A DNA stretch of 64,000 nucleotides, from NCBI GenBank assembly GCA_036245805.1, contig BTRK01000005.1:30361469-30425468 (forward strand), given 5' to 3'. The stretch comes from Pristionchus mayeri. Its lineage: Eukaryota; Nematoda; Chromadorea; Rhabditida; Neodiplogasteridae. The position numbers and the translations under genes are program-made. Of this stretch, positions 1 through 64,000 are shown piece by piece (position 1 is the first letter of the stretch; each line of letters opens with the position of its first letter). The notes beneath the pieces were generated by a model. It was not told the origin of the DNA. It worked only from the letters and a program-made list of their open reading frames with translations, and ran no database searches.

Positions 1-540
1 ACACACTCCTGCTCAAACCATCACTGACTGCGGGTGGGAAACTCGAGAGACGGTTCTGTCCCTAGCATTGGCTTGCTGGGCAGACTGAGCAATCACTCTC
101 GTGTTCTGACTATTGAAAGCCTGCTCCACGGTGAACATCTTCTCATCCGAGTAGACAGTCGTGAGATGTTCGGCCCACGCAAGAAGCTTCTTGCATCTCT
201 TCAGTATATTTTCCTTGTGAACGCCAGTCAGACCATGGCTCTTACACATCTTGTAAGGGTAGGACATGAGTCCAGAATGGGCGATCTTGCGCATCGAATG
301 CTCGTCAATACCGAGATCAAGGGCCATCTTCCTCATAGATCGCTCGGGATTGCTTGCGACTCGCTTCTGCACAATTTTCTTGTTCTTGCGAGTGACAACG
401 GAGGAAGGTCTGCCCATTCTAGGACGGCCCTTAGTCGTGCCCAGCTCCTTGAAACGGCGGATGATCTTGAAAACGGTAGGACGGCAAACACGGAGTTTCT
501 TCGAGATTGACCCAACGGTCTCGTCGGTGCTCCAAAGGTA
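1..540 (-). pseudogene. mariner/Tc1-like transposase remnant, N-terminal half
   Basis: Read on the minus strand from about 540 to the window edge. An open frame encodes a helix-turn-helix region (VCRPTVFKIIRRFKELG) followed by a GRP-type linker (GRPRMGRPSS), a second helix pair (SMRKMALDLGI), and the first part of a DDE catalytic core (TVYSDEKMFTVEQAFN). A TGA at 13-15 interrupts the frame after SVMV, where members of this family usually carry Trp, and the frame then continues toward the left edge. I see no clear terminal inverted repeat inside the window. The nonsense codon suggests a dead copy. Family placement rests on motif recognition. Confidence 0.75.
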
Positions 541-1496
541 TAAACTATAATTGATTGGCGGAATTGGTGGGGTCGAACCATAGCTAGGGGAAACAATTTA
601 AAGTGCGCCTTGAATACACCGAATGATTAGGTAAAACATGTTATAACATGTATTAACAGTTTTCCAGGACTGATGAAATGTTTGAGTTCAAACTTTGTTT
701 CCTTACTTTCTCCGCACCCTGTAGTTGATTGGAAAATATTTTGCATGATGATATTGAGGATTCAAGGAACTGTATCTCCCAAGGAACTGTATCTTCCATT
801 CCTTGTTAGTCGTCCCGAGCGGTCCCTTTCCCTTTTCTCTCTGATTTGGATTGGTTTCCCCTAATACCCCTCGCTTCCGCCTTCGCATCATCAAAAAAAG
901 AGAATCCCCAGCCAAGCCGGAGTGGTCACCGTGTGATGGGTATGACCTACTAAGATGTTTGGTCCTTCAGAATCTCGACTCGATCATCTCGTTGAAAGAT
1001 TAATCATCGAGTCTGGAGGATTCGAGCAGAGAAGATTCTAGAACACGCAAAGCTTCGTTTACGCCCTATAGCGAGATTCTATCTATGCAATGCAATCCAA
1101 CATCCTCTCGCAAGCACACCGCAAATTACCATCTTGAAATGAGAAGAACGACCTTTTCTGACACCACATCTTGATCTGCGCCCAGAAAGCGATAACAGAT
1201 AAACATTGTATTGTATTTGTATTTTATCCCCCAAGTGTCTATTTCACCAAGCTCGTTTTCTGAAAAGGGTTATCCGGAAATCCGTGTCGGCTTAGCTCGT
1301 TGCACATGGAGAGAGATCGCAGAAATAAGATCACTCAATCCGAAATTCCAAAACGATCAATTCTAAAATGAACTGATCTTCACGCTATTGGCTCTTTTTA
1401 CGAATAAATTTGACGGTCTGATCTGAACGTAACAATTTTGTAAGTCCCGTCCAATCTATCTATAGTAAGTTGGGAATTTGTGCCACATGTGCAAGC
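541..1496. other. intergenic, no gene recognised
   Basis: No coding frame with nematode-like composition or splice signals stands out. The only local structure seen is a short direct repeat around 765-797, where a roughly 16-base unit occurs twice. The sequence probably belongs to repeat debris between the transposase remnant and the foldback element. Confidence 0.4.
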
Positions 1497-1943
1497 TATC
1501 GTACGTGATGGAAATTTAGGAACGAAAACCATGCAATTTCCAAAAATATCACGTTTCGTGGATTATGGTGAATTTTTATTTTTATGAGTTTTGCTTTCTT
1601 GCATTCTTTTTTTCATGTGCGTTTTCATAAAACGGATGGGATTTTACACGGAAATATGGCTAGAAATGCAATAAAATCACGTGAAAAAACATGTAATATT
1701 GACGAAATAGCCATAACCGGGTTTTAGCACTATTTCGTCAATATTTAATGATTTTTGACGAGATTTTACTGCATTTCTAGCCATATTTCCGTGTAAAATC
1801 CCATCCGTTTTATGAAAACACACATGAAAAAAAGAATGCAAAAAAGCAAAACTCATAAAAATGAAAATTCAACATAATCCACGAAACGTGATATTTTTGG
1901 AAATTGCACGGTTTTCGTTCCTAAATTTACATGACGTACGATA
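1497..1943. repeat. foldback element, about 447 bp with arms of about 210 bp
   Basis: The left arm starts TATCGTACGT at 1497. The right arm ends with the reverse complement at 1943. Both arms share a long stretch of only slightly diverged sequence (for example GGATGGGATTTTACACGG near 1635 and its complement near 1795). The loop is a short stretch around 1715-1735. No open frame is present, so this is most likely a non-autonomous hairpin (MITE-like) element. Confidence 0.9.
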
Positions 1944-2437
1944 CAGATTAGGCAGTCCCATGTGTAAGTTACAAATCTGTAATTCCCTTTTAAAAGTTAC
2001 AAATTAGTAAATCACATTTATGATTTAAACTACACAGCGGAATATGCTCCATACACAGTTATTCGGGGCGCACTATTCGACTCGAAGCTTCGAGGTGCTC
2101 CCTTTGATCAATTCGATAGGACTTTTTGAATTACAGCAAGACTTAGAAAATAGATTTTGCCAAACTGTCAAAGCATGATCATATTAGCTTCGTAGGAGAC
2201 ACTGAGCAATGTTTGGCATCGGCTGCGATATTTTGGCATTCCTCCTTCTGGTCCCTAATCCTAGGTGTATCTCCCTCTTCTCGTTGCATCAATGAAATCA
2301 GAGAATCACGGGGGGGGGGGGGATCTCTCGTGCTTGAGGAGTAAACGATGACCAGTTTTTTTTCTGCGTGTACTAATCGCTAGATCGCAATACCAGATAG
2401 TTATCTAATACCCTCTCACTTGCATACTACAAACTAC
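1944..2437. other. intergenic with a 13-G tract
   Basis: No gene is recognised. A run of 13 G lies at 2310-2322. The stretch leads into the duplicated upstream region of the ABC transporter. Confidence 0.4.
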
Positions 2438-2794
2438 AATTCATGCGCATACGCGATGACTTCGGCCCACATCTTACCGGGAAATGCGCATTGTGAAGAT
2501 TCAACGTAAGATCCCTCATTTAAGTGTTTTTAATTTGCTCCGCCGATTGGAATATTGTTGATTTCCTTTCTGCAATCCAAGGAGTGCATTTTTTGCGCTC
2601 TCTGACAATTCTCTGACTTCAAGCGAGAGGAAAAGCTGAAAGAAAGAGAGTTGCTCTAAAGAAGCGTGCGGGTTTCGTAGTCTGTAGTCTCCCTCCCTCT
2701 AGCTCCTCCCATTTGTCATCTCTGGACTCGATCTTTCGGTCTTTCGCAATTTCTCAGTTCATTCGAGGAGATTCTAGTCATCGTCTGCTCGGGC

Positions 2795-2802
2795 TATATA
2801 AA
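2795..2802 (+). promoter_or_regulatory. TATA element, upstream copy
   Basis: GGGCTATATAAAAGAGGC is a strong TATA match in the first copy of the duplicated upstream region, about 1 kb before the transporter start codon. Confidence 0.5.
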
Positions 2803-3547
2803 AGAGGCTCAGTTCTTTCCCCAGACGGATACTGGCAACCTTTCATTTGTAGAGACATTCCCTTTCAACTGCATACTTGTTATATATTTCATACATCAAC
2901 TATACATTTATTTGCTCGTTAATGGATATACTTGTGTTTCTCGTACTCAATATAACTCAATGCTTCTCTACTCGAGTGAGAACAGTGGGGAGAGAGGTAA
3001 TTTTTGATCTCTCTCCCTCTCTTTCTCTCCCGTACATCGATCAGAGAGTGCGGGGAGCAAACAAATGGGGAAGGGGGAATCCCCCAGTGCGAAAGGTGTA
3101 GATTGTGACAAGATATTTCTGACGTGCGCTAAAAAAAACGCTCGCGATATCGTATGCATGACTAAAGTGAAGCCCGTACCCACTACAAACTCGAATTCTT
3201 ACGCAGGCGAGATGACTTCGGTTCTCACTTTTGAAAGTTCGAAGTAATATTCAAAAAAGGAGTGTTCAAAATTAATGAAACCTTGTATTTTCCAGTATTT
3301 GGATTGAATTTCATTTAACGAAAAGTACTTTTCAGGGGCCAAGCAGCTTTCTCTCGCTCTCTGACTACTCTCTGACACAAGCTTGGAAAGGCAAAATTCT
3401 GACAGAGAGTTAGAGAAGCGTGCGAGTTTCGTAGTCTGTAGTCTCCCTTCCTCTAGCTCCTCCCATTTGTCATCTCTGCTCGCGATATGTCGATCTTTCG
3501 CAAGCTGTAAGTGCAGATAAAAAAGATTCTAATCATCATCTGTTCTG

Positions 3548-3553
3548 TATAAA
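3548..3553 (+). promoter_or_regulatory. TATA element, downstream copy
   Basis: TCTGTATAAAGAGGATCAG occupies the same place in the second copy of the duplication, about 255 bp before the proposed start codon. It is the better placed candidate for the transporter promoter. Confidence 0.45.
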
Positions 3554-3806
3554 GAGGATCAGTTTCCCCCGATGAACCATGACATTTTCTTGCATCACGA
3601 TTTCATTCAGTGGCTTTGTGTATGAACATTTAGCGCCGCTTTACAACCCATTGCAGTTTATATCTCGCCGAGTGCCGTAAATACGTCTCTCTCTGAATTA
3701 TTTTTGCTTTACCTCTTCTGGTTGAAATGCCGTATTTCACTCATGCAATTCTACACTCCGAGATTAGAAGATGCAATTTTCTCGTTTTGATGCCAATATT
3801 CTGCAG

Positions 3807-6800
3807 ATGTCTTCCATCTCGGACATCTGTCCATCCGCGTGGCCCATCGCTCCTCACTGCACTCAACTCATCTCACTCGGAGCACTCTCATTTGCTTCCT
3901 TCCTCAATCTCGTCGTCATTCTACTACCGAAAAGGTGCGAATATCACGATTTTCAGATCAATCTTATCGCACTATTCAGGCACTCGATTCCGTACACTCA
4001 ACTTGAGGAGAGGGAGCGACCTACCGCAGTGTCCTTGCCATTGGTTATTGGAGTGATATCGATCGCCCTTCGGCTCTCGCTTGCTATTTCATACGTCTTC
4101 TACGCTTTCTATGTGCATCAGTGAGTATTGGAATTAACTATCACTTTAGTGTCTCAGAATATAGACCAAAGATCGACGATCACTTCCAGTTACTCGCACC
4201 TTCTTCTCGTTCTCTGTCTCGTGCGCGTGCTTTTCTGGCTGCTCGCACTGATCTCCTTCGTCCAGAAGAGGTACGGTAACGCCATTCGCTCGCAAACTGA
4301 AGACCATAATGACAGATTCACAAGCACACTCCTGCTCTCGCTCATCGTAGCAGTCGTACTTCAGTCAATTCCCTTCACCGACTGGGAGAACTATTACCCG
4401 CAGTAGTAAGTATTATCATGTATTACCTTAGATGTCAGTTAATCATCCAAATCACATTCACCCTAAAATGGAATCATCAAGTTCATGTCTGCAGTTCCTT
4501 CGTCAATGGCCAATTCGTATTCTTCGTCGCGGAATACGCCTTCACCATCCTATCACTCATCATGGTAAGACAATTTGACATTCCGTAATTCCCTCTTGAC
4601 GAGAAGAAGGAAGAAATGATTAGTCGTCATTCAGGTGTTTTGCGAACGAAGCGCCGGCCGTCACAATGACGAGGAAAGCGGAAACCAATCGGTAAAAGAC
4701 AAAATGCTATTATAAACAGAAATATTTATTTCCAGGCCTGGGCAGGCTTCTCACGAAAATGTGCCCTCATGGCGCCCTATCTCTGGCCGAAGAAGAGGTA
4801 CACAAAATATACCTTTTTTAGCAATCTAACCCACCGAACTCCCCCTCTTTACTGTAATCGCTTGCAGTATCGTTCTGCAGCTGAGAGTGGCTCTCTGCCT
4901 CTTCATACTTCTCTGTGGGCGTCTCGTTATGCTCGCTCTGCCCATTTACAACAAGTGGATTGGTGAGGAGTAGAGAGTACAAGCGCCTTAGAAACGTCAA
5001 AAATATAGACTGCTCACTAAAGCATTGCACGAATCATGAATGCTGCTGTATCCTCGAACTGTGGCTGATTCTCACCCCTTTCAGTGGACGGTCTCTCCTC
5101 GCCTGCCTCCTTCTCCTACGGTCTCATCGCTGTCTTCTCTCTCCTCAAATTCTTCCAGTCTGGTTGCCTCAATACGTTGCGTACCTACATCTGGCTGCCC
5201 ATCCAGCAGTACACCACTAGGGAGATGGAGGTGCTGTTTGTTGTGGTTTTGCAAGTGTTGTGCATGAGAATAGAGAAGAATCGGTAGGAAAGACCATCTA
5301 ATCTTTAGGTAGAGTTGTTCCAACACCTTCACGCGCTCTCCCTTCGATGGCATATCTCCCGCAAGACTGGAATGGTGCTGAGAGTGATGGACAGAGGCAC
5401 CACATCCATCAACCAGATATTAAAGTGAGTTCGCACTTAGCTTTATAAGATAATTTTGAAATTGTTCTAATGAAAGTAACATGACTTGGGATGCAAATGA
5501 CTATGGCTTCTAATTTATTCGACAGATAGATCATGAGATTGAAATGTGAGCCCATCATTCCATTCTCAGCTATCTCCTCTTCAACATCGTGCCCACAATC
5601 GCCGATATTCTCATCGCCGTTGTCTTCTTCTTCTCCGCCTTTCCCTTCTCATTCGGATTCATCGTCCTCATCACGATGGTCGCCTACGCATGTACGGTAG
5701 TCACACCGCAAGTAGAATCGACAACTGATTGTTCTCTCTCATACGTGACATTTTGCAGATTCCACCATAAAAATTACTGAGTGGAGGACGAAATTTACGC
5801 GTGAGATGAACGAGAAAGATAATGCGGTAAGTATCATTGTTCGATTTTCCTTCGACTTTCACAAATCTCATTTTTATTTCATTTTCAGAGTTCAGCAATC
5901 GGCATCGATTCCTTGCTCAACTACGAGACTGTGAAGTATTATGGGAATGAGCAGTTTGAGACGGACAGATTCAGGGATTCCATCGTCCAGTGAGCGATTT
6001 TTTTACGATAATTCCTCCCATATTCGATCTTAAAACCATACCTTTCGCTGGTATAGAAGCATAATTTGAAATTTGCGATCGATTATCGAGTTGGGACACA
6101 TTTTTTTCTCCTAGTTGCGTAAGCACTTTCGCTAAGCAGTATGCAAATGAGATCATGTAAGATGTTGTGGCCATACCAGTGATTCCTCACTGTCGAATGC
6201 CCTTTCATTGGCAGGTACCAGCAGGCAGAGTGGAAAAGCAATGCCTCTCTCACTACACTCAATCTCATCCAGAATTCGATCATCGGCATAGGAATGGCAG
6301 CCGGATCCATCCTCGTCGTCTACTTCATCAAGACACAGGTATACCAAAAAATAATTGTGATACTCTAAAAGTTTTGTTTGTATTGGGAGTTATGAAAGAC
6401 AGTGCATCACGCCATCAAAGCACTTTGCGCAACTTACGGCTGCTGACTACAATTATATATTTAATTGCCATTAATCCTATTCTGTTTCGCTGAATCCGCC
6501 ACTTATCTCGGAGGAAAGATATCTCTCCCCCTTGACCCCTCTGCTGAAGTAGAACACCGCATTCGCCTGGGATGGGCTGCGTGGAGCAAGCTCTCTCAGC
6601 TGCTTGCCTCCAGGATTATCCCGATGAAGACAAAAAGAAGGCTCTTCGACAGTTGCATCAGGTCTACCGTCCTCTACGGATGTGAGACGTGGGCACTACG
6701 GTCAAGTGACAAAGAGCGACTTGATGTTACAATGAGAAAGATGGAGCGCCGAATGGTCGGAATAACACTCAAGGATCGAATGAGAAATGACAGACTACGC

Positions 6801-9133
6801 GAGATCACCCGAGTGCGCGACTGGAATAAGGAAGCCCTCAGATGCAAAGCAAAATGGGCGCTGAAGTTACGGGAGAAGCACTTCAACCACTGGTCGCGTG
6901 CGACTACTGTGTGGACGCCCTACAATCGTGCGCGCCCTCAAGGCCACCCCAAGACTCGATGGCGAGATGACCTCAGGAGAGCCATCGGACCCCATTGGTG
7001 GAGCGCAGATTATGAAAAATATGGCCCCATCCTCACCTGAGCACTACTGCCTGATGTGATAAATCTATTCTAATCCTATAAAGCCTTAACCGATTTTTAA
7101 AATGCTTGCTCATTCATTTGGAGAGAATGATTGCTTTCTAGAGTATCAATCTGGTCATTCCAGACAGCTGAGACCCTTCGACCTCTCTCCGTGGGAGACT
7201 ATGTCCTCTTCACTACCTACATGATGCAGTTGTACACGCCGCTCAACTTCCTCGGAACCGTCTACAGGTGAGTGGGGATACTTTAACAGTATATTATGAC
7301 GAAAAAAATCTGCAAACAATGGAGGAAAACTTGTGCAAAAAGAGAAACGCCAGAAAAACAACACAATTAGGAGTGTTTTTCTCTACTTTGCCATTTTTGA
7401 CGGAGAGGGCGCAATTATCTCACACTTGAGGTGAATGGGCATTTGCATAGCAAATTGTTTTTGCAGGACGATCCAGAAGGCGTTCGTGGACATGGAACAA
7501 ATGTTTGATCTGATGGCTGAGGATGTAGAGGTGAGCCAACCATCGATCAAAGATCATCACACTCCGCTCTGCTTGAAGGTCAAGGACGCCCTGGATGCAT
7601 CGGAATATCAACTCAGTGAGGGCCGCATCACCGTTACGGATCTCTCCTTCGAGTATCACGAGGGCAAAAAGGTGAGACTATTACTGCCCTATCCGGATAT
7701 CGGGGTGCATAACGTAGAATCACATTCGAAAATTCTCCGAGGATATCAGACAAATATTTATCGTAGGTTCTGGAGGACATCTTCTTTTCCGTCTCTAGCG
7801 GAGAGACAATCGCCTTGGTGGGCTCTTCCGGGTCGGGCAAATCGACAATCATCCGATTGCTGTTCAGACTCTTCGAAGCTGGGAATGGTAAGTATTGGAA
7901 GAATATGTGGAACTAAAGTTACATATAATCATCTAGTAGGCAGTCGATGACAGCATCCTTCATTGTGTGAGAACATGTACATATAATGGAAAATAATTTT
8001 GACGTGCTGACTTGATTTTCGAATCGATGCACTGTTCCAGGGTCGATTGAGTACGATGGCGAGGATATGCGTGGTCTGAGCATCGCTTCAGTCCGCAAGC
8101 AGATCGGGATCGTGCCTCAGGACACCGTGCTGTTCAACGAGACCATTCGGTGAGAAGATGAGCGAATTGGAAATTGATGTGTGCTATTAGCCTCTGATTT
8201 TCGAAAATATCTCAATCAGTAAAGATTTCCAAATGCAAGGAGTGCATGTCACGCTAGCGTTAACTAAACAAGCGGTACTTGCAGCTACAACATCCGATTC
8301 GGTCGTCCCTCAGCGACTGATGCTGAGGTCGAAGAGGCAGCCAGAGCCGCGATGATACACGAGAAGATACTCACACTGCCGAATGGTAAGCTGCGCCCTC
8401 TTTATCTGATCAATAGTCGAATATCGAATACCTATTCCCTCTAATCAGTCGATATTTCATCCATATTCAGGCTACGATACGGTAGTAGGCGAGCGAGGAC
8501 TGAAGTTGTCGGGTGGAGAGAAGCAACGAGTCGCCATTGCAAGGACGATTCTCAAGCAGCCACAGTTCATCTTCCTCGACGAGGTAAGCACCATTTCAAA
8601 TTCAAATTATAGTTTTTTTAATTTCGAAAAAAGTGAAATTTCAGGCAACTTCTGCACTCGACACCCACACGGAGCGAGCCATTCAGAAGTCGCTCGACGG
8701 TTGGTTATCGTACCATTTCAGTAATCGATAGAGCACTATTCAGAACTGTGCGCTTCTCGTACTACGGTAGTCGTAGCGCATCGTTTGTCGACTGTCGTCA
8801 GAGCGACGCAGATTCTCGTGTTGGACAAGGGAAGGATCGCTGAGAGAGGAACGTGAGTGGTATCTTTTAATGCTTGGGCTTATCGTTGATCTTCAAGTAG
8901 TCTTAGTTATCAGGAAAACCCTGAATCTCAGAATGACAGACAATGATTTTCAAGTCTCTAACTCCACAGAGAACGGAGATGCGTGATAGAGGGAATCCAA
9001 TTATGGTGTGATTTCCCTTTCCTGAGAACAACCAGGGCATTACAGTCATCAGCAACTGCTCGATAAGAATGGTCTCTATGCGCGCATGTGGGAGTCGCAG
9101 ATGGCAGAGTCCAATGAGAGTACTGTAGAGTAA
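3807..9133 (+). CDS. hmt-1: ABCB6/HMT-1-type half ABC transporter
   Basis: Model of 21 exons: 3807-4120, 4172-4405, 4495-4564, 4635-4691, 4736-4797, 4868-4962, 5085-5230, 5309-5424, 5570-5691, 5759-5826, 5889-5989, 6215-6338, 7164-7267, 7467-7671, 7767-7887, 8041-8149, 8285-8385, 8471-8583, 8645-8699, 8744-8852, 9046-9133. They total 2514 nt, giving 837 aa, close to the length of ABCB6 proteins. An extra N-terminal membrane domain (roughly residues 1-200) precedes the ABC membrane domain, and the nucleotide-binding domain is C-terminal. It shows Walker A GSSGSGKS (625-632), Q-loop Q673, signature LSGGE (729-733), Walker B FIFLDE (749-754) and H-loop AHRLST (H785). EWRTKF and NYETVKYY segments are typical of the ATM1/ABCB6/HMT-1 group. 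Known relatives act in heavy-metal tolerance, probably in endolysosomal membranes. The start at 3807 directly follows TTCTGCAG, a possible trans-splice acceptor; an upstream in-frame ATG lies at 3771. The exon 1/2 junction is the least certain. Confidence 0.93.
6487..7040 (+). mobile_element. RTE-like LINE reverse transcriptase remnant, C-terminal part
   Basis: An open frame of about 180 codons inside transporter intron 12 (6339-7163) encodes YLGGKISL, then [20 protein letters not shown] and [15 protein letters not shown], ending in [11 protein letters not shown]. These are typical of the end of RTE/endonuclease-RT type LINE proteins. The palm motif is absent, so the copy is 5'-truncated. It shares the gene's orientation and leaves the flanking splice sites intact. 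Confidence 0.8.
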
Positions 9134-9640
9134 GGTACGGTAGCCAATCGAATACGAGCGATCGAAAGAGTTATAATTACATTGCAGTGAGGGACGAACA
9201 AGAAGTGACGAAAACTGTTGTAATTCCATCAATTGATCTCAACCAAATATCTGATTGTGCCATCTCATTCCCCATAATAATGATCAACCATGTCATATTG
9301 TAAAAATAATTTTAGGAAATGGATTTGTGATTCGCATTGTCGACTGACATAATTGTTTTTCACGAAGTATCAATTTCAATAATATGACTACTTTTATTGT
9401 CTTTCGAAATGTGTTTAAAGATAAATAAATTAAATAGATTTATTGCATCTCGAGATTACAAATTCATATATTAACCAAACTGTGAATGAATACATAAGTT
9501 GGACCTTTGTTTTTTCTATCAGAAGCATCGTTCAAAACGGAATTTCGAATTTGAAAACATTGTGAACAGATTGTATCGATCGCATTTGCATTGAGTGTCT
9601 ATGTGGATCTTTTCAAATACTTATTATTTATTCCTCCAGA
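9134..9640 (+). terminator. 3' UTR region of the ABC transporter and spacer
   Basis: The AT-rich stretch after the TAA holds an AATAAA at 9424-9429 within a run of overlapping signals, a plausible cleavage/polyadenylation signal. No other gene is seen. Confidence 0.45.
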
Positions 9641-9650
9641 TTCAATCTCC

Positions 9651-9814
9651 CTGTGGCATCCCTCCGTTCTCTCCACCTCTTCCACTCTCTGAACCACAGC
9701 CAGTCTAGCCATTAGGACTCTTGATCAATGAACGCTCGATAATTTCGAAAATCAGTCTTTATTAAGTCCATAATTTCTGAAAAGGACGGAGTACTTCATT
9801 CATTCATCATCCTC
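9651..9814 (+). promoter_or_regulatory. PB1-family upstream module
   Basis: The module contains CTGTGGCATCCCTCCGTTCT at 9651-9670, AATTTCGAAAATC around 9741-9753, and GTACTTCATTCATTCATCAT around 9791-9810. The same motifs, in the same order and with similar spacing, precede the tail-anchored gene at 21.9 kb, the PB1 gene at 38.1 kb, the PB1 gene ending at 36.2 kb and the T-box gene ending at 31.6 kb. Its role as promoter or enhancer is inferred from conservation and position. Confidence 0.65.
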
Positions 9815-9917
9815 TTTATCAATGGGAACCCTCATTATTTCTGATTACTATTTCGATATTATTTATTGTATTTACAAGAAACCACTCGAATAATGTATTT
9901 TTATTGTTTTCGGAAGC

Positions 9918-10453
9918 ATGGTGTGGGCTAACTTCAACATAACCTACAACGGGTGCTCTTGCGAGTAAGTCATTCATTTCTTGAATAAATTTAACGTAGA
10001 TATGTGTCCAGGTTCAACTCGTTCATTGAGTACGACAAGGTGTTCCAAAAAGCCATTGACATCATCAAGAAGGAGAACATCGACCTTTTCTACATGGGTA
10101 TGAATAGACTTCAGCGATAATATTTTTAGTTGTACCACACAGTAGTGTTTCGAAATAATGATTATTCATTTGTAGATGGCGATCATCTTGCTGAGCTGAA
10201 CACATCTGAGGATTTCTCCGTCGCGATTGAAAAAGCCAGGTTTGAGACAATTGTGACATCGGGAACGTAGCTTATTTCCAATTTCAGAGACTGCAACTAC
10301 GTTGAACTGCTGGCAATCGACAAGATCGAGGGAGATGAGGAGGAATTGGGGCAGAGACCGTGGATGAGCAGTGCATCTCTCTTCGCGTTCTTCCTCATGG
10401 CCTGCTATCTCCTCTACGTGTGCCATTGCATCGGCATTATCTTCCTTTTCTAG
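9918..10453 (+). CDS. small PB1-domain protein with C-terminal membrane anchor
   Basis: Four exons (9918-9964, 10012-10097, 10176-10239, 10288-10453; 363 nt, 120 aa). Residues about 1-75 read as a PB1 domain: a first strand FNITYNG, a helix FQKAIDIIKKENI, and an acidic OPCA-like loop YMDGDHLAELNTSEDF followed by VAIEKA. It lacks the basic strand residues of type II PB1, so it looks like an acidic (type I) partner. After an acidic linker, one hydrophobic segment (SASLFAFFLMACYLLYVCHC onward) ends at the C terminus, which predicts a tail-anchored membrane protein. Exon phases 2-1-2 match the PB1 exons of the larger genes at 28.7-42 kb. A close paralogue lies at 21935-22614. No named orthologue is recognised. 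Confidence 0.85.
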
Positions 10454-11130
10454 TTACTTCTTAATGGATATCAGCTCTGAAGTTTACTTATTGTCAGTTT
10501 TCCTCAACAAATATCGGATTCTTGGGATCATTTTGTTTTTAAATGCCGAATCAAATAAAATAATTACCTAGTATTGCAATATTCAGAAATGTATGGAATC
10601 CCGCCCGCGTCCTCAGATCCACCCACACCAAGGGGGTTAAGAAATTTTGGAAGTGATTCAAAAATAACTGTAAGAAAAATCCCCAACTACGTGCACACAA
10701 CGCGGGCGGGTGGTTTGAAGTCTCGCAACAGGCCACTGGGTTACATGATAGGCTCTCGTTGCTACATAAACGATGGGGTGACACAGCCCGGTCTTGCGTG
10801 GAAAATGCCTAACCTTTACTTTTACGCTTTTTTATATGGAAACTTCAATAACACTTTACTTTCAAAACTGATATAATGAATTGCATGTACAACGTGATAA
10901 ATAAAATAGGTTCTCTACCATTATCGATATCCGAATAGTTTGCATATTCCATGAGAATGTCACAATAACATATTTATCAGGAACGGACAGAAAAAAAATG
11001 CGGACCGGTAAATTTCGTGGTCAGTTGCCGAAATTTTCCAATTAAATGCACATAATATTGGGGTGTCAAAAACTTCGTGTTCGTTTTTGTTTTATGTATT
11101 CCGACAATAATTCACAATCGTTTGTAATCA
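10454..11130. other. intergenic, possible old repeat
   Basis: An open frame at 10574-10876 has no recognisable homology. GCCCGCGT near 10606 and ACGCGGGCGGG near 10700 are partly complementary, which could be the remains of a foldback element. No confident gene is seen. Confidence 0.3.
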
Positions 11131-11410
11131 ATATATATAGGGACCACAACGAGCGATGCCGAACTATAGATATATTATCGAACCATGTTTAACCTCGCCG
11201 CTGGGGTCCAAACATGCTCATATTTTTGACCGTTTGCCGATATCTCATCTCTGAATCGCTCTAGAGCTCAATAAGCGACTCTCCTCTCTAGTCACGTAGA
11301 CAGGTCGCTTCCCTTCTAGCTCCTCCAACCCAATCTATGCTCGCTCCCATTTTTTTTTTGCCTCTCTTTATTTCTGTTGATATTTGTACCCTGTCATATT
11401 ATTAGCCATC

Positions 11411-12217
11411 ATGTACAATCCCAATCCCAAGCGCACTCGTCTTGATTTGTCCCCGACTTCTTCCCAGGACGACACGCAGTTGGTTGCTGCACCCAATGCG
11501 AGTGCTCTGATCCGAGATATTGGCGACTATCTTGGTGCGCAGTCTGAGTCTGATAAGGGTTCTCCCTTGAACATGCTGCTTCGCACTTGTGCGTTTCTGC
11601 TTGGTGACTTCGCGGCTAGATCGACTCCGTCGATCGAGGATGCCATTGAAAAGGACAAGCGTGAGCGTTCCATTGTGGTGCAGGGACTCCCTGAGTCTTG
11701 TGCGTCGACGGCCAGTGAAAGAGTGAAGGATGACTTGGCCAAAGTCACCTCCATGCTCGATTTCATTGAGCTTGAGCACCTGCCGGCCACCGTGTTCAGA
11801 ATGGGGGCGAAGCCGGACACTCATCCTCGCCTTCTCAAAGTAGTTTTTCACACCCGTATTGCCCAGACCACTACCCTCTCCCACTCTCGCGTCATCACTG
11901 ACAAGTACCCGGGTGTATTCATCCGCCCCTCCCTGACCAAAGCCGAGAGGGAGCAAGCCTACCAACTGCGGAAGCAGAAACGCGAGATGAAGAAGACAGG
12001 CAAAGATGTCATAATCTACGCGGGCGCAGTCATCGAGAGAAGCCAGTTGGATGAGAAGAAGAAGCAGCAGAAGCAGCTCCGCTCCTCCCATCCCAAGCCG
12101 AGATCCGCTTCCTCTCGCACCCCCGTGGCTCCTGACTCTGGCCAGTCTCTCTCCCATCACATTCCCTCCCTCCTCGCTCCATCCGCTCCCCTCAATACCA
12201 CCAATGACCCAAACTAG
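11411..12217 (+). CDS. LINE ORF1 protein
   Basis: An intact 268-aa frame beginning MYNPNPKRTRLDL. The central part (SIVVQGLPES to TVFRMGAK) resembles RRM-like nucleic-acid-binding cores of LINE ORF1 proteins. The C-terminal part is highly basic (KQKREMKK, DEKKKQQKQL) and Ser/Pro-rich. A related but broken ORF1 lies at 63.2-64 kb. It probably coats element RNA. Confidence 0.75.
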   Translation: MYNPNPKRTRLDLSPTSSQDDTQLVAAPNASALIRDIGDYLGAQSESDKGSPLNMLLRTCAFLLGDFAARSTPSIEDAIEKDKRERSIVVQGLPESCASTASERVKDDLAKVTSMLDFIELEHLPATVFRMGAKPDTHPRLLKVVFHTRIAQTTTLSHSRVITDKYPGVFIRPSLTKAEREQAYQLRKQKREMKKTGKDVIIYAGAVIERSQLDEKKKQQKQLRSSHPKPRSASSRTPVAPDSGQSLSHHIPSLLAPSAPLNTTNDPN

Positions 12218-15024
12218 TACTGCCCGAGCCAGCGACGATCACCCTATCATGTTACTATTATAATATCCGTTCCGTCGTCAATAAGCTCAATGCATTTCGT
12301 TCCTTCCTTATGATTACCCAACCCGACGTCGTTTTCCTAACCGAGACCTGGTTATCCAGCAAGATACCATCTTCCCTTATCATCGGATCTCTACCATATA
12401 CCCTTACTCGCTGTGATCGATCCTCCCGCGGTGGCGGAACCTGCATTCTCCGTGATTACCTCTCCTTCTCCACAGTTTCCCTTCCCTCCACCGAACATGA
12501 GATTACATGCATTGATCTATTTCACTCGAGTGCCTACGTTAGATTGTGTCTAGTCTATCGTCCCCCAAGTTATTCCCTTGCTAAGACCGATTCCCTCGTT
12601 ACTTGCCTGTCTGACATCCATGCATCATCCCCCTACCCCATCATAATATCTGGTGACTTCAATTCCGATTCACTATGTTCCAATCCTTCTCCCATTGATC
12701 GTCTATTCCGTGATTTTATTATTTCTCTTAATCTATCTCATCTTCATACATTTCCTACGCGCGGCGTTAGATGTATCGATTGGGTCTTAGGTAACGATCC
12801 CACCGTAGTCTTGGCCATTTCTGTGATTCCTCCTTTCCCTTCTTGCGATCACTCTGGTATTTCCTTCACCCTTTCGTCTCCTCAATCACCATCTCTACCT
12901 CCTCCAATTCGTGATTTTTCTCGCGTCGATTATCCAGCTCTTTCTAACCACCTTCTTACTATTGATTGGCTATCCTTATTCCGTGACTGTCCTGATATCG
13001 ACTCCGTTTATCATAATTTCTCTTCCACAATTCACGCAGCTATTGATATATTTGTCCCCTACCGTACCCCTCGCCCTCCCACTCTCTCTTATCCTAGTCA
13101 CATTATCCGCCTAATTAAACATCATGATCAATTATTCAGTAAGATTCATATTTCAACTGTTAGAACCCTTTTTGATCAATGTAGCAAGAAACTACTATTC
13201 GAGATAGACAAATGGACTCGTTACTCCACCCGTAAAAAATTAGCCCGTATCAAAGATTTGTATCGCCATATGTCTTCCCTCACCAAACCTAAGCTTTCTA
13301 TTCCTGAATTAGTCTCCCCTAATGATGTACTTAGTTTATGACAGTTTCTCCAAGTCTAATTTACTTGCTACTGAATTCGCATCTCATTTCACCTTAGATG
13401 ATGGCATTCTCCCCCCTCTTTCTTCACTACCCATCTCTCCCTCGCTCTCTCTATTCACCCTTTTCCCTCATGCAGTTTACAAAGCATTACGCAAATTGTC
13501 CCCAGGTCTTGCTCTACAGGTTATGATGGCATTCCTCAGATCATTTTCTCGAAGTGTGCACACGCTTTATCCACCCCATTAGCTGATATCTATAATCTCA
13601 GTCTCATTTCTGGGACTGTCCCATCAGCCTGGAAACATTCCCTTATCACCCCCATTCCTAAGCCGGGCAAAGATAGCAAACTACCCTCCTCATATAGACC
13701 CATCTCTATCATCTCTCCTGCTGCTAAGACCATGGAACGTCTCATCAAAGACCACCTCAATAGTCACCTTTCTCGCTTCAATATCCTCCCGTCCAATCAG
13801 CATGGTTTCCGCTCTGGTGCTAGTGTTGTTACTAATTTATTGACTTGTCATAATGATTGGACAAATTCTCACTCTAAAAAGCTTATAACTGATGTAGTTT
13901 ACATTGATTTCACTCGTGCTTTTGATGTTGTTCCCTACCCTAAATTAATAGCTCGATTATCTCATTACGGTATCCATGGTAATCTGCTATCATGGATCGA
14001 CTCCTTCCTTTCCAACCGCACTTTCTCCGTTCGTTTGCCCTCCGCCACTAGCGACCACTTCCCCATTCTCTCCGGAGTACCACAAGGTAGCGTCCTAGGA
14101 CCTATTCTCTTCTCCATCTATCTAGCTGACCTTTCTTGTTTCTTATCCAAATTTCACAACGTATCCGTCCAATGTTATGCTGATGATGTTAAGTTGTATA
14201 TCTCCTACAATAAGTCTACCAAATCTTCTATTACCTCCGAATTTCAATCTGCCCTTGACTGTCTCTTTGAATGGACCCAACTCAACCAATTGTCCCTATC
14301 TGCTTCTAAATGCTCTCATCTTCCTATTGGCTCCAAACAATCCTCCCCTCGCTACAATATTAATTCCATTCAGTTACCCCTCGTGAATAACGTCCGTGAT
14401 CTAGGTGTCCAAGTCCGCTCTGACCTCAAGAATTCTTGTTCTATTAAAACCCGTGCTCAGAAAGCCACTTCTAAGTTATTCCTGCTCCTTAAAGCCCTCC
14501 CATTCAACTGCCCCACCATCCTCCTTCGTAGTTACAAAGCATATGTCCTACCCCTCCTTGACTTTGCATCCCCCTTTTGGAATCCACATTACATATCTGA
14601 CATTGAGACTCTTGAAAAAGTTCAACATATTTTCACCCGGCAAGTATTCTATCGTTGTTTCCCCTCCCCTTCCTATCCTCTTTCCCTACCTTCTTATTCG
14701 GATCGCTTGAAAACTCTTGGCCTGCGCCCGCTTACTGAGAGGAGAGTCATAGGAGATCTTTGTATGACTCATATGATTATGACTGGTTCTAATATCGTCC
14801 CTCGTTCATCATTCTACGTCTACAAACCCCAGCGAGATCGTACCTCTTCTTTTGGTATTAACATTGAAACGACAACTAGCACCGCCAGATTCCACTCTTT
14901 CCCTGTTCGAACCTCCCGATGGTATTCTCAACTTCCCGATGTTATTCGCACTGCCCCCAACATCCGAGTATTTAAGCGCCGACTGGAAAGCCACCCCATA
15001 ATCGCTGACCTCTCTCATCTTTAA
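12208..15024 (+). pseudogene. LINE ORF2: endonuclease and reverse transcriptase with two frameshifts
   Basis: The frame opens after a TGA at 12205-12207 with an APE-type endonuclease start (NIRSVVNKLNAF). TETWLS, RGGGTCIL and SGDFNSD motifs follow, then a linker. The reverse transcriptase carries SSYRPISI, QHGFRSG, DFTRAFD, SGVPQGSVLGP and the catalytic YADD (within QCYADDVKLY). The C terminus ends at 15024. Reading shifts frame near 13335 and returns near 13520, so a complete protein is not encoded even though the palm motifs are intact. This suggests a fairly recent inactivation. Clade assignment to CR1 is by motif impression. Confidence 0.88.
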
Positions 15025-15125
15025 TGACTCAGGAGAGTCCCCCCCCCCCCACCTGCAATCATTAATTAATTATGTGTTTCATGGTATCGTCGCGCCTCGG
15101 GCGTAGATAAATTATTATTATTAAG

Positions 15126-15870
15126 CGATTGAAATGCATCAACAGAGATTGGTGATAAAACGAGCCGACTAAGAAAGGAGCGGAGCTAATTCCGACCCCC
15201 TCCCTGTCAAATTTCCAAAATTTAGGGCAGGGCTTCGCCATTTCCCGGTTGCGCCTCACTCCAGAAAGGTAAGAAGAGGGATCGCCGCAAGCGCGCGTTT
15301 TCATAGAAACAAATGCTCTCTACACGCGCCGGGGCAGAAACATGTGCAAAAGGGGGATGAGGGGAGAGAGAGAATGCACTCCGCTCTCCCCGCCTAATGA
15401 GTGCATCGCAGACTGGTTTCTTTTGAACCACAAATCAATGAAATAATTTTTTTTCTTGATAGAGGTACTAGAATACCGAGAGGCTATCAGCCAAGAGTTG
15501 GCCGTATGTGTATGTTCGCTGAGAGCGCCAAACCAGCGTTTTCCACTGTTTTCGCAACTTAATTATCGTATGCTGACCTATTTATTACTATGTCCAGCCG
15601 CCCAGGGCTCATTTGAAAGGGAATGGAAAGAGCTTCCGAATTCGTTTTTGATCGAGTGATTTGGTTGCGAATGAAGCTTGTGCTCTCTAAATCTCGCTTT
15701 CGAGGGAAAAGTGTCCGTGCAAAGTGGGCGGAGCTTGCGGAGCCTAAATATATGTTCATATCATTCCCAATATTCTAACGTCGTTGACTACATTTTTATT
15801 GGAGTAGTGAATAAACAACTACCGGACATAGTGATTGAGAGAAGAAATACAGGAATACAAAAATACAGGA
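15126..15870. other. intergenic, no gene recognised
   Basis: Between the LINE and the RING gene only short overlapping frames on both strands are seen, none with recognisable motifs or splice structure. Part of it may be the 3' UTR of the RING gene. Confidence 0.35.
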
Positions 15871-17173
15871 TTACTCTTCGACAAAGTTCTCAATCAAAAG
15901 CCTGAATCTTGACGATTTTCTACAGAAAGGACAGGTGATCTTAGAGTATGTCGCATTCTCTCTCATTTGTTCTGCGCACGCGAGACAAATCACGTGACCA
16001 CAATCGACCAAAACAGCACGCCGATGGGGAGAATCAGAGAAGCAAATGGCACAAGAACGGGAGACGAGAAGAGTTGATCTGGAATATTGCAAATCTTTAA
16101 CAAATCATACTCATCAAGTATTTGCTACACGAGTGGATAGAAGTAGGTGTAAATTAGAATATGCGGAACCTCTGATCGTTCTCCGCACGAAGTTGACTGA
16201 TGCAGTCTCTAGATGAGCGAGTTGTTGATACTGCAGAAACGAGATGTGCAGGAGCGACCGCTCGTTCTCTTCTGTCCAGTCTTCTCACTGCGGCCTCCAC
16301 TGTATCGATATCTTGATCGAATAGACGGAAGTATGTCTCATGGTCTATCACATCATCGTGCCAGGCTTGTCGAAGACGCCTTCTCAATTCCGCTTCGCGG
16401 CTTCTTTCAGCGATTCTAAACTTTTCATCACTTATATATTTGTTGTATTATGATAAAAAGTTTCCAAAAGAACATTGAAGGAAATATTTCTGGAAGTAAA
16501 TAGCTATCATATTTTAAAGGCGGTTATATTCTATTCTCCTAAAAAACGACCTAGGAAATATGGTTATGAACTGATTCTAACCTTCGATCATTCTCTGCCC
16601 GCTGTTGATTGATATGGTTAGTAGATGAACGAGTTGTTGAATGACGATACACTGCACCCGTCCTTTCTCTTCTTTCCAGTCTCCTTACAGCGGCCTCCAT
16701 GGCATCGACATCTTGATTGCACAGTCGAAAGTACATTTCAGCGTCTATGACGTCATCGTGCCAGGCTCGTCGAAGACGGCTTCTCAATTCCACATTGCAC
16801 CTTCTCAGACCGAATCTGAACATTGAATTACTTGTATTTTTGCTATATTTAGGTGATCTCTTGAACATGTACCAAAATGCAAATATAAGGAATATAAATT
16901 ATGTTTGAACACTAACCTTTGAGCATTTCCAGCACGACTGGTGTGTTCGTAAGAGGAACGAGTCACTGTAACGGCATGTTCTGACATGTGTTGAAGGAAT
17001 GCGGCGGGCTCGGACTCATGCACCGATTGTCCTCTATCCAATCTCTCCAAGGCGGTCTCAATCGTATGAACAGACTGGCCGCGCAGTTGTTCGTAAGTGA
17101 CCGTGCCGATTAGACCGTATCGCTTGGCTCGCCACAGTCGAGATCTCAGTAGGGTCAACTCGAACTTGTCCAT
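15871..17173 (-). CDS. RING-finger protein with three helical repeat modules
   Basis: Four exons on the minus strand: 16917-17173, 16582-16815, 16170-16415, 15871-16078 (945 nt, 314 aa). Each of the first three exons encodes one module of about 80 residues with the pattern LR(S/R)RL(R/W)RA...Y.RL..Q....EAA..RL.R, followed by a Ser/Thr/Arg-rich tail. Exon 4 encodes a complete C3HC4 RING: CAIC, then VDCGH, CLAC and CPFC near the C terminus. It is probably an E3 ubiquitin ligase. The repeated modules are not a domain I recognise and may bind substrate. All internal junctions have the same phase, so modules can be gained or lost by exon duplication. A broken paralogue on the other strand begins 1.7 kb away. 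Confidence 0.87.
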
Positions 17174-17787
17174 CACTAAAGTCGCTCTGAACTGAATATA
17201 GTTACTAAATTATACACCTTGCAGAGAGAACAGTAATTGAAAATGAGATTGAACTGTAGGAAGATATGTGTGACGAAAAATTTTTTTCAAATCTAAATAG
17301 CGCAGAATTGGCAAAGAATGCGTAACTAATTTAATTAACTGATAATAGCGAATGTGAATAGGAAAATGAATACTTTCACAATACTATTTCCAAAAAGTCG
17401 ATAAAGGAAAAGCAGAAAGTGATAGATGTAAGAAAATTATATAACCAGGCTGACCATGCAGATGCTTTCGATATGTATTCGTGTTGAGGTGAAAGTTGGA
17501 GGCTTCCGACTATCACTTCCAGCCTGGGCGTGTTTAGGGGGTGATGTATCCGATCTAGCGAGGTGGTCTTATTGAACTTGCCAGAGTGTATGTTCAATAC
17601 GTGCACCCAACTTGCTCGGATACAACCCCCCTCCCATATAAGCGATCAGCACGAAATTGCTAGTCGGATGATTCCGACATGAGTACTTCAGGTATCAGAC
17701 TGAGCTTCAATACTACAGATGTTGTCTTTTCCTTCTGTAGTTTTCTCAATTTTTCTGACCCAATCATTAATTTTATCCTAGTCTTTA
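17174..17787. other. upstream spacer of the RING gene
   Basis: AT-rich sequence with no coding frame of note. It probably contains the RING gene promoter. The upstream motif set of the PB1 genes was not found here. Confidence 0.3.
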
Positions 17788-18074
17788 CAAGGGAACCGCA
17801 AAAGTACGCGGAAGTCAAACATAAATCTGAGTTGCCAAGTCGAAACTGACCACCGAGGGAGGTCCATTCCATATCTAACATCATTGGATAGTTGTTTCCT
17901 AATACCCGAATTTTAATTATTCAAATTTGGGAAAAAATTTGGTGGTTCCAGCCTGGACTCGTATTCGATTCTTGGCAACTCACAGCCATCATCGAAATGT
18001 ATGGAAGCATTGCTGGTGAAATTATCATTACCTTTGTCATTTTAATTACCTATGTCATATTAACATATTGCATC

Positions 18075-18347
18075 TTCACTGCAGTGGTGTGAGGCGCCGC
18101 TCGTCATACAAGGGTCATGAGTTCGATCCCCCGCCTGGGCAGACCAAGCCCCCTATCCCCCCCGGGGTCGGTAAATTGGTTGTAACCTCGGTCGCGAAAG
18201 GTAACGTTCCCTAGAAGCACTTTGGACAGCAGGGATACGTAGTCCTAGCAGTAGTCGGCCTCACCGCACTACACCACCTAGCGTAGTCGTTCACGACTTT
18301 AAAATCGCTTGACGTGGCTGCACCTTTTACCTTTACCTTTTACTGCT
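18075..18347 (+). mobile_element. t RNA-derived SINE
   Basis: TGCAGTGGTGTGAGGC resembles a polymerase III A box. GAGTTCGATCC about 40 bases later is a good B box. An unrelated body of about 170 bp follows, ending in a (CTTTTAC)-type tail at 18329-18347. A fragment with the same B-box region and tail appears at 52278-52335 on the opposite strand. Confidence 0.65.
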
Positions 18348-18487
18348 TATTTGTCTCTGTTTGTGTTGAATGAGGCGCCAGATGAATCATTGAAATTTGC
18401 AAATGAGTGTAAAAAAGTGTAAATCGAGGAGATACAGTCATGGGAAAAGTAAATGAGAGTTGGAACAAATAGAGAAAACGTGTTTCC

Positions 18488-18562
18488 TGCGCCAGGTGTT
18501 GAACCCCTGACCTTTTGCAAAAAGCGAAGGCACACTACCGACTGAGCCATTCGAGGTGATGT
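18488..18562 (-). mobile_element. second tRNA-like sequence, SINE head or tRNA pseudogene
   Basis: On the minus strand, TGGCTCAGTCGGTAG is an excellent A box and GGGTTCAACACC a near B box with tRNA-like spacing. The acceptor-stem halves do not pair, so it is unlikely to be a functional tRNA. Confidence 0.6.
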
Positions 18563-18861
18563 CTGTGAGTTGCCAAGAATCGATACGAGTCTAGGCTGGA
18601 ACCACCAATTTTTTCCCAAATTTCAATAATTAAAATTCGGGTCTTAGGAAACAACTGTCCAATGATGTTAGATATGGAATGGACCTCCCTCGGTGGTCAG
18701 TTTCGACTTGGCAACTCAGATTTATGTTTGACTTCCGCGTACTTTTGCGGTTCCCTTGTGATTGTTCAAGAATAGGATATCTCTTCCTCTGCAACCACTC
18801 ACCCACCAAACTCACCTTTTTTATCGTAGCCACTTGCAGTATCGTTCCTCCCCCAGCATCG

Positions 18862-21313
18862 ATGTCTCGTCCCTGCATTTTCTGCATCTGCCAACTTCAT
18901 TTGGAGAACCATCGAAGGTCAGCAAATATTCTTCTTTCCATTCATCGTCATTACTAAATGTTCGAGACTATATTGGAATGCTTAAGTGGAAATTAGAACT
19001 CAAGAATGAACATATTTCTCTTCAGAAATGCACACATGGCCGAACTGAGAAATCGATTGAGAGAAGCCTGGCTAGATGGCAGAATCTGCTGTACGACCTA
19101 CCGTCAACTACAAAATCAAGCCAGTGCGATTGAAGCAGCTTTGGAGAGATTGGCACGAAGTTAACGCCTTCCCGTACGCACTGCCCTACCTCGAGCTAGC
19201 GCTGCTCGTTCCTCAGTGAGCGGTCGCTCAAACAAATACAATAGAAGACCTCGTGCTGAGAGAGATCACAGGCTAGCATAACATAAAAACAATGACACAT
19301 TGCTTTCATTTCACTAAACATAATAACCATTTTTTTGTATGATCATATTAATTGTGGAGAATTTGATTATGTAAGGATGGTGTACATTTTAGAATTGATG
19401 TGAGACGCGAAATGGACGTGCGAGTCCAATTGAGAGAAACCTGACAAGATGGAAGAATCAATCGGGTGACCTACGAGTATCTTCTACTCAAAGAATCAGA
19501 GGAGATCGAAGTCGCCTTGGAGAAACTGGGACGAGGAGGACGAGCGGACGTTGCTACTTCTGCAGCTAGACCTCATCCTGCTGCGGCTTCGTTACCTCGT
19601 TCTCGAAACCAGTACAACAGCCAATGTCGTGAGGATCAGAGGTTCGTGTCAAATTATCTCGTGTCTTTCGATTCCCACTTGATTAATGTCATGTTGATAC
19701 CGTTGAAAAAGTGAGATAATGTTTTTTTTCTTCGTGGATCGTAGACAGAAATTGGAAAGTTTGCAATTTTTGTTATATCGATTTATCGTGATGGAATTGA
19801 ACTGTGATTTACAGATCTTCGGCTACCACAGCTCCAGTATCTTCATCTTTGAGTGGAGAATTTGACGGCTTGGTGCGAGAACGGTGAGCTTAGTATGCGA
19901 TACTTTATCATTTTGTATGTAAATATTAGGTTGGTGCAAAAGTTTCTTTACAAGGTATTTTCGAAGTTTTCTCGTAATTGCTTTGCTTGTTCCAAAAACT
20001 ACGCAGGCATCATTTGAGGCAGCATATATGTACCACAATCATTGGTTTATATCGAATCGATCTTACGTCGATCGCGGGAAAATAGTGCTAATCGAAAATT
20101 CGCAAAATTCGCGCTTTTTGGGTATTCCGCAAAAATGTCATATAATTTAAGTGAACGGAATAGCACTTTCATTCTTTTGATAAGTTGATCAATAACGGTT
20201 GACGTGTCCGCCGAACCCTTGAACTTGTGGTATTGCAATCTCGTGGAAATCGTATGAGGTGGAAAAGACCGATTCCGTTGATCCAATTTCGAAATCATCA
20301 TTTTGAAAAGTGCTGCTCTTGAGAGGAACAATGAATCATGACCATTTTTCTATTGGAGCATTAACATAATAGTTTCTTCTGATTTAGCTTTAAATGGGAC
20401 CAATTGCTCATCCGGCACAATTGTAGAGCACGATTATTAAAATTATGCTAGTTTCAAGAATTGATGTTTCCGAAAATCGACCCTCCCTTAGCTATTTCAT
20501 GACTGATCAGGCGCAGCTCATACAATATACTTCCCAGTGAATGTGCTTTACGAAAATGCTGTTATTGTGGTATAATCATTACAGTTTGTAGAGAAATAAT
20601 CTATCAAATAATCCGGAGAAAATTTGAATTTCTTGACTTTGGTATCTTACCCCGCCTGAACACCCGAACGAGCAGGATTGAACAATGGTGCGCTATGGAG
20701 AGTATACATCTACTAATATAATAAGAAACACCCCATCAAGATTGCTCAACAGCGAAGCAAGATATAGCACGAAAACTCGGGAAGTAATTTTGTAAAGAAA
20801 CTTTTGCACCAACCTAATTATAAAATATTAACATTTTTATATTCAGTCTTGCTGATTTGAGACTTGAATCGCTGTTGGCCCTTCGCACCTTGGAGAGATC
20901 ATATAGAGAAGAACGGGTCGTTGCTGCGAATCCCGTTTCTGCACCATCTCGTTCCTCTAGGGACTACATCAATCTCCTGCGAGCGAGGAACGATCAAAGG
21001 TTAGAGTAGTATCGTAAACATTTACTTTTCTCTCCTTTGGAAACAATTTCCTGTGAAGAGTGCGATAAAAAATTGTATTATTTCCAGATCAACCCGTCTC
21101 GTCTCTCGTTCGTGTGCCATCTGCTTCTCTGATTCTCCCCATCGTCGTGCTGTTTTGGTCGATTGTGGTCACGTGATTTGTCTCGCGTGTGCAGAACAAA
21201 TGAAAGAGAATGCGAGAAACCCGAAGATCACCATTCTGTATCACATTCTGCTCACATTCTGTAGAAAGTCATCAAGATTCACGCCCCTGATTGAGAACTT
21301 TGTCGAAGAGTAA
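18862..21313 (+). pseudogene. broken RING-finger paralogue
   Basis: Exons 18862-18917, 19026-19271, 19393-19641, 19815-19883, 20847-20999 and 21088-21313 keep the phases and module pattern of the minus-strand RING gene. The first exon adds a Cys-containing start (CIFCIC). Damage is clear. An in-frame TAA lies at 19162-19164 within the first module. A TGA at 19442-19444 falls where the other modules have Trp (LRET-stop-QDGRI). The donor after 19271 is GC. In the RING, CPFC has become a longer ILYHILLTFC segment that loses one zinc ligand. A mariner-derived element also sits in the intron between 19883 and 20847. A truncated product from the first exons cannot be excluded. Confidence 0.82.
19926..20817. 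mobile_element. mariner-derived element with about 28-bp terminal inverted repeats
   Basis: The left end TTAGGTTGGTGCAAAAGTTT and its complement at 20790-20817 match mariner-type termini. The 0.9 kb between them has no intact transposase frame. A similar end occurs alone near 42832. Confidence 0.85.
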
Positions 21314-21640
21314 ATTGATCTCTTTCATTTTTTATTGAGAACCATTTTTTTCGATTGATATGATTGTTTGTATTGACTTATTGTGAAGCAAATACACGAG
21401 TAAGATTATAACGCCAACACTGTGCAGCATTTGTTTCTATTGATTTTTCTCGAACACACATAGTGATACCGTTCCATTTCCATACACATACATAAAGTCT
21501 TGTTAGTTTCTCCAACCTCCATTGATCTAAGTAGCTCTTGATTTTGTGACGAAATTTAACGCATCATTGAGTTGCAAATTTTAGAATTATGACGTAATAA
21601 ATTTACAAAAAATTTTAAAATACTCTCCAGCCAATCTCCC

Positions 21641-21818
21641 ATTGGCATTCCCCTGTTCTTTCTACCTCTTCTACTGTCAACCATCGCGCGTCTATCAATT
21701 CTATAGTAGTCCAATGAGAGCTTGATATATTCGAAAATCTGAGGAGTCGCTCTTTAGCTCCGCCCACAATTACCAAAAGTATTCCAATTCTCGGTACTTC
21801 ATTCCTTCATCATCATTT
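21641..21818 (+). promoter_or_regulatory. PB1-family upstream module
   Basis: ATTGGCATTCCCCTGTTCTT (21641-21660), CCAATGAGAGC before ATTCGAAAATC (about 21728-21739), GCTCCGCCCACAA near 21756 and GGTACTTCATTCCTTCATCA near 21793 repeat the order and spacing of the module at 9.65 kb. The module lies about 120 bp upstream of the next start codon. Confidence 0.65.
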
Positions 21819-21934
21819 CCAGTGGCAGGTGGCACTCATCCTTTCACCATTGTTCAGAGATTAATATTTCTCAAATATGTACTGTATTTTTGTTTAGAAA
21901 CTGATTATCAGTTATTGAGTTTTTGTTTAGAATC

Positions 21935-22614
21935 ATGGAGTGGTCATGCTTCAACATCACCTACAACGGGTGCTCCTGCGAGTAAGCCATTCTTATACTT
22001 TATTCACCAGCATATAGGGGCGTCACCTCTAGTGGAAGCCCCCCCCCCCCCCCAGAGTGGCAAACGGCGTTAATTTCCGGAATATTTGCGCATCATACCT
22101 TATCAGATTCCACTCGTTCGCTGACTACAAACAAGTCCGAAAGACTGTCCTGGACATAATAAGGAAGAAGAACATTGACCTCTTCTACATGGGTATGAAT
22201 AAACTACAGTGAAAATGACACTTAACACATGGAGCACTTGTTCTTGTTTATCATACGGCGTTACAGAGCGCTATAGAGTTTCGAGATGGTGATTATTTTT
22301 AGATGGAGACCGTTGTGCAGAGTTGAAGACAGCTGAAGATTTCTCCCTCGCGCTTGACAAAGCCAGGTTTGTAACAACCGGAAAGCTGAAATATGCTATC
22401 GACTATTATCATTTTCAGAGACTCGAACTACATTGAATTGCTAGCCTTTGACAAGATTGAAGGGTCGAATGAAGTCGAAGAGATTAAGGGAACAAATGAA
22501 GATGAAGAGCAGAAGCACGCGCCCATCACCACTTCCTCTCTCGTCGTTTACTTCTTCATGGCCTGCTATCTCATCTTCATCGCCTATTGCATCGGGACTG
22601 TCTTCATCTTTTAG
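21935..22614 (+). CDS. small PB1-domain protein with C-terminal membrane anchor, paralogue
   Basis: Four exons (21935-21981, 22107-22192, 22303-22366, 22419-22614; 393 nt, 130 aa) with first three exon lengths (47, 86, 64) identical to those of the gene at 9.9 kb. The PB1 domain again has the acidic loop YMDGDRCAELKTAEDF. The linker is longer and Glu-rich (SNEVEEIKGTNEDEEQKHA), followed by a single hydrophobic C-terminal segment (SLVVYFFMACYLIFIAYCIG). TTTTGTTTAG ends four bases before the ATG, a possible spliced-leader acceptor. Intron 1 contains a 15-C tract at 22039-22053. It is a diverged duplicate whose partner genes remain nearby. Confidence 0.85.
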
Positions 22615-23198
22615 TTCCTCCTCGATAATGATTAGACAAAGAAGGCTGTTATCGTAAATGTTGCAAGAAACTTTTTCCAACCATTATTATATTTTAAAGT
22701 CCTCGTTTTGTTTTTACATGTCGGGACAATATTTAATAAAACCATTGCTCAACAACATAAAATTTATAAAGTAAATATTCCCAAAATTAGTTTGAAAATC
22801 AGGTAGATTCACGGATGCGTAATATTCAAATGTTAATGTCAAACAGAGTAAAATAATGAAAGGGTGGGGGGACAGGCAAAGCCACGTACCGTCCTTGCCT
22901 CTCACACCGGATTTACCTACCGTGTTCTCGTCTTTACAAAGGGAATTCCGTGCGGGATTCTTTAAGCGCTTTAATACAACTTTTGTATTGATGTCACCTT
23001 AGTGATGAACCTTCAGTGACCCGATCCAATGAGCGTCCTCGCTCTTCTATTCTCCCCCTTCAAACGCGGAATAGGCATAGCACATTCCTATAGCTTATTC
23101 ATAATCTGCGCGATAAATCTTGGATATTGGTATAAAATTATATTTTGTAGATTTCATCAGTATCATTTTTTGCCTTTTACTTGTATCGTTTTAGAGTC
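22615..23198. other. intergenic, no gene recognised
   Basis: It holds the 3' end of the PB1 gene and the upstream region of the next gene, which has a CCAATGAGCG block near 23028. No coding frame is supported. Confidence 0.35.
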
Positions 23199-26100
23199 AT
23201 GACTGACTTGGTACAACCTCCACCTATGCCTCTTCCCGATATTGCAGCTGCAGATAGCGATGCGGCTGCGGGAAAATATGATTTGAGAATGACGCTTGCG
23301 AAGATAATCGAGGTGAGCAAGAACATTTTCGACGATTCTCCATCGAGTTGACTTATTAATTAGTTATATATAACTAATTAATAAGTATTATATATAACTA
23401 ATTAATAAGTATTACTAATTAATAATATATTATCATGGTATCGTCGTTTCTCGGGCGTAGACATATTAATAATAATATTATTATTAGAACGTCATGATAG
23501 AATCATTAAGCATCTGCAACAAATGCACCAATCGGCTCTCTCCGAGGATTGGACGGCTGATCTCCGATCTTCTATGCAGCCTCTCTTCTGTCCTAAGACT
23601 AAGCAGATGCAGAGACCCTCTGACATCTGTGCTGCTGAGATAGCCGTGCAACTGGGGGAACTGGAGAAGAGAGTGCCTGCGGAATTGAAGGAGCTGCTAC
23701 TGAAGCTGTCGAAGAAACAACGTGGAAAAGTTGTGGCCGACATTTGGCAGGATGTAATGGCTATTTTTGGAATTCTGTATATACCCTCTCGTTTTCTGGA
23801 TTCTCCCCAATAACATGTATAATAATAGATACAGGGCAAATGCTAATTCAACATATCTTGATTTTGCAGAATTCTGCATGGTTTCCCCTTCACAGCATCA
23901 TTACTTAGTTCGGAACTCTTCTCGTAAGTTAAACGTGAATTATATTAAATGATTCAAAGTATCGGAAAGGATGATATTTATACAAAATTGTGTGTATTGC
24001 AGACTTCCGAAGCACAGAAGAAGGCTAGCAAAGCAGTTCAACTCTCTGTTCGCTTAGCGTTAGACGACAAGTACGAGGTTCGTTTTTTTGGGGGGTGACA
24101 ATTGCAAAAACGACAATTGCACAACTCGTTGCCGTTCGCGTGAGAGTAAGTCTCGGAACTTGGGAGTCGTATCATTGTACATAGTATGTGCTCCTCTACA
24201 TTTGCATGCAGAAGTCTTGTTACCAGGCGATCATGAGTTTTACTCTTCAACAACGACCAGGGGTTCATGGTCCAAAATTGAGAATTTTAGTTGAAAATAA
24301 TAGCTAGATAAACATAGAGTACCGTAACCAGTCGATATTCCAGTACCCCAAAATCTACTGTATCCTAGTATATTGGGTATCGATTGGTTACGGCATTTGG
24401 TGTTTACCTAGACAGAATTTTCTACTCTAAATCTCAATTTTGGACCATGAACCCCTGGTCGTTGTTGAAGAGTAAAACTCATGATCGCCTGGTAACAAAA
24501 CTTCTACATGCAAATGTAGAGGAGCACATACTAATTACAATATACAACTCCCAGGTTCCGAGACTTACTCTCAAGCGAACGGCAACGAGTTGTGCAATTG
24601 TCGTTTTTGCAATTGTCACCCCCCCCCCCCGTTTTTTTCCTGTTTTTGCATTTTAAATGTATTTTTTGTACCATTTTCATATTGTTTTCAGCAAATGCCG
24701 GAATTCTTTTTTTCAGATATATTGGCGCTATTGCAACAACTCGGATTCTGAAGATGAAGAAGATGGTGAGAAATCTGAGAGTGATGAGGAATCTACGGAA
24801 TCTGATGAGGAACATGAAGTGGAAGTGAAAGACTCTGAGGTGGAATCCGAAGATGGTTTGGATCTCAAATGCTGGATTACTCAACGAGCAATTGCCATGA
24901 TAACTATGCTCGATGAGCATGACAACAGGGAAGAGTACGATGAGTACCTATCTCCGAAGCAATTCCTCCTACAAGCAAAGGATTCAACAAGAGAAGATAT
25001 CAATGAATCTCCCATTTCATTCGATCGAGTTGCTCTAATCAAACAGGTACATCTAATCGTTTCACTTGTTCAATCAAATTGTCATTTGAGCAACTGAAAG
25101 GATCAACTCGTTTGATGAAACACTTCGCGACTCCTTCCCAAATCATAAAATGGGAGTATTTTAGCCCTCTTTCGGATATTGACTACTACGAACATAAGAA
25201 TGATGAAACCTCGTCAGAAATGTCGGAGATCATTCATTTGATTCTTAGAGTTATCGAAAGGTTTCCTAACGAGCTGTTGCATGAGTTGAAAGAACTGGAT
25301 CTCAAGCATTTCGCAACTGTGATTGTATTCGAATGGATGGAAAACGTTGCTAATGAGGCAATGAATCAGGTATATGCTACCTGTTAGGATGAAAATTTGA
25401 AGAATGTTATTTTGTTCTTTATAAAAAATTTCACGTCGCAGGTCTTTTGGTGTTCGTCCGGAATGCTGTATGCTCTACTGAAAGTTTGCCGAGTGGCCTC
25501 GATACTTCCAGAAAAAGTAAAAACATTCACAATTACAGAGAAATTGCACATTTATTACAGGTCAGGGAAGTCATCAAGGAGGCTGTCAACAAACACTATG
25601 ATCTGATTGAACAGAAACTAGTAGACTATGAATTGAATCGCCATAATTGTTCGACCTACTTTGCGAAATTTGAAGAACTCATCTTTCAATACAATTCGAG
25701 GGTGCAATTGCTATGTCCATGAGTTATTCCTGGGCTGAATCCTTTTTGCAGAGTCCGACAGAACGAAGAGCTGCTAAAGAACTGGAAAACAAGATGCTAC
25801 AGTATGTATCTTATAATAAGCTCGACGCTTTTGTCGATATTATGATTCATGACGATTATGGTGCGATATCGTTTTTATTCGACTTTCCGGATGAAAAAAG
25901 ATCATATGAAGAGCGAAAGCAGCATGAGAAGAAAAAAGTCATCGCTGAACGTGCAAAACTAATCGAGAATTTCAAAATACTCGAGAAAATGACGCTGTAC
26001 TCCTCCAATATGGAGCCCATCCAGCTAGAAATCGAGGCCAAGCTACATCTCTATTTTGAGAATTCATCAGAAAAGAGAGTGGAAAAAGTAATGAAAATGG

Positions 26101-26758
26101 AGATTTCAAACATTTCCGAGGATTTGTATTACGATTGGATTAACCGTGCCGAGAAGGAACAGAGAAAGGGGAAGAAAATGTTGAAGATGAGTGATTCGGG
26201 GATGGTTAAGGTAAGGAATTTGAATACGATATGTTGATTATTCGTTACTCATTTCAATTTTCAGAAACGGCCGCCAGCCAAATGTTCTTCTCTAGAACTG
26301 ATCACTCTTCTATTCTTGGATGTCGTTGTCTGGGATCGGATGACCACCGTAAGTAAAATTTAAAAAATATATACGTTTTCAAGGAACCTTATAATATTTA
26401 TTAAATTTTGCAGTTAACGGAGGATCTGAAATGTCTCCAGATCTGTAAATCATCCGATCTAGCCGATATTGATGCTGCAAACAACAATAATTACGATCTG
26501 ATTACAAAGCGGGATTTCAAAGGAGCTGATGAAAAGTTGGAAGAAGGGATAGAAGAGAAAGCTGCGGCGATTGCTCAGTTGGGACTTGCGAAGCTCGGTC
26601 CTGTGCTCGAATATTTGGAGGAACCAGAGGCCCCTGAGGCAATCGTTGTTGTCTCAGCCAAGGACAATAGGGAACTAAAATATACCAATGCAAGTGTCGA
26701 ACTGAAACTACCTTCCCCATCGATCGCAAGAAAAGAAGAACTGCTGTCGATTGTATAA
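23199..26758 (+). CDS. unrecognised protein with acidic Ser/Glu stretch
   Basis: Proposed exons 23199-23312, about 23511-23753, 24003-24077, 24717-25046, 25091-25369, 25442-25516, 25561-25701, 25752-26210, 26265-26348, 26414-26758. All are phase 0 and total 2145 nt (714 aa). The N terminus is Pro/Ala-rich. A very acidic run (SEDEEDGEKSESDEESTESD) lies near the middle. Two segments look like copies of one helical unit: KRVPAELKELLLKLSKKQRG (23.7 kb) and IERFPNELLHELKELDLKHF (25.3 kb). A long charged helical stretch follows at 25.9-26.1 kb. I recognise no domain. The start of exon 2 and the acceptor of exon 4 (24717 or an alternative at 24692) are uncertain. An optional 54-nt exon at 23870-23923 would add an in-frame stop. 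Introns host a LINE tail and a foldback element. Confidence 0.65.
23433..23487 (+). mobile_element. 5'-truncated tail of the CR1-like LINE
   Basis: ATGGTATCGTCG, then CTCGGGCGTAGA, then ATT repeats match the 3' end of the LINE at 15.07-15.12 kb. The preceding 23365-23430 is an AT-rich palindromic stretch built from TAACTAATTAATAAGTAT units. Confidence 0.75.
24090..24630. repeat. foldback element in an intron, arms of about 230 bp
   Basis: GGGGGGTGACAATTGC at the left is mirrored by GCAATTGTCACCCCCC at the right. The arms share GTTTTACTCTTCAACAACGA and other long blocks. The loop near 24330-24370 is not paired. It lies wholly within an intron of the unrecognised acidic-protein gene. Confidence 0.9.
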
Positions 26759-27300
26759 GAATTTTGTGTAAATCCCACGTATTCCATTTATTCCTTTATT
26801 TGATAATTTGAATCATGATCGCCTTTGATAATTATTGTATTTATTTTGCTTACATTTCGAATTACTTTTACCTTTCATTTTGGGCTATTTTGTTGCCCAA
26901 TGAAGTGATAAATGTTAACTTGTAAGTGCACATGTTCATGCCAGGATTTTTATGAGGTATTGATTAGTGAATCACTAATAGTTATCATGAAAAAGTCATA
27001 TTTAGAACCATCAGGAATACGTTCACATCTTCATTGAAAGGCCTAATGCCACAAGATGAGTAGCACTTTCGCAAGAATTGTTGATTAGACAGCACAGTCT
27101 TTCATAACTCGTGCTACGTATTTTTCAGTATACACATGTTGTACATGTTGCATTTTATTCATTAAAATCCAACATGAGTAAACAATGGTGCGAGAGATAA
27201 TGCATATTCGGAAAGTTTAAGCGGATTGGAAAAGGGTGAAATCATACTGATATTAAGAAACATTAATCGGAACTATACAAATCTGGAGAATAATCGGGGT
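26759..27300. other. convergent intergenic region
   Basis: It holds the 3' ends of two convergent genes. A short palindrome GATTAGTGAATCACTAATA lies at about 26962-26980. No gene is seen. Confidence 0.35.
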
Positions 27301-30300
27301 TCACATGTTGTATTCTCCATCGGACTCCATCTTCTCATGCTCGATCTGCACGAGATCGTTCTCGTATGCATACTTCTCAACAGCATCGATCTTCTTCACT
27401 CTGTAGTTTCCCACTTGGGCTTCAACAGCATTCACATTGGTAGGCATAATGAGAGAAACCTTGAGACCCCAGTTGATGAAGTACTGGAAAGAAAAATTTT
27501 AGTAAAAGCATATTATCAATGCGGAAATAACTTCAAATTCCTTACCTTTGCCATGTCCTCCATTTGGCCGAGGGAGATCTTGGTTTCCTTATCTCTGATA
27601 TGGAGGTATCGGCACTTTCTGCTCAGGATCTCACGGATGTCCGAGAGGTAGAGAGAACCCTTGCTAAGGGGACCTCCGATCCATATCGAATCAGTGAGAT
27701 TAGCCAATTGAACGAGGAAGGAGATCAAGTCTGAAAAAAACAATAGCTAGAATAATACTGAGGATGAGAAATTAGAGAGTAGCGGGTAAAAATACTTTGT
27801 TAGTGCGTAAGCCCGATAAAGACTCACCCTTTGTCGGCTCCAGTCTCTCGACTCCGACCTTGGAAGGTCTTGCGATTCTCACGAACTCGAGCCAATGCGC
27901 GCTGAATTTATGCAATTATTACTAGCTACTGAAGTTTTAATTAATATTTTTGAAGTCATGATCTGCCGAAACTCACAATTGATCGGCGGAATATTCGGGT
28001 TTCTGGCTGATTGTTAGCTGCTTCACAGTTGCACATTCGAGAAAATATGAAATTGAGAGCAGTCCTTCCTCGACTTTGACGTAATCAAAGTCAGTGCGAA
28101 TGGCAAGTGGCTTGAGCCAGTCGAGGAAAGTCGCCCTCTTGTCAGAATCAACGTCGAAACTGATGCAACGCTGGAAATTATTGATGATGAATACAATCGG
28201 AATGAGCAAGAAAGACTAAATAGTGAAATAACTCTTACATCGTGAGTGGTAAGTTTGTCGACGGATAAGTTGAGAACAGAGAAGGAAGCACGGAGATATT
28301 CAAGCCAATGGAAGTGATCCACTTGCGAAGCGAAGTAAAAAGTCATTCTATCATCGTTTGAGAGAGGAAGGGTCTTCAAAGAGTGAATTACACATTTGCT
28401 ATGTTCTTTTTTGTTTACTACCTCAACTCGGAAAGACGAAACTTGGATGCGCTGGTAAGGCGCAATTCTCTTGAGAATAGCCTGCATACGCCTGAAGTCG
28501 TTCGCCTTTTCCTGCTTCTGGAAGTTCTTCAGCTCGTCAATGGCAGACACCATCAGGGCGTCGATCATTGCTCCCTCTGAGTGGGTCGTCGACTCAGTTG
28601 CAGCAGGCTCTCCTTGCTGCAGTTCCTCAGTATGCGACTCGGTCGCAAGAGTGACTGTGAGATGGACACAGGGAGGCTGGCTGGAACTGCAAATAAGAGT
28701 GTTACAAGGGTTCATATGATAGGGATGACTCTAGTAACACACCTTCTCTTTGCCTGATCAATCGCCTGGAAGATATCGTGCGAAGTCTCCACAAGGACAG
28801 TGAAATCATCAACTGAAAGTTGAGAAGTAAATATCAATAGATAAATATTTTTCACGACACGAAAAAAGAGAGTAGCGCGAGACTAACAAGTTTCGTAAGA
28901 ATACGATTGCTAAGATGGTGATTAAACGAACTAGTTCATAATAAGAATATGCTTCTCAACGAACCGTTCCAGTAGAGTTTGAAAGAGTCCTTCTGTATAA
29001 TCTTGGCTACACTCGCCTTGACCTCATTAAAAATCTGCTCATCGCGATCAATATGGGCGAATCTGGAACAATTTTGCATGCGCAATTGTGAGCAATAATT
29101 TAGAAGGGTGTAATTATTATTTAAATTACCTGTGCTTCCTCCCATTGAATTCGAGCTTGAAATGCACAGCCGTGTTTGATCTGAAAGATAAAATATTTGA
29201 GCTAAGTAATTTGTTGTTTTAAAAGCATGTGATTATTAAAACTCACTATCTTCTCAATGAGCAAGTATTATGGAATATAATTGTTTACCTCGCACTCTCC
29301 ACTCTCCTTCCGAAGCCCAGTGCGAATGTAGAGTGCTCAATCTGCAATAACTATGCTGAGATCTTCCCAATTAGTCATTATTATTTAAAACTCTCAAATA
29401 AATATGCAGTACCAAAATATAAGAAGGAGTAGTACAGTACCTTAAGCTGTGTGACAGCGCTGTTCTTATACGCACGAACAGCGTAGAATTCCGTGTAGGG
29501 AAGAGTGAAACGGAGGGATGAGGAAGAGGGAGAAGATCCCTCGGAGAAAAAGCTCTTCACGATGGTGAGCACCGGACGATACTTGCACATTGGAACCAGG
29601 CAGATCTACAGAATAAGTGATATTTTATGATTCCCAAAATGGGTTGTGTGGTAGCTAATTGTTGCCAACTCATAGATTTTCTTGGAAATTCGAGTGATCA
29701 AAATGGAAACTAACATCGGACGACCAGCCACTCTCGTTGTCGACGAGCTTCACCTTATTGAAACGAACAGGAGAGGTCATCCATTCCGACCCCTTCATTA
29801 CTCCATCCTGAAATGTGCTCGATTAATGGTGAGCCTTATTTCGATTGGATATTGCAACTTACATGATGAGCAACAGATCTGGCTTCATTTCTCTCTTTCA
29901 CTTCACCTGCTGGTACCCATTGTTTGCCTACGTACTTGTACCTGAAAGAACGAAGAAATCACTCAACGCATTATTCGGTTTCCCTAATTTTGCAATCATA
30001 CCTGATACCATCGACTCTCTCCATGTGGAGAAAGAGCGAGTAGTCTTCATTCTCGTCCAATCCCTCGATCACGAAATCCAGTGTGGGGAACATCTTCCTG
30101 AAATCATTTGATTTATGATGTAATCTAGACTTTTGATGGAGTACGAAGTGGTGTGAAGATGAGACTAACCTTCCACTCTGTGTGATCACCATCTCTGTTG
30201 GGCAGTTGTTGAACTGCTGCCAGAGAGTCTCATTGGCAAGCAAAACTTTCACTGCTTTAGCTCCACTGTTCGTATCACATTCCTGTCTGAATCCTTTAGC

Positions 30301-31558
30301 GAACGGATTATAGTCGATCTAAAACAAATCAATTGTTGGTAGCATAGTAAAATAACAGTAATCATTCAGAGCATAAGGATGATTGTTTCTAATAGTACCT
30401 TGAGCTGAGTGATTGCGTTGTTCAAATATGAGTGAACTGCGATGAATTCCGTGAAGGGTAGAGTGAATCGCTGGAATGTGATTGAAGTTAATTACCAAAA
30501 TTAGAGCAAATGTTTTTATCGTAAGTCCAAAGTTCAAATCTTGACAAAGTGTTCGCCCCCCAGAATATTTTCTAATGCGCCAGTCCACCTATTGGAAAAA
30601 AGGCTAATCAAAGTAGGAACGAACCTGCAGCATATCATCGGAGTAGAAGGGGTCAGAGAAGTGGCACTTCATGATGGTGATTACGGGACGATACTTGCAC
30701 ATCGGAATGAGAGGGATCTGAATAGGCGGAGTAAATCGACTTTTTAGAAAAATGTGTTTAGGATATGGCATCCGTTCGGTACAGTAAACATTCACTTCCC
30801 TACTTATGCAGTTTTTTGCAAAGATCAACATCCTTCCTTCATACAGCTTAATAATAATAACAGCGAAATGCGTGAAGGGAAACTGACATTTCCGGATCCA
30901 TTTTCAGTTAGCTTCACTCTGTGGAAGGAGACGGGCGTAGACATCCAGGCCGATCCCTTCATTGCTCCCGCCTGAAGGAAATGTCGTTCAGAGATGATAT
31001 GTCTAGGGTTCAGTTAATGAAATGAGAGGTTACATACATGATGGGGAACCATCTTGCCCTCCTTGATCTCGACCGTCTCTCCAGTGGGCTCCCAGTTGCC
31101 ATCGACGAACTTGTATCTAAAGTTGAACGACGGTTAGGGAGGCCATTGAATGGAGCAATTATGATCGTTTAATGCATCGGGTCATAGAATAGATGCAGCG
31201 GTCTTACCTGTTCTCATCGACTCTCTCCATGTGGAGGAAGATCGCGTAGACTTGGTTCTCGTCCAGTCCCTCGATCATGCACTGGAGCGAAGGGAACATC
31301 CGCCTGGAAAGACTTTTATCACTCAACATTAATGAAGGCTTTGCCCTTATTATGTTTCTAGAACGATATTTCCCACCATAACATTTTTCAGTTCGATAAA
31401 AACAGAAGGAAACAGTGGTACGGATTGGGCGTAAGTGGAGGGAAAGCATAAACCGACCGCCCACTTTGCGTGATGACCATCTCGGTGGTTTCGTTGTTGA
31501 ATTGACGCCAGATTGACTCATCGGAGAGTCGAACAGTCACTGATTCAGTGAACGGCAT
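27301..31558 (-). CDS. tandem T-box / PB1 fusion protein
   Basis: Twenty exons read down from 31558: 31458-31558, 31208-31303, 31038-31116, 30888-30971, 30625-30717, 30399-30470, 30170-30318, 30002-30097, 29863-29941, 29715-29807, 29441-29605, 29289-29341, 29130-29180, 28965-29062, 28743-28812, 28239-28686, 27977-28170, 27828-27901, 27546-27730, 27301-27483 (2463 nt, 820 aa). Residues about 5-190 form a T-box: TEMVITQSGRRMFP, IEGLDENQVYAIFLHMERVD, GSAWMSTPVSFHRVKLTENG, MCKYRPVITI, FTEFIAVHSYLNNAITQLKI, NPFAKGFR. A second T-box (about 195-385) repeats these elements. A PB1 domain (about 390-480) follows with HFKLEFNGRKHRF and YWNVDDFTVLVETSHDI. The C-terminal 340 residues match the non-T-box genes at 33.3, 38.1 and 46.3 kb (LISFLVQLANLTDSIWIGG, EILSRKCRYLHIRDKETKIS). 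It is probably a nuclear DNA-binding regulator. Start chosen at 31558, eight bases after an acceptor (CCTCATTCAG). Confidence 0.88.
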
Positions 31559-31844
31559 ACTCGAGTCTGAATGAGGTAAACGTACGATCTAATTCATTTC
31601 AGCGAGGTGGTCAAATGATATTCATACAACTGATACAACATTGAATGATGAGCTAGATTAGGTATTTGTGCATGAACGGACTATCTTCCACTAGATATGC
31701 GGGGGGGAGGGAATTTTTTTTTTTAATTTTAAAAATTTGGGAGGCCAAACGATGAAGGATGAAATGAAGGATAATGCTGGGAATAGGCGGGGGGGGGGGG
31801 GGGGGTTACAGGGAGAGAAGGAGCTAATGCCAGATCAGGAGATT

Positions 31845-32012
31845 TGTGATTGAATAAAGTATTCGGGACTCAGATGGACTCGGAAATATTGAATATGCGA
31901 CGCGATAAGCATTTTCGAAATCCCACCACAAAGATGGAGAACTAGATGTTTAAAAATTAACGCCTGATAACTACTGTAGATGTGAGGAGAACAGAGTAAA
32001 GCCACTGGGTGG
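31845..32012 (-). promoter_or_regulatory. PB1-family upstream module before the T-box fusion gene
   Basis: On the minus strand, CCCAGTGGCTTTACTCTGTT lies at about 31991-32010, TTTCGAAAAT at 31911-31920 and ATACTTTATTCAATCA at about 31850-31865. Order and spacing match the other modules (first to second motif about 80 bp, first to last about 140 bp), but the motifs are more diverged. A 17-G tract lies nearby at 31789-31805. Confidence 0.5.
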
Positions 32013-32369
32013 TTGGCCTAGAGGGACTACAGAAGGTTGTCCAACAATCTTTCAAATTATCGTCATTGAGAAATGATTTAATTTGGACTAATACAACATC
32101 TATTTCCTATCCATTTGATTCTACCTTATACAATCGAGGATCGACGAATAGTGCTTCCGCAATGAATATTCTTTAAAATTATTCAATTATCAAATATCGA
32201 TCAGGTCCTTTTTAAACGGGGGGAGCAGAATATTCACTTGTGTAAGCTGTTTTTGCTCTTTGCATTTTCATTCTACAATCATGGGAATTCGTGAGTCATC
32301 TGCGATATATAAGAACATATTAAATGCGAACAAAATAGCACTATAAACACTTCTCTTCTGGTACTTGCA

Positions 32370-32953
32370 ATGTACAACGGTAAGTCCATGTTTGGTTTTG
32401 TCTGTGCTAAATAAATCCTCCAAGTACTCATTCTTCTCCTCCTGGCACTTCTCCCTTCATCACACGCCGGGGTTGGTGATCTTTTATCTCCTTGTATCTG
32501 AGGACTTTTGTAGGAGTGTGAGTGGCTAGGCCACGCCCCCTTCTGCGGGTCGCACAGCTGCTCCAGTGGCACTCACGAGATCATGAGGGCTTCAGACGAC
32601 CCGAGTCACACTCGCACAGAGTTCGGAAAGTATGGGAATTCGTTGATATTTCTATGTATGATAACGAGACGATCACGATGAGGACCTTTAGGGTGAAAAC
32701 CAAACTATTCATCTTCACCATTATTATTACAGAACACGTTATGGCAATGTGGTAACTAACATTGAGAACAGTAAAAAGAATGCTCTATTTTTTGGTTATC
32801 ATCACGCCTTGTGCCGAGAGCGTTATCAAGAAACCAAATTGGCAATATCTTGCTTTCTGCTACTAATTACCCAATTGTCCACTTCGCAGTAGTTGCTGGA
32901 TGGGCAGCAGGAAGACTCTCTGCTGCAAGAATGGATTCAACGGAGAACCATGA
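32370..32953 (+). CDS. small secreted Cys-rich protein with CxWxGxAPFC motif
   Basis: Exons 32370-32379, 32425-32471, 32514-32629 and 32890-32953 (237 nt, 78 aa). A signal peptide (MYNVLILLLLALLPSSHAG) is split over the first two exons. The mature part begins ECEWLGHAPFCGSHSC and ends SCWMGSRKTLCCKNG. This matches a pattern I know from secreted nematode proteins: Cys-x-Trp-x-Gly-x-Ala-Pro-Phe-Cys at the start and Ser-Cys, Gly, Leu-Cys-Cys at the end. All phases agree. Function is unknown; such proteins are usually extracellular. Reading past 32629 without splicing gives an alternative short C terminus with fewer Cys, which I consider less likely. Confidence 0.72.
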
Positions 32954-33262
32954 GCAGAGAACAGAATTTATACGTCCGACGACTTCGTCACCTAACCTGA
33001 TACAGCTACTTATTTATGCTCGTTGTCTATAAAATCTTGTTTGTGAACGAATTTTGTATTCGAAAACTCGCAAATGAAAATTTATATTCGTGATTAGATT
33101 GTTAATAGGCAAAAGATTTATTGAAACCAATCAACAGCCAATCTGAAAAACAGATGGAACGGAAGAACATTGAACGAAACGGAACGAAGAAAACTGAGAG
33201 AAATGTGTTGGCAATATTTAGTCAGTTGTCGATTGCGAGCTGAATGGGGCAGATCTCGTGGT
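32954..33262. other. convergent 3' region
   Basis: It holds the 3' flank of the secreted protein gene and the 3' UTR of the PB1 gene on the minus strand. No additional gene is seen. Confidence 0.35.
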
Positions 33263-36155
33263 TTAGAGTCTCTTCTCCACTTGGGATTCCATTCCGACGT
33301 GCTCGATGGCGACGAGATCATTGTCGTACGAGAACTTCTTGAGAGCATCGATCTTCTTCAGTCTGTAGTCTCCCACTTGAGCCTCGACGTCCTTCGCATT
33401 CGTAGGCATCACGAGAGACACCTTGAGGCCCCAGTCGCGGAAGTACTGAAAAAAAACATATGCTTTACATAAGAGGCAACAGGAACCAGGTCGGAGTCAC
33501 AATCCAGGAAATACAATAAATGGCGAATAAGTCGACCTTTCTTGGAATCATCGGACAAGAAAATGCGACCCCATGAAATCAGTTGTGTTTCCCCTGATAT
33601 TATTCAGGAGCGCGTGAACTCTTACCGTAGCCATATCCTCCATTTGGCCGATCGATATCTTAGTTTTCTTGTCTCTCACGCAGAGACAGCGACACTTTCT
33701 GCTGAGGAGTTCTCGGATGTCCCAGAGAGCGAGCGAGTCCTTGGCCCATCCTCCGATCCACATCGAATCCACCATGGAGGCCACTTCGAGCAGAAAATTG
33801 CGCACATCTGAATCAATTCATTAACTCAATTCTGATTGTGACTCTTATGTAAACATGCGATGTTAAACTAACCCTTAGTTACTTCCATTCTCTCGAAGCT
33901 GACCTTTGAAGGCCTCGCCACTCTGATGAACTCTAGCCATTGAGCACTGAAATAGTCACTTCATTGCATATTCAGCTATATCTAACTGATGTGAATGATG
34001 CAAATATTATGAAAACATTAAAAAATGGAAACTCACAACTGTTCCGTGGCATCATTAGCTTTCTGTGTGATCCTGATCTGCTTAACCATCGCTGGTTCCA
34101 GAAATTCGGCCAGTGCTCCCATGATCTCAGGGGATTCCTCGGTGTAAACATCCGTGAAATCAGTGCGAGAAGCGAGAGGACGAAGGAATTCGAGCAGAGA
34201 AGGTACTGCCTCTGTAGGCATCGACAAGAACTAAAGAATAGATACAATGACATCACTTAACCAGGAGAAGTCGTCAAAATGGCGACTACTGCATAATCTT
34301 GAACCTTGTTGGCACTGTCGAAGCAGGGGCGATTGATCTCTCCGAACTGCGGATAGCAAGCGATGAATCCTCCCCACATCGAACTGCTTTCGTCGTTGGA
34401 GAGACGAAGACTCACCACCGTCTCAGAAGTATAAGGGATGTGCTGAAAATCGATCATTGATTCGTAAGCGCTGCTTTATTTCCATGAGCAAACCACTGGA
34501 AAGAAACTAGGCGCTTGCCTGAATGTTGAGCTGAGCCTCCATGCGATACTTGAATTTATCCGCAATAGCCAGCAGTCGGTTCATTTCATACTGCTTATCC
34601 ATATGATCCGGAGACTGAAAAAAGGAGGTGTTGAGGAGCACATTTTGGAAGTAATATCCGATCTTATGCTATATTTTAGAAAGCGCTTCCTCCGTCTTTA
34701 ACCCTTACCAAAACAAGGATAAAAAGGAACTCGAAAAGGTACAAAACTACTTCACACGTCGTTTATTTATGCGCTGTTTTGATCATACTTGGGAAAATAT
34801 GCCTACCGCTTTCGACCGCAATAAGAAACTAGGCATTGAGTCCTTAGAGAAGCGTAGAATAACGACTGATGTAAGAGTAGCCACAAATCTCATACGAGGC
34901 AAATATAGAATATCCAACCGAAAACAACATTATTTCAAAATTTACCACACGCGAAACGGCATGAACTTCAACAACCCTGGTTCGAATCATAACTACAGAC
35001 ACAATAGCTTCTTTCCAAGAGCGGCAAGACTTTTAGTAAATGCAGAGAATGAAACCAGTTCCCCTGAGTAGATCCTCCTGACTTCATGACCCTTTTATCC
35101 AGTCATTAACTATTGATTCTCATCGTCATTAACTTTCCTGTTCTATTTTAAATGTTATCTCACGTTATTTCGTACGAAATAGTATAAATATATATATATA
35201 TTTTAATACTGCCCAAATGCATAGTTTCCTATCGCTTCCCTGACATCCTTTAATGGACAGCCAAACTAGCACTTTTCCCATGCATTCATTTGTTCCGTAT
35301 ACATATTTTAACGTCATATTTGTCTCAAACAATGCCTGGTAACTATGCTGTTTAATAATGTCTGGGGAAATCCCTCTTTAATCTCTCTCACATGCTTCGC
35401 TACCGGCATCGTGTTGGCATCGGGTTTCTCTGTAGGTGCAACACCCCTTGCAGATAATTGGATAAGCTGCATCAGCATCTGTTGCAGCTCATTGGCAGTG
35501 CGAAGGAAAGTGGCATCGGTTTCTACACGAAGATTGATGCACTGAGGTTTTCCCGAGCTGCAAAGAGGACAATAACGGTCTGACGCACTGACGAGATTGT
35601 ACCTCATCTGAGTGAACCAGAGAACCGCAGCGGAGAGATCAGCCTCCGACTCCAGAATACAGTCATCGATGCCATCTAGAAGGAATGGATAGAAGAAGTA
35701 AACGAAAGCAATTCCACTATGGATGTAGGTACTATAGATGGCTATTCGGAGCAGAATTCCGATTTCGCGATCCCTCCCTCGCATATTGCGAAATTTGAGG
35801 AGGGGAGGATTACGATACCGCAATTCTGCTCCAAATAGCCTACCCTACTAGGTACTATAGGTTAGATGAGCACCATAAACACCAGCTTTACCCAGTATTT
35901 TCATTGTAAACTCGCCACATCTAATACCGCAATGAACTAACCATTCCAGGTAAGATCGAAATCCTCTTCCTTGACGATACCAGTGACTCTCTTCTTGAGA
36001 TCCTCGAAGAGTTGATCACCGCGAGTCGAGAATGCGAATCTGCAGAGATTTTGTCAGTATGATACCTATTTGGCCATTCATAACTGTCGTAAGTAATGAA
36101 AATATTACCGATGTTTCTTTCCATTGAATGCGAGCTTGAAGTGAACCAAGGTCAT
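33263..36155 (-). CDS. PB1 domain plus conserved C-terminal region protein
   Basis: Ten exons read down from 36155: 36109-36155, 35942-36039, 35603-35675, 35344-35557, 34519-34614, 34305-34442, 34037-34230, 33873-33946, 33626-33807, 33263-33445 (1299 nt, 432 aa). PB1 at about residues 1-85: a basic first strand (VHFKLAFNGKKHRF), helix DQLFEDLKKRVTGIV and acidic loop TWNDGIDDCILESEADL. The C-terminal region contains PSLLEFLRPLASRTDF, WLEFIRVARPSKVSFERM and LLSRKCRCLCVRDKKTKIS, shared with the T-box fusion and the 38.1 and 46.3 kb genes. The intron after 34519 starts GC (CAG then GCAAGC), as at the same site at 38.9 kb. A truncated LINE copy sits in the intron at 34.7-35.2 kb. The ATG lies four bases after a CATTTCAG acceptor, consistent with trans-splicing. 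Confidence 0.87.
34676..35205 (+). mobile_element. 5'-truncated LINE copy
   Basis: The frame at 34769-35071 (LNRNKK-like linker, EKRRITTDVRVATNLIRGKY and SFFPRAARLL) is nearly identical to the C terminus of the LINE reverse transcriptase at 60797-61993, but on the other strand. The 3' end shares the palindrome TATTTCGTACGAAATA and a TA-repeat tail. It lies antisense within an intron of the PB1 gene. Confidence 0.88.
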
Positions 36156-36456
36156 CGTCCTGAAATGGGTCGATGTAAAAATCGGAAAAAAAAGAAATAC
36201 AATAGCGAATTGGAGAGTTTATGGATAGGGAAAATTTAGTATAGAACACATATTGATGATTTAGGGGTAGGAAGTGGAGTGGGGATTTTAAAGGGACCCT
36301 CGGTATAAAAGAGGAGGAGCGTAATATGCAACAACCGGAATAAATAATAAGAATTAGGACGTACAAGAAAAACAAATGGATATATAGAGGGCACAAACAA
36401 AGGGATATGGGATAGTATTGAGAAGAGTGAGATGGAGCAAGCGAAATCGACCACCC

Positions 36457-36632
36457 AGTTGGGAGGATGGCGAGTGAATGAAGTTCTAGAAGCCCAATCT
36501 ATCTCGACGATTATGGGCGGAGCCTAGAAAAGAGGAGGGAAATTTTCGAAATGGCAACCGCTTATTGGTTGAGACCACGCTAGTTCAAATAGATCTGCAC
36601 TCATTGCTGTAGACGAAGGACTGCCACTGGGA
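36457..36632 (-). promoter_or_regulatory. PB1-family upstream module
   Basis: On the minus strand: CCAGTGGCAGTCCTTCGTCT (36611-36630), CCAATAAGCGG then TTTCGAAAATT (about 36541-36551), GGCTCCGCCCATAA (near 36514) and GAACTTCATTCACTCGCCAT (36467-36486). It lies about 300 bp upstream of the start codon at 36155. Confidence 0.65.
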
Positions 36633-36659
36633 GAGTGGCACGGGAAGGATACACTAAAA

Positions 36660-37260
36660 CAAATATTTGAGTTCAAACCCACATAGCAAACTGACTAAAT
36701 TTATAAAGATTTTGAATTAACATTATCCTGACTGTAATCAACGATAAATAATGAGATGAGAATGTCAAATAGATCGAAGAGGTTATCATTTCTTATCAAA
36801 ACAATCGATTTCTCCAAGAGACACTCTAGGTTTAGTAGTTAAGCAAATCTTCAGATAAAAATGGAACATACATCTTTCGATTTCATGTGCCATCTGTCAC
36901 ACCAATGATGAACAACATCGGTCTGATGAAAACACAAAGAGAACTATTGTATTAAACTGAACCATCTCCCGTATTTCCGCAGAATCATTCAGTGCGTGAA
37001 CGTATTGTGTAAGTAAAGGGGAAATTACCATAATGATTGTAATCCGACATACAGGAATGAACAAAAGCATGGAGAAAATGTATCATAGATTCACAATCGA
37101 GGAACTTTGCAATTTATATTACGAAGTAAAAAAACATCTCAATACTCCATTTTTTGATACTATACTGCAGTTCAACTTCTGAATTTTATTTTTAATAAGT
37201 TTGTTTTCATATTCAGCGAACATCAATATCCCTACATTCGTTCATTGGCATTCATAATTG
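36660..37260. other. divergent intergenic region
   Basis: It separates the upstream modules of two divergently transcribed PB1 genes. AT-rich; no coding frame is supported. Confidence 0.35.
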
Positions 37261-37280
37261 CTGGCATGTGTTCATGTTCC

Positions 37281-37450
37281 CCGTGGCATTCCTCCGTTCC
37301 ATTCAATGCATCTGAGGCATTAGCGCACACGTCATGGCGCCCAATAAGCATTCATTATTTTCGAATATCCTCCTCCTTCCTAGACTCCGCCCACTATCAT
37401 CGATATGGATTGAGCCTAGGGTACTTCATTCACTCACCATCCTCCCGATT
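37281..37450 (+). promoter_or_regulatory. PB1-family upstream module
   Basis: CCGTGGCATTCCTCCGTTCC (37281-37300), CCAATAAGCATTC then TTTTCGAATA (about 37341-37367), GACTCCGCCCACT (37383-37395) and GTACTTCATTCACTCACCAT (37421-37440). A second copy of the first motif, CCAGTGGCAACCCTCCGTTC, is at 37821-37840, nearer the gene. Confidence 0.65.
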
Positions 37451-38110
37451 GGGAGGTGGTCGCACTAACCGCCTCTTCTCCCTTTTCTGCATTTTTATTC
37501 ATACCCTATTTCCTTATATGCATTCCTATATTTCTATCCCGTCGTTATTCATTCTCAAGGCACACTCATGAAACATTTAATTGATCCTCCACTCTGGCAG
37601 TTGGTTTTTCATTATCATTCTTTCTATCCTGTCCACTTGTAATTTTATCAATCAGCCAAATATTTTAGTTCATTCTGCATTTCGAAACATTCTTCTCTTT
37701 ACGATTCTTTCGCATCATTTGCCAGCATTTTTATCATATAATAGGCAGTTCCTTGATTTACTAGCCATTGAACATATTTACTTCCCTCATAATCATCTGA
37801 CTCCCCTATCAATTAATTGTCCAGTGGCAACCCTCCGTTCCCTACACCAATTCCGAACTCCGGAAAACCACCTACCCAATACCCAGTGGCCAATCTCTAT
37901 TAATTTGAATGAGGATACAATTTCGAAACTTCCCGCTGAGACTCCGTCCAGAACCACCCAGTTGAATTGAAAGTCAACCATTTCATTCTCTATCACACCT
38001 CCACTCCTGGACGTCTTCCCTTCCTCTTATCTTCCTTTCCTTTTTACCTATGTTTTCAATGTAATCGCGCATTGATTATTTATGAAAATATAACAAATTA
38101 TTACAGAGAA

Positions 38111-39979
38111 ATGGCCAGAACTATGAATATCGCGCATTTCAAGCTCGCCTTCAACGGAAAGAATCATCGGTACTACATTTACCTTTATTATACAACGCTT
38201 ATCGTATTGTATTTCGCATTTCAATATTATGATCTACTAACATATTTTTACAGCTTTGCTGAAACCTGCGAAAACGATAAGCTTTACGAAGAGGTGAAGG
38301 GAAGGGTGGAAAAGATCGTGAACGAGGACTCCTTCAAGCTCTACTGGAACGGTTCGTTCGTTCGTTTTTTTCGATTTTTCTCATCTTGAGTGTTCTCTCT
38401 TAATCAAAATCATAAATTCAGATGGCGAATCGAACGTTCTTCTCGAGACTGCGGAAGATCTCGCGACTGCGATTGACTTTGCCAAGAATAGGTGAGTTCA
38501 TTCAATATCACATATTGAATCCGTCCAAGCAAAGGCATATTTCAGTTCGAGACAGCCTCCGTGTGTTTATCTCACGGTCGCCTCAATGAGAGCCGAGAAG
38601 GAGCAACAGCAGCCAGCTTCTAATGACAACAATGCTGCTGAATTCGTTACTCGAGTGGGTTACAGGACATAGAATTTTCAACATGATATTTTTTCGCACA
38701 AAATACTGATATCATGAATACTATCATAATCAACTCCCATAATCCAGATTGTGCGACCCAAGAGAATCAATATGGACCAAATGATGGACATCGCGATTGA
38801 AATGAGCATGGACACCATGGTTCCTCTTGTCGTTTCTTCGCTTCGTTCACAGGCGAGAAAACTATTATATTTTCAATATGAACTGTTCAACTTCAGCACA
38901 ATTCCCTGACCAACGAGACAACGCTGACCCTCTGCTTCCATTCTCCCCAGGACTATTCGATGTGGACTAAGTGCATGGAGATTTGTCTCGCCGACCTCGG
39001 CGTTCACAAAGATCGTCTCACCACCAAAAGCCACTATGTGAGTAAATTCAAATTCCATCTCATGCCAGGTAAACATAAACCGAATTCCACAGTAATAATA
39101 AGGATACAACGAGATGCAAGTATTCATTTATTGCAGAGAAGTGCTTCAGTTGTTCTGAACAAGGACATGGCTCTCGCTCTGCTCGATTACCTCGAACCTC
39201 TGGCCTCCAGAAATGTCTTCCAGCACGTTAAGATCGAAGAAACTGAGGAGAAAATGCGCGCATTCACGCTCTTTCTCGAACTTTCCACAGTGGAGCAGAT
39301 CACCATCTGCCAGAAACCGGATACCAATCTGTTGTGAGTCTCACATTTTAGATTTTTATCCTTAAATCTAAAATGACTAACACGAGGTAAAAAAATAAGC
39401 AAAATCATGTTTATTTCAGCGCTCCTTGGCTCGAATTCGTACGAAGAGTGAAGCCATCGAAGGTTCGAGTCCAGAGACTGAAGCCTACCAAGGGTTAGTT
39501 AGAAGAACATACTTTTCATGTGAAATAAACATGAGTATTTTCAGATCTGATTTCCTTCCTCGTTCAATTGGCTGATCTGACTCATTCGATGTGGATCGGA
39601 GGTCTCCTTAGCAAGGGTTCTCTCTACCTCTCGGACATCCGTGAGATCCTCAGCAGAAAGTGCCGATACCTCCACATCAGAGACAAGGAAACCAAGATCT
39701 CGCTCTCCCAGATGGAGGACATGGCCAGGGTATGTAGTTCAAATCTATTTTAAAACCATTTTGGAAATATTTTGATAATTTATAGTATTTCATTTTCAGT
39801 ACTTCATCAACTGGGGTCTCATGGTGTCTCTCGTCATCCCTTCTTCCGTTCTCAAAGTGGACACTGAAGTTGGGGTGTACAGAGTGAAGAAGGCGGAAGG
39901 ACCCAAGTTCGAGTACGAGAAGGATCTCGTCGTGATCGAACACGAAGACATCTACCCGAAAGCGGAAGACAAGATCTAA
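38111..39979 (+). CDS. PB1 domain plus conserved C-terminal region protein
   Basis: Ten exons: 38111-38169, 38254-38351, 38422-38491, 38546-38654, 38748-38852, 38897-39037, 39137-39333, 39420-39493, 39545-39729, 39800-39979 (1218 nt, 405 aa). The PB1 domain (residues about 5-95) has HFKLAFNGKNHRF with the basic residues expected of a type II face, and YWNDGESNVLLETAEDLATA as the acidic loop, so both faces appear present. The C-terminal region has LLDYLEPLASRNVFQHVKI, WLEFVRRVKPSKVRVQRLKP, MWIGGLLSKGSLYLSDIREI and a final DTEVGVYRVKKAEG block. The intron at 38853 begins GC, not GT. The acceptor TTATTACAG lies four bases before the ATG. Function is unknown; PB1 implies protein-protein pairing. 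Confidence 0.88.
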
Positions 39980-40380
39980 ATTAGAATTAGATTCTGGAAT
40001 TATGTAATTGAATCGTTCATCGTACTTGTTGAAAAATATAGATGTCGAATTGTTGACTTTAATTTTTTGTTGTTGTTGATAAATGCTTGATTGCAATTTG
40101 AATCGAGTTAAATAATGGTACATTATCACACAAAATGATTAGTTGCAAATGATTAAATATAATTTATTTGAGATTATTGATCAGAAAACGAATGAATGGG
40201 TGCGACAAATAGTCATTATGCATACCACAATTGAAATATGAATATTAGTTACTGCTTATCCCTGCCACATCTGCTCTGCTTTAGGATGAACTCATGTTGT
40301 TCAATGTATTATACATAGTGTCGTTCCGATCGTTAAATGCGCCCGGAGTGACCATTTTCAAATTTCACTCGACAAGGCTT
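39980..40380 (+). other. 3' UTR and spacer
   Basis: The first about 140 bases are the 3' flank that is also duplicated after the broken copy at 42.2 kb. No further gene is seen. Confidence 0.4.
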
Positions 40381-41124
40381 CGCTTGTTCGAACCACGAGG
40401 GAGGCTTTCTTTCATTCACTGACCATCCTCCCGAGTGGGAAGTGGTTGCCCCTACCTCTTCCAATTTATTGTTTTTTTACACTTATACCCTTCTCCTTCC
40501 ATGCGCTGCTCTCCGTATATATACTATATCTCTATCCAATCGATCTTCATCCCCATGATTCACTCCTGATATTATTTCATGATCTCAAGCTTATCTTATC
40601 TAAGTGTTGATCATTGATCATCCACTCTCTCATTAGGTTTTTCATTAAAATTCCATCTATCCTTTCCAACTTTAAACAAATGTTATTATATCAATCGGCT
40701 AACATAGTTCATTCTGAATTTCAAGACGTTCTTGTCTTTGCGATTCTTTCATATCATTTGACAGCATTTTTATTATAGGCAGTTCCGTTTTCCACTGGTC
40801 ATTGATCCTTTTCACATCCTTCATAATCACCTGTGCCCAGTGGCAACCCTCCGGTCCCTACACCACTACCGATCTCCGGAAGACCACCTACCCAATTCCC
40901 AGTGGCCAATCTCTATCAATGTGAATGAGGATACAATTTCGAATCTTCCCGCTAATACTCCGCCCACAACCATCCAGATGAATTGAGAGTCAGCCATTTC
41001 ATTCTCTATCACACCTCCACTCCTGGAGGTCTTCCCTTTCTACTATCTTCCTTTCTTGATTACCTGTTTTCAATGTCATCCCGCATTCATTATTTTTGAA
41101 AATGTAACAAATCATTAAAGATCA
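40381..41124 (+). repeat. duplicated upstream region of the PB1 gene
   Basis: It matches about 37400-38110 with moderate divergence. Shared blocks are TTCATTCACTGACCATCCTC (40412-40431), GCCCAGTGGCAACCCTCCG (40835-40853), CCAGTGGCCAATCTCTAT (near 40901) and CATTTCATTCTCTATCACAC (near 40996). This shows the gene was duplicated with its promoter. Confidence 0.85.
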
Positions 41125-42002
41125 ATGGCCAGAACAATGAATATCGTTCATTTCAAGCTCGCTTTCCATGGAAAGAATCATCGGTACTACTTTTACTTTA
41201 TTATGTACCACTTTTTTCATTTCTTTCATTCAATAATATGATATGCAAACATTTTTTGCAGCTTCGCTGAAACTTGCGAAAACGATAACTTCTACGAGGA
41301 GGTAATGGGAAGGGTGGCAAAGATAGTCAAGGAGGACTCCTTCAAACTTTACTGGAACGGTTCGTTTCTATATTTATTTTCGATTCTTTTGAATGATCTC
41401 TCTTTATTCATATCCCAATCAACACAACTCAGATGGCGAATTGAATTTTCTTCTGGGGACTGCTGAAGATCTCGCTACTGCGATTGACTTTGCGAAGAAC
41501 AGGTGTGCTACCGTACTTTGAAATATTGAATGATCATTTAAAAAAGGAATATTTTTCAGTTCGAGACAGCCTCCATGTGTCTATCTCACTGTCGCCTCGA
41601 CTGCTGCAGAAGAATCGAAGGTCGTCGAGAAGGCAGAAGTGCAGCAGTCATCTTCTGATGTCAACGCTGCAGCAGAATTCACCACTAGAGTAAGTTAAAA
41701 GATCAGCATGACCTACATTTCAGAGAACAGCCTGATGTCGTTAAATACCAAATTATCGCCCTGTTATTCAAGAAACTTTTTCAGATTGTGCGACCCAAGA
41801 GAATCAATATGGACCAAATGATGGACATCGCGATTGAAATGAGCATGGACACCATGGTTCCTCTTGTCGTTTCTTCGCTTCGTTCACAGGCGAGAAAACT
41901 ATTATATTTTCAATATGAACTGTTCAACTTCAGCACAATTCCCTGAGACAAGGAAACCAAAGTCTCGCTCTCCCAGATGGAGGACATGGCCAGGGTATGT
42001 AG
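41125..42002 (+). pseudogene. truncated PB1 gene copy with an internal deletion
   Basis: Exons 41125-41183, 41262-41359, 41433-41502, 41560-41689 and 41785-41889 correspond one to one with the first five exons of the gene at 38.1 kb, including the GC donor. The sixth exon starts identically (12 bases) and then jumps into the middle of the penultimate exon of the parent. About 775 bp are missing and the frame is shifted, so reading stops at a TAG at 42000-42002 (176 aa). The former last exon follows out of frame (42065-42244). An intact PB1 domain could still be produced. From 41785 to about 42375 the sequence is almost identical to the parent, whereas the first four exons are more diverged. 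Confidence 0.85.
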
Positions 42003-42244
42003 TTCAAATCTATTTTAAAACCATTTTGGAAATATTTTGATAATTTATAGTATTTCATTTTCAGTACTTCATCAACTGGGGTCTCATGGTGTCTCTCGTC
42101 ATCCCTTCTTCCGTTCTCAAAGTGGACACTGAAGTTGGGGTGTACAGAGTGAAGAAGGCGGAAGGACCCAAGTTCGAGTACGAGAAGGATCTCGTCGTGA
42201 TCGAACACGAAGACATCTACCCGAAAGCGGAAGACAAGATCTAA

Positions 42245-42930
42245 ATTAGAATTAGAATCTGGAATTATGTAATTGAATCGTTCATCGTACTTGTTGAAAA
42301 ATATAGATGTCGAATTGTTGACTTTAATTTTTTGTTGTTGTTGATAAATGCTTGATTGCAATTTGAATTGAGTTAAATAATGTTTCAACATAGCTCAAAA
42401 ATGGCTCTGTAGGAATATGTTAGTCTCTCATTTTTTCTTTGTTCCCTCATTCTGTTCTTTGGTCCCTCAAATTATTTTTTGTTCCCATCAACGTTCTTAA
42501 TTTTCAAGTATTTGGATTTCGTCATACGTTTTAGGGCGTTTGCCGAAGATCCGATCAGCCCGGTTCAGCAAAAATGTCGATTTAATGGTTTCCCCCCCCC
42601 CCATTCGCAATTCTGGATGGATTCTCTCGTGAGAGGCGTGATGCTTTGCTAAATTTTGTTTTACGAAAAATTCGTTTACAAAATGAAATTTCCAAAATAA
42701 ATTTTACAAATAGGAGTAAATATATTAATGAAATGGATATATAGTCCCTTGTCCGCTCCCTTGTCCGTATATATTTTCAATTCCTCAAGAGGTGGAATCG
42801 AGAAAAGATCGTGGAAGTGGGTTGTTATCAGGTTGGTGCAAACGTTTCTGACTATTTTTTCATGTTTGTACATTTTGACATTCCCCGTTCATCTCATTTT
42901 GCCAATCGAATAATGGTTTTCCTCAGTTTA
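42245..42930. other. intergenic with a single mariner end and a C tract
   Basis: The duplicated 3' flank ends near 42375. A run of about 11 C lies around 42592-42602. AGGTTGGTGCAAACGTTTCT near 42833 resembles a mariner terminus, but no partner end was found. No gene is seen. Confidence 0.4.
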
Positions 42931-43397
42931 TACAGTACATGCTAATCGCCTTGCCCATATGCGGCCGCGGCGGCTCGCGGCGGCCCGCGGATTCCGCGGA
43001 TCGATTTTGTGGGAAGCATGCAATTTTTCACCATTCGATTTTTTGATTTTCAAATTATCCATAAAATTTCGCATCGGATGGACTATTCATTCATATTTAA
43101 AAAAAAATATAAATCGATATTTTGAATGCGACAATGCTTCAACCTACCGTAATCTAAGTTGCGAAAGCGACAGGCAAAGTGATATCGCCAACTGCGATTA
43201 CGGAAAAATATCGATTTATATATTTTTTAAAATATGAATGAATAGTCCATCCGATGCGAAATTTTATGGAGAATTTGAAAATCAAAAAATCGAATAGTGA
43301 AAAATTGCATGTTTCCCGCAAAATCGATCCGCGGAATCCGCGGGCCGCCGCGGGCCGCCGCGGCCGCATATGGGCAAGGCGATTAACATGTACTGTA
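42931..43397. repeat. foldback element with GC-rich ends
   Basis: TACAGTACATG(C/T)TAATCGCC begins the left arm and its complement ends the right arm. Next inside is an unusually GC-rich block (GCGGCCGCGGCGGC), followed by AT-rich arms with CATCGGATGGACTATTCATT and its complement. The loop near 43130-43190 is unpaired. No coding capacity. Confidence 0.9.
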
Positions 43398-43719
43398 ACA
43401 CTATACCGTGCGAATGCGCTCAATAACGATGGCATTATTCACAATCAAAGTCTTCGTTTTCCGAATCTCGCCATACTTTTGAATTGATCGTATTTCCAAG
43501 GAGAACTATGAGAGCGGCAAAAGTCGAGGACTATTGAAAAGCCTTTTCCATGGGCATATTACGGTTCCCTGTACGAAATCATTGACACGGAATGCCCGCT
43601 TAAAATTTGGAGCAAAATTCCAAAATATTCTAATTAGAAAATTCATACTTTGTGTTGCGCGTAATTGTTTCCTACAAAAGTAAATCATAATCATTTCAGA
43701 AACGAGTTCGGAGTTTTGA
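43398..43719. other. intergenic, no gene recognised
   Basis: Spacer between two foldback elements. Only short frames without recognisable motifs. Confidence 0.35.
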
Positions 43720-46124
43720 TGCAAAAAATATTCATGACATTTCTTCTCATATGGGCATTTGATTTTCTTGTGCAGTCCCAAGGTTTGGAGGTTATGTAAT
43801 GCACTTTAAATTCGACTTTTCAATGACGATTTCAGAATGAAAGGATCCCATCCATAGTTGTATGGACGGATGTCGGCATTTCTTGGAACGTTCACATGTG
43901 GTTTTCAAACAGGCTGCGGGGTGAAAATTGCACTAAACAGTGCAAAGTATTGCCCAGGTGACGCAACCCTCTTCGGCCCTTTATTATAAGTATACGATTA
44001 ATGTTTTAATTATCCAATTCAGAAAAGAGATGAAGAATGCGTTGGATCACGATGCAATCATCTTTAATTCACGAGAGATCGATTTTTCTGATTTGCCTGA
44101 ATCAAGAAATGTCGATCAGCTTTATTTGCTCTTCTCTCTCGAGCCTCCCTGGCTTCGATGGGATTGGACATCTTTCTTCGGCGGAAGGGTTAGAACTAGA
44201 GACCTTCTACTTGGTTGAAATTCGACTGACGAAAAGTGGGAATCATATGCCTCACTCCGTCAGCCTGCTCACTAGCCAGTCGACTAACGAAATAGTCGAC
44301 TGACCACACATTATTAAGACCCGTGCAAAAGCAAAAGCACATTTCGCGCTCCTTTTCAAATTCAAAAAGCAGCGAATTTGCTCTTGCACGGAATTTTAGC
44401 TTACTGTATCGAGTTTTAATATGAACCAAGTGTGAAACCTAGAACAATTGGATCTCTAAAAACGTTTCCATTTCATAATGTTTGTGAAACACAAATGATC
44501 CTAATCTGTTTCGAAGCAAGGAAGTGGTCGATCTATTCATGTTTCATAGAAAATTAAAGTATTAGGTGCATTTTTCGGTTTAATCCGTGGACTGCCTGGC
44601 GCTTAATACTGTGACCAATCGGCTTGTCATTTCACCACTGGATTGACGGTCTTTAGTCCGGACTCAGCATTTTCTTTAGAAGAGTAGGTGATGCATCCTC
44701 GATCTTGCTTCTGAATGAAGTTTATAGTCGTATTTCAGTTTCCTAAACATTTCTTCAACGGAACTATAAGCTACTCAAAGTTAAACAATTACACGTTCGA
44801 CTATGATGTTCGGGTATCTGGAGAACTGAAAGTGGTGGGCGTGATTCTTGTTTCTTTAATAATTCAACTTCAGACCCCGGAATTGGTCCGAAACAAAAAG
44901 AACTCGGTCCTTGCGGTAGTATCAAATTGTTATTCGAGATCCGAAAGAGAAGAATTAATCAATGAACTGCGCGATCAAATCAATATTACTCTGCGGTATC
45001 AGAGGTTATCATACATCTCTTAAAGAACATTTATTTTAGTGGAAATTGCTATGGCAGACAAATATCTAATGAGGAGAAATTGATTCTGATAAGTTAGTGT
45101 AACACGGATCCCTAGCAGTGCTGTCCACGCCGCCGGCGACCTCGAGACCATGAACCCCGGGTCATGGATTTTTTGGCAGGTGGTGGGAAAACCACAGTCG
45201 TTGAAGATAGACCTAAGGTACCATAACCGTCGTCATGTACATTGACACGACTGGTATTTGTCGGCTACCGTAACCCGCACTACCGTAACCTGAGTATCGA
45301 TAATAAAATTATTTTGAAATATCCTTGCTTCGAAACAGATTAGGATCATTTGTGTTTCACAAACATTATGAAATGGAAACGTTTTTAGAGACCCAATTGT
45401 TCTAGGTTTCACACTTGGTTCATATTAAAACTCGATACAGTAAGCTAAAATTCCGTGCAAGAGCAAATTCGCTGCTTTTTGAATTTGAAAAGGAGCGCGA
45501 AATGTGCTTTTGCTTTTGCACGGGTCTTAATAATGTGTGGTCAGTCGACTATTTCGTTAGTCGACTGGCTAGTGAGCAGGCTGACGGAGTGAGGCATATG
45601 ATTCCCACTTTTCGTCAGTCGAATTTCAACCAAGTAGAAGGTCTCTAGTTCTAACCCTTCCGCCGAAGAAAGATGTCCAATCCCATCGAAGCCAGGGAGG
45701 CTCGAGAGAGAAGAGCAAATAAAGCTGATCGACATTTCTTGATTCAGGCAAATCAGAAAAATCGATCTCTCGTGAATTAAAGATGATTGCATCGTGATCC
45801 AACGCATTCTTCATCTCTTTTCTGAATTGGATAATTAAAACATTAATCGTATACTTATAATAAAGGGCCGAAGAGGGTTGCGTCACCTGGGCAATACTTT
45901 GCACTGTTTAGTGCAATTTTCACCCCGCAGCCTGTTTGAAAACCACATGTGAACGTTCCAAGAAATGCCGACATCCGTCCATACAACTATGGATGGGATC
46001 CTTTCATTCTGAAATCGTCATTGAAAAGTCGAATTTAAAGTGCATTACATAACCTCCAAACCTTGGGACTGCACAAGAAAATCAAATGCCCATATGAGAA
46101 GAAATGTCATGAATATTTTTTGCA
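43720..46124. repeat. very large palindrome with arms of about 805 bp
   Basis: The left arm (43720 to about 44525) and right arm (about 45322-46124) are essentially identical in inverted orientation: open frames of 92, 88 and 77 codons occur as exact copies on opposite strands. The unpaired centre (about 44526-45321) contains sequence that may be part of the neighbouring PB1-family gene. None of the arm frames has recognisable homology, so I do not call them genes. Confidence 0.92.
44715..45023 (+). other. possible N-terminal fragment of the divergent PB1-family gene
   Basis: After an ATTTCAG acceptor, KHFFNGTISYS resembles the first PB1 strand (HFKLAFNGKNHR). Further on, SRSEREELINELRDQINITL resembles the PB1 helix exon of the family. 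It sits in the unpaired centre of the palindrome, 1.3 kb upstream of the first secure exon of the gene at 46.3 kb. The similarity is weak and no full exon set could be built. Confidence 0.25.
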
Positions 46125-46259
46125 TATCATGGTGGAATAGGCATATTAGGATAGGCAGAGTGTGTTGCTTCCGCCCGTTAACGAGTACTACAACATCTTG
46201 CTATTTGTCGCATTCTCCCCCTATCCCGATTTCGTGCAGGACGAGCGTTAGGTTTTCAG

Positions 46260-49200
46260 AAAATAATTAGCTTCAAAATTGAGATATCGCCCAAATTCAA
46301 AAAGCATGATCTTATTCATGCCCATAGGGACACACTAGGCACAAAAAGAGAGTCATGTGACTATTTGGCAGAACGCTTGCGGTCTCTAGGCATAATTCCG
46401 CCTTTTAGATTGGAAGAAATATTTCATTCTCATGATGTGGAGCTAACCAAACAAGACAACGAATCGACTCTAGTAAGTAGTATATATTTTATATGATTGT
46501 TGAATATGAGTTAACTCATTTTTCGATATGAACATTTCAGTTATTTAGATATATTTTCAGATGATTCAAGAAATTCTTTCACGGGCTAGAGAACAAGATA
46601 GGGAGCAAATAGAACAACTGATTGATAATGTAGAGAGCATAATGGACGAGCTATTCACAGTTAAATTCATTAATGTAACTTCATCGGTAAATTATTCTCA
46701 ATCACTATCTTCATAAACAAATAACAAGTATTGAATTGTTCAGATTTCGTTCGATGAACACGACACTCGCATATCGTTATCTTTCGACAATTCTCTCGAT
46801 CAAATCACGTGGAGAAGATGCATTGCTTCGGCACTGTCCATACTCGATTTCCCCGATCATTGCCTACATACTTCCAATAAGGTTCGCATGCCATATTCTA
46901 CAACTAGTCCGGCTGCTTACCCGTCCTAGCGATCTCAAAAATTAAAATCATAGATCTGACGTAGGGAATAATAATTGACAGAATGCTAATTATTGATTGG
47001 ACTACGGTAGTTGAGCCAATGCTAATTATTGATTGATATACGGTAATGGACCGATCTTTTCTTACGTCCTCAGTCTCTCCCCTACCGATTTCGCAATCCG
47101 GTCACACGGAACTGCGCTTTATATATAGGTATAGATTATCGCATTTTCAAAAATCGTTTTCCAGCACGACGATAATGCGCTCGGTATTTCTCATCGATAT
47201 GAAATTCTTAACGTCACAATTGAGCAGCTGAAATTGCTGGTTCCGTATCTGAAATCGTTAGCCAAAATTACAAAGTTTCGAAGTGTAACCATAAACCATG
47301 AAAATGATGAAATAATTCGCTTATGCGGGGATCTTTTGGAAGATTCCAATACCGAGAGAGTTTCCATTAGTCCTCGCGGAGCTCATGATGGAACGAAGAA
47401 TAAGGTCGAATTCGAGAATTTGTAAGTATATTACGCAGGTTTATTTGAGTTGTGCGGTTTATAGCCATCCATGGGTCTACCTAATCTTCAAAACCAAGCC
47501 AGCGCAACTACATTACTCTCGAGTCGGGCTCACGCAAGGTTGGTTGTGATAAATTGAATGACAAATCGATGTTCTACTTCTTGTCTGAGGTTTTGAAGTG
47601 CAATTAACTAATACGTGCGTCATAAATCGATCCTTTGAATTAAGATTTAGAGCACTTACAGGTTTAATCGATTTCCTTGCAAAAGCGTCCGAGTGTGTTA
47701 CAACTATCAAAATTTACTGTGGAATCACAGTAGAGCAAATTCCTATTCCGATGTGGCTCGTGAAACAAATCATGAAAAACAAATGTAGAGACCTGCAAAT
47801 CGTCGATTGGGTAACCAAAGTTTCGCTCGATCACGTAGAAGATCTGGTTCAGGTATGCAGTATCTGCTATACAGTATTGCCGGAAAGTATTCGCCCACTT
47901 TTAATCTCTGCCATAGTTTTTCAATCAAACGAGTTATCGTGCTCAAATTTTTACTGGAGATTGTAAATTTAATGGGAAATATTTTGAGGTTATCGCAAAT
48001 TTACAGTAGCGCTCATAAGTCATGGGACACTTTTTGCTTTTATTGTAACTTTTTGCCCAGGAAACTCATCATTCTGGCACTAAGGTAGGATATGCCAAAT
48101 CCATTGGAGATTATGCTCATGATATTGGAGTATTACGCAATAGCCTAGTTATTGCGTAGTGATGACGCAATCAAAGTGTACTTTTTCAAAACGCCATTAT
48201 TCTTACGTGGATTTTTTCCTACTCGCCAAACTTTCTGAGGTTGGAGATATGGCTGAGTACTACCAAGAATATTTTTTGAAGTTGCTGCGCGAACGCAACT
48301 TTAAGGCTGAAATGTCGTGACTCATCTTCTAGTGAAGCCAGAGACTCGTTCAACACAGCAAAATGATCCTTAAAATATCTCCAAATGATCCTGAATGTTT
48401 GGTATCGATTGGTCATTATTTGCCCTCAGGGTAAGAGAAAGTTACTTTTTCGGATGGCCCATATTTGGACGCTTACCATTTCAAGAGTGAATTTGCATAA
48501 AATGTGGCTCCAGGTCAGGAAGGTGCAAAAACCGTGAAATAATCGATTCCTAACTTTTGGTAGACTTGGGTTAGCTTTCCGGGCCGTGGTGAGCGATTTA
48601 CCGACGCACGATCTCTTCACGCCGCTCTCTAACCGCTCTCTCGCCCGGTAGAGGCAAAGCGCGCGCTCATTTTGCTGTTTTGAACGAGCTTCACTAGAAG
48701 CTGAGTTATGGCATTTCAACCTCAAAGTTGCAGCAGCTGCAGCAACACGTTGCGATGTCGCAGCAACTTGTTGTCTGGGTAGTACATGGATGGTTCTAGA
48801 CACTAAGAAAGTTACAGTAGCGAGCATAATTCTATCACATTGGTGTTTTTCAAATATAACTTCCATCAACCTCATTCGATCTTCACAATTTTTTGGGTGC
48901 ACTAATATTTTATGATTACCAATCGAACCATCTATCTGATGAGATGAACACGGCAGTGTACGGTAGGTCACTGAGTAATCGATATTTCTCTCAAAATCGC
49001 ATTTTTCACTAAAATGTATGCCAAAAATCGAGAAAAATGTAATACAAATATTAATAAGCAGGTTCGAAAGCGCATCTTTCGGGCTTTCGAATGCACCTTT
49101 TGAATTAATTGGGAATCGATTATTTAGTTGCGGTAGATCAATTCAAACTACAGTACTTTTTATTTCATTTCTGGCTATAACTTTAGTACTAAAGAAGTAA

Positions 49201-50831
49201 TCGAGCTAATATTTATAGGGCAACATATGTAGGGTGTACCCATAAACATGTGCAAGTTTGGATTTGTTTGGCTTCGATATCTCCGAAATCCTCATTTTCG
49301 GTATGCCTTCGGTTGGCGAACTGTAAGTCCTTGATAGATTTTTTTCTGCGCACAACAAGTGAGCTGGAGATTCTACAATGAATGCCGAAGAAATCTGTGA
49401 AATTTGGTATCTATTGGTCACATTTCCGTTTAGCTATGATACTTTGAATATTGAAAAATTCGTCAAAATCTGGTCATTTTGGACGAAAATGGACGAAAAT
49501 GACCAGTTTTTGACAGATTTTACAATACTCAAAGTATCGTATCTAAATGGAAAAACCAATAGGTACCAAATTTCACAGATCTCTTCGGCATTCATTGTAT
49601 AATCTCCAGCTCGCTTTTTATGCGCAGAAAAAAATCTTTCAAGGACTTACAGTGCGCCAACCGAAGGCATACCGAAAATGAGGATTTCGGAGAAATTGAA
49701 GCCAAACAACTCCAAACTTGCACATGTTTATGGGTACACCCTACATATGTTGCCCTATAAATTTTAGCTCGATTGCTTCTTTAGAACTAAAGTTATAGCC
49801 AGAAATGTAATAAAAAGTACTGTAGATTGAATTGATCTACCGCAGCTATCAAATCGGTTCCCAATTAATTCAAAAGGTGCCTTCAAAAGCCCGAAAGATG
49901 CGCTTTCGAACCTGCGTATTAATATTTGTATTACATTTTTCTCGATTTTTGGCATACATTTTAGTGAAAAATGCGATTTTGAGAGAAATATCGATTACTC
50001 AGTGACCTACCGTACACTGCCGTGTTCATCTCATCAGATAGATGGTTCGATTGGTAATCATAAAATATTAGTGCACCCAAAAAATTGTGAAGATCGAATG
50101 AGGTTGATGGAAGTTATATTTGAAAAACACCAATGTGATAGAATTATGCTCGCTACTGTAGAACAGCGTTGACAAATTATCCAGAGAGATACAATTTTTC
50201 GAAAAAGTGTACGTCGATTGCGTAATCACCACACAAGCATGATCAATTTACATAAGTTTGTAATAACCTCACCCTATTCCCCATTAAATTTGCTATCTCC
50301 AGTAAAAATTTAAGCACGATACTATGAGAGAAGAATGCGTAGCAAGTTGGTGTGCGGTATTGAACACGGGAATCAGCACAGAACGGAACGTGTATAGTAC
50401 CTGTTTGTCGCGCTGTGCCTAACGCGGAGGCAAAGCACAGCGATACAAACAGCTACAGCACATTTTAAAGTTCCGTTCCGTGTTGCTGATTCCCGTGTTC
50501 AACACCGCGCACCAACTAGCTACGCATTCTATTCTCACAGTACCTCATTTGATTGCACAACTATGGAAAAATTAAAAGTGGGCGAATACTTTCCGGCGAT
50601 ACTGTATGTAATCATAGCGATATTATTCAAATGACGTGACGATTTCACGTTAAAAAAACTCTTCGACAACTAAATAATGTTCAGTTGTTCTCTCAATTGG
50701 GCAAGAAATCTCTTTTCATCTCTACCACAGAGGATGTAAACACTCAAGTCGGGGAGTATAAACTGCGAATGAATCAAGGCAACAATCGAATGAATAAAAT
50801 ACTCATTAAACACATCCACATGAATGCCTAA
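46260..50831 (+). CDS. divergent member of the PB1-associated C-terminal-region family
   Basis: Exons 46260-46472, 46561-46686, 46744-46881, 47165-47421, 47465-47538, 47662-47852 and 50685-50831. Phases match the family. Exon lengths 138 and 74 equal those at 34305-34442 and 33873-33946, and the first 71 codons match the length of the exon at 35344-35557. Sequence conservation is low but clear in FHPWVYLIFKTKPAQL, GLIDFLAKAS, KNKCRDLQIVDWVTKVSLDH, and NTQVGEYKLRMNQG in the last exon (compare DTEVGVYRVKKAEG at 39.9 kb). The last intron is 2.8 kb long and filled with nested foldback elements. The N-terminal PB1 exons are missing or unrecognised; the large palindrome lies just upstream. No T-box is present. 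No stop interrupts the exons shown. Confidence 0.68.
48293..48735. repeat. nested foldback element
   Basis: GCAACTTTAAGGCTGAAATG and TCTTCTAGTGAAG (48293-48340) are mirrored by CTTCACTAGAAG and CATTTCAACCTCAAAGTTGC (about 48686-48734). The paired ends are short (about 45 bp) and the interior is not paired. Confidence 0.65.
48813..50160. repeat. nested near-perfect palindrome with arms of about 670 bp
   Basis: TACAGTAGCGAGCATAATTC at 48813 is mirrored by its complement ending at 50160. Pairing continues to a centre near 49487, where GGTCATTTTGGACG meets CGAAAATGACC with almost no loop. No recognisable coding sequence. Confidence 0.9.
50328..50540. repeat. small nested hairpin
   Basis: AGAATGCGTAGCAAGTTGGT and ATTGAACACGGGAATCAGCA at the left are mirrored by AACACCGCGCACCAACTAG and neighbouring sequence at the right. 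It is inserted in the right arm of the outer element. Confidence 0.85.
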
Positions 50832-51242
50832 GTTGAGGACAACCGTGAATGTGATTCCCGAAAAGTTTAAATTAATTTTCAATTCCACGCTTTCAAATCG
50901 AAGCTGTTTACTGAGCTGTTCGCAATATCTATTCCTATTTTTTTCATTTATACCAATAAATATTTCGAGATATTTTAATGGAACCATAAGTACTCGAATT
51001 TATCGGAGATATTATGCGATACGAAAAATGAAATTATGAACACGGATCCGAGAAATTAACATGACTAGTATATGCGGACCCGATAATGGAAGTATGTCTT
51101 CTCCACTGAGAGGGAGATGAAATGTCTCTCTGGATAACATAGAGAAATCAGTTGTGACCTATTTGCAAGAGTAACCAGTGGGAATGGAGCTATTGATTTG
51201 AAGCAGGAATGGTTGACTTAGAAAAATTCTATGAATGAATGT
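50832..51242. other. convergent intergenic region
   Basis: It holds the 3' flanks of the PB1-family gene and the acid phosphatase. A minus-strand frame at 50670-50987 overlaps the last exon of the former and is not supported. Confidence 0.35.
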
Positions 51243-54200
51243 CTATCTTCTTAGCCAAGTGAGAACAGCTATTGAAGTCAACCCGAGGCAGGTTGCAAGA
51301 GTGTAGTCGATCTCTTCTCCCTCCATCTCCCCTTCCTCCATCTCCTTCTCGTCAGACGAACAACCGATGAAGGTTGGCGTGGCGTAGCGACGCTTCTCCT
51401 AAGGTAATCAACAATTTCTACCAGGGTTTACTTTCCATATGCACTTAAAATAATGTATAAAAGCAGGAAGGCTCACATTAAGAACGCTCTCCAAGGAGCA
51501 TGCTCGATTTTTGCACTTCTCAACGTGCTCGAAGTCCGCTTCCTGCCCGTTCTTCATGACCACCTGCCATTTTTGAAAATATATCCATATTTATTTTATT
51601 GATATTTCCAACACTTCAAATTACAATTTTTCGTAAGGGAGGTATAAATTTAGGAATCCGCAACCCCTCACATTAACATAGTGCCCCTTGCCGTCTCTCC
51701 GCAACTCGAGCACAAACGCAGAGGAGAAAGCGGGTGTGTGGTCCTGAACACATTGATTGTTTCACCAACGACAGTGCATCATATTGTTAGGATCCATCCT
51801 GTCCTCTGAGATAATTAAGGTGGTTATTTCATATTCTTGTTGTTCACGCTAAATACCCATTTTTTCAAGCAATTTATAAAGCGACAGTTCGATTAACTCA
51901 CTCTGAACAATTGTACTGCATCGAAGAGATGCGCGATGGCGAGCACGTTTGTGTCGTGCTGAAATGTTCATATTGAGTATTTGAAGTTTAACATTACAAC
52001 TTCTGAAATTGATTTCTTACAGTGTAGTACACTCGGAAACGCTCCAGGTCGCCGCAGTCCTTTCCGCATTCAGCGGCCTGAATTTGCATCATTTTATGGG
52101 AAATGTTGTCCTCGGTAATTCAAGTTCCGACGTCACCTTCTCCAGATTCTTGAGCATCGTATCCATCAGCACTCCGACTGTTCTCACTGCTCGCTCCTCG
52201 TTGAAGTCCTCACCAGCACCCGCAAGCATGCCCACGTACTGCAAAAGGTCGACATAACGTCTCATCAGTGCCCAGTTAAGGTAAAGGTAAAAGAAAGGTT
52301 CCGCCTTCGAGACTGGGCTCGCGGGTGAACTCACTAAGCTAATACCAATGCCCAGAAGGCGATATGAATGTGTGAAACATTTTAGAGGAAGAATCACACT
52401 TCATGTCTCTCACCCTTACCTTGTACATCAACCACTTGGCTCCTCTATCTCCGCACTTCCTGTACTCCTCACTCAGATGGGGTCTCGTGTGGTCGTTGCT
52501 GTTCTCGGAAATGAGCGCGTCGAGTTCACGTAGAGGAACGTTCTGAAAGAAGAACATATCGAAATCTGAGGCTATTGATTTTCGAATATTTTTTGTAAAT
52601 ATTGGGGTGTCCGGAAAGTTCGTATAATTTTTTGTTTTTATTTTTTATTCAATGCTTTACAATTCTCAGTGACCAATGTATGCCCCCTTCTTTCTCACTA
52701 CCTCCCTCCAGCGATTGGGCAGGGTCTCGATTCCTCTCTTCCAGAATGCGGGTTTCTTCGAGACCGCCCAGTTCACGAAAGCCCTCACAACTTCATCTCG
52801 ATTCTTGAACTTCTTTCCTTTGCAGAAGTCAGAGAGAGAGCGGAAGCTGTGGTAATCGCATGGGGAGAGATCCGGGGAATACGGTGGATGGGGAATCCTC
52901 TCGATCTTCAGCTCGTCCATTTTCTTCTGGGTCATCTTCGCTCGATGTGGGCGAGCATTGTCCATCAGAAGAAGAATTTTGCCCTGGTTCAGGAGTCTGG
53001 GAGGGACTCTGATCGCGACATCTTCCAGTTGTTCAGAGAAGAGGTCGGCATTGATGCTGGTGCCAGGGGCGAGGATCTCCCAGTAGATGGGACCGAGCAC
53101 TGAGAAGAAGAAGCAGAGGAGTTCCTTCTTTCCGTGCTCTTCCTTTTTCGAGACGGGCGTGGGCTTCTCATCTGCATCCACCCATTGCAGTCTCCTCACA
53201 GGGTTATCGTACGTGATCCACTTCTCATCTGTAGCGATGATGGAATTGACCCATCGAAGATTGGATCTACGATGGAGTAATTCCCGACAGACTTGAACAC
53301 GATTTTTCAGCTGTTCGGGGGAGAGGTCATGGGGAATCACTTGTGGGAGTTTCGGCTTCTTCCCAGATCGATGGAGGATATCGGACACCGTTGATCTGGG
53401 AGTACCAGTATCCTTCTTCAACTCACGCACACTGGCCATGGGCTTGCGCTTCAGTGTGCGGAGAACGAGAGGCTGATCGAGGGAGGGAGGGCGTCCAGAG
53501 CGGGGTTGATCATCGAGACCAAACTCCCCTTTCTTGAAGCGGGAGAACCACTTATAGCAGAAGGGTATGGAGGGGGCGTCAGCTCCTTCCGACTGGGCCA
53601 GGGCAGAGTGGGCCTCCTTCACGGATCGGCCAAGACGGTAGTAATGAAGTAAAACTGCTCGGAGGTAGAGATGGGAGTCCATCACAAGACTCAATGTAGC
53701 AACTAGGAGACTGATTAAATCCTCTCACTACTCAACGTCAGAATGATGCAATACATTGTTGACAAACAGATTGCGCAATCACTGCATTTGATCGCGAACT
53801 GACTTTTTTCCGAAGCATTATACGAACTTTCCGGACACCCCAATACTTGTAATGCGAACCTTGCATTCCTCTGGGATCTTCACTCTGGCCATCGTCTTGA
53901 TCACTTGGATCTGAAATATATATTGTTTTTTATATGGCAAGAGTTTATATAATCATGCATTAATTTGAAAACATGTGCTTATGAGTCAGTAGCCGGATAA
54001 ATACGTTTTTTTTCAACCAGCACCAATATCATAACTGCACATTTTTAATTTATCCAATCAAAATATTGGCTTACTTCTCTCGAGGGCGACTTCCCATCAT
54101 CTTCGAATCCATACTTCTCGTACATATCATCCCATCCATCTGGGCACTGCGTGTCGGGAACCAGCATCTGAAGCGAGTTTGTAATGTTATTATTGACAGA

Positions 54201-55274
54201 GGCCAGGTTGTGCGACAGTTTATAACCCTTTGGAATTTCGGAGGAATAATCAAATACGTATTTGTTTATATATTTTAGTCACCTTATCTGCCATTAGATT
54301 CATCTGAGTGAGGATTGGAGGAAGCACCGCATCTCTCTTAGATGTCCTAAAAATGTACAGGCATAAATGAATATTTTCTCAAAAATATCCGCTACCTGCC
54401 TATAAAATGTGATCTAAGTTATATTTTAAAATGTGATCTAAGTTATATTTCAAAAATAATACAAAACTCATCGACGTAATGAAAAATTATCGTTCTCGTG
54501 GTGTTTTACAGGAATAAAAGCATACTTATCAAAGAGCCCTGAGGCGAAACTCTTAGCGCTCATGAGCACTCGCGGTACGGCTGATGATTGAAAGTAGACC
54601 TGGAAGAGGTGATCTTTGATATTTTGCTTCCGGTTCTGCTCGCTCATCATTTTCTGCTACTATCTTATTTTTAGTGTTGAAAATCGAAGTAATCCCGAAT
54701 GCCTAAAGAAAAGATCGAGCACCTGACTAGGCAGCATTCTTCCATCAACGAATCCACTCTCTACGTATCTCTTGCGGAAGTGAGTGCCCTGCTTGTGTGC
54801 ATTGTCGATTCCTTGCTGTAATTAGAGATCAAAGATCAATTACTTCTATTTTTTAATTGTCGCATGCGTGAAGAGTCCTAAATTTTTATTTTTCCTTTCA
54901 ACGACCATTAAATACCAATTTCTGAAGAGTAGCTCACATCAGACAGATGCTGGTGTCCTCGAAAGAATACTTGCTCTGCGATCTCGGTGATCTTCCCCGA
55001 AGTACTCGCTCGATCGGCGTGACGAATCACCTGAGGAGTGAGATGAAGAGAGCAAACGATGGTACGGTAAGTGGATCTTGATAGCGCTTCTAAGGATCGA
55101 TTAAGCATGACGATTTCCCGGTCTACTTTTTTGAAGAAGCTTTCTAATATCAGCATAGAAAGATATTTCACAACCGACCACTTGCACAAGCAGCAACTCA
55201 TCCTCCTCCTTTGCCTTCTTCTCGTCCGTCGAGTTCGCAACAACTGTGCCCAGAATGAGCCAGAGGGGACTCAT
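51243..55274 (-). CDS. histidine acid phosphatase, membrane-anchored
   Basis: Exons read down from 55274: 55179-55274, 54938-55030, 54723-54815, 54526-54656, 54283-54346, 54075-54167, 53860-53910, 52420-52542, about 52137-52277, 52021-52077, 51902-51958, 51672-51743, 51477-51563, 51243-51398. A signal peptide (MSPLWLILGTVVANS) is followed by LLLVQVVIRHADRAS, which corresponds to the RHGxRxP catalytic motif of this superfamily but with Gly to Ala and Pro to Ser. VLMSAKSFASGLF matches the usual R-x-x-x-S-A segment. The proton-donor motif HDTN is at the start of exon 51902-51958. A hydrophobic stretch near the end (TLATCLGLTSIAVLTWL) suggests a type I membrane protein as in lysosomal acid phosphatases. 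The ATG directly follows TTTCAG, a likely trans-splice site. A complete mariner lies in the intron 52543-53859. The acceptor of the exon at 52137 is obscured by a SINE fragment. Confidence 0.88.
52278..52335 (-). mobile_element. SINE fragment beside an acceptor site
   Basis: On the minus strand, GTGAGTTCACCCGCGAGCCC and a CTTTTACCTTTACCTT tail match the B-box region and tail of the SINE at 18.1-18.3 kb, with the body deleted. The tail runs directly into phosphatase coding sequence (NWALMRRY). Confidence 0.6.
52602..53843. mobile_element. complete mariner element
   Basis: The terminal inverted repeats of about 27 bp begin TTGGGGTGTCCGGAAAGTTC at both ends and are flanked by TA (52600-52601 and 53844-53845). 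The transposase frame is uninterrupted. The element lies within an intron of the acid phosphatase gene, in the gene's orientation. Confidence 0.95.
52666..53682 (-). CDS. mariner transposase, apparently intact
   Basis: 338 aa starting MDSHLYLRAV. The N-terminal half has paired helix-turn-helix regions joined by DDQPRSGRPPS. The catalytic part shows DEKWITYDN (first Asp), LLMDNARPH (second Asp) and YSPDLSPCDYH (third Asp), the DD34D arrangement of mariner transposases. No stop or frameshift is present and the length is that of the family (about 340-350 aa). It cuts and pastes the element at TA sites. The frame can be extended to a TTG at 53694, but the ATG at 53682 fits better. Confidence 0.95.
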   Translation of the reverse strand: MDSHLYLRAVLLHYYRLGRSVKEAHSALAQSEGADAPSIPFCYKWFSRFKKGEFGLDDQPRSGRPPSLDQPLVLRTLKRKPMASVRELKKDTGTPRSTVSDILHRSGKKPKLPQVIPHDLSPEQLKNRVQVCRELLHRRSNLRWVNSIIATDEKWITYDNPVRRLQWVDADEKPTPVSKKEEHGKKELLCFFFSVLGPIYWEILAPGTSINADLFSEQLEDVAIRVPPRLLNQGKILLLMDNARPHRAKMTQKKMDELKIERIPHPPYSPDLSPCDYHSFRSLSDFCKGKKFKNRDEVVRAFVNWAVSKKPAFWKRGIETLPNRWREVVRKKGAYIGH

Positions 55275-55336
55275 CTGAAACATAATGTAAATAACAAATA
55301 TTCATTGGATGAAAGAAATTGCTAACACATAAAGAT

Positions 55337-55918
55337 ATACCGTCAAGTGTGAGTAATCCGTTCCATTTACGAAATTTTCGGAAATTTTCGGTAAAAAGCA
55401 GTAATGTCTAGCAAGCCCGTGAGAGTTGATGAATATCTGCATCCTTTGGAATTTGAATGCTTCAAGGTAGACTATAACTGGCACAACCCAAAGAAAAAAC
55501 GAAATCATCCTCTAAAGTGCTGTAATCGACGAGATGCTTTGAGGGGGTGCAGTGGTGAATTTTCTCAATTGCCTGAAATCTTGGACTTTTGATTATTTTC
55601 ATTCATTTACATGAACTATCATCATTTCATGACTCGAAAATTCCTTTTCAAGCCATCTGCAGCGGCAGAGTGGCCGATTACGGCAATTTTTAAAATACAC
55701 CAGTGCACCTCCCCAGAGTCGTTCGTCTATTTCAGCACTTTAGAGGAAGATTTCGTTTTTTCTTTGATTTGTGCCAGTTATAGTCTACCTAGAAGCATTC
55801 AAATTTCAAAGGATGCAGAAATTCATCAACTCTCATGGAAATGCCAGACCTTACTGCTTTTTACCGAAAATTTCCGAAAATTTCGGTAAATGGAACGGAT
55901 TACTCCCACTTGACGGTA
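55337..55918. repeat. foldback element just upstream of the acid phosphatase
   Basis: TACCGTCAAGTGTGAGTAAT at the left is mirrored by ATTACTCCCACTTGACGGTA at the right. Arms of about 230 bp share GGAATTTGAATGCTTC-like blocks. It starts about 60 bp upstream of the phosphatase start codon. Confidence 0.88.
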
Positions 55919-56886
55919 GGAGGTGATTGCACGAAAACAGGAAGCGAATGAACACTAATGACTGATTTACTGATAACAATTCTGATAGCGATACTCGGTT
56001 TTGCGGTTTGGCTCTCTTCACTCACACACTCCTCCATCAGACAGATAAAGAAAATAGGAAAACAAGAAGAGCGAGATAATTAGTGCACAAAGATAAGGTA
56101 AGACAGACAGGGACAGAGAAAACAAAATAGGGAAACAAGAAGAGCGAGATAATTAGTGCACAAAGATAAGGTAAGACAGACAGGGACAGAGAAAACAAAC
56201 TACAATATTTCCCATTAATTCCTCTGAGGCGTGCTGGACAAATAACAACACACATTCACTGTCACTAGAAAATCAAAAATACGCCATTATTGGAAAGATC
56301 ACAATCGAATACTTGAAAGGGATGCACAAAATATGCTCAAAAAAGTACATTATTCGTTAAAAGCGAAAGGTACGCGAAATGAGAACACATTGATGTTACT
56401 CTCACTGTTCGCTCACTTCCAATGCATAATCAAGCGTTCAGGACTGAAAATACTTTCGACTTCAAGGAGGATAGTGATTCAGGGCAAGAGAATGCTCGAA
56501 ACTTGGAAGAGAAAAGAAAAAGAGCAAACGCGCATTTCGCCATTGAGTTGAAAGGAGAAAGATGGCAGAACTCCCCGCTCTACTCGTTTTGCACGCTCTC
56601 TCATCTTTGTTTGCACTATTACGAATTGTGCTAAGATAGTTGCTATCAGCCAGCATATCAATTGCAAAAGCAAATACGCGCTCACAAATTCAATAAGAGG
56701 AAGAGGGAAGATGGGCGAAGTACCCCTGCGCTCTCTCTCACATGCGTTTTCCTCCTCTAGCCGTCTGTCGTCTCTCCATTCCCCATGCTCTCTACTTCAT
56801 AGACACGGCACACTTCACTCACATTGCCTCCGTCTGTGAAATGCGCACAATTCGGCACAAAAAGGCACGCGAACAGGAAAAGATAA
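55919..56886. other. intergenic with a 73-bp tandem repeat
   Basis: Apart from the tandem repeat no structure or gene is evident. Several short frames overlap on both strands. Confidence 0.35.
56051..56197. repeat. tandem duplication, two copies of 73 bp
   Basis: A unit starting AAAATAGG and containing GCGAGATAATTAGTGCACAA occurs at 56051 and again at 56124 with only one or two differences. Confidence 0.9.
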
Positions 56887-58181
56887 CACGGATATCCTGT
56901 AAAAATGCAGGAAAATGAGACCCTATTGCGACAGAAAAATATTTTGGGTCATGGATTTCGCTGAAAACGAAAGGACTGACCAAAGTGAGGATGGGGAACA
57001 CGTCTATCAACTTCGTTTTTCAAAATTTGCATATTTTGACCTACCACTTTGGAAGACTGTATTTCGGTCAATTTTTGACATGCAACGATCGAATTTTTTC
57101 CATTCGACGCGCATTCAGGTAACCTACAAATAAGTTCAGTTATGCTAAGTGTATAAATTACACCTTTACATCGTTTTCCTCAAAAAACTGATTTAACGAT
57201 CGTGATCTACCTTTCATGATGACAAATTCTCGATTTTTATCTTAGATTCGGATTCCCCACCCCCAGAATTAGGATGCGTACCTAGTTCATTGGTCATAAC
57301 ACGGGTCTTATCATATCGCCACTCAGTAGGCAGAATGAGAACTTGGTCTATTTTTTTGGATGAAACAGTTTTCGGCGTGTATCTCACTTACTGATCATGC
57401 AAATTTGCAAAGTAAGACTACAAAGCGATAGCTCTAGAGCAGGTCTCCAATAATGACTAAGCGGTCCAAGACGCCAAAGTTGGCCGTTTTCGAGATACGA
57501 CGTGAAAACGAATTTAGTAGAACACCGTGGAAGATCAGAGGACTCGCTCCACTGTAAATGGGTGGCAGAGCTTTTCACGCCGTATCTCGAAAACGGCCAA
57601 CTGTGGCGTCTTGGACCGCTTAGTCATTATTGGAGACCTGCTCTAGAGCTATCGCTTAGTAGTCTTACTTTGCAAATTTGCATGATCAGTAAGTGAGATA
57701 CACGCCGAAAACTGTTTCATCCAAAAAAATAGACCAAGTTCTCATTCTGCCTACTGAGTGGCGATATGATAAGCCCCGTGTTATGACCAATGAAATAGGT
57801 ACGCACCCTAATTCTGGGGTCTGGAATCCGAGTCAAAGATAAAAATCGAGTTTGTCATCATGAAAGGTCGATCACGATCGTTAAATCAGTTTTTTGAGGA
57901 AAACGATGTAAAGGTGTAATTTATACACTTAGCATAACTGAACTTATTTGTAGGTTACCTGAATGCGCGTCGAATGGAAAAAATTCGATCGTTGCATGTC
58001 AAAAATTGACCGAAATACAGTCTTCCAAAGTGGTAGGTCAAAATATGCAAATTTTGAAAAACGAAGTTGATAGACGTGTTCCCCATCCTCACTTTGGTCA
58101 GTCCTTTCGTTTTCAGCGAAATCCATGGCCCAAAATATTTTTCTGGCGCATCCATTCCTGCATTATTACAGGAGATCCGTG
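56887..58181. repeat. large palindrome with arms of about 640 bp
   Basis: CACGGATATCCTGTAA at the left is mirrored by TTACAGGAGATCCGTG at the right. Pairing is high throughout, and the small frames near 57.4-57.6 kb and 56.9/58.1 kb occur as inverted copies. The centre is near 57535. No gene is supported. Confidence 0.9.
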
Positions 58182-58232
58182 ATAACCAAACAGTCCTTTA
58201 TCATAAAACTTCAACAGGAAATGGAAAATTAT

Positions 58233-60604
58233 TCACAACACCCTAAGAACCCCGTCGAACAAGACAATCATCGGGGCTTGCTCCCTAGAGGAGACCACAG
58301 TCCGAGTGCTCATGAGTCTGGGTCCACGATGGTTCCGATGGTCGTGGTACGGGCGGAATGGGGTTGGTTCGGGTCCGAACCCGACCCCGTACTGATTGGG
58401 CGCTCGTGATCCAGAATCCAGTCCAGATCCGGTTCCATAATTAGGAGGCCGTGGCACGATTGAGGCTTGCACTGCCGAGCCATATCCCGGTCGTGGTTGG
58501 CCAGATCCGTAATAGTCAGAACCAGAACCGGAGTTTGGTGGAGAGCCATAGTTCTCCGATCCGGAACCGTAGTTCTGCCCGTACCGAGGAGTTGGCGGGG
58601 GACTCGAGTAGCCAGAGTTCTGAATCTCGTAGGATGGTTGCTCCGGCTTTCCGTATTCGACTGGAGGCGCGTTGTAGATGATAGGAAGCAGTTGCTGCGG
58701 TTGCTGCGAGTAGGACGAGGCACCACTACCGTAGTTGGTGGCACTATAGAGTCCGGGGGCGGGGCCATAAGTGTTGGGGCTGGGGCAAGAACAGCGACCG
58801 GGCACTCCATCGGGTCCACGTGGGCCGTGCTGAAAAGTCAAATGTAGAGAAGATTACAGGGATGGAATAAAAAAGTGGAATTAGTGCAAATTAATACCTG
58901 CCCATGGAATCCGTCCCTTCCTCTCCTGCCGGGATGTCCCGGACAACCTTGATCGCCCGGTGGTCCCTGATGGGATATATTTTAAATTCAAACAGTACCC
59001 ATAACCGCTTTCCATTTAGCTTTTCGATAAGCTGAAATGTGACAAAGTGGATTAAGTGGAGATAACGTGGTATTGTTTCCCTACCTGAAATACATAATTT
59101 CACCTGTATTCCAGGTCTTCCCGGAGTTCCCGTTGCTCCCTTCGCTCCCTTTGCGCCAGATCTTCCCGGTCTTCCTAAATAAATAGGTTTTCCTAAACTA
59201 TGATCCCCCCTTGTAATCGATCACGATAATCTACCGTACCTGGTATTCCTGGTCCGTAGATGTAGCGGTAGGTCACTTTCTGGGCGTGGTAGGGCAAGAT
59301 TTCAGGAGCTCCGGGCGGGCCCCTTGGGCCAGGTGGTCCAACATTTCCTGGAGGGCCCACAGGACCTGGCGCGCCTTGCACGGTCACGGTGGGACAGTAG
59401 CCGGGAGGGCCAGGCGGTCCCGGGGGTCCAGGTGGACCTGGCACTGGTGACTGTGGGAGATACTGCTGTTGTTGCTGTGCTCCGCAGCTGCATTGCCGCT
59501 GCGGTTGCTGCTGCTTCTGGGGAACACCGGTGCAGCCTAAGTGGGAGATTGTAGGATGGTTATTCTGTTTGTTAACGGAATTATTCGAGAGAGAGAGACG
59601 ATTATTGACGCAATATTTTATTGATTCAAACTGGCAGTCTTACCACAAGATGATTGCGTAGTTGTCTGAGTAATTTGTTGCTGGAAAGTGCTTGAGCATC
59701 CGTTCTGAGGCAGAGGCCGTACTTGAATGAGATTTTGAGGTACCGACTGAAATATTATAAAACAATTCGCCCATATCAAAAATGGAAAACCTGTCGATAC
59801 TGCCCTTGCTGAGGCTGCTGCAGCTGTTGCTGCGGAGGATACTGATTCCCATATGGCTGTTGACTGGGCTGACTCGCGTAGCTGTGCTGAAATCTTGAAT
59901 TGTAATGTTATCGAGTGATTATCGGTGAGTTTCATCGCACGCTCATTCGTATTCCATTTTTATCAATGACTATATTTTTCTTCAAAATGATACCTGCACT
60001 GCATTCCGTCTTCTTCTTTCCGTATAACCTTGTTGTTGCTGCTGCGGCCGCACGTTCAGATAGGGCTGCTCAGAATGCGTGCCATAACCAGAGACAGGGG
60101 GCTGTAATAGAACTAAAGGATGCCTATTGTAAGATTGCAAATTAAAGTTGGTTACCTGAAAGCCGTTCGGGAAGGATGGCTGTCCGGGAGTTCCGGGGAA
60201 TCCAGGTGGACCTGGTGGACCGGGAGGGCACGCTGTGGATGGCATCAGGGGACATACTACAAAGTGTTCTCAGAATTTGGTTTCCTCCTCTGGACCAAGG
60301 TCTTACTTCTATTATTTAGGATGGTGAGCTATGAATAGGAAAGTTACTGAAACTTCCTACCACACTGCCGGGGCGGGTAGGCATTTCTCGGCCATCTCCC
60401 AGTGTGGTGAAAATGAGAGGCGAGAGAGAAATCCTGAGATGGCACTTTACTTTCTATCCAATGCTGACTTGCTTGATGAGTAAAGGCCTCGGCAGAGACA
60501 CCCTTTTACAAATACTATGTGGAATAGCTTACGTGAGATTCCATGAGCATCTCATTCGCTTCGATGTACCACTCATCGAGTTCGTTGTCGAGCATCTTGA
60601 ACAT
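58233..60604 (-). CDS. large cuticle collagen, 5' part outside the window
   Basis: Exons read down from 60604: 60533-60604, 60361-60433, 60156-60256, 59994-60101, 59791-59886, 59644-59746, 59240-59536, 59104-59174, 58898-58966, 58233-58829 (1587 nt, 528 codons plus stop so far). The first segment ([20 protein letters not shown]) resembles the conserved N-terminal region of nematode cuticle collagens. Gly-X-Y blocks follow: [69 protein letters not shown]. They are bounded by Cys residues and separated by Gln-rich segments. ERRRRN near 60010 could be a furin-type site. The C terminus is long and Tyr/Gly/Ser/Pro-rich, ending at 58233. The family forms the extracellular cuticle after trimer assembly. 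The missing first exon(s) must lie beyond the LINE inserted upstream. Confidence 0.88.
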
Positions 60605-60796
60605 CTGACATGGTTTATTTTAGCATCTAATGGTTTTGCATCATTTCATAGAGGAGGAAATTTGCAAACTATATATATATTTATGCTATTTCGTACGAAA
60701 TAACGTGAGATAACATTAAAAATAGAACAGGAAAATGAATGACGATGAGAATCACTGGTTAATGACAGGATAAAAGGGTCATGGAGTCAGGAGGAC

Positions 60797-63210
60797 CTAT
60801 TCAGGGGAACTGGTTTCATTCTCGGTGTTTACTAAAAGCCTTGCCGCTCTTGGAAAGAAGCTATTGTGTCTGTAGTTATGATTCGATCCAGGGTTGTTGA
60901 AGTTCATGCCGTTTCGCGTGTAGTAAATTTTGAAATAATGTTGTTTTCGGTTGGATATACTATATTTGCCTCGTATGAGATTTGTGGCTACTCTTACATC
61001 AATCGTTATTCTACGCTTCTCTAGGGACTCAATGCCTAGTTTCTTATTGCGGTCGAAAGCGGTAGGCATATTTTCCCAAGTATGATCAAAACAGCGCATA
61101 AATAAGCGTCGCGTGAAGTAGTTTTGTACCTTTTCGAGTTCCTTTTTATCCTTGTTTTGGTAAGGGTTGAAGACGGAGGAAGCGCTTTCTAAAATCGGTC
61201 TAATGTACATTGAGTACGTTTTGAGAAGTACTTCTATATTTTTGGTTCGTAAAGCTCTTAGGATAGTGTGACAGGTAGTTTTGGCCTTAATGGATATGGT
61301 AGTGCAATGATCGGAGAAAAAGAGGTTTTTCTGGATAACAAAACCGAGGTCTTTCACTGTTTGTTTTTGTTCCAGAGTACTGGTTCCTATGGTATATGTT
61401 CGCATTGTATTTGCTCTGCCTAGATGCAATGAGTTGCACTTATGTGCAGCAAGAGGAAGTTGCCATTTTTCTGACCAGTGCACGATAGTGTCAATCGCAG
61501 CTTGTAATGGGGCAGATGAATTTCCCTTCCTAAAGGACCGATATATTTTTATATCATCAGCATACATTCTTGCAACTACGCCATGGTTTTGCACTAGAGT
61601 GGTAATTTCTGAAGTGTAAATAAGGAAAAGTAAGGGACCAATGACTGAGCCCTGTGGGACGCCGCTAGTTACAGGCATTGATGTAGAGAGTACATCTTTT
61701 ACTCGCACTTGGAATGATCTATCTGTGAGATATCCTGTAATCCATTTGATTGTGTTTTCTGAGAGACCTATTGTGCTAAGCTTGAGTTTTAGCTTGGGGT
61801 GGGAGACTCTATCAAAAGCTTTTGCGAAATCAAAGTAGATAACGTCAACTGGTTTCCCATCACTAATCGAGGATGTCCAGTGTTCGAGAACTTCTAGCAT
61901 TTGGAGCTCACGCGACCGTTTCTTGCGGAATCCATATTGCTCATCGGGGAAAATTTCTAATTGCTCACAATGGGTGATAATGGATTTGCACAAAATTCGC
62001 TCAAAGACTCGACAGAAGAAAGAGGTAATTGAGATGGGTCTGTAATTTAGGGGATTGGAGAAGGGGGGTGATTTCTTAACGGGGGTTACGATGGAATGTC
62101 GCCAATGTGAGGGAACGGTCCCAGATTGGTAGGAGTTCCTAAAGATGATTTCGAGGGCTTCGGAAATTGGTACGGCAATTCGTTTAATGAAGGTGAGGTC
62201 AATGTTCTCTGGGGTTTTACAGGAGGAGCGTTTCCATTTCTCAATGATGGCTCAGATTTCATGTCTAAGAAATTGGGGTTCTTCGTATGTACCAAGCTGA
62301 GGTAGGGCTCCAGTATTGGGCAGTTTTCCGTCATCGACGGTGAATACCAGGCTTGAAAACGTTTTCCTAATAGTCGCTCAATATGAGGGGGAAGTTTCCC
62401 ATGAGATAGGCTCACTTTGGTCCAAGGAACATGGGTGTCTATTGATTTTTGAATGACACTAATCAAGAGGTCGTACATGAGATCCACATTTGCTATTTTA
62501 GAAAATGCGCTTGTCCAATCGATGTTTGCTAATTGAGAATTAATTAGGTCGTAGTCAGCATTTCTGTAGTTTTTCGAAAGGGGGACCCACTTCAGTTTGG
62601 GAGATGAGACCGGGATGGTTGCATAGTAGTAAATCAAGAATATTTTCTTTTCTGGTGGGTTGTTGGACAAACTGGGCTAGTTTGGCTGAGCTACAGAGGT
62701 CAAGGAATGATTGCGAGGAGGGGATAATCGATTTCGGTTGAGTTGCGGGATGTATTGACCAGTCAATATCAGGGAGATTGAAATCGCCTGTGACTATTGT
62801 AGGTTGAGGGCAAGAGCAAAGGTCAAGTATTGATTTGGAAAGGGAAGCAGTTTGTATCGTACTCGCTTTGGGGCTACGGTAGGCGCATACAATCCTAATT
62901 AAGTCGCCGTTTATGTCAATATCTACTGCTAATAGCTCGTGGGAATCAGGTACCGTCTCATCAGCAATCTGTGCTGCACTTATGGACGAGTGTAGAATGA
63001 TCGCAACACCACCACCTCTAGAGTTTCTATCTCTTCTGAACACATTGTAGTACTGATCGTAGTCACCTAACAGAAGCGAGTTAAGGAATGATGGAGAGAG
63101 CCATGTCTCTGTGAGGCAAATCATAGCATACTTTTTTGAAAGGGTTTGCGAGAGATATTGTAGTTTGTTTTGGATAGAGCGGCAGTTGGCTAATATTGCA
63201 GAGAAAGAAA
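60797..63210 (-). pseudogene. LINE ORF2 with frameshifts
   Basis: Read downward: endonuclease motifs LTETWLS, RNSRGGGVAI and TGDFNLPDIDW in a frame to about 62600. A linker follows in a second frame to about 62110. The reverse transcriptase then occupies another frame with LNYRPISI, QYGFRKKRS, DFAKAFDRVSHP, SGVPQGSVIGP and YADDIKIY, to a stop at 60797. At least two frameshifts prevent a full protein. Confidence 0.85.
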
Positions 63211-63246
63211 GTGAGTGTCTGTCTGAGTGATGTTTGGGCCGGTGAA

Positions 63247-64000
63247 TTAATACCAGTTTCCCTGGGTGCCGAAGTTGGGAGGAATGCCATACTGAGAAAT
63301 GTGTGAGATGAAGGGATTGGAATATGAATACTGATTGGGGAAGGGATTCAAGGGGATGGGGTTGAAGAATGGGGGAGGAGGGGCTCCGTATCTATTGCGA
63401 GTGTTCTGGGGAAGAAAGGGGGGACTCTGGCGAGGAGGAGGGATTGGATTGGGTGGTTCTGGCGAGGACGAGTATTCAGGTTGTTTGGACCACGGTTCGT
63501 TGCGGATGAGAAGACCGAGTCGCGTCTGCTTCTCGCACGGTTTCTCGAGGGAATTCCGACGGTCTGGGGAAGGGTCTGGCTTCGGGGTACGGTAGGAATG
63601 GAGGAAGGGGACGGCTCGGGTCCGTTTCTTCCGCATCCTCGTCCGGGTATCTTCCGGCGAGCGTCATCCTTGTCAGCATAAGATGGGCGGATGTAGACAT
63701 CCTTGAAGGACGAGTCGCGAGAGATTCTATTTGCATTCTTGACCAGAAGAGCCACGTGTTTACGAGTCGGTAGAATGACTTTCGTCAGACGGCAGTGGGG
63801 GGAGTTAACGTCTGCAGGGGGCATCCTGTATACGGAAACGGGAAGGCAGGGGAAACCAGCCAGGGCAGTGAGCTCCACTACCTGGTTGTAATCTCTCTGG
63901 ACCTGCTTCAACGGACTGAGGGAGGAATCCACAGGGAGGCGAGCAATAACTACGCTCCTCTCGAGGTCAGATGAGGTCTCATTTGAGGGTGACGGGATGG
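63247..64000 (-). pseudogene. LINE ORF1, partial
   Basis: A frame from 63932 encodes LPVSVYRMPPADVNSPHCRL and DVYIRPSYADKDDARRK, comparable with TVFRMGAK and GVFIRPSLTKAEREQ of the ORF1 at 11.4 kb. It switches frame near 63600 into a Pro-rich tail. It is cut by the window edge. Confidence 0.7.

What the first reader, a model, noticed from the sequence alone, without database searches (positions are those of the whole stretch)
27301..31558. Two tandem T-box domains fused to a PB1 domain and a lineage-type C-terminal region
The sequence shows one splice-consistent, 20-exon, 820-codon model that joins two complete T-boxes to a PB1 domain and the C-terminal region of neighbouring non-T-box genes. 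T-box factors normally carry one DNA-binding domain, and I know of no T-box/PB1 fusion. Two T-boxes could bind paired half-sites within one chain, and PB1 would let the factor polymerise or recruit PB1 partners. This is the strongest candidate for an undescribed system here.
Basis: partly seen in the sequence, partly recalled or inferred. Interest (0 to 1): 0.93.

Follow-up and report, generated by a model that had tools for sequence, protein, structure and literature searches.

The report
Double T-box–PB1 fusion nematode gene
A nematode gene strings together two copies of a developmental DNA-binding domain (T-box) and a protein-docking domain (PB1) that its neighbour genes use on its own; the sequence suggests the fusion arose when the docking gene lost its own start codon, but no RNA evidence is available yet.

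Summary
Confirmed as sequence. A minus-strand, 20-exon, 820-codon gene (31558-27301) encodes two full-length T-boxes (Pfam E 3e-114, two stretches), a PB1 domain and a lineage-restricted C-terminal region (CT). The end of T-box 1 and start of T-box 2 share one exon, so the tandem is no splice guess. Neighbours B, C and broken D are PB1-CT genes without T-box. In all three the ATG lies 4 nt after an AG acceptor-like site; the fusion's homologous exon 13 keeps acceptor, spacing and frame but has AAC for ATG and no Met in PB1. The only AATAAA on that strand follows the CT stop. PB1-CT thus seems reachable only through T-box exons. The genome carries SL1, so I infer that a former trans-splice acceptor became a cis acceptor. 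A lone T-box gene, T1, is the closest relative found; the fused T-boxes are sisters. Both diverge from T1 and 16 references in helix 3, differently; PB1 keeps its lysine but has an eroded acidic face, so docking onto neighbours' PB1s looks likelier than self-polymerisation. New architecture of a known family; no transcript seen.

The parts
27301..31558 (-). fusion gene A, 20 exons, 820 codons plus stop (T-box, T-box, PB1, CT)
   Evidence: splice model; Pfam
31559..31570 (-). tcag + 8-nt leader before the ATG: acceptor-like site, possible trans-splice acceptor of the fusion mRNA
   Evidence: read; inference
30283..31558 (-). T-box 1 (exon 1 to the first part of exon 7; residues 9-187 by Pfam)
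30170..30318 (-). exon 7: holds the end of T-box 1 (IDYNPFAKGFR) and the start of T-box 2 (VKVLLANETLWQQFNN...) in one open frame
29289..30255 (-). T-box 2 (from about residue 197 in exon 7 to exon 12); exon 11 (165 nt) equals exons 5+6 of T-box 1 (93+72), so one intron is missing here
29181..29288 (-). intron 12, junction T-box 2 to PB1: GAG|gtaaac (donor rank 9 of 43 from the weakest) ... tctttcag (acceptor rank 38 of 43); no AATAAA; reading through the donor meets a stop at once
29130..29180 (-). exon 13, homologous to the first coding exon of the PB1-CT genes: same acceptor-to-HFK distance as B (16 nt), start codon replaced by AAC
28656..29180 (-). PB1 domain (exons 13-15 and first part of exon 16)
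27301..28655 (-). CT region (exons 16-20), lineage-restricted
27154..27159 (-). AATAAA, the only one on the minus strand between 31600 and 26900
33263..36155 (-). gene B: PB1-CT, 10 exons, 416 aa, no T-box; tttcag|GACG ATG; one GC-AG intron in the model
38111..39979 (+). gene C: PB1-CT, 10 exons, 405 aa, no T-box; attacag|AGAA ATG; one GC-AG intron and one weak donor (after exon 4) in the model
41125..42244 (+). gene D: broken recent copy of C (internal deletion, frame lost; my model stops after 196 codons); attaaag|ATCA ATG

Best explanation
It is one nematode gene that encodes a chimeric T-box factor. Shown from sequence: two full-length, selectively constrained T-boxes in tandem, joined inside one exon; then a PB1 domain and CT region homologous to neighbouring stand-alone PB1-CT genes; the PB1 part has no start codon of its own. 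Inferred origin: a lone T-box gene (relative of T1, on another contig) came to lie 5' of a PB1-CT gene, was duplicated in tandem (last exon fused in frame to first exon), its terminal exon was cut back and gained a donor, and splicing captured the acceptor of the PB1-CT gene's first exon, probably a former SL1 trans-splice acceptor; the old ATG then decayed. Inferred mechanism: the two T-boxes, diverged from each other in the DNA-reading helix 3, bind a composite site with two different halves, and the PB1 uses its retained lysine face to dock the acidic face of other PB1 proteins (B, C or the L025 protein), bringing them to DNA or being regulated by them, similar in logic to plant ARF-Aux/IAA. 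Probability that the gene makes the fused protein about 0.85; that both T-boxes bind DNA about 0.6; that PB1 docks in one direction about 0.5.
For: 20-exon in-frame model; Pfam T-box x2 and PB1; exon 7 spans both T-boxes; PB1 by profile against PDB and by the bridging relative L025; start codon 4 nt after the acceptor-like AG in 3 of 3 of B, C, D, while A has AAC there and no in-frame ATG back to the stop at 29218; in a scan of 29640-29181 no ATG exon starting in intron 12 could feed exon 13, and the only 3 candidates all start at one ATG in T-box 2 exon 11; single AATAAA, after CT, and none of the 7 hexamers tested between 29628 and 28420; dN/dS 0.16-0.30; T1 has its six introns at the phases of T-box 1's six, five of which T-box 2 keeps; tree TB1+TB2 0.878, with T1 1.000; 479 SL1-like sites followed by GT, control 0; genome-wide, C's protein matches only the window, C5:30.66 Mb and C3:16.98 Mb (22 matches, E 0.01, lower bound); helix 3 and OPCA comparison; precedent that PB1 raises DNA affinity of an ARF and carries a lysine face and an OPCA face (passages of PMC12041631; of PMC8200828).
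Against: No transcript seen. PB1 scores of A, B and C are each a little below the Pfam cut-off and D gives no PB1 hit. Junction donor GAG|gtaaac is on the weak side (9th lowest of 43), and intron retention would give a T-box-only protein ending SAR-stop. One-base variants of AATAAA do occur inside the gene (AATGAA at 29889 and 29799, CATAAA at 29629). TB2 has lost conserved helix-C residues and both fused T-boxes keep fewer conserved columns than T1 (51 and 47 against 55 of 69), so DNA binding may be altered or lost. No PB1 compared here, L025 included, has all four acidic OPCA positions, so the proposed acidic partners are themselves imperfect. Support for the TB1+TB2 grouping is moderate (0.878), and TB2 lacks one intron of TB1 and T1. 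That B, C and D are trans-spliced is inferred from position only. A second species with the fusion was not found (searches with C and with the PB1-CT profile gave no relative).
Confidence: 0.8

Rival explanations
1. Two adjacent genes: a double T-box gene ending after exon 12 (or in intron 12) and a separate PB1-CT gene, perhaps in an operon with trans-splicing at exon 13.
For: Exon 13's acceptor is homologous to the start acceptors of B, C and D; reading through the exon 12 donor gives a stop at once; the genome has SL1.
Against: A trans-spliced mRNA starting at exon 13 has no ATG before exon 16, beyond PB1, and no ATG exon in intron 12 can feed it; none of 7 poly(A)-signal hexamers between 29628 and 28420, that is from T-box 2's exon 11 to beyond PB1; phases of exons 12 and 13 fit; PB1 under constraint against B and C.
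Confidence: 0.1
2. The fusion is a decaying or untranslated chimera, a by-product of duplications in an unstable cluster.
For: The same cluster holds the broken copy D; no second species could be examined; OPCA and helix-C residues are eroded.
Against: 820 codons over 20 exons without a lesion; dN/dS 0.20 between T-boxes and 0.16-0.28 for A against B and C, although these values average over the time before the fusion.
Confidence: 0.1
3. The fused protein exists but its T-boxes no longer read DNA: they act as a scaffold or decoy, with PB1-CT as the working part.
For: Helix 3 changed in both T-boxes, helix C of TB2 changed.
Against: The motif GR[RK]MFP and both helix-C phenylalanines are kept in both (their role as contacts is recalled); in C. 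elegans, T-boxes with altered contact residues bind new motifs instead of none (PMC4434323, passages).
Confidence: 0.25
4. Assembly artefact joining unrelated stretches.
For: None beyond the fact that there is a single genome.
Against: No N in the window; the four contigs seen are 44.6-50.3 Mb long; the PB1-CT part lies among its own paralogues; splice phases fit at the junction.
Confidence: 0.02

Closest known systems
T-box transcription factors (Brachyury, TBX, nematode-specific TBX of C. elegans)
   Same: Two PF00907 domains; best solved relatives TBX5, Brachyury, TBX3, TBX21; a nematode expansion with changed contact residues and new motifs is known (PMC4434323, passages).
   Different: Two T-boxes in one chain and PB1-CT behind them. 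In the 120 listed database hits (of 2406) the top one, P0001 (turbot), has two T-boxes and reads, by my eye and recall, as tbx2- and tbx4-like neighbours run together.
Lone T-box gene T1 of the same genome (L013:8856-7221, minus)
   Same: 57% identity to TB1 and 55% to TB2; its six introns have the phases of T-box 1's six; T-box 2 keeps five of them.
   Different: One T-box, a Ser/Pro-rich tail in the last exon, unchanged helix 3 core and helix C; no PB1 or CT match in its locus.
PB1-CT genes B, C and D of the window
   Same: Same PB1 (and, for B and C, CT), same splice phases for A's exons 13-16 and 17-20 against B and C.
   Different: Start at PB1 with their own ATG; no T-box; B and C have introns where A's exon 16 is continuous.
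Plant ARF and NLP factors (DNA-binding domain plus PB1)
   Same: Works-like comparison: DNA-binding domain followed by PB1 that can pair with PB1 of partner proteins (passages of PMC12041631 and PMC8200828).
   Different: Unrelated DNA-binding domain, plants, C-terminal PB1; here PB1 is internal and lacks a full OPCA motif. Not a homologue.

Membership tests
T-box factor | full-length T-box (PF00907) above curated cut-off | tested here: met
   E 3e-114, 379.6 bits (cut-off 26), two stretches, best one profile 1-182 of 182
T-box factor | conserved T-box core columns | tested here: inconclusive
   TB1 51, TB2 47, T1 55 of 69 columns conserved in at least 15 of 16 reference rows
T-box factor | canonical DNA-contact helices 3 and C | tested here: not met
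   helix 3 changed in TB1 and TB2; helix C kept in TB1, changed in TB2 except both Phe; that these helices contact DNA is from PMC4434323 (passage), which stretch they are is recalled. Fails for canonical binding, not for T-box homology
T-box factor | sequence-specific DNA binding | not testable with these tools
   needs an assay
PB1 domain protein | PB1 profile match | tested here: met
   A 20.8 bits (whole) or 22.2 (tail alone), E 3.7e-4 and 1.4e-4, just below the cut-off 23.6; profile to MEKK3 and Bem1 PB1; relative L025 26.4 bits, above the cut-off
PB1 domain protein | conserved lysine of strand 1 | tested here: met
   HFK in 5 of 5: A, B, C, D, L025; aligned to the known lysine by eye
PB1 domain protein | acidic OPCA motif DX(D/E)XDXnD | tested here: not met
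   A: V, D, T, late D, 2 of 4; B, C, D and L025 each 3 of 4; motif from PMC12041631 (passage)
PB1 domain protein | ubiquitin-like fold | not tested
   a spliced protein is not given letter for letter by the window, so it was not handed to the folding tool
nematode SL1 trans-spliced gene | SL1 genes in the genome | tested here: met
   275 + 204 matches with up to 1 mismatch, control 0 + 0
nematode SL1 trans-spliced gene | spliced leader on B, C, D or A mRNA | not testable with these tools
   needs RNA reads

The most novel reading that the evidence does not exclude
An animal counterpart of the plant ARF-Aux/IAA arrangement: a T-box factor with two different DNA specificities in one chain that reads a composite site and, through a one-sided PB1, recruits or is gated by stand-alone PB1-CT proteins made from the same gene cluster; born by conversion of a trans-splice acceptor into a cis acceptor.
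Probability: 0.25. Interest if true: 0.85.

Novelty: new variant of a known kind. Interest (0 to 1): 0.62.

Why it matters
T-box factors are ancient developmental regulators normally described with one DNA-binding domain (general knowledge). A two-T-box chain with different contact helices would be a natural test of how T-box specificity and spacing evolve, and PB1 on an animal DNA-binding factor would be a new way to assemble it. The exon 13 comparison also offers an unusually legible case of gene fusion: the captured acceptor, its 4-nt leader now read as codons, and the former start codon are all still identifiable against three paralogues.

Tried and rejected
Split into two genes: considered first and marked down because exon 13 has lost its ATG and no ATG exon in intron 12 can feed it. 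Chance or non-coding: rejected. PB1 as a false Pfam hit: rejected on the PDB profile and L025. A published precedent: five searches listed no paper on a protein with two T-boxes or on a T-box/PB1 fusion; three of them found no paper at all, one search found one on Tbrain, and the 12 are, by title and start of abstract, about T-box riboswitches or other matters; the library is open-access only, so this is weak. Relatives elsewhere: C protein, none at E 1e-3 of 4411 candidates; PB1-CT profile, none at E 10 of 5788; the full-length search was filled by T-box proteins (2406 at E 1e-3, only the best 120 listed), so a T-box/PB1 protein further down is not excluded. CT by Pfam: nothing above a cut-off. 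Function of CT: unknown; I only note CT-like stretches without a PB1 match on C3. tRNA and Rfam scans of the window: nothing. Structure prediction was not run. Own-genome searches with the T-box pair and with PF00564 did not complete. Busy answers: T-box family, answered later; protein C, answered later; T-box pair; PF00564. So the count of PB1 genes, and a search for another double T-box with these T-boxes as query, are missing.
Full report
Observation. The window lies in an unnamed 290.8 Mb genome of 73 contigs (C5:30361469-30425468). The genome holds 479 matches (up to 1 mismatch) to the nematode SL1 leader followed by GT, with none for the control pattern, so I take it for a nematode that trans-splices. 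On the minus strand I rebuilt gene A: 20 exons from 31558 to 27301, 820 codons plus stop, 19 introns all GT-AG, phases consistent. Pfam finds T-box in two stretches (whole protein E 3e-114) and PB1 at residues 392-470 (20.8 bits, cut-off 23.6).

The tandem T-box. Exon 7 (30318-30170) runs without interruption from the end of T-box 1 (NPFAKGFR) into the start of T-box 2, so the join is in the DNA. T-boxes 1 and 2 are 55-58% identical, by method, with dN/dS 0.20 and 84 of 180 nucleotide changes at codon position 3. The genome has T-box matches at eight places in all (21 exon-wise matches at E 1e-3, a lower bound; I counted the places). The best lone relative, T1 (L013), has seven exons; the phases of its six introns equal those of T-box 1's six. 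T-box 2 keeps five of the six: its exon 11 (165 nt) equals exons 5+6 of T-box 1 and of T1 (93+72), so one intron is missing there. T1 ends in a 414-nt last exon with a Ser/Pro-rich tail. In a tree with 16 reference T-box rows, TB1 and TB2 are sisters (0.878) and T1 is next (1.000). The tandem duplication therefore seems to be internal to the fusion lineage; the other T-box genes of this genome were not put in the tree.

The PB1-CT part. B (33263-36155, minus), C (38111-39979, plus) and D (41125-42244, plus, broken) are PB1-CT genes without T-box; the only T-box matches in the window, with TB1 and TB2 as queries, are those of A. The models of B and C each hold one GC-AG intron, and one donor of C is weak. 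PB1 is below the cut-off in single-sequence Pfam scans (A tail 22.2, B 22.7, C 19.9, D none). A profile of the four gives MEKK3 PB1 (E 3e-4) and then Bem1 (E 0.014) as the best PDB matches. A coiled-coil-like gene (by eye) about 260 kb from D, L025, carries a related PB1 that passes the Pfam cut-off at 26.4 bits. Two protein-database searches show no relative of PB1-CT. Within the genome, C's protein matches only the window, L025 (PB1) and C3:16.98 Mb (CT-like, L026) at E 0.01 (22 matches, 36 candidates scored; counts are lower bounds). No PB1 or CT match at E 0.01 was found in the six loci that hold the other seven T-box places; L011 ends about 100 bases after its T-box, and there only the genome-wide search speaks.

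The junction. In B, C and D the ATG follows an acceptor-like AG by exactly 4 nt (GACG, AGAA, ATCA; D's site reads aaag). A's exon 13 begins after tctttcag with ATCA, then AAC where the ATG stands in B; the distance to the shared HFK codons equals that of B (16 nt). There is no in-frame ATG upstream to the stop at 29218, none in exons 13-15, and in a scan of 29640-29181 no ATG exon in intron 12 that could splice into exon 13; the only three candidates all start from one ATG inside T-box 2 exon 11. The single AATAAA on the minus strand between 31600 and 26900 is at 27159, after the CT stop; of six variant hexamers also scanned, some lie inside the gene (such as AATGAA at 29889 and 29799, CATAAA at 29629), none between 29628 and 28420. 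The junction acceptor ranks 38th of 43 and the donor 9th of 43 among introns of A, B, C and T1, from weakest to strongest. Reading past the donor meets a stop at once, so intron retention could give a T-box-only protein; this is the main loophole. I infer that splicing of a T-box pre-mRNA captured a PB1-CT trans-splice acceptor, after which the start codon decayed.

How it may work. In T-boxes, helix 3 and the 3-10 helix C are held to set specificity, and C. elegans T-boxes with changed residues bind new motifs (PMC4434323, passages seen); which stretch is which helix is recalled. Here AVTAYQN is AVHSYLN in TB1 and AVRAYKN in TB2; T1 and 13 of 16 reference rows have AVTAYQN, and P0080 (SVTAYQN), P0117 (GVTAYQN) and P0001b (SVTSYQN) are the others. 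NPFAKGFR is kept in TB1, T1 and 16 of 16 reference rows but is STFALGFG in TB2, with both phenylalanines kept. Two different half-sites are thus likelier than a repeat of one. PB1 domains pair by a lysine on one face and an acidic OPCA motif on the other (PMC12041631 passages; PMC8200828 passages). A keeps the lysine but only 2 of the 4 acidic OPCA positions that I scored, against 3 of 4 in each of B, C, D and L025; none has all four. One-sided docking onto B, C or L025 PB1 is therefore my preferred reading over self-polymerisation. In a plant ARF, PB1 stabilises the dimer and raises DNA affinity (PMC12041631 passage), which is a works-like comparison only. The functional content of this paragraph is inference.

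Novelty. Searches for two T-box domains, T-box with PB1, and related phrases listed no precedent, in an open-access library only. Among the 120 best database proteins none lists both T-box and PB1 Pfam domains, but 2406 passed and only 120 were shown. P0001, with two T-boxes, looks like tbx2- and tbx4-like genes run together (my reading, gene order recalled). I file A as a T-box protein of new architecture, not as a canonical T-box binder, and not as an ARF-like factor.

Limits. One genome, no RNA, no second species; dN/dS averages over time before the fusion; PB1 type is judged from motif positions aligned by eye; two own-genome searches did not complete.

Noticed in passing
38745-38909 / 41782-41946; 39680-39979 / 41945-42244: C and D are a recent tandem duplication (99-100% identical stretches, others 76-89%); D has lost the middle of CT and its frame.
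   Followed up: partly
27525-27737 and 39538-39750: Exon 19 of A and its counterpart in C are 89% identical in DNA and 90% in protein although PB1-CT is about 53% identical overall, and the genes lie in opposite orientation: looks like a gene conversion tract.
   Followed up: partly
43719-44522 and 45322-46125: 804-nt inverted repeat, 100% complementary, with 799 nt between the arms, possibly a young DNA transposon; further pairs at 48973-49418 / 49555-50000 (95%) and 42931-43123 / 43205-43397 (96%).
   Followed up: no
11381-15021 and 60800-63998: Two non-LTR-retroposon-like units (endonuclease- and reverse-transcriptase-like frames) and a mariner-like transposase frame at 52669-53724, all judged by eye.
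   Followed up: no
47135-47852: Plus-strand exons near the PB1-CT cluster; 47643-47852 has weak similarity to CT (E 4e-4), the rest by eye: a diverged relative.
   Followed up: partly
L025:4087-4530: Coiled-coil-like protein (by eye) with a PB1 near its C-terminus, about 260 kb from gene D; candidate PB1 partner of the fusion.
   Followed up: partly
L013:2401-3499 and 7221-8856: Two T-box places about 4 kb apart in the same direction on C3; the second is T1, the closest relative found of the fused T-boxes.
   Followed up: partly
58236-60269: Collagen gene exons on the minus strand (Pfam collagen only in 59196-59639; the rest by eye), consistent with a nematode cuticle collagen.
   Followed up: no
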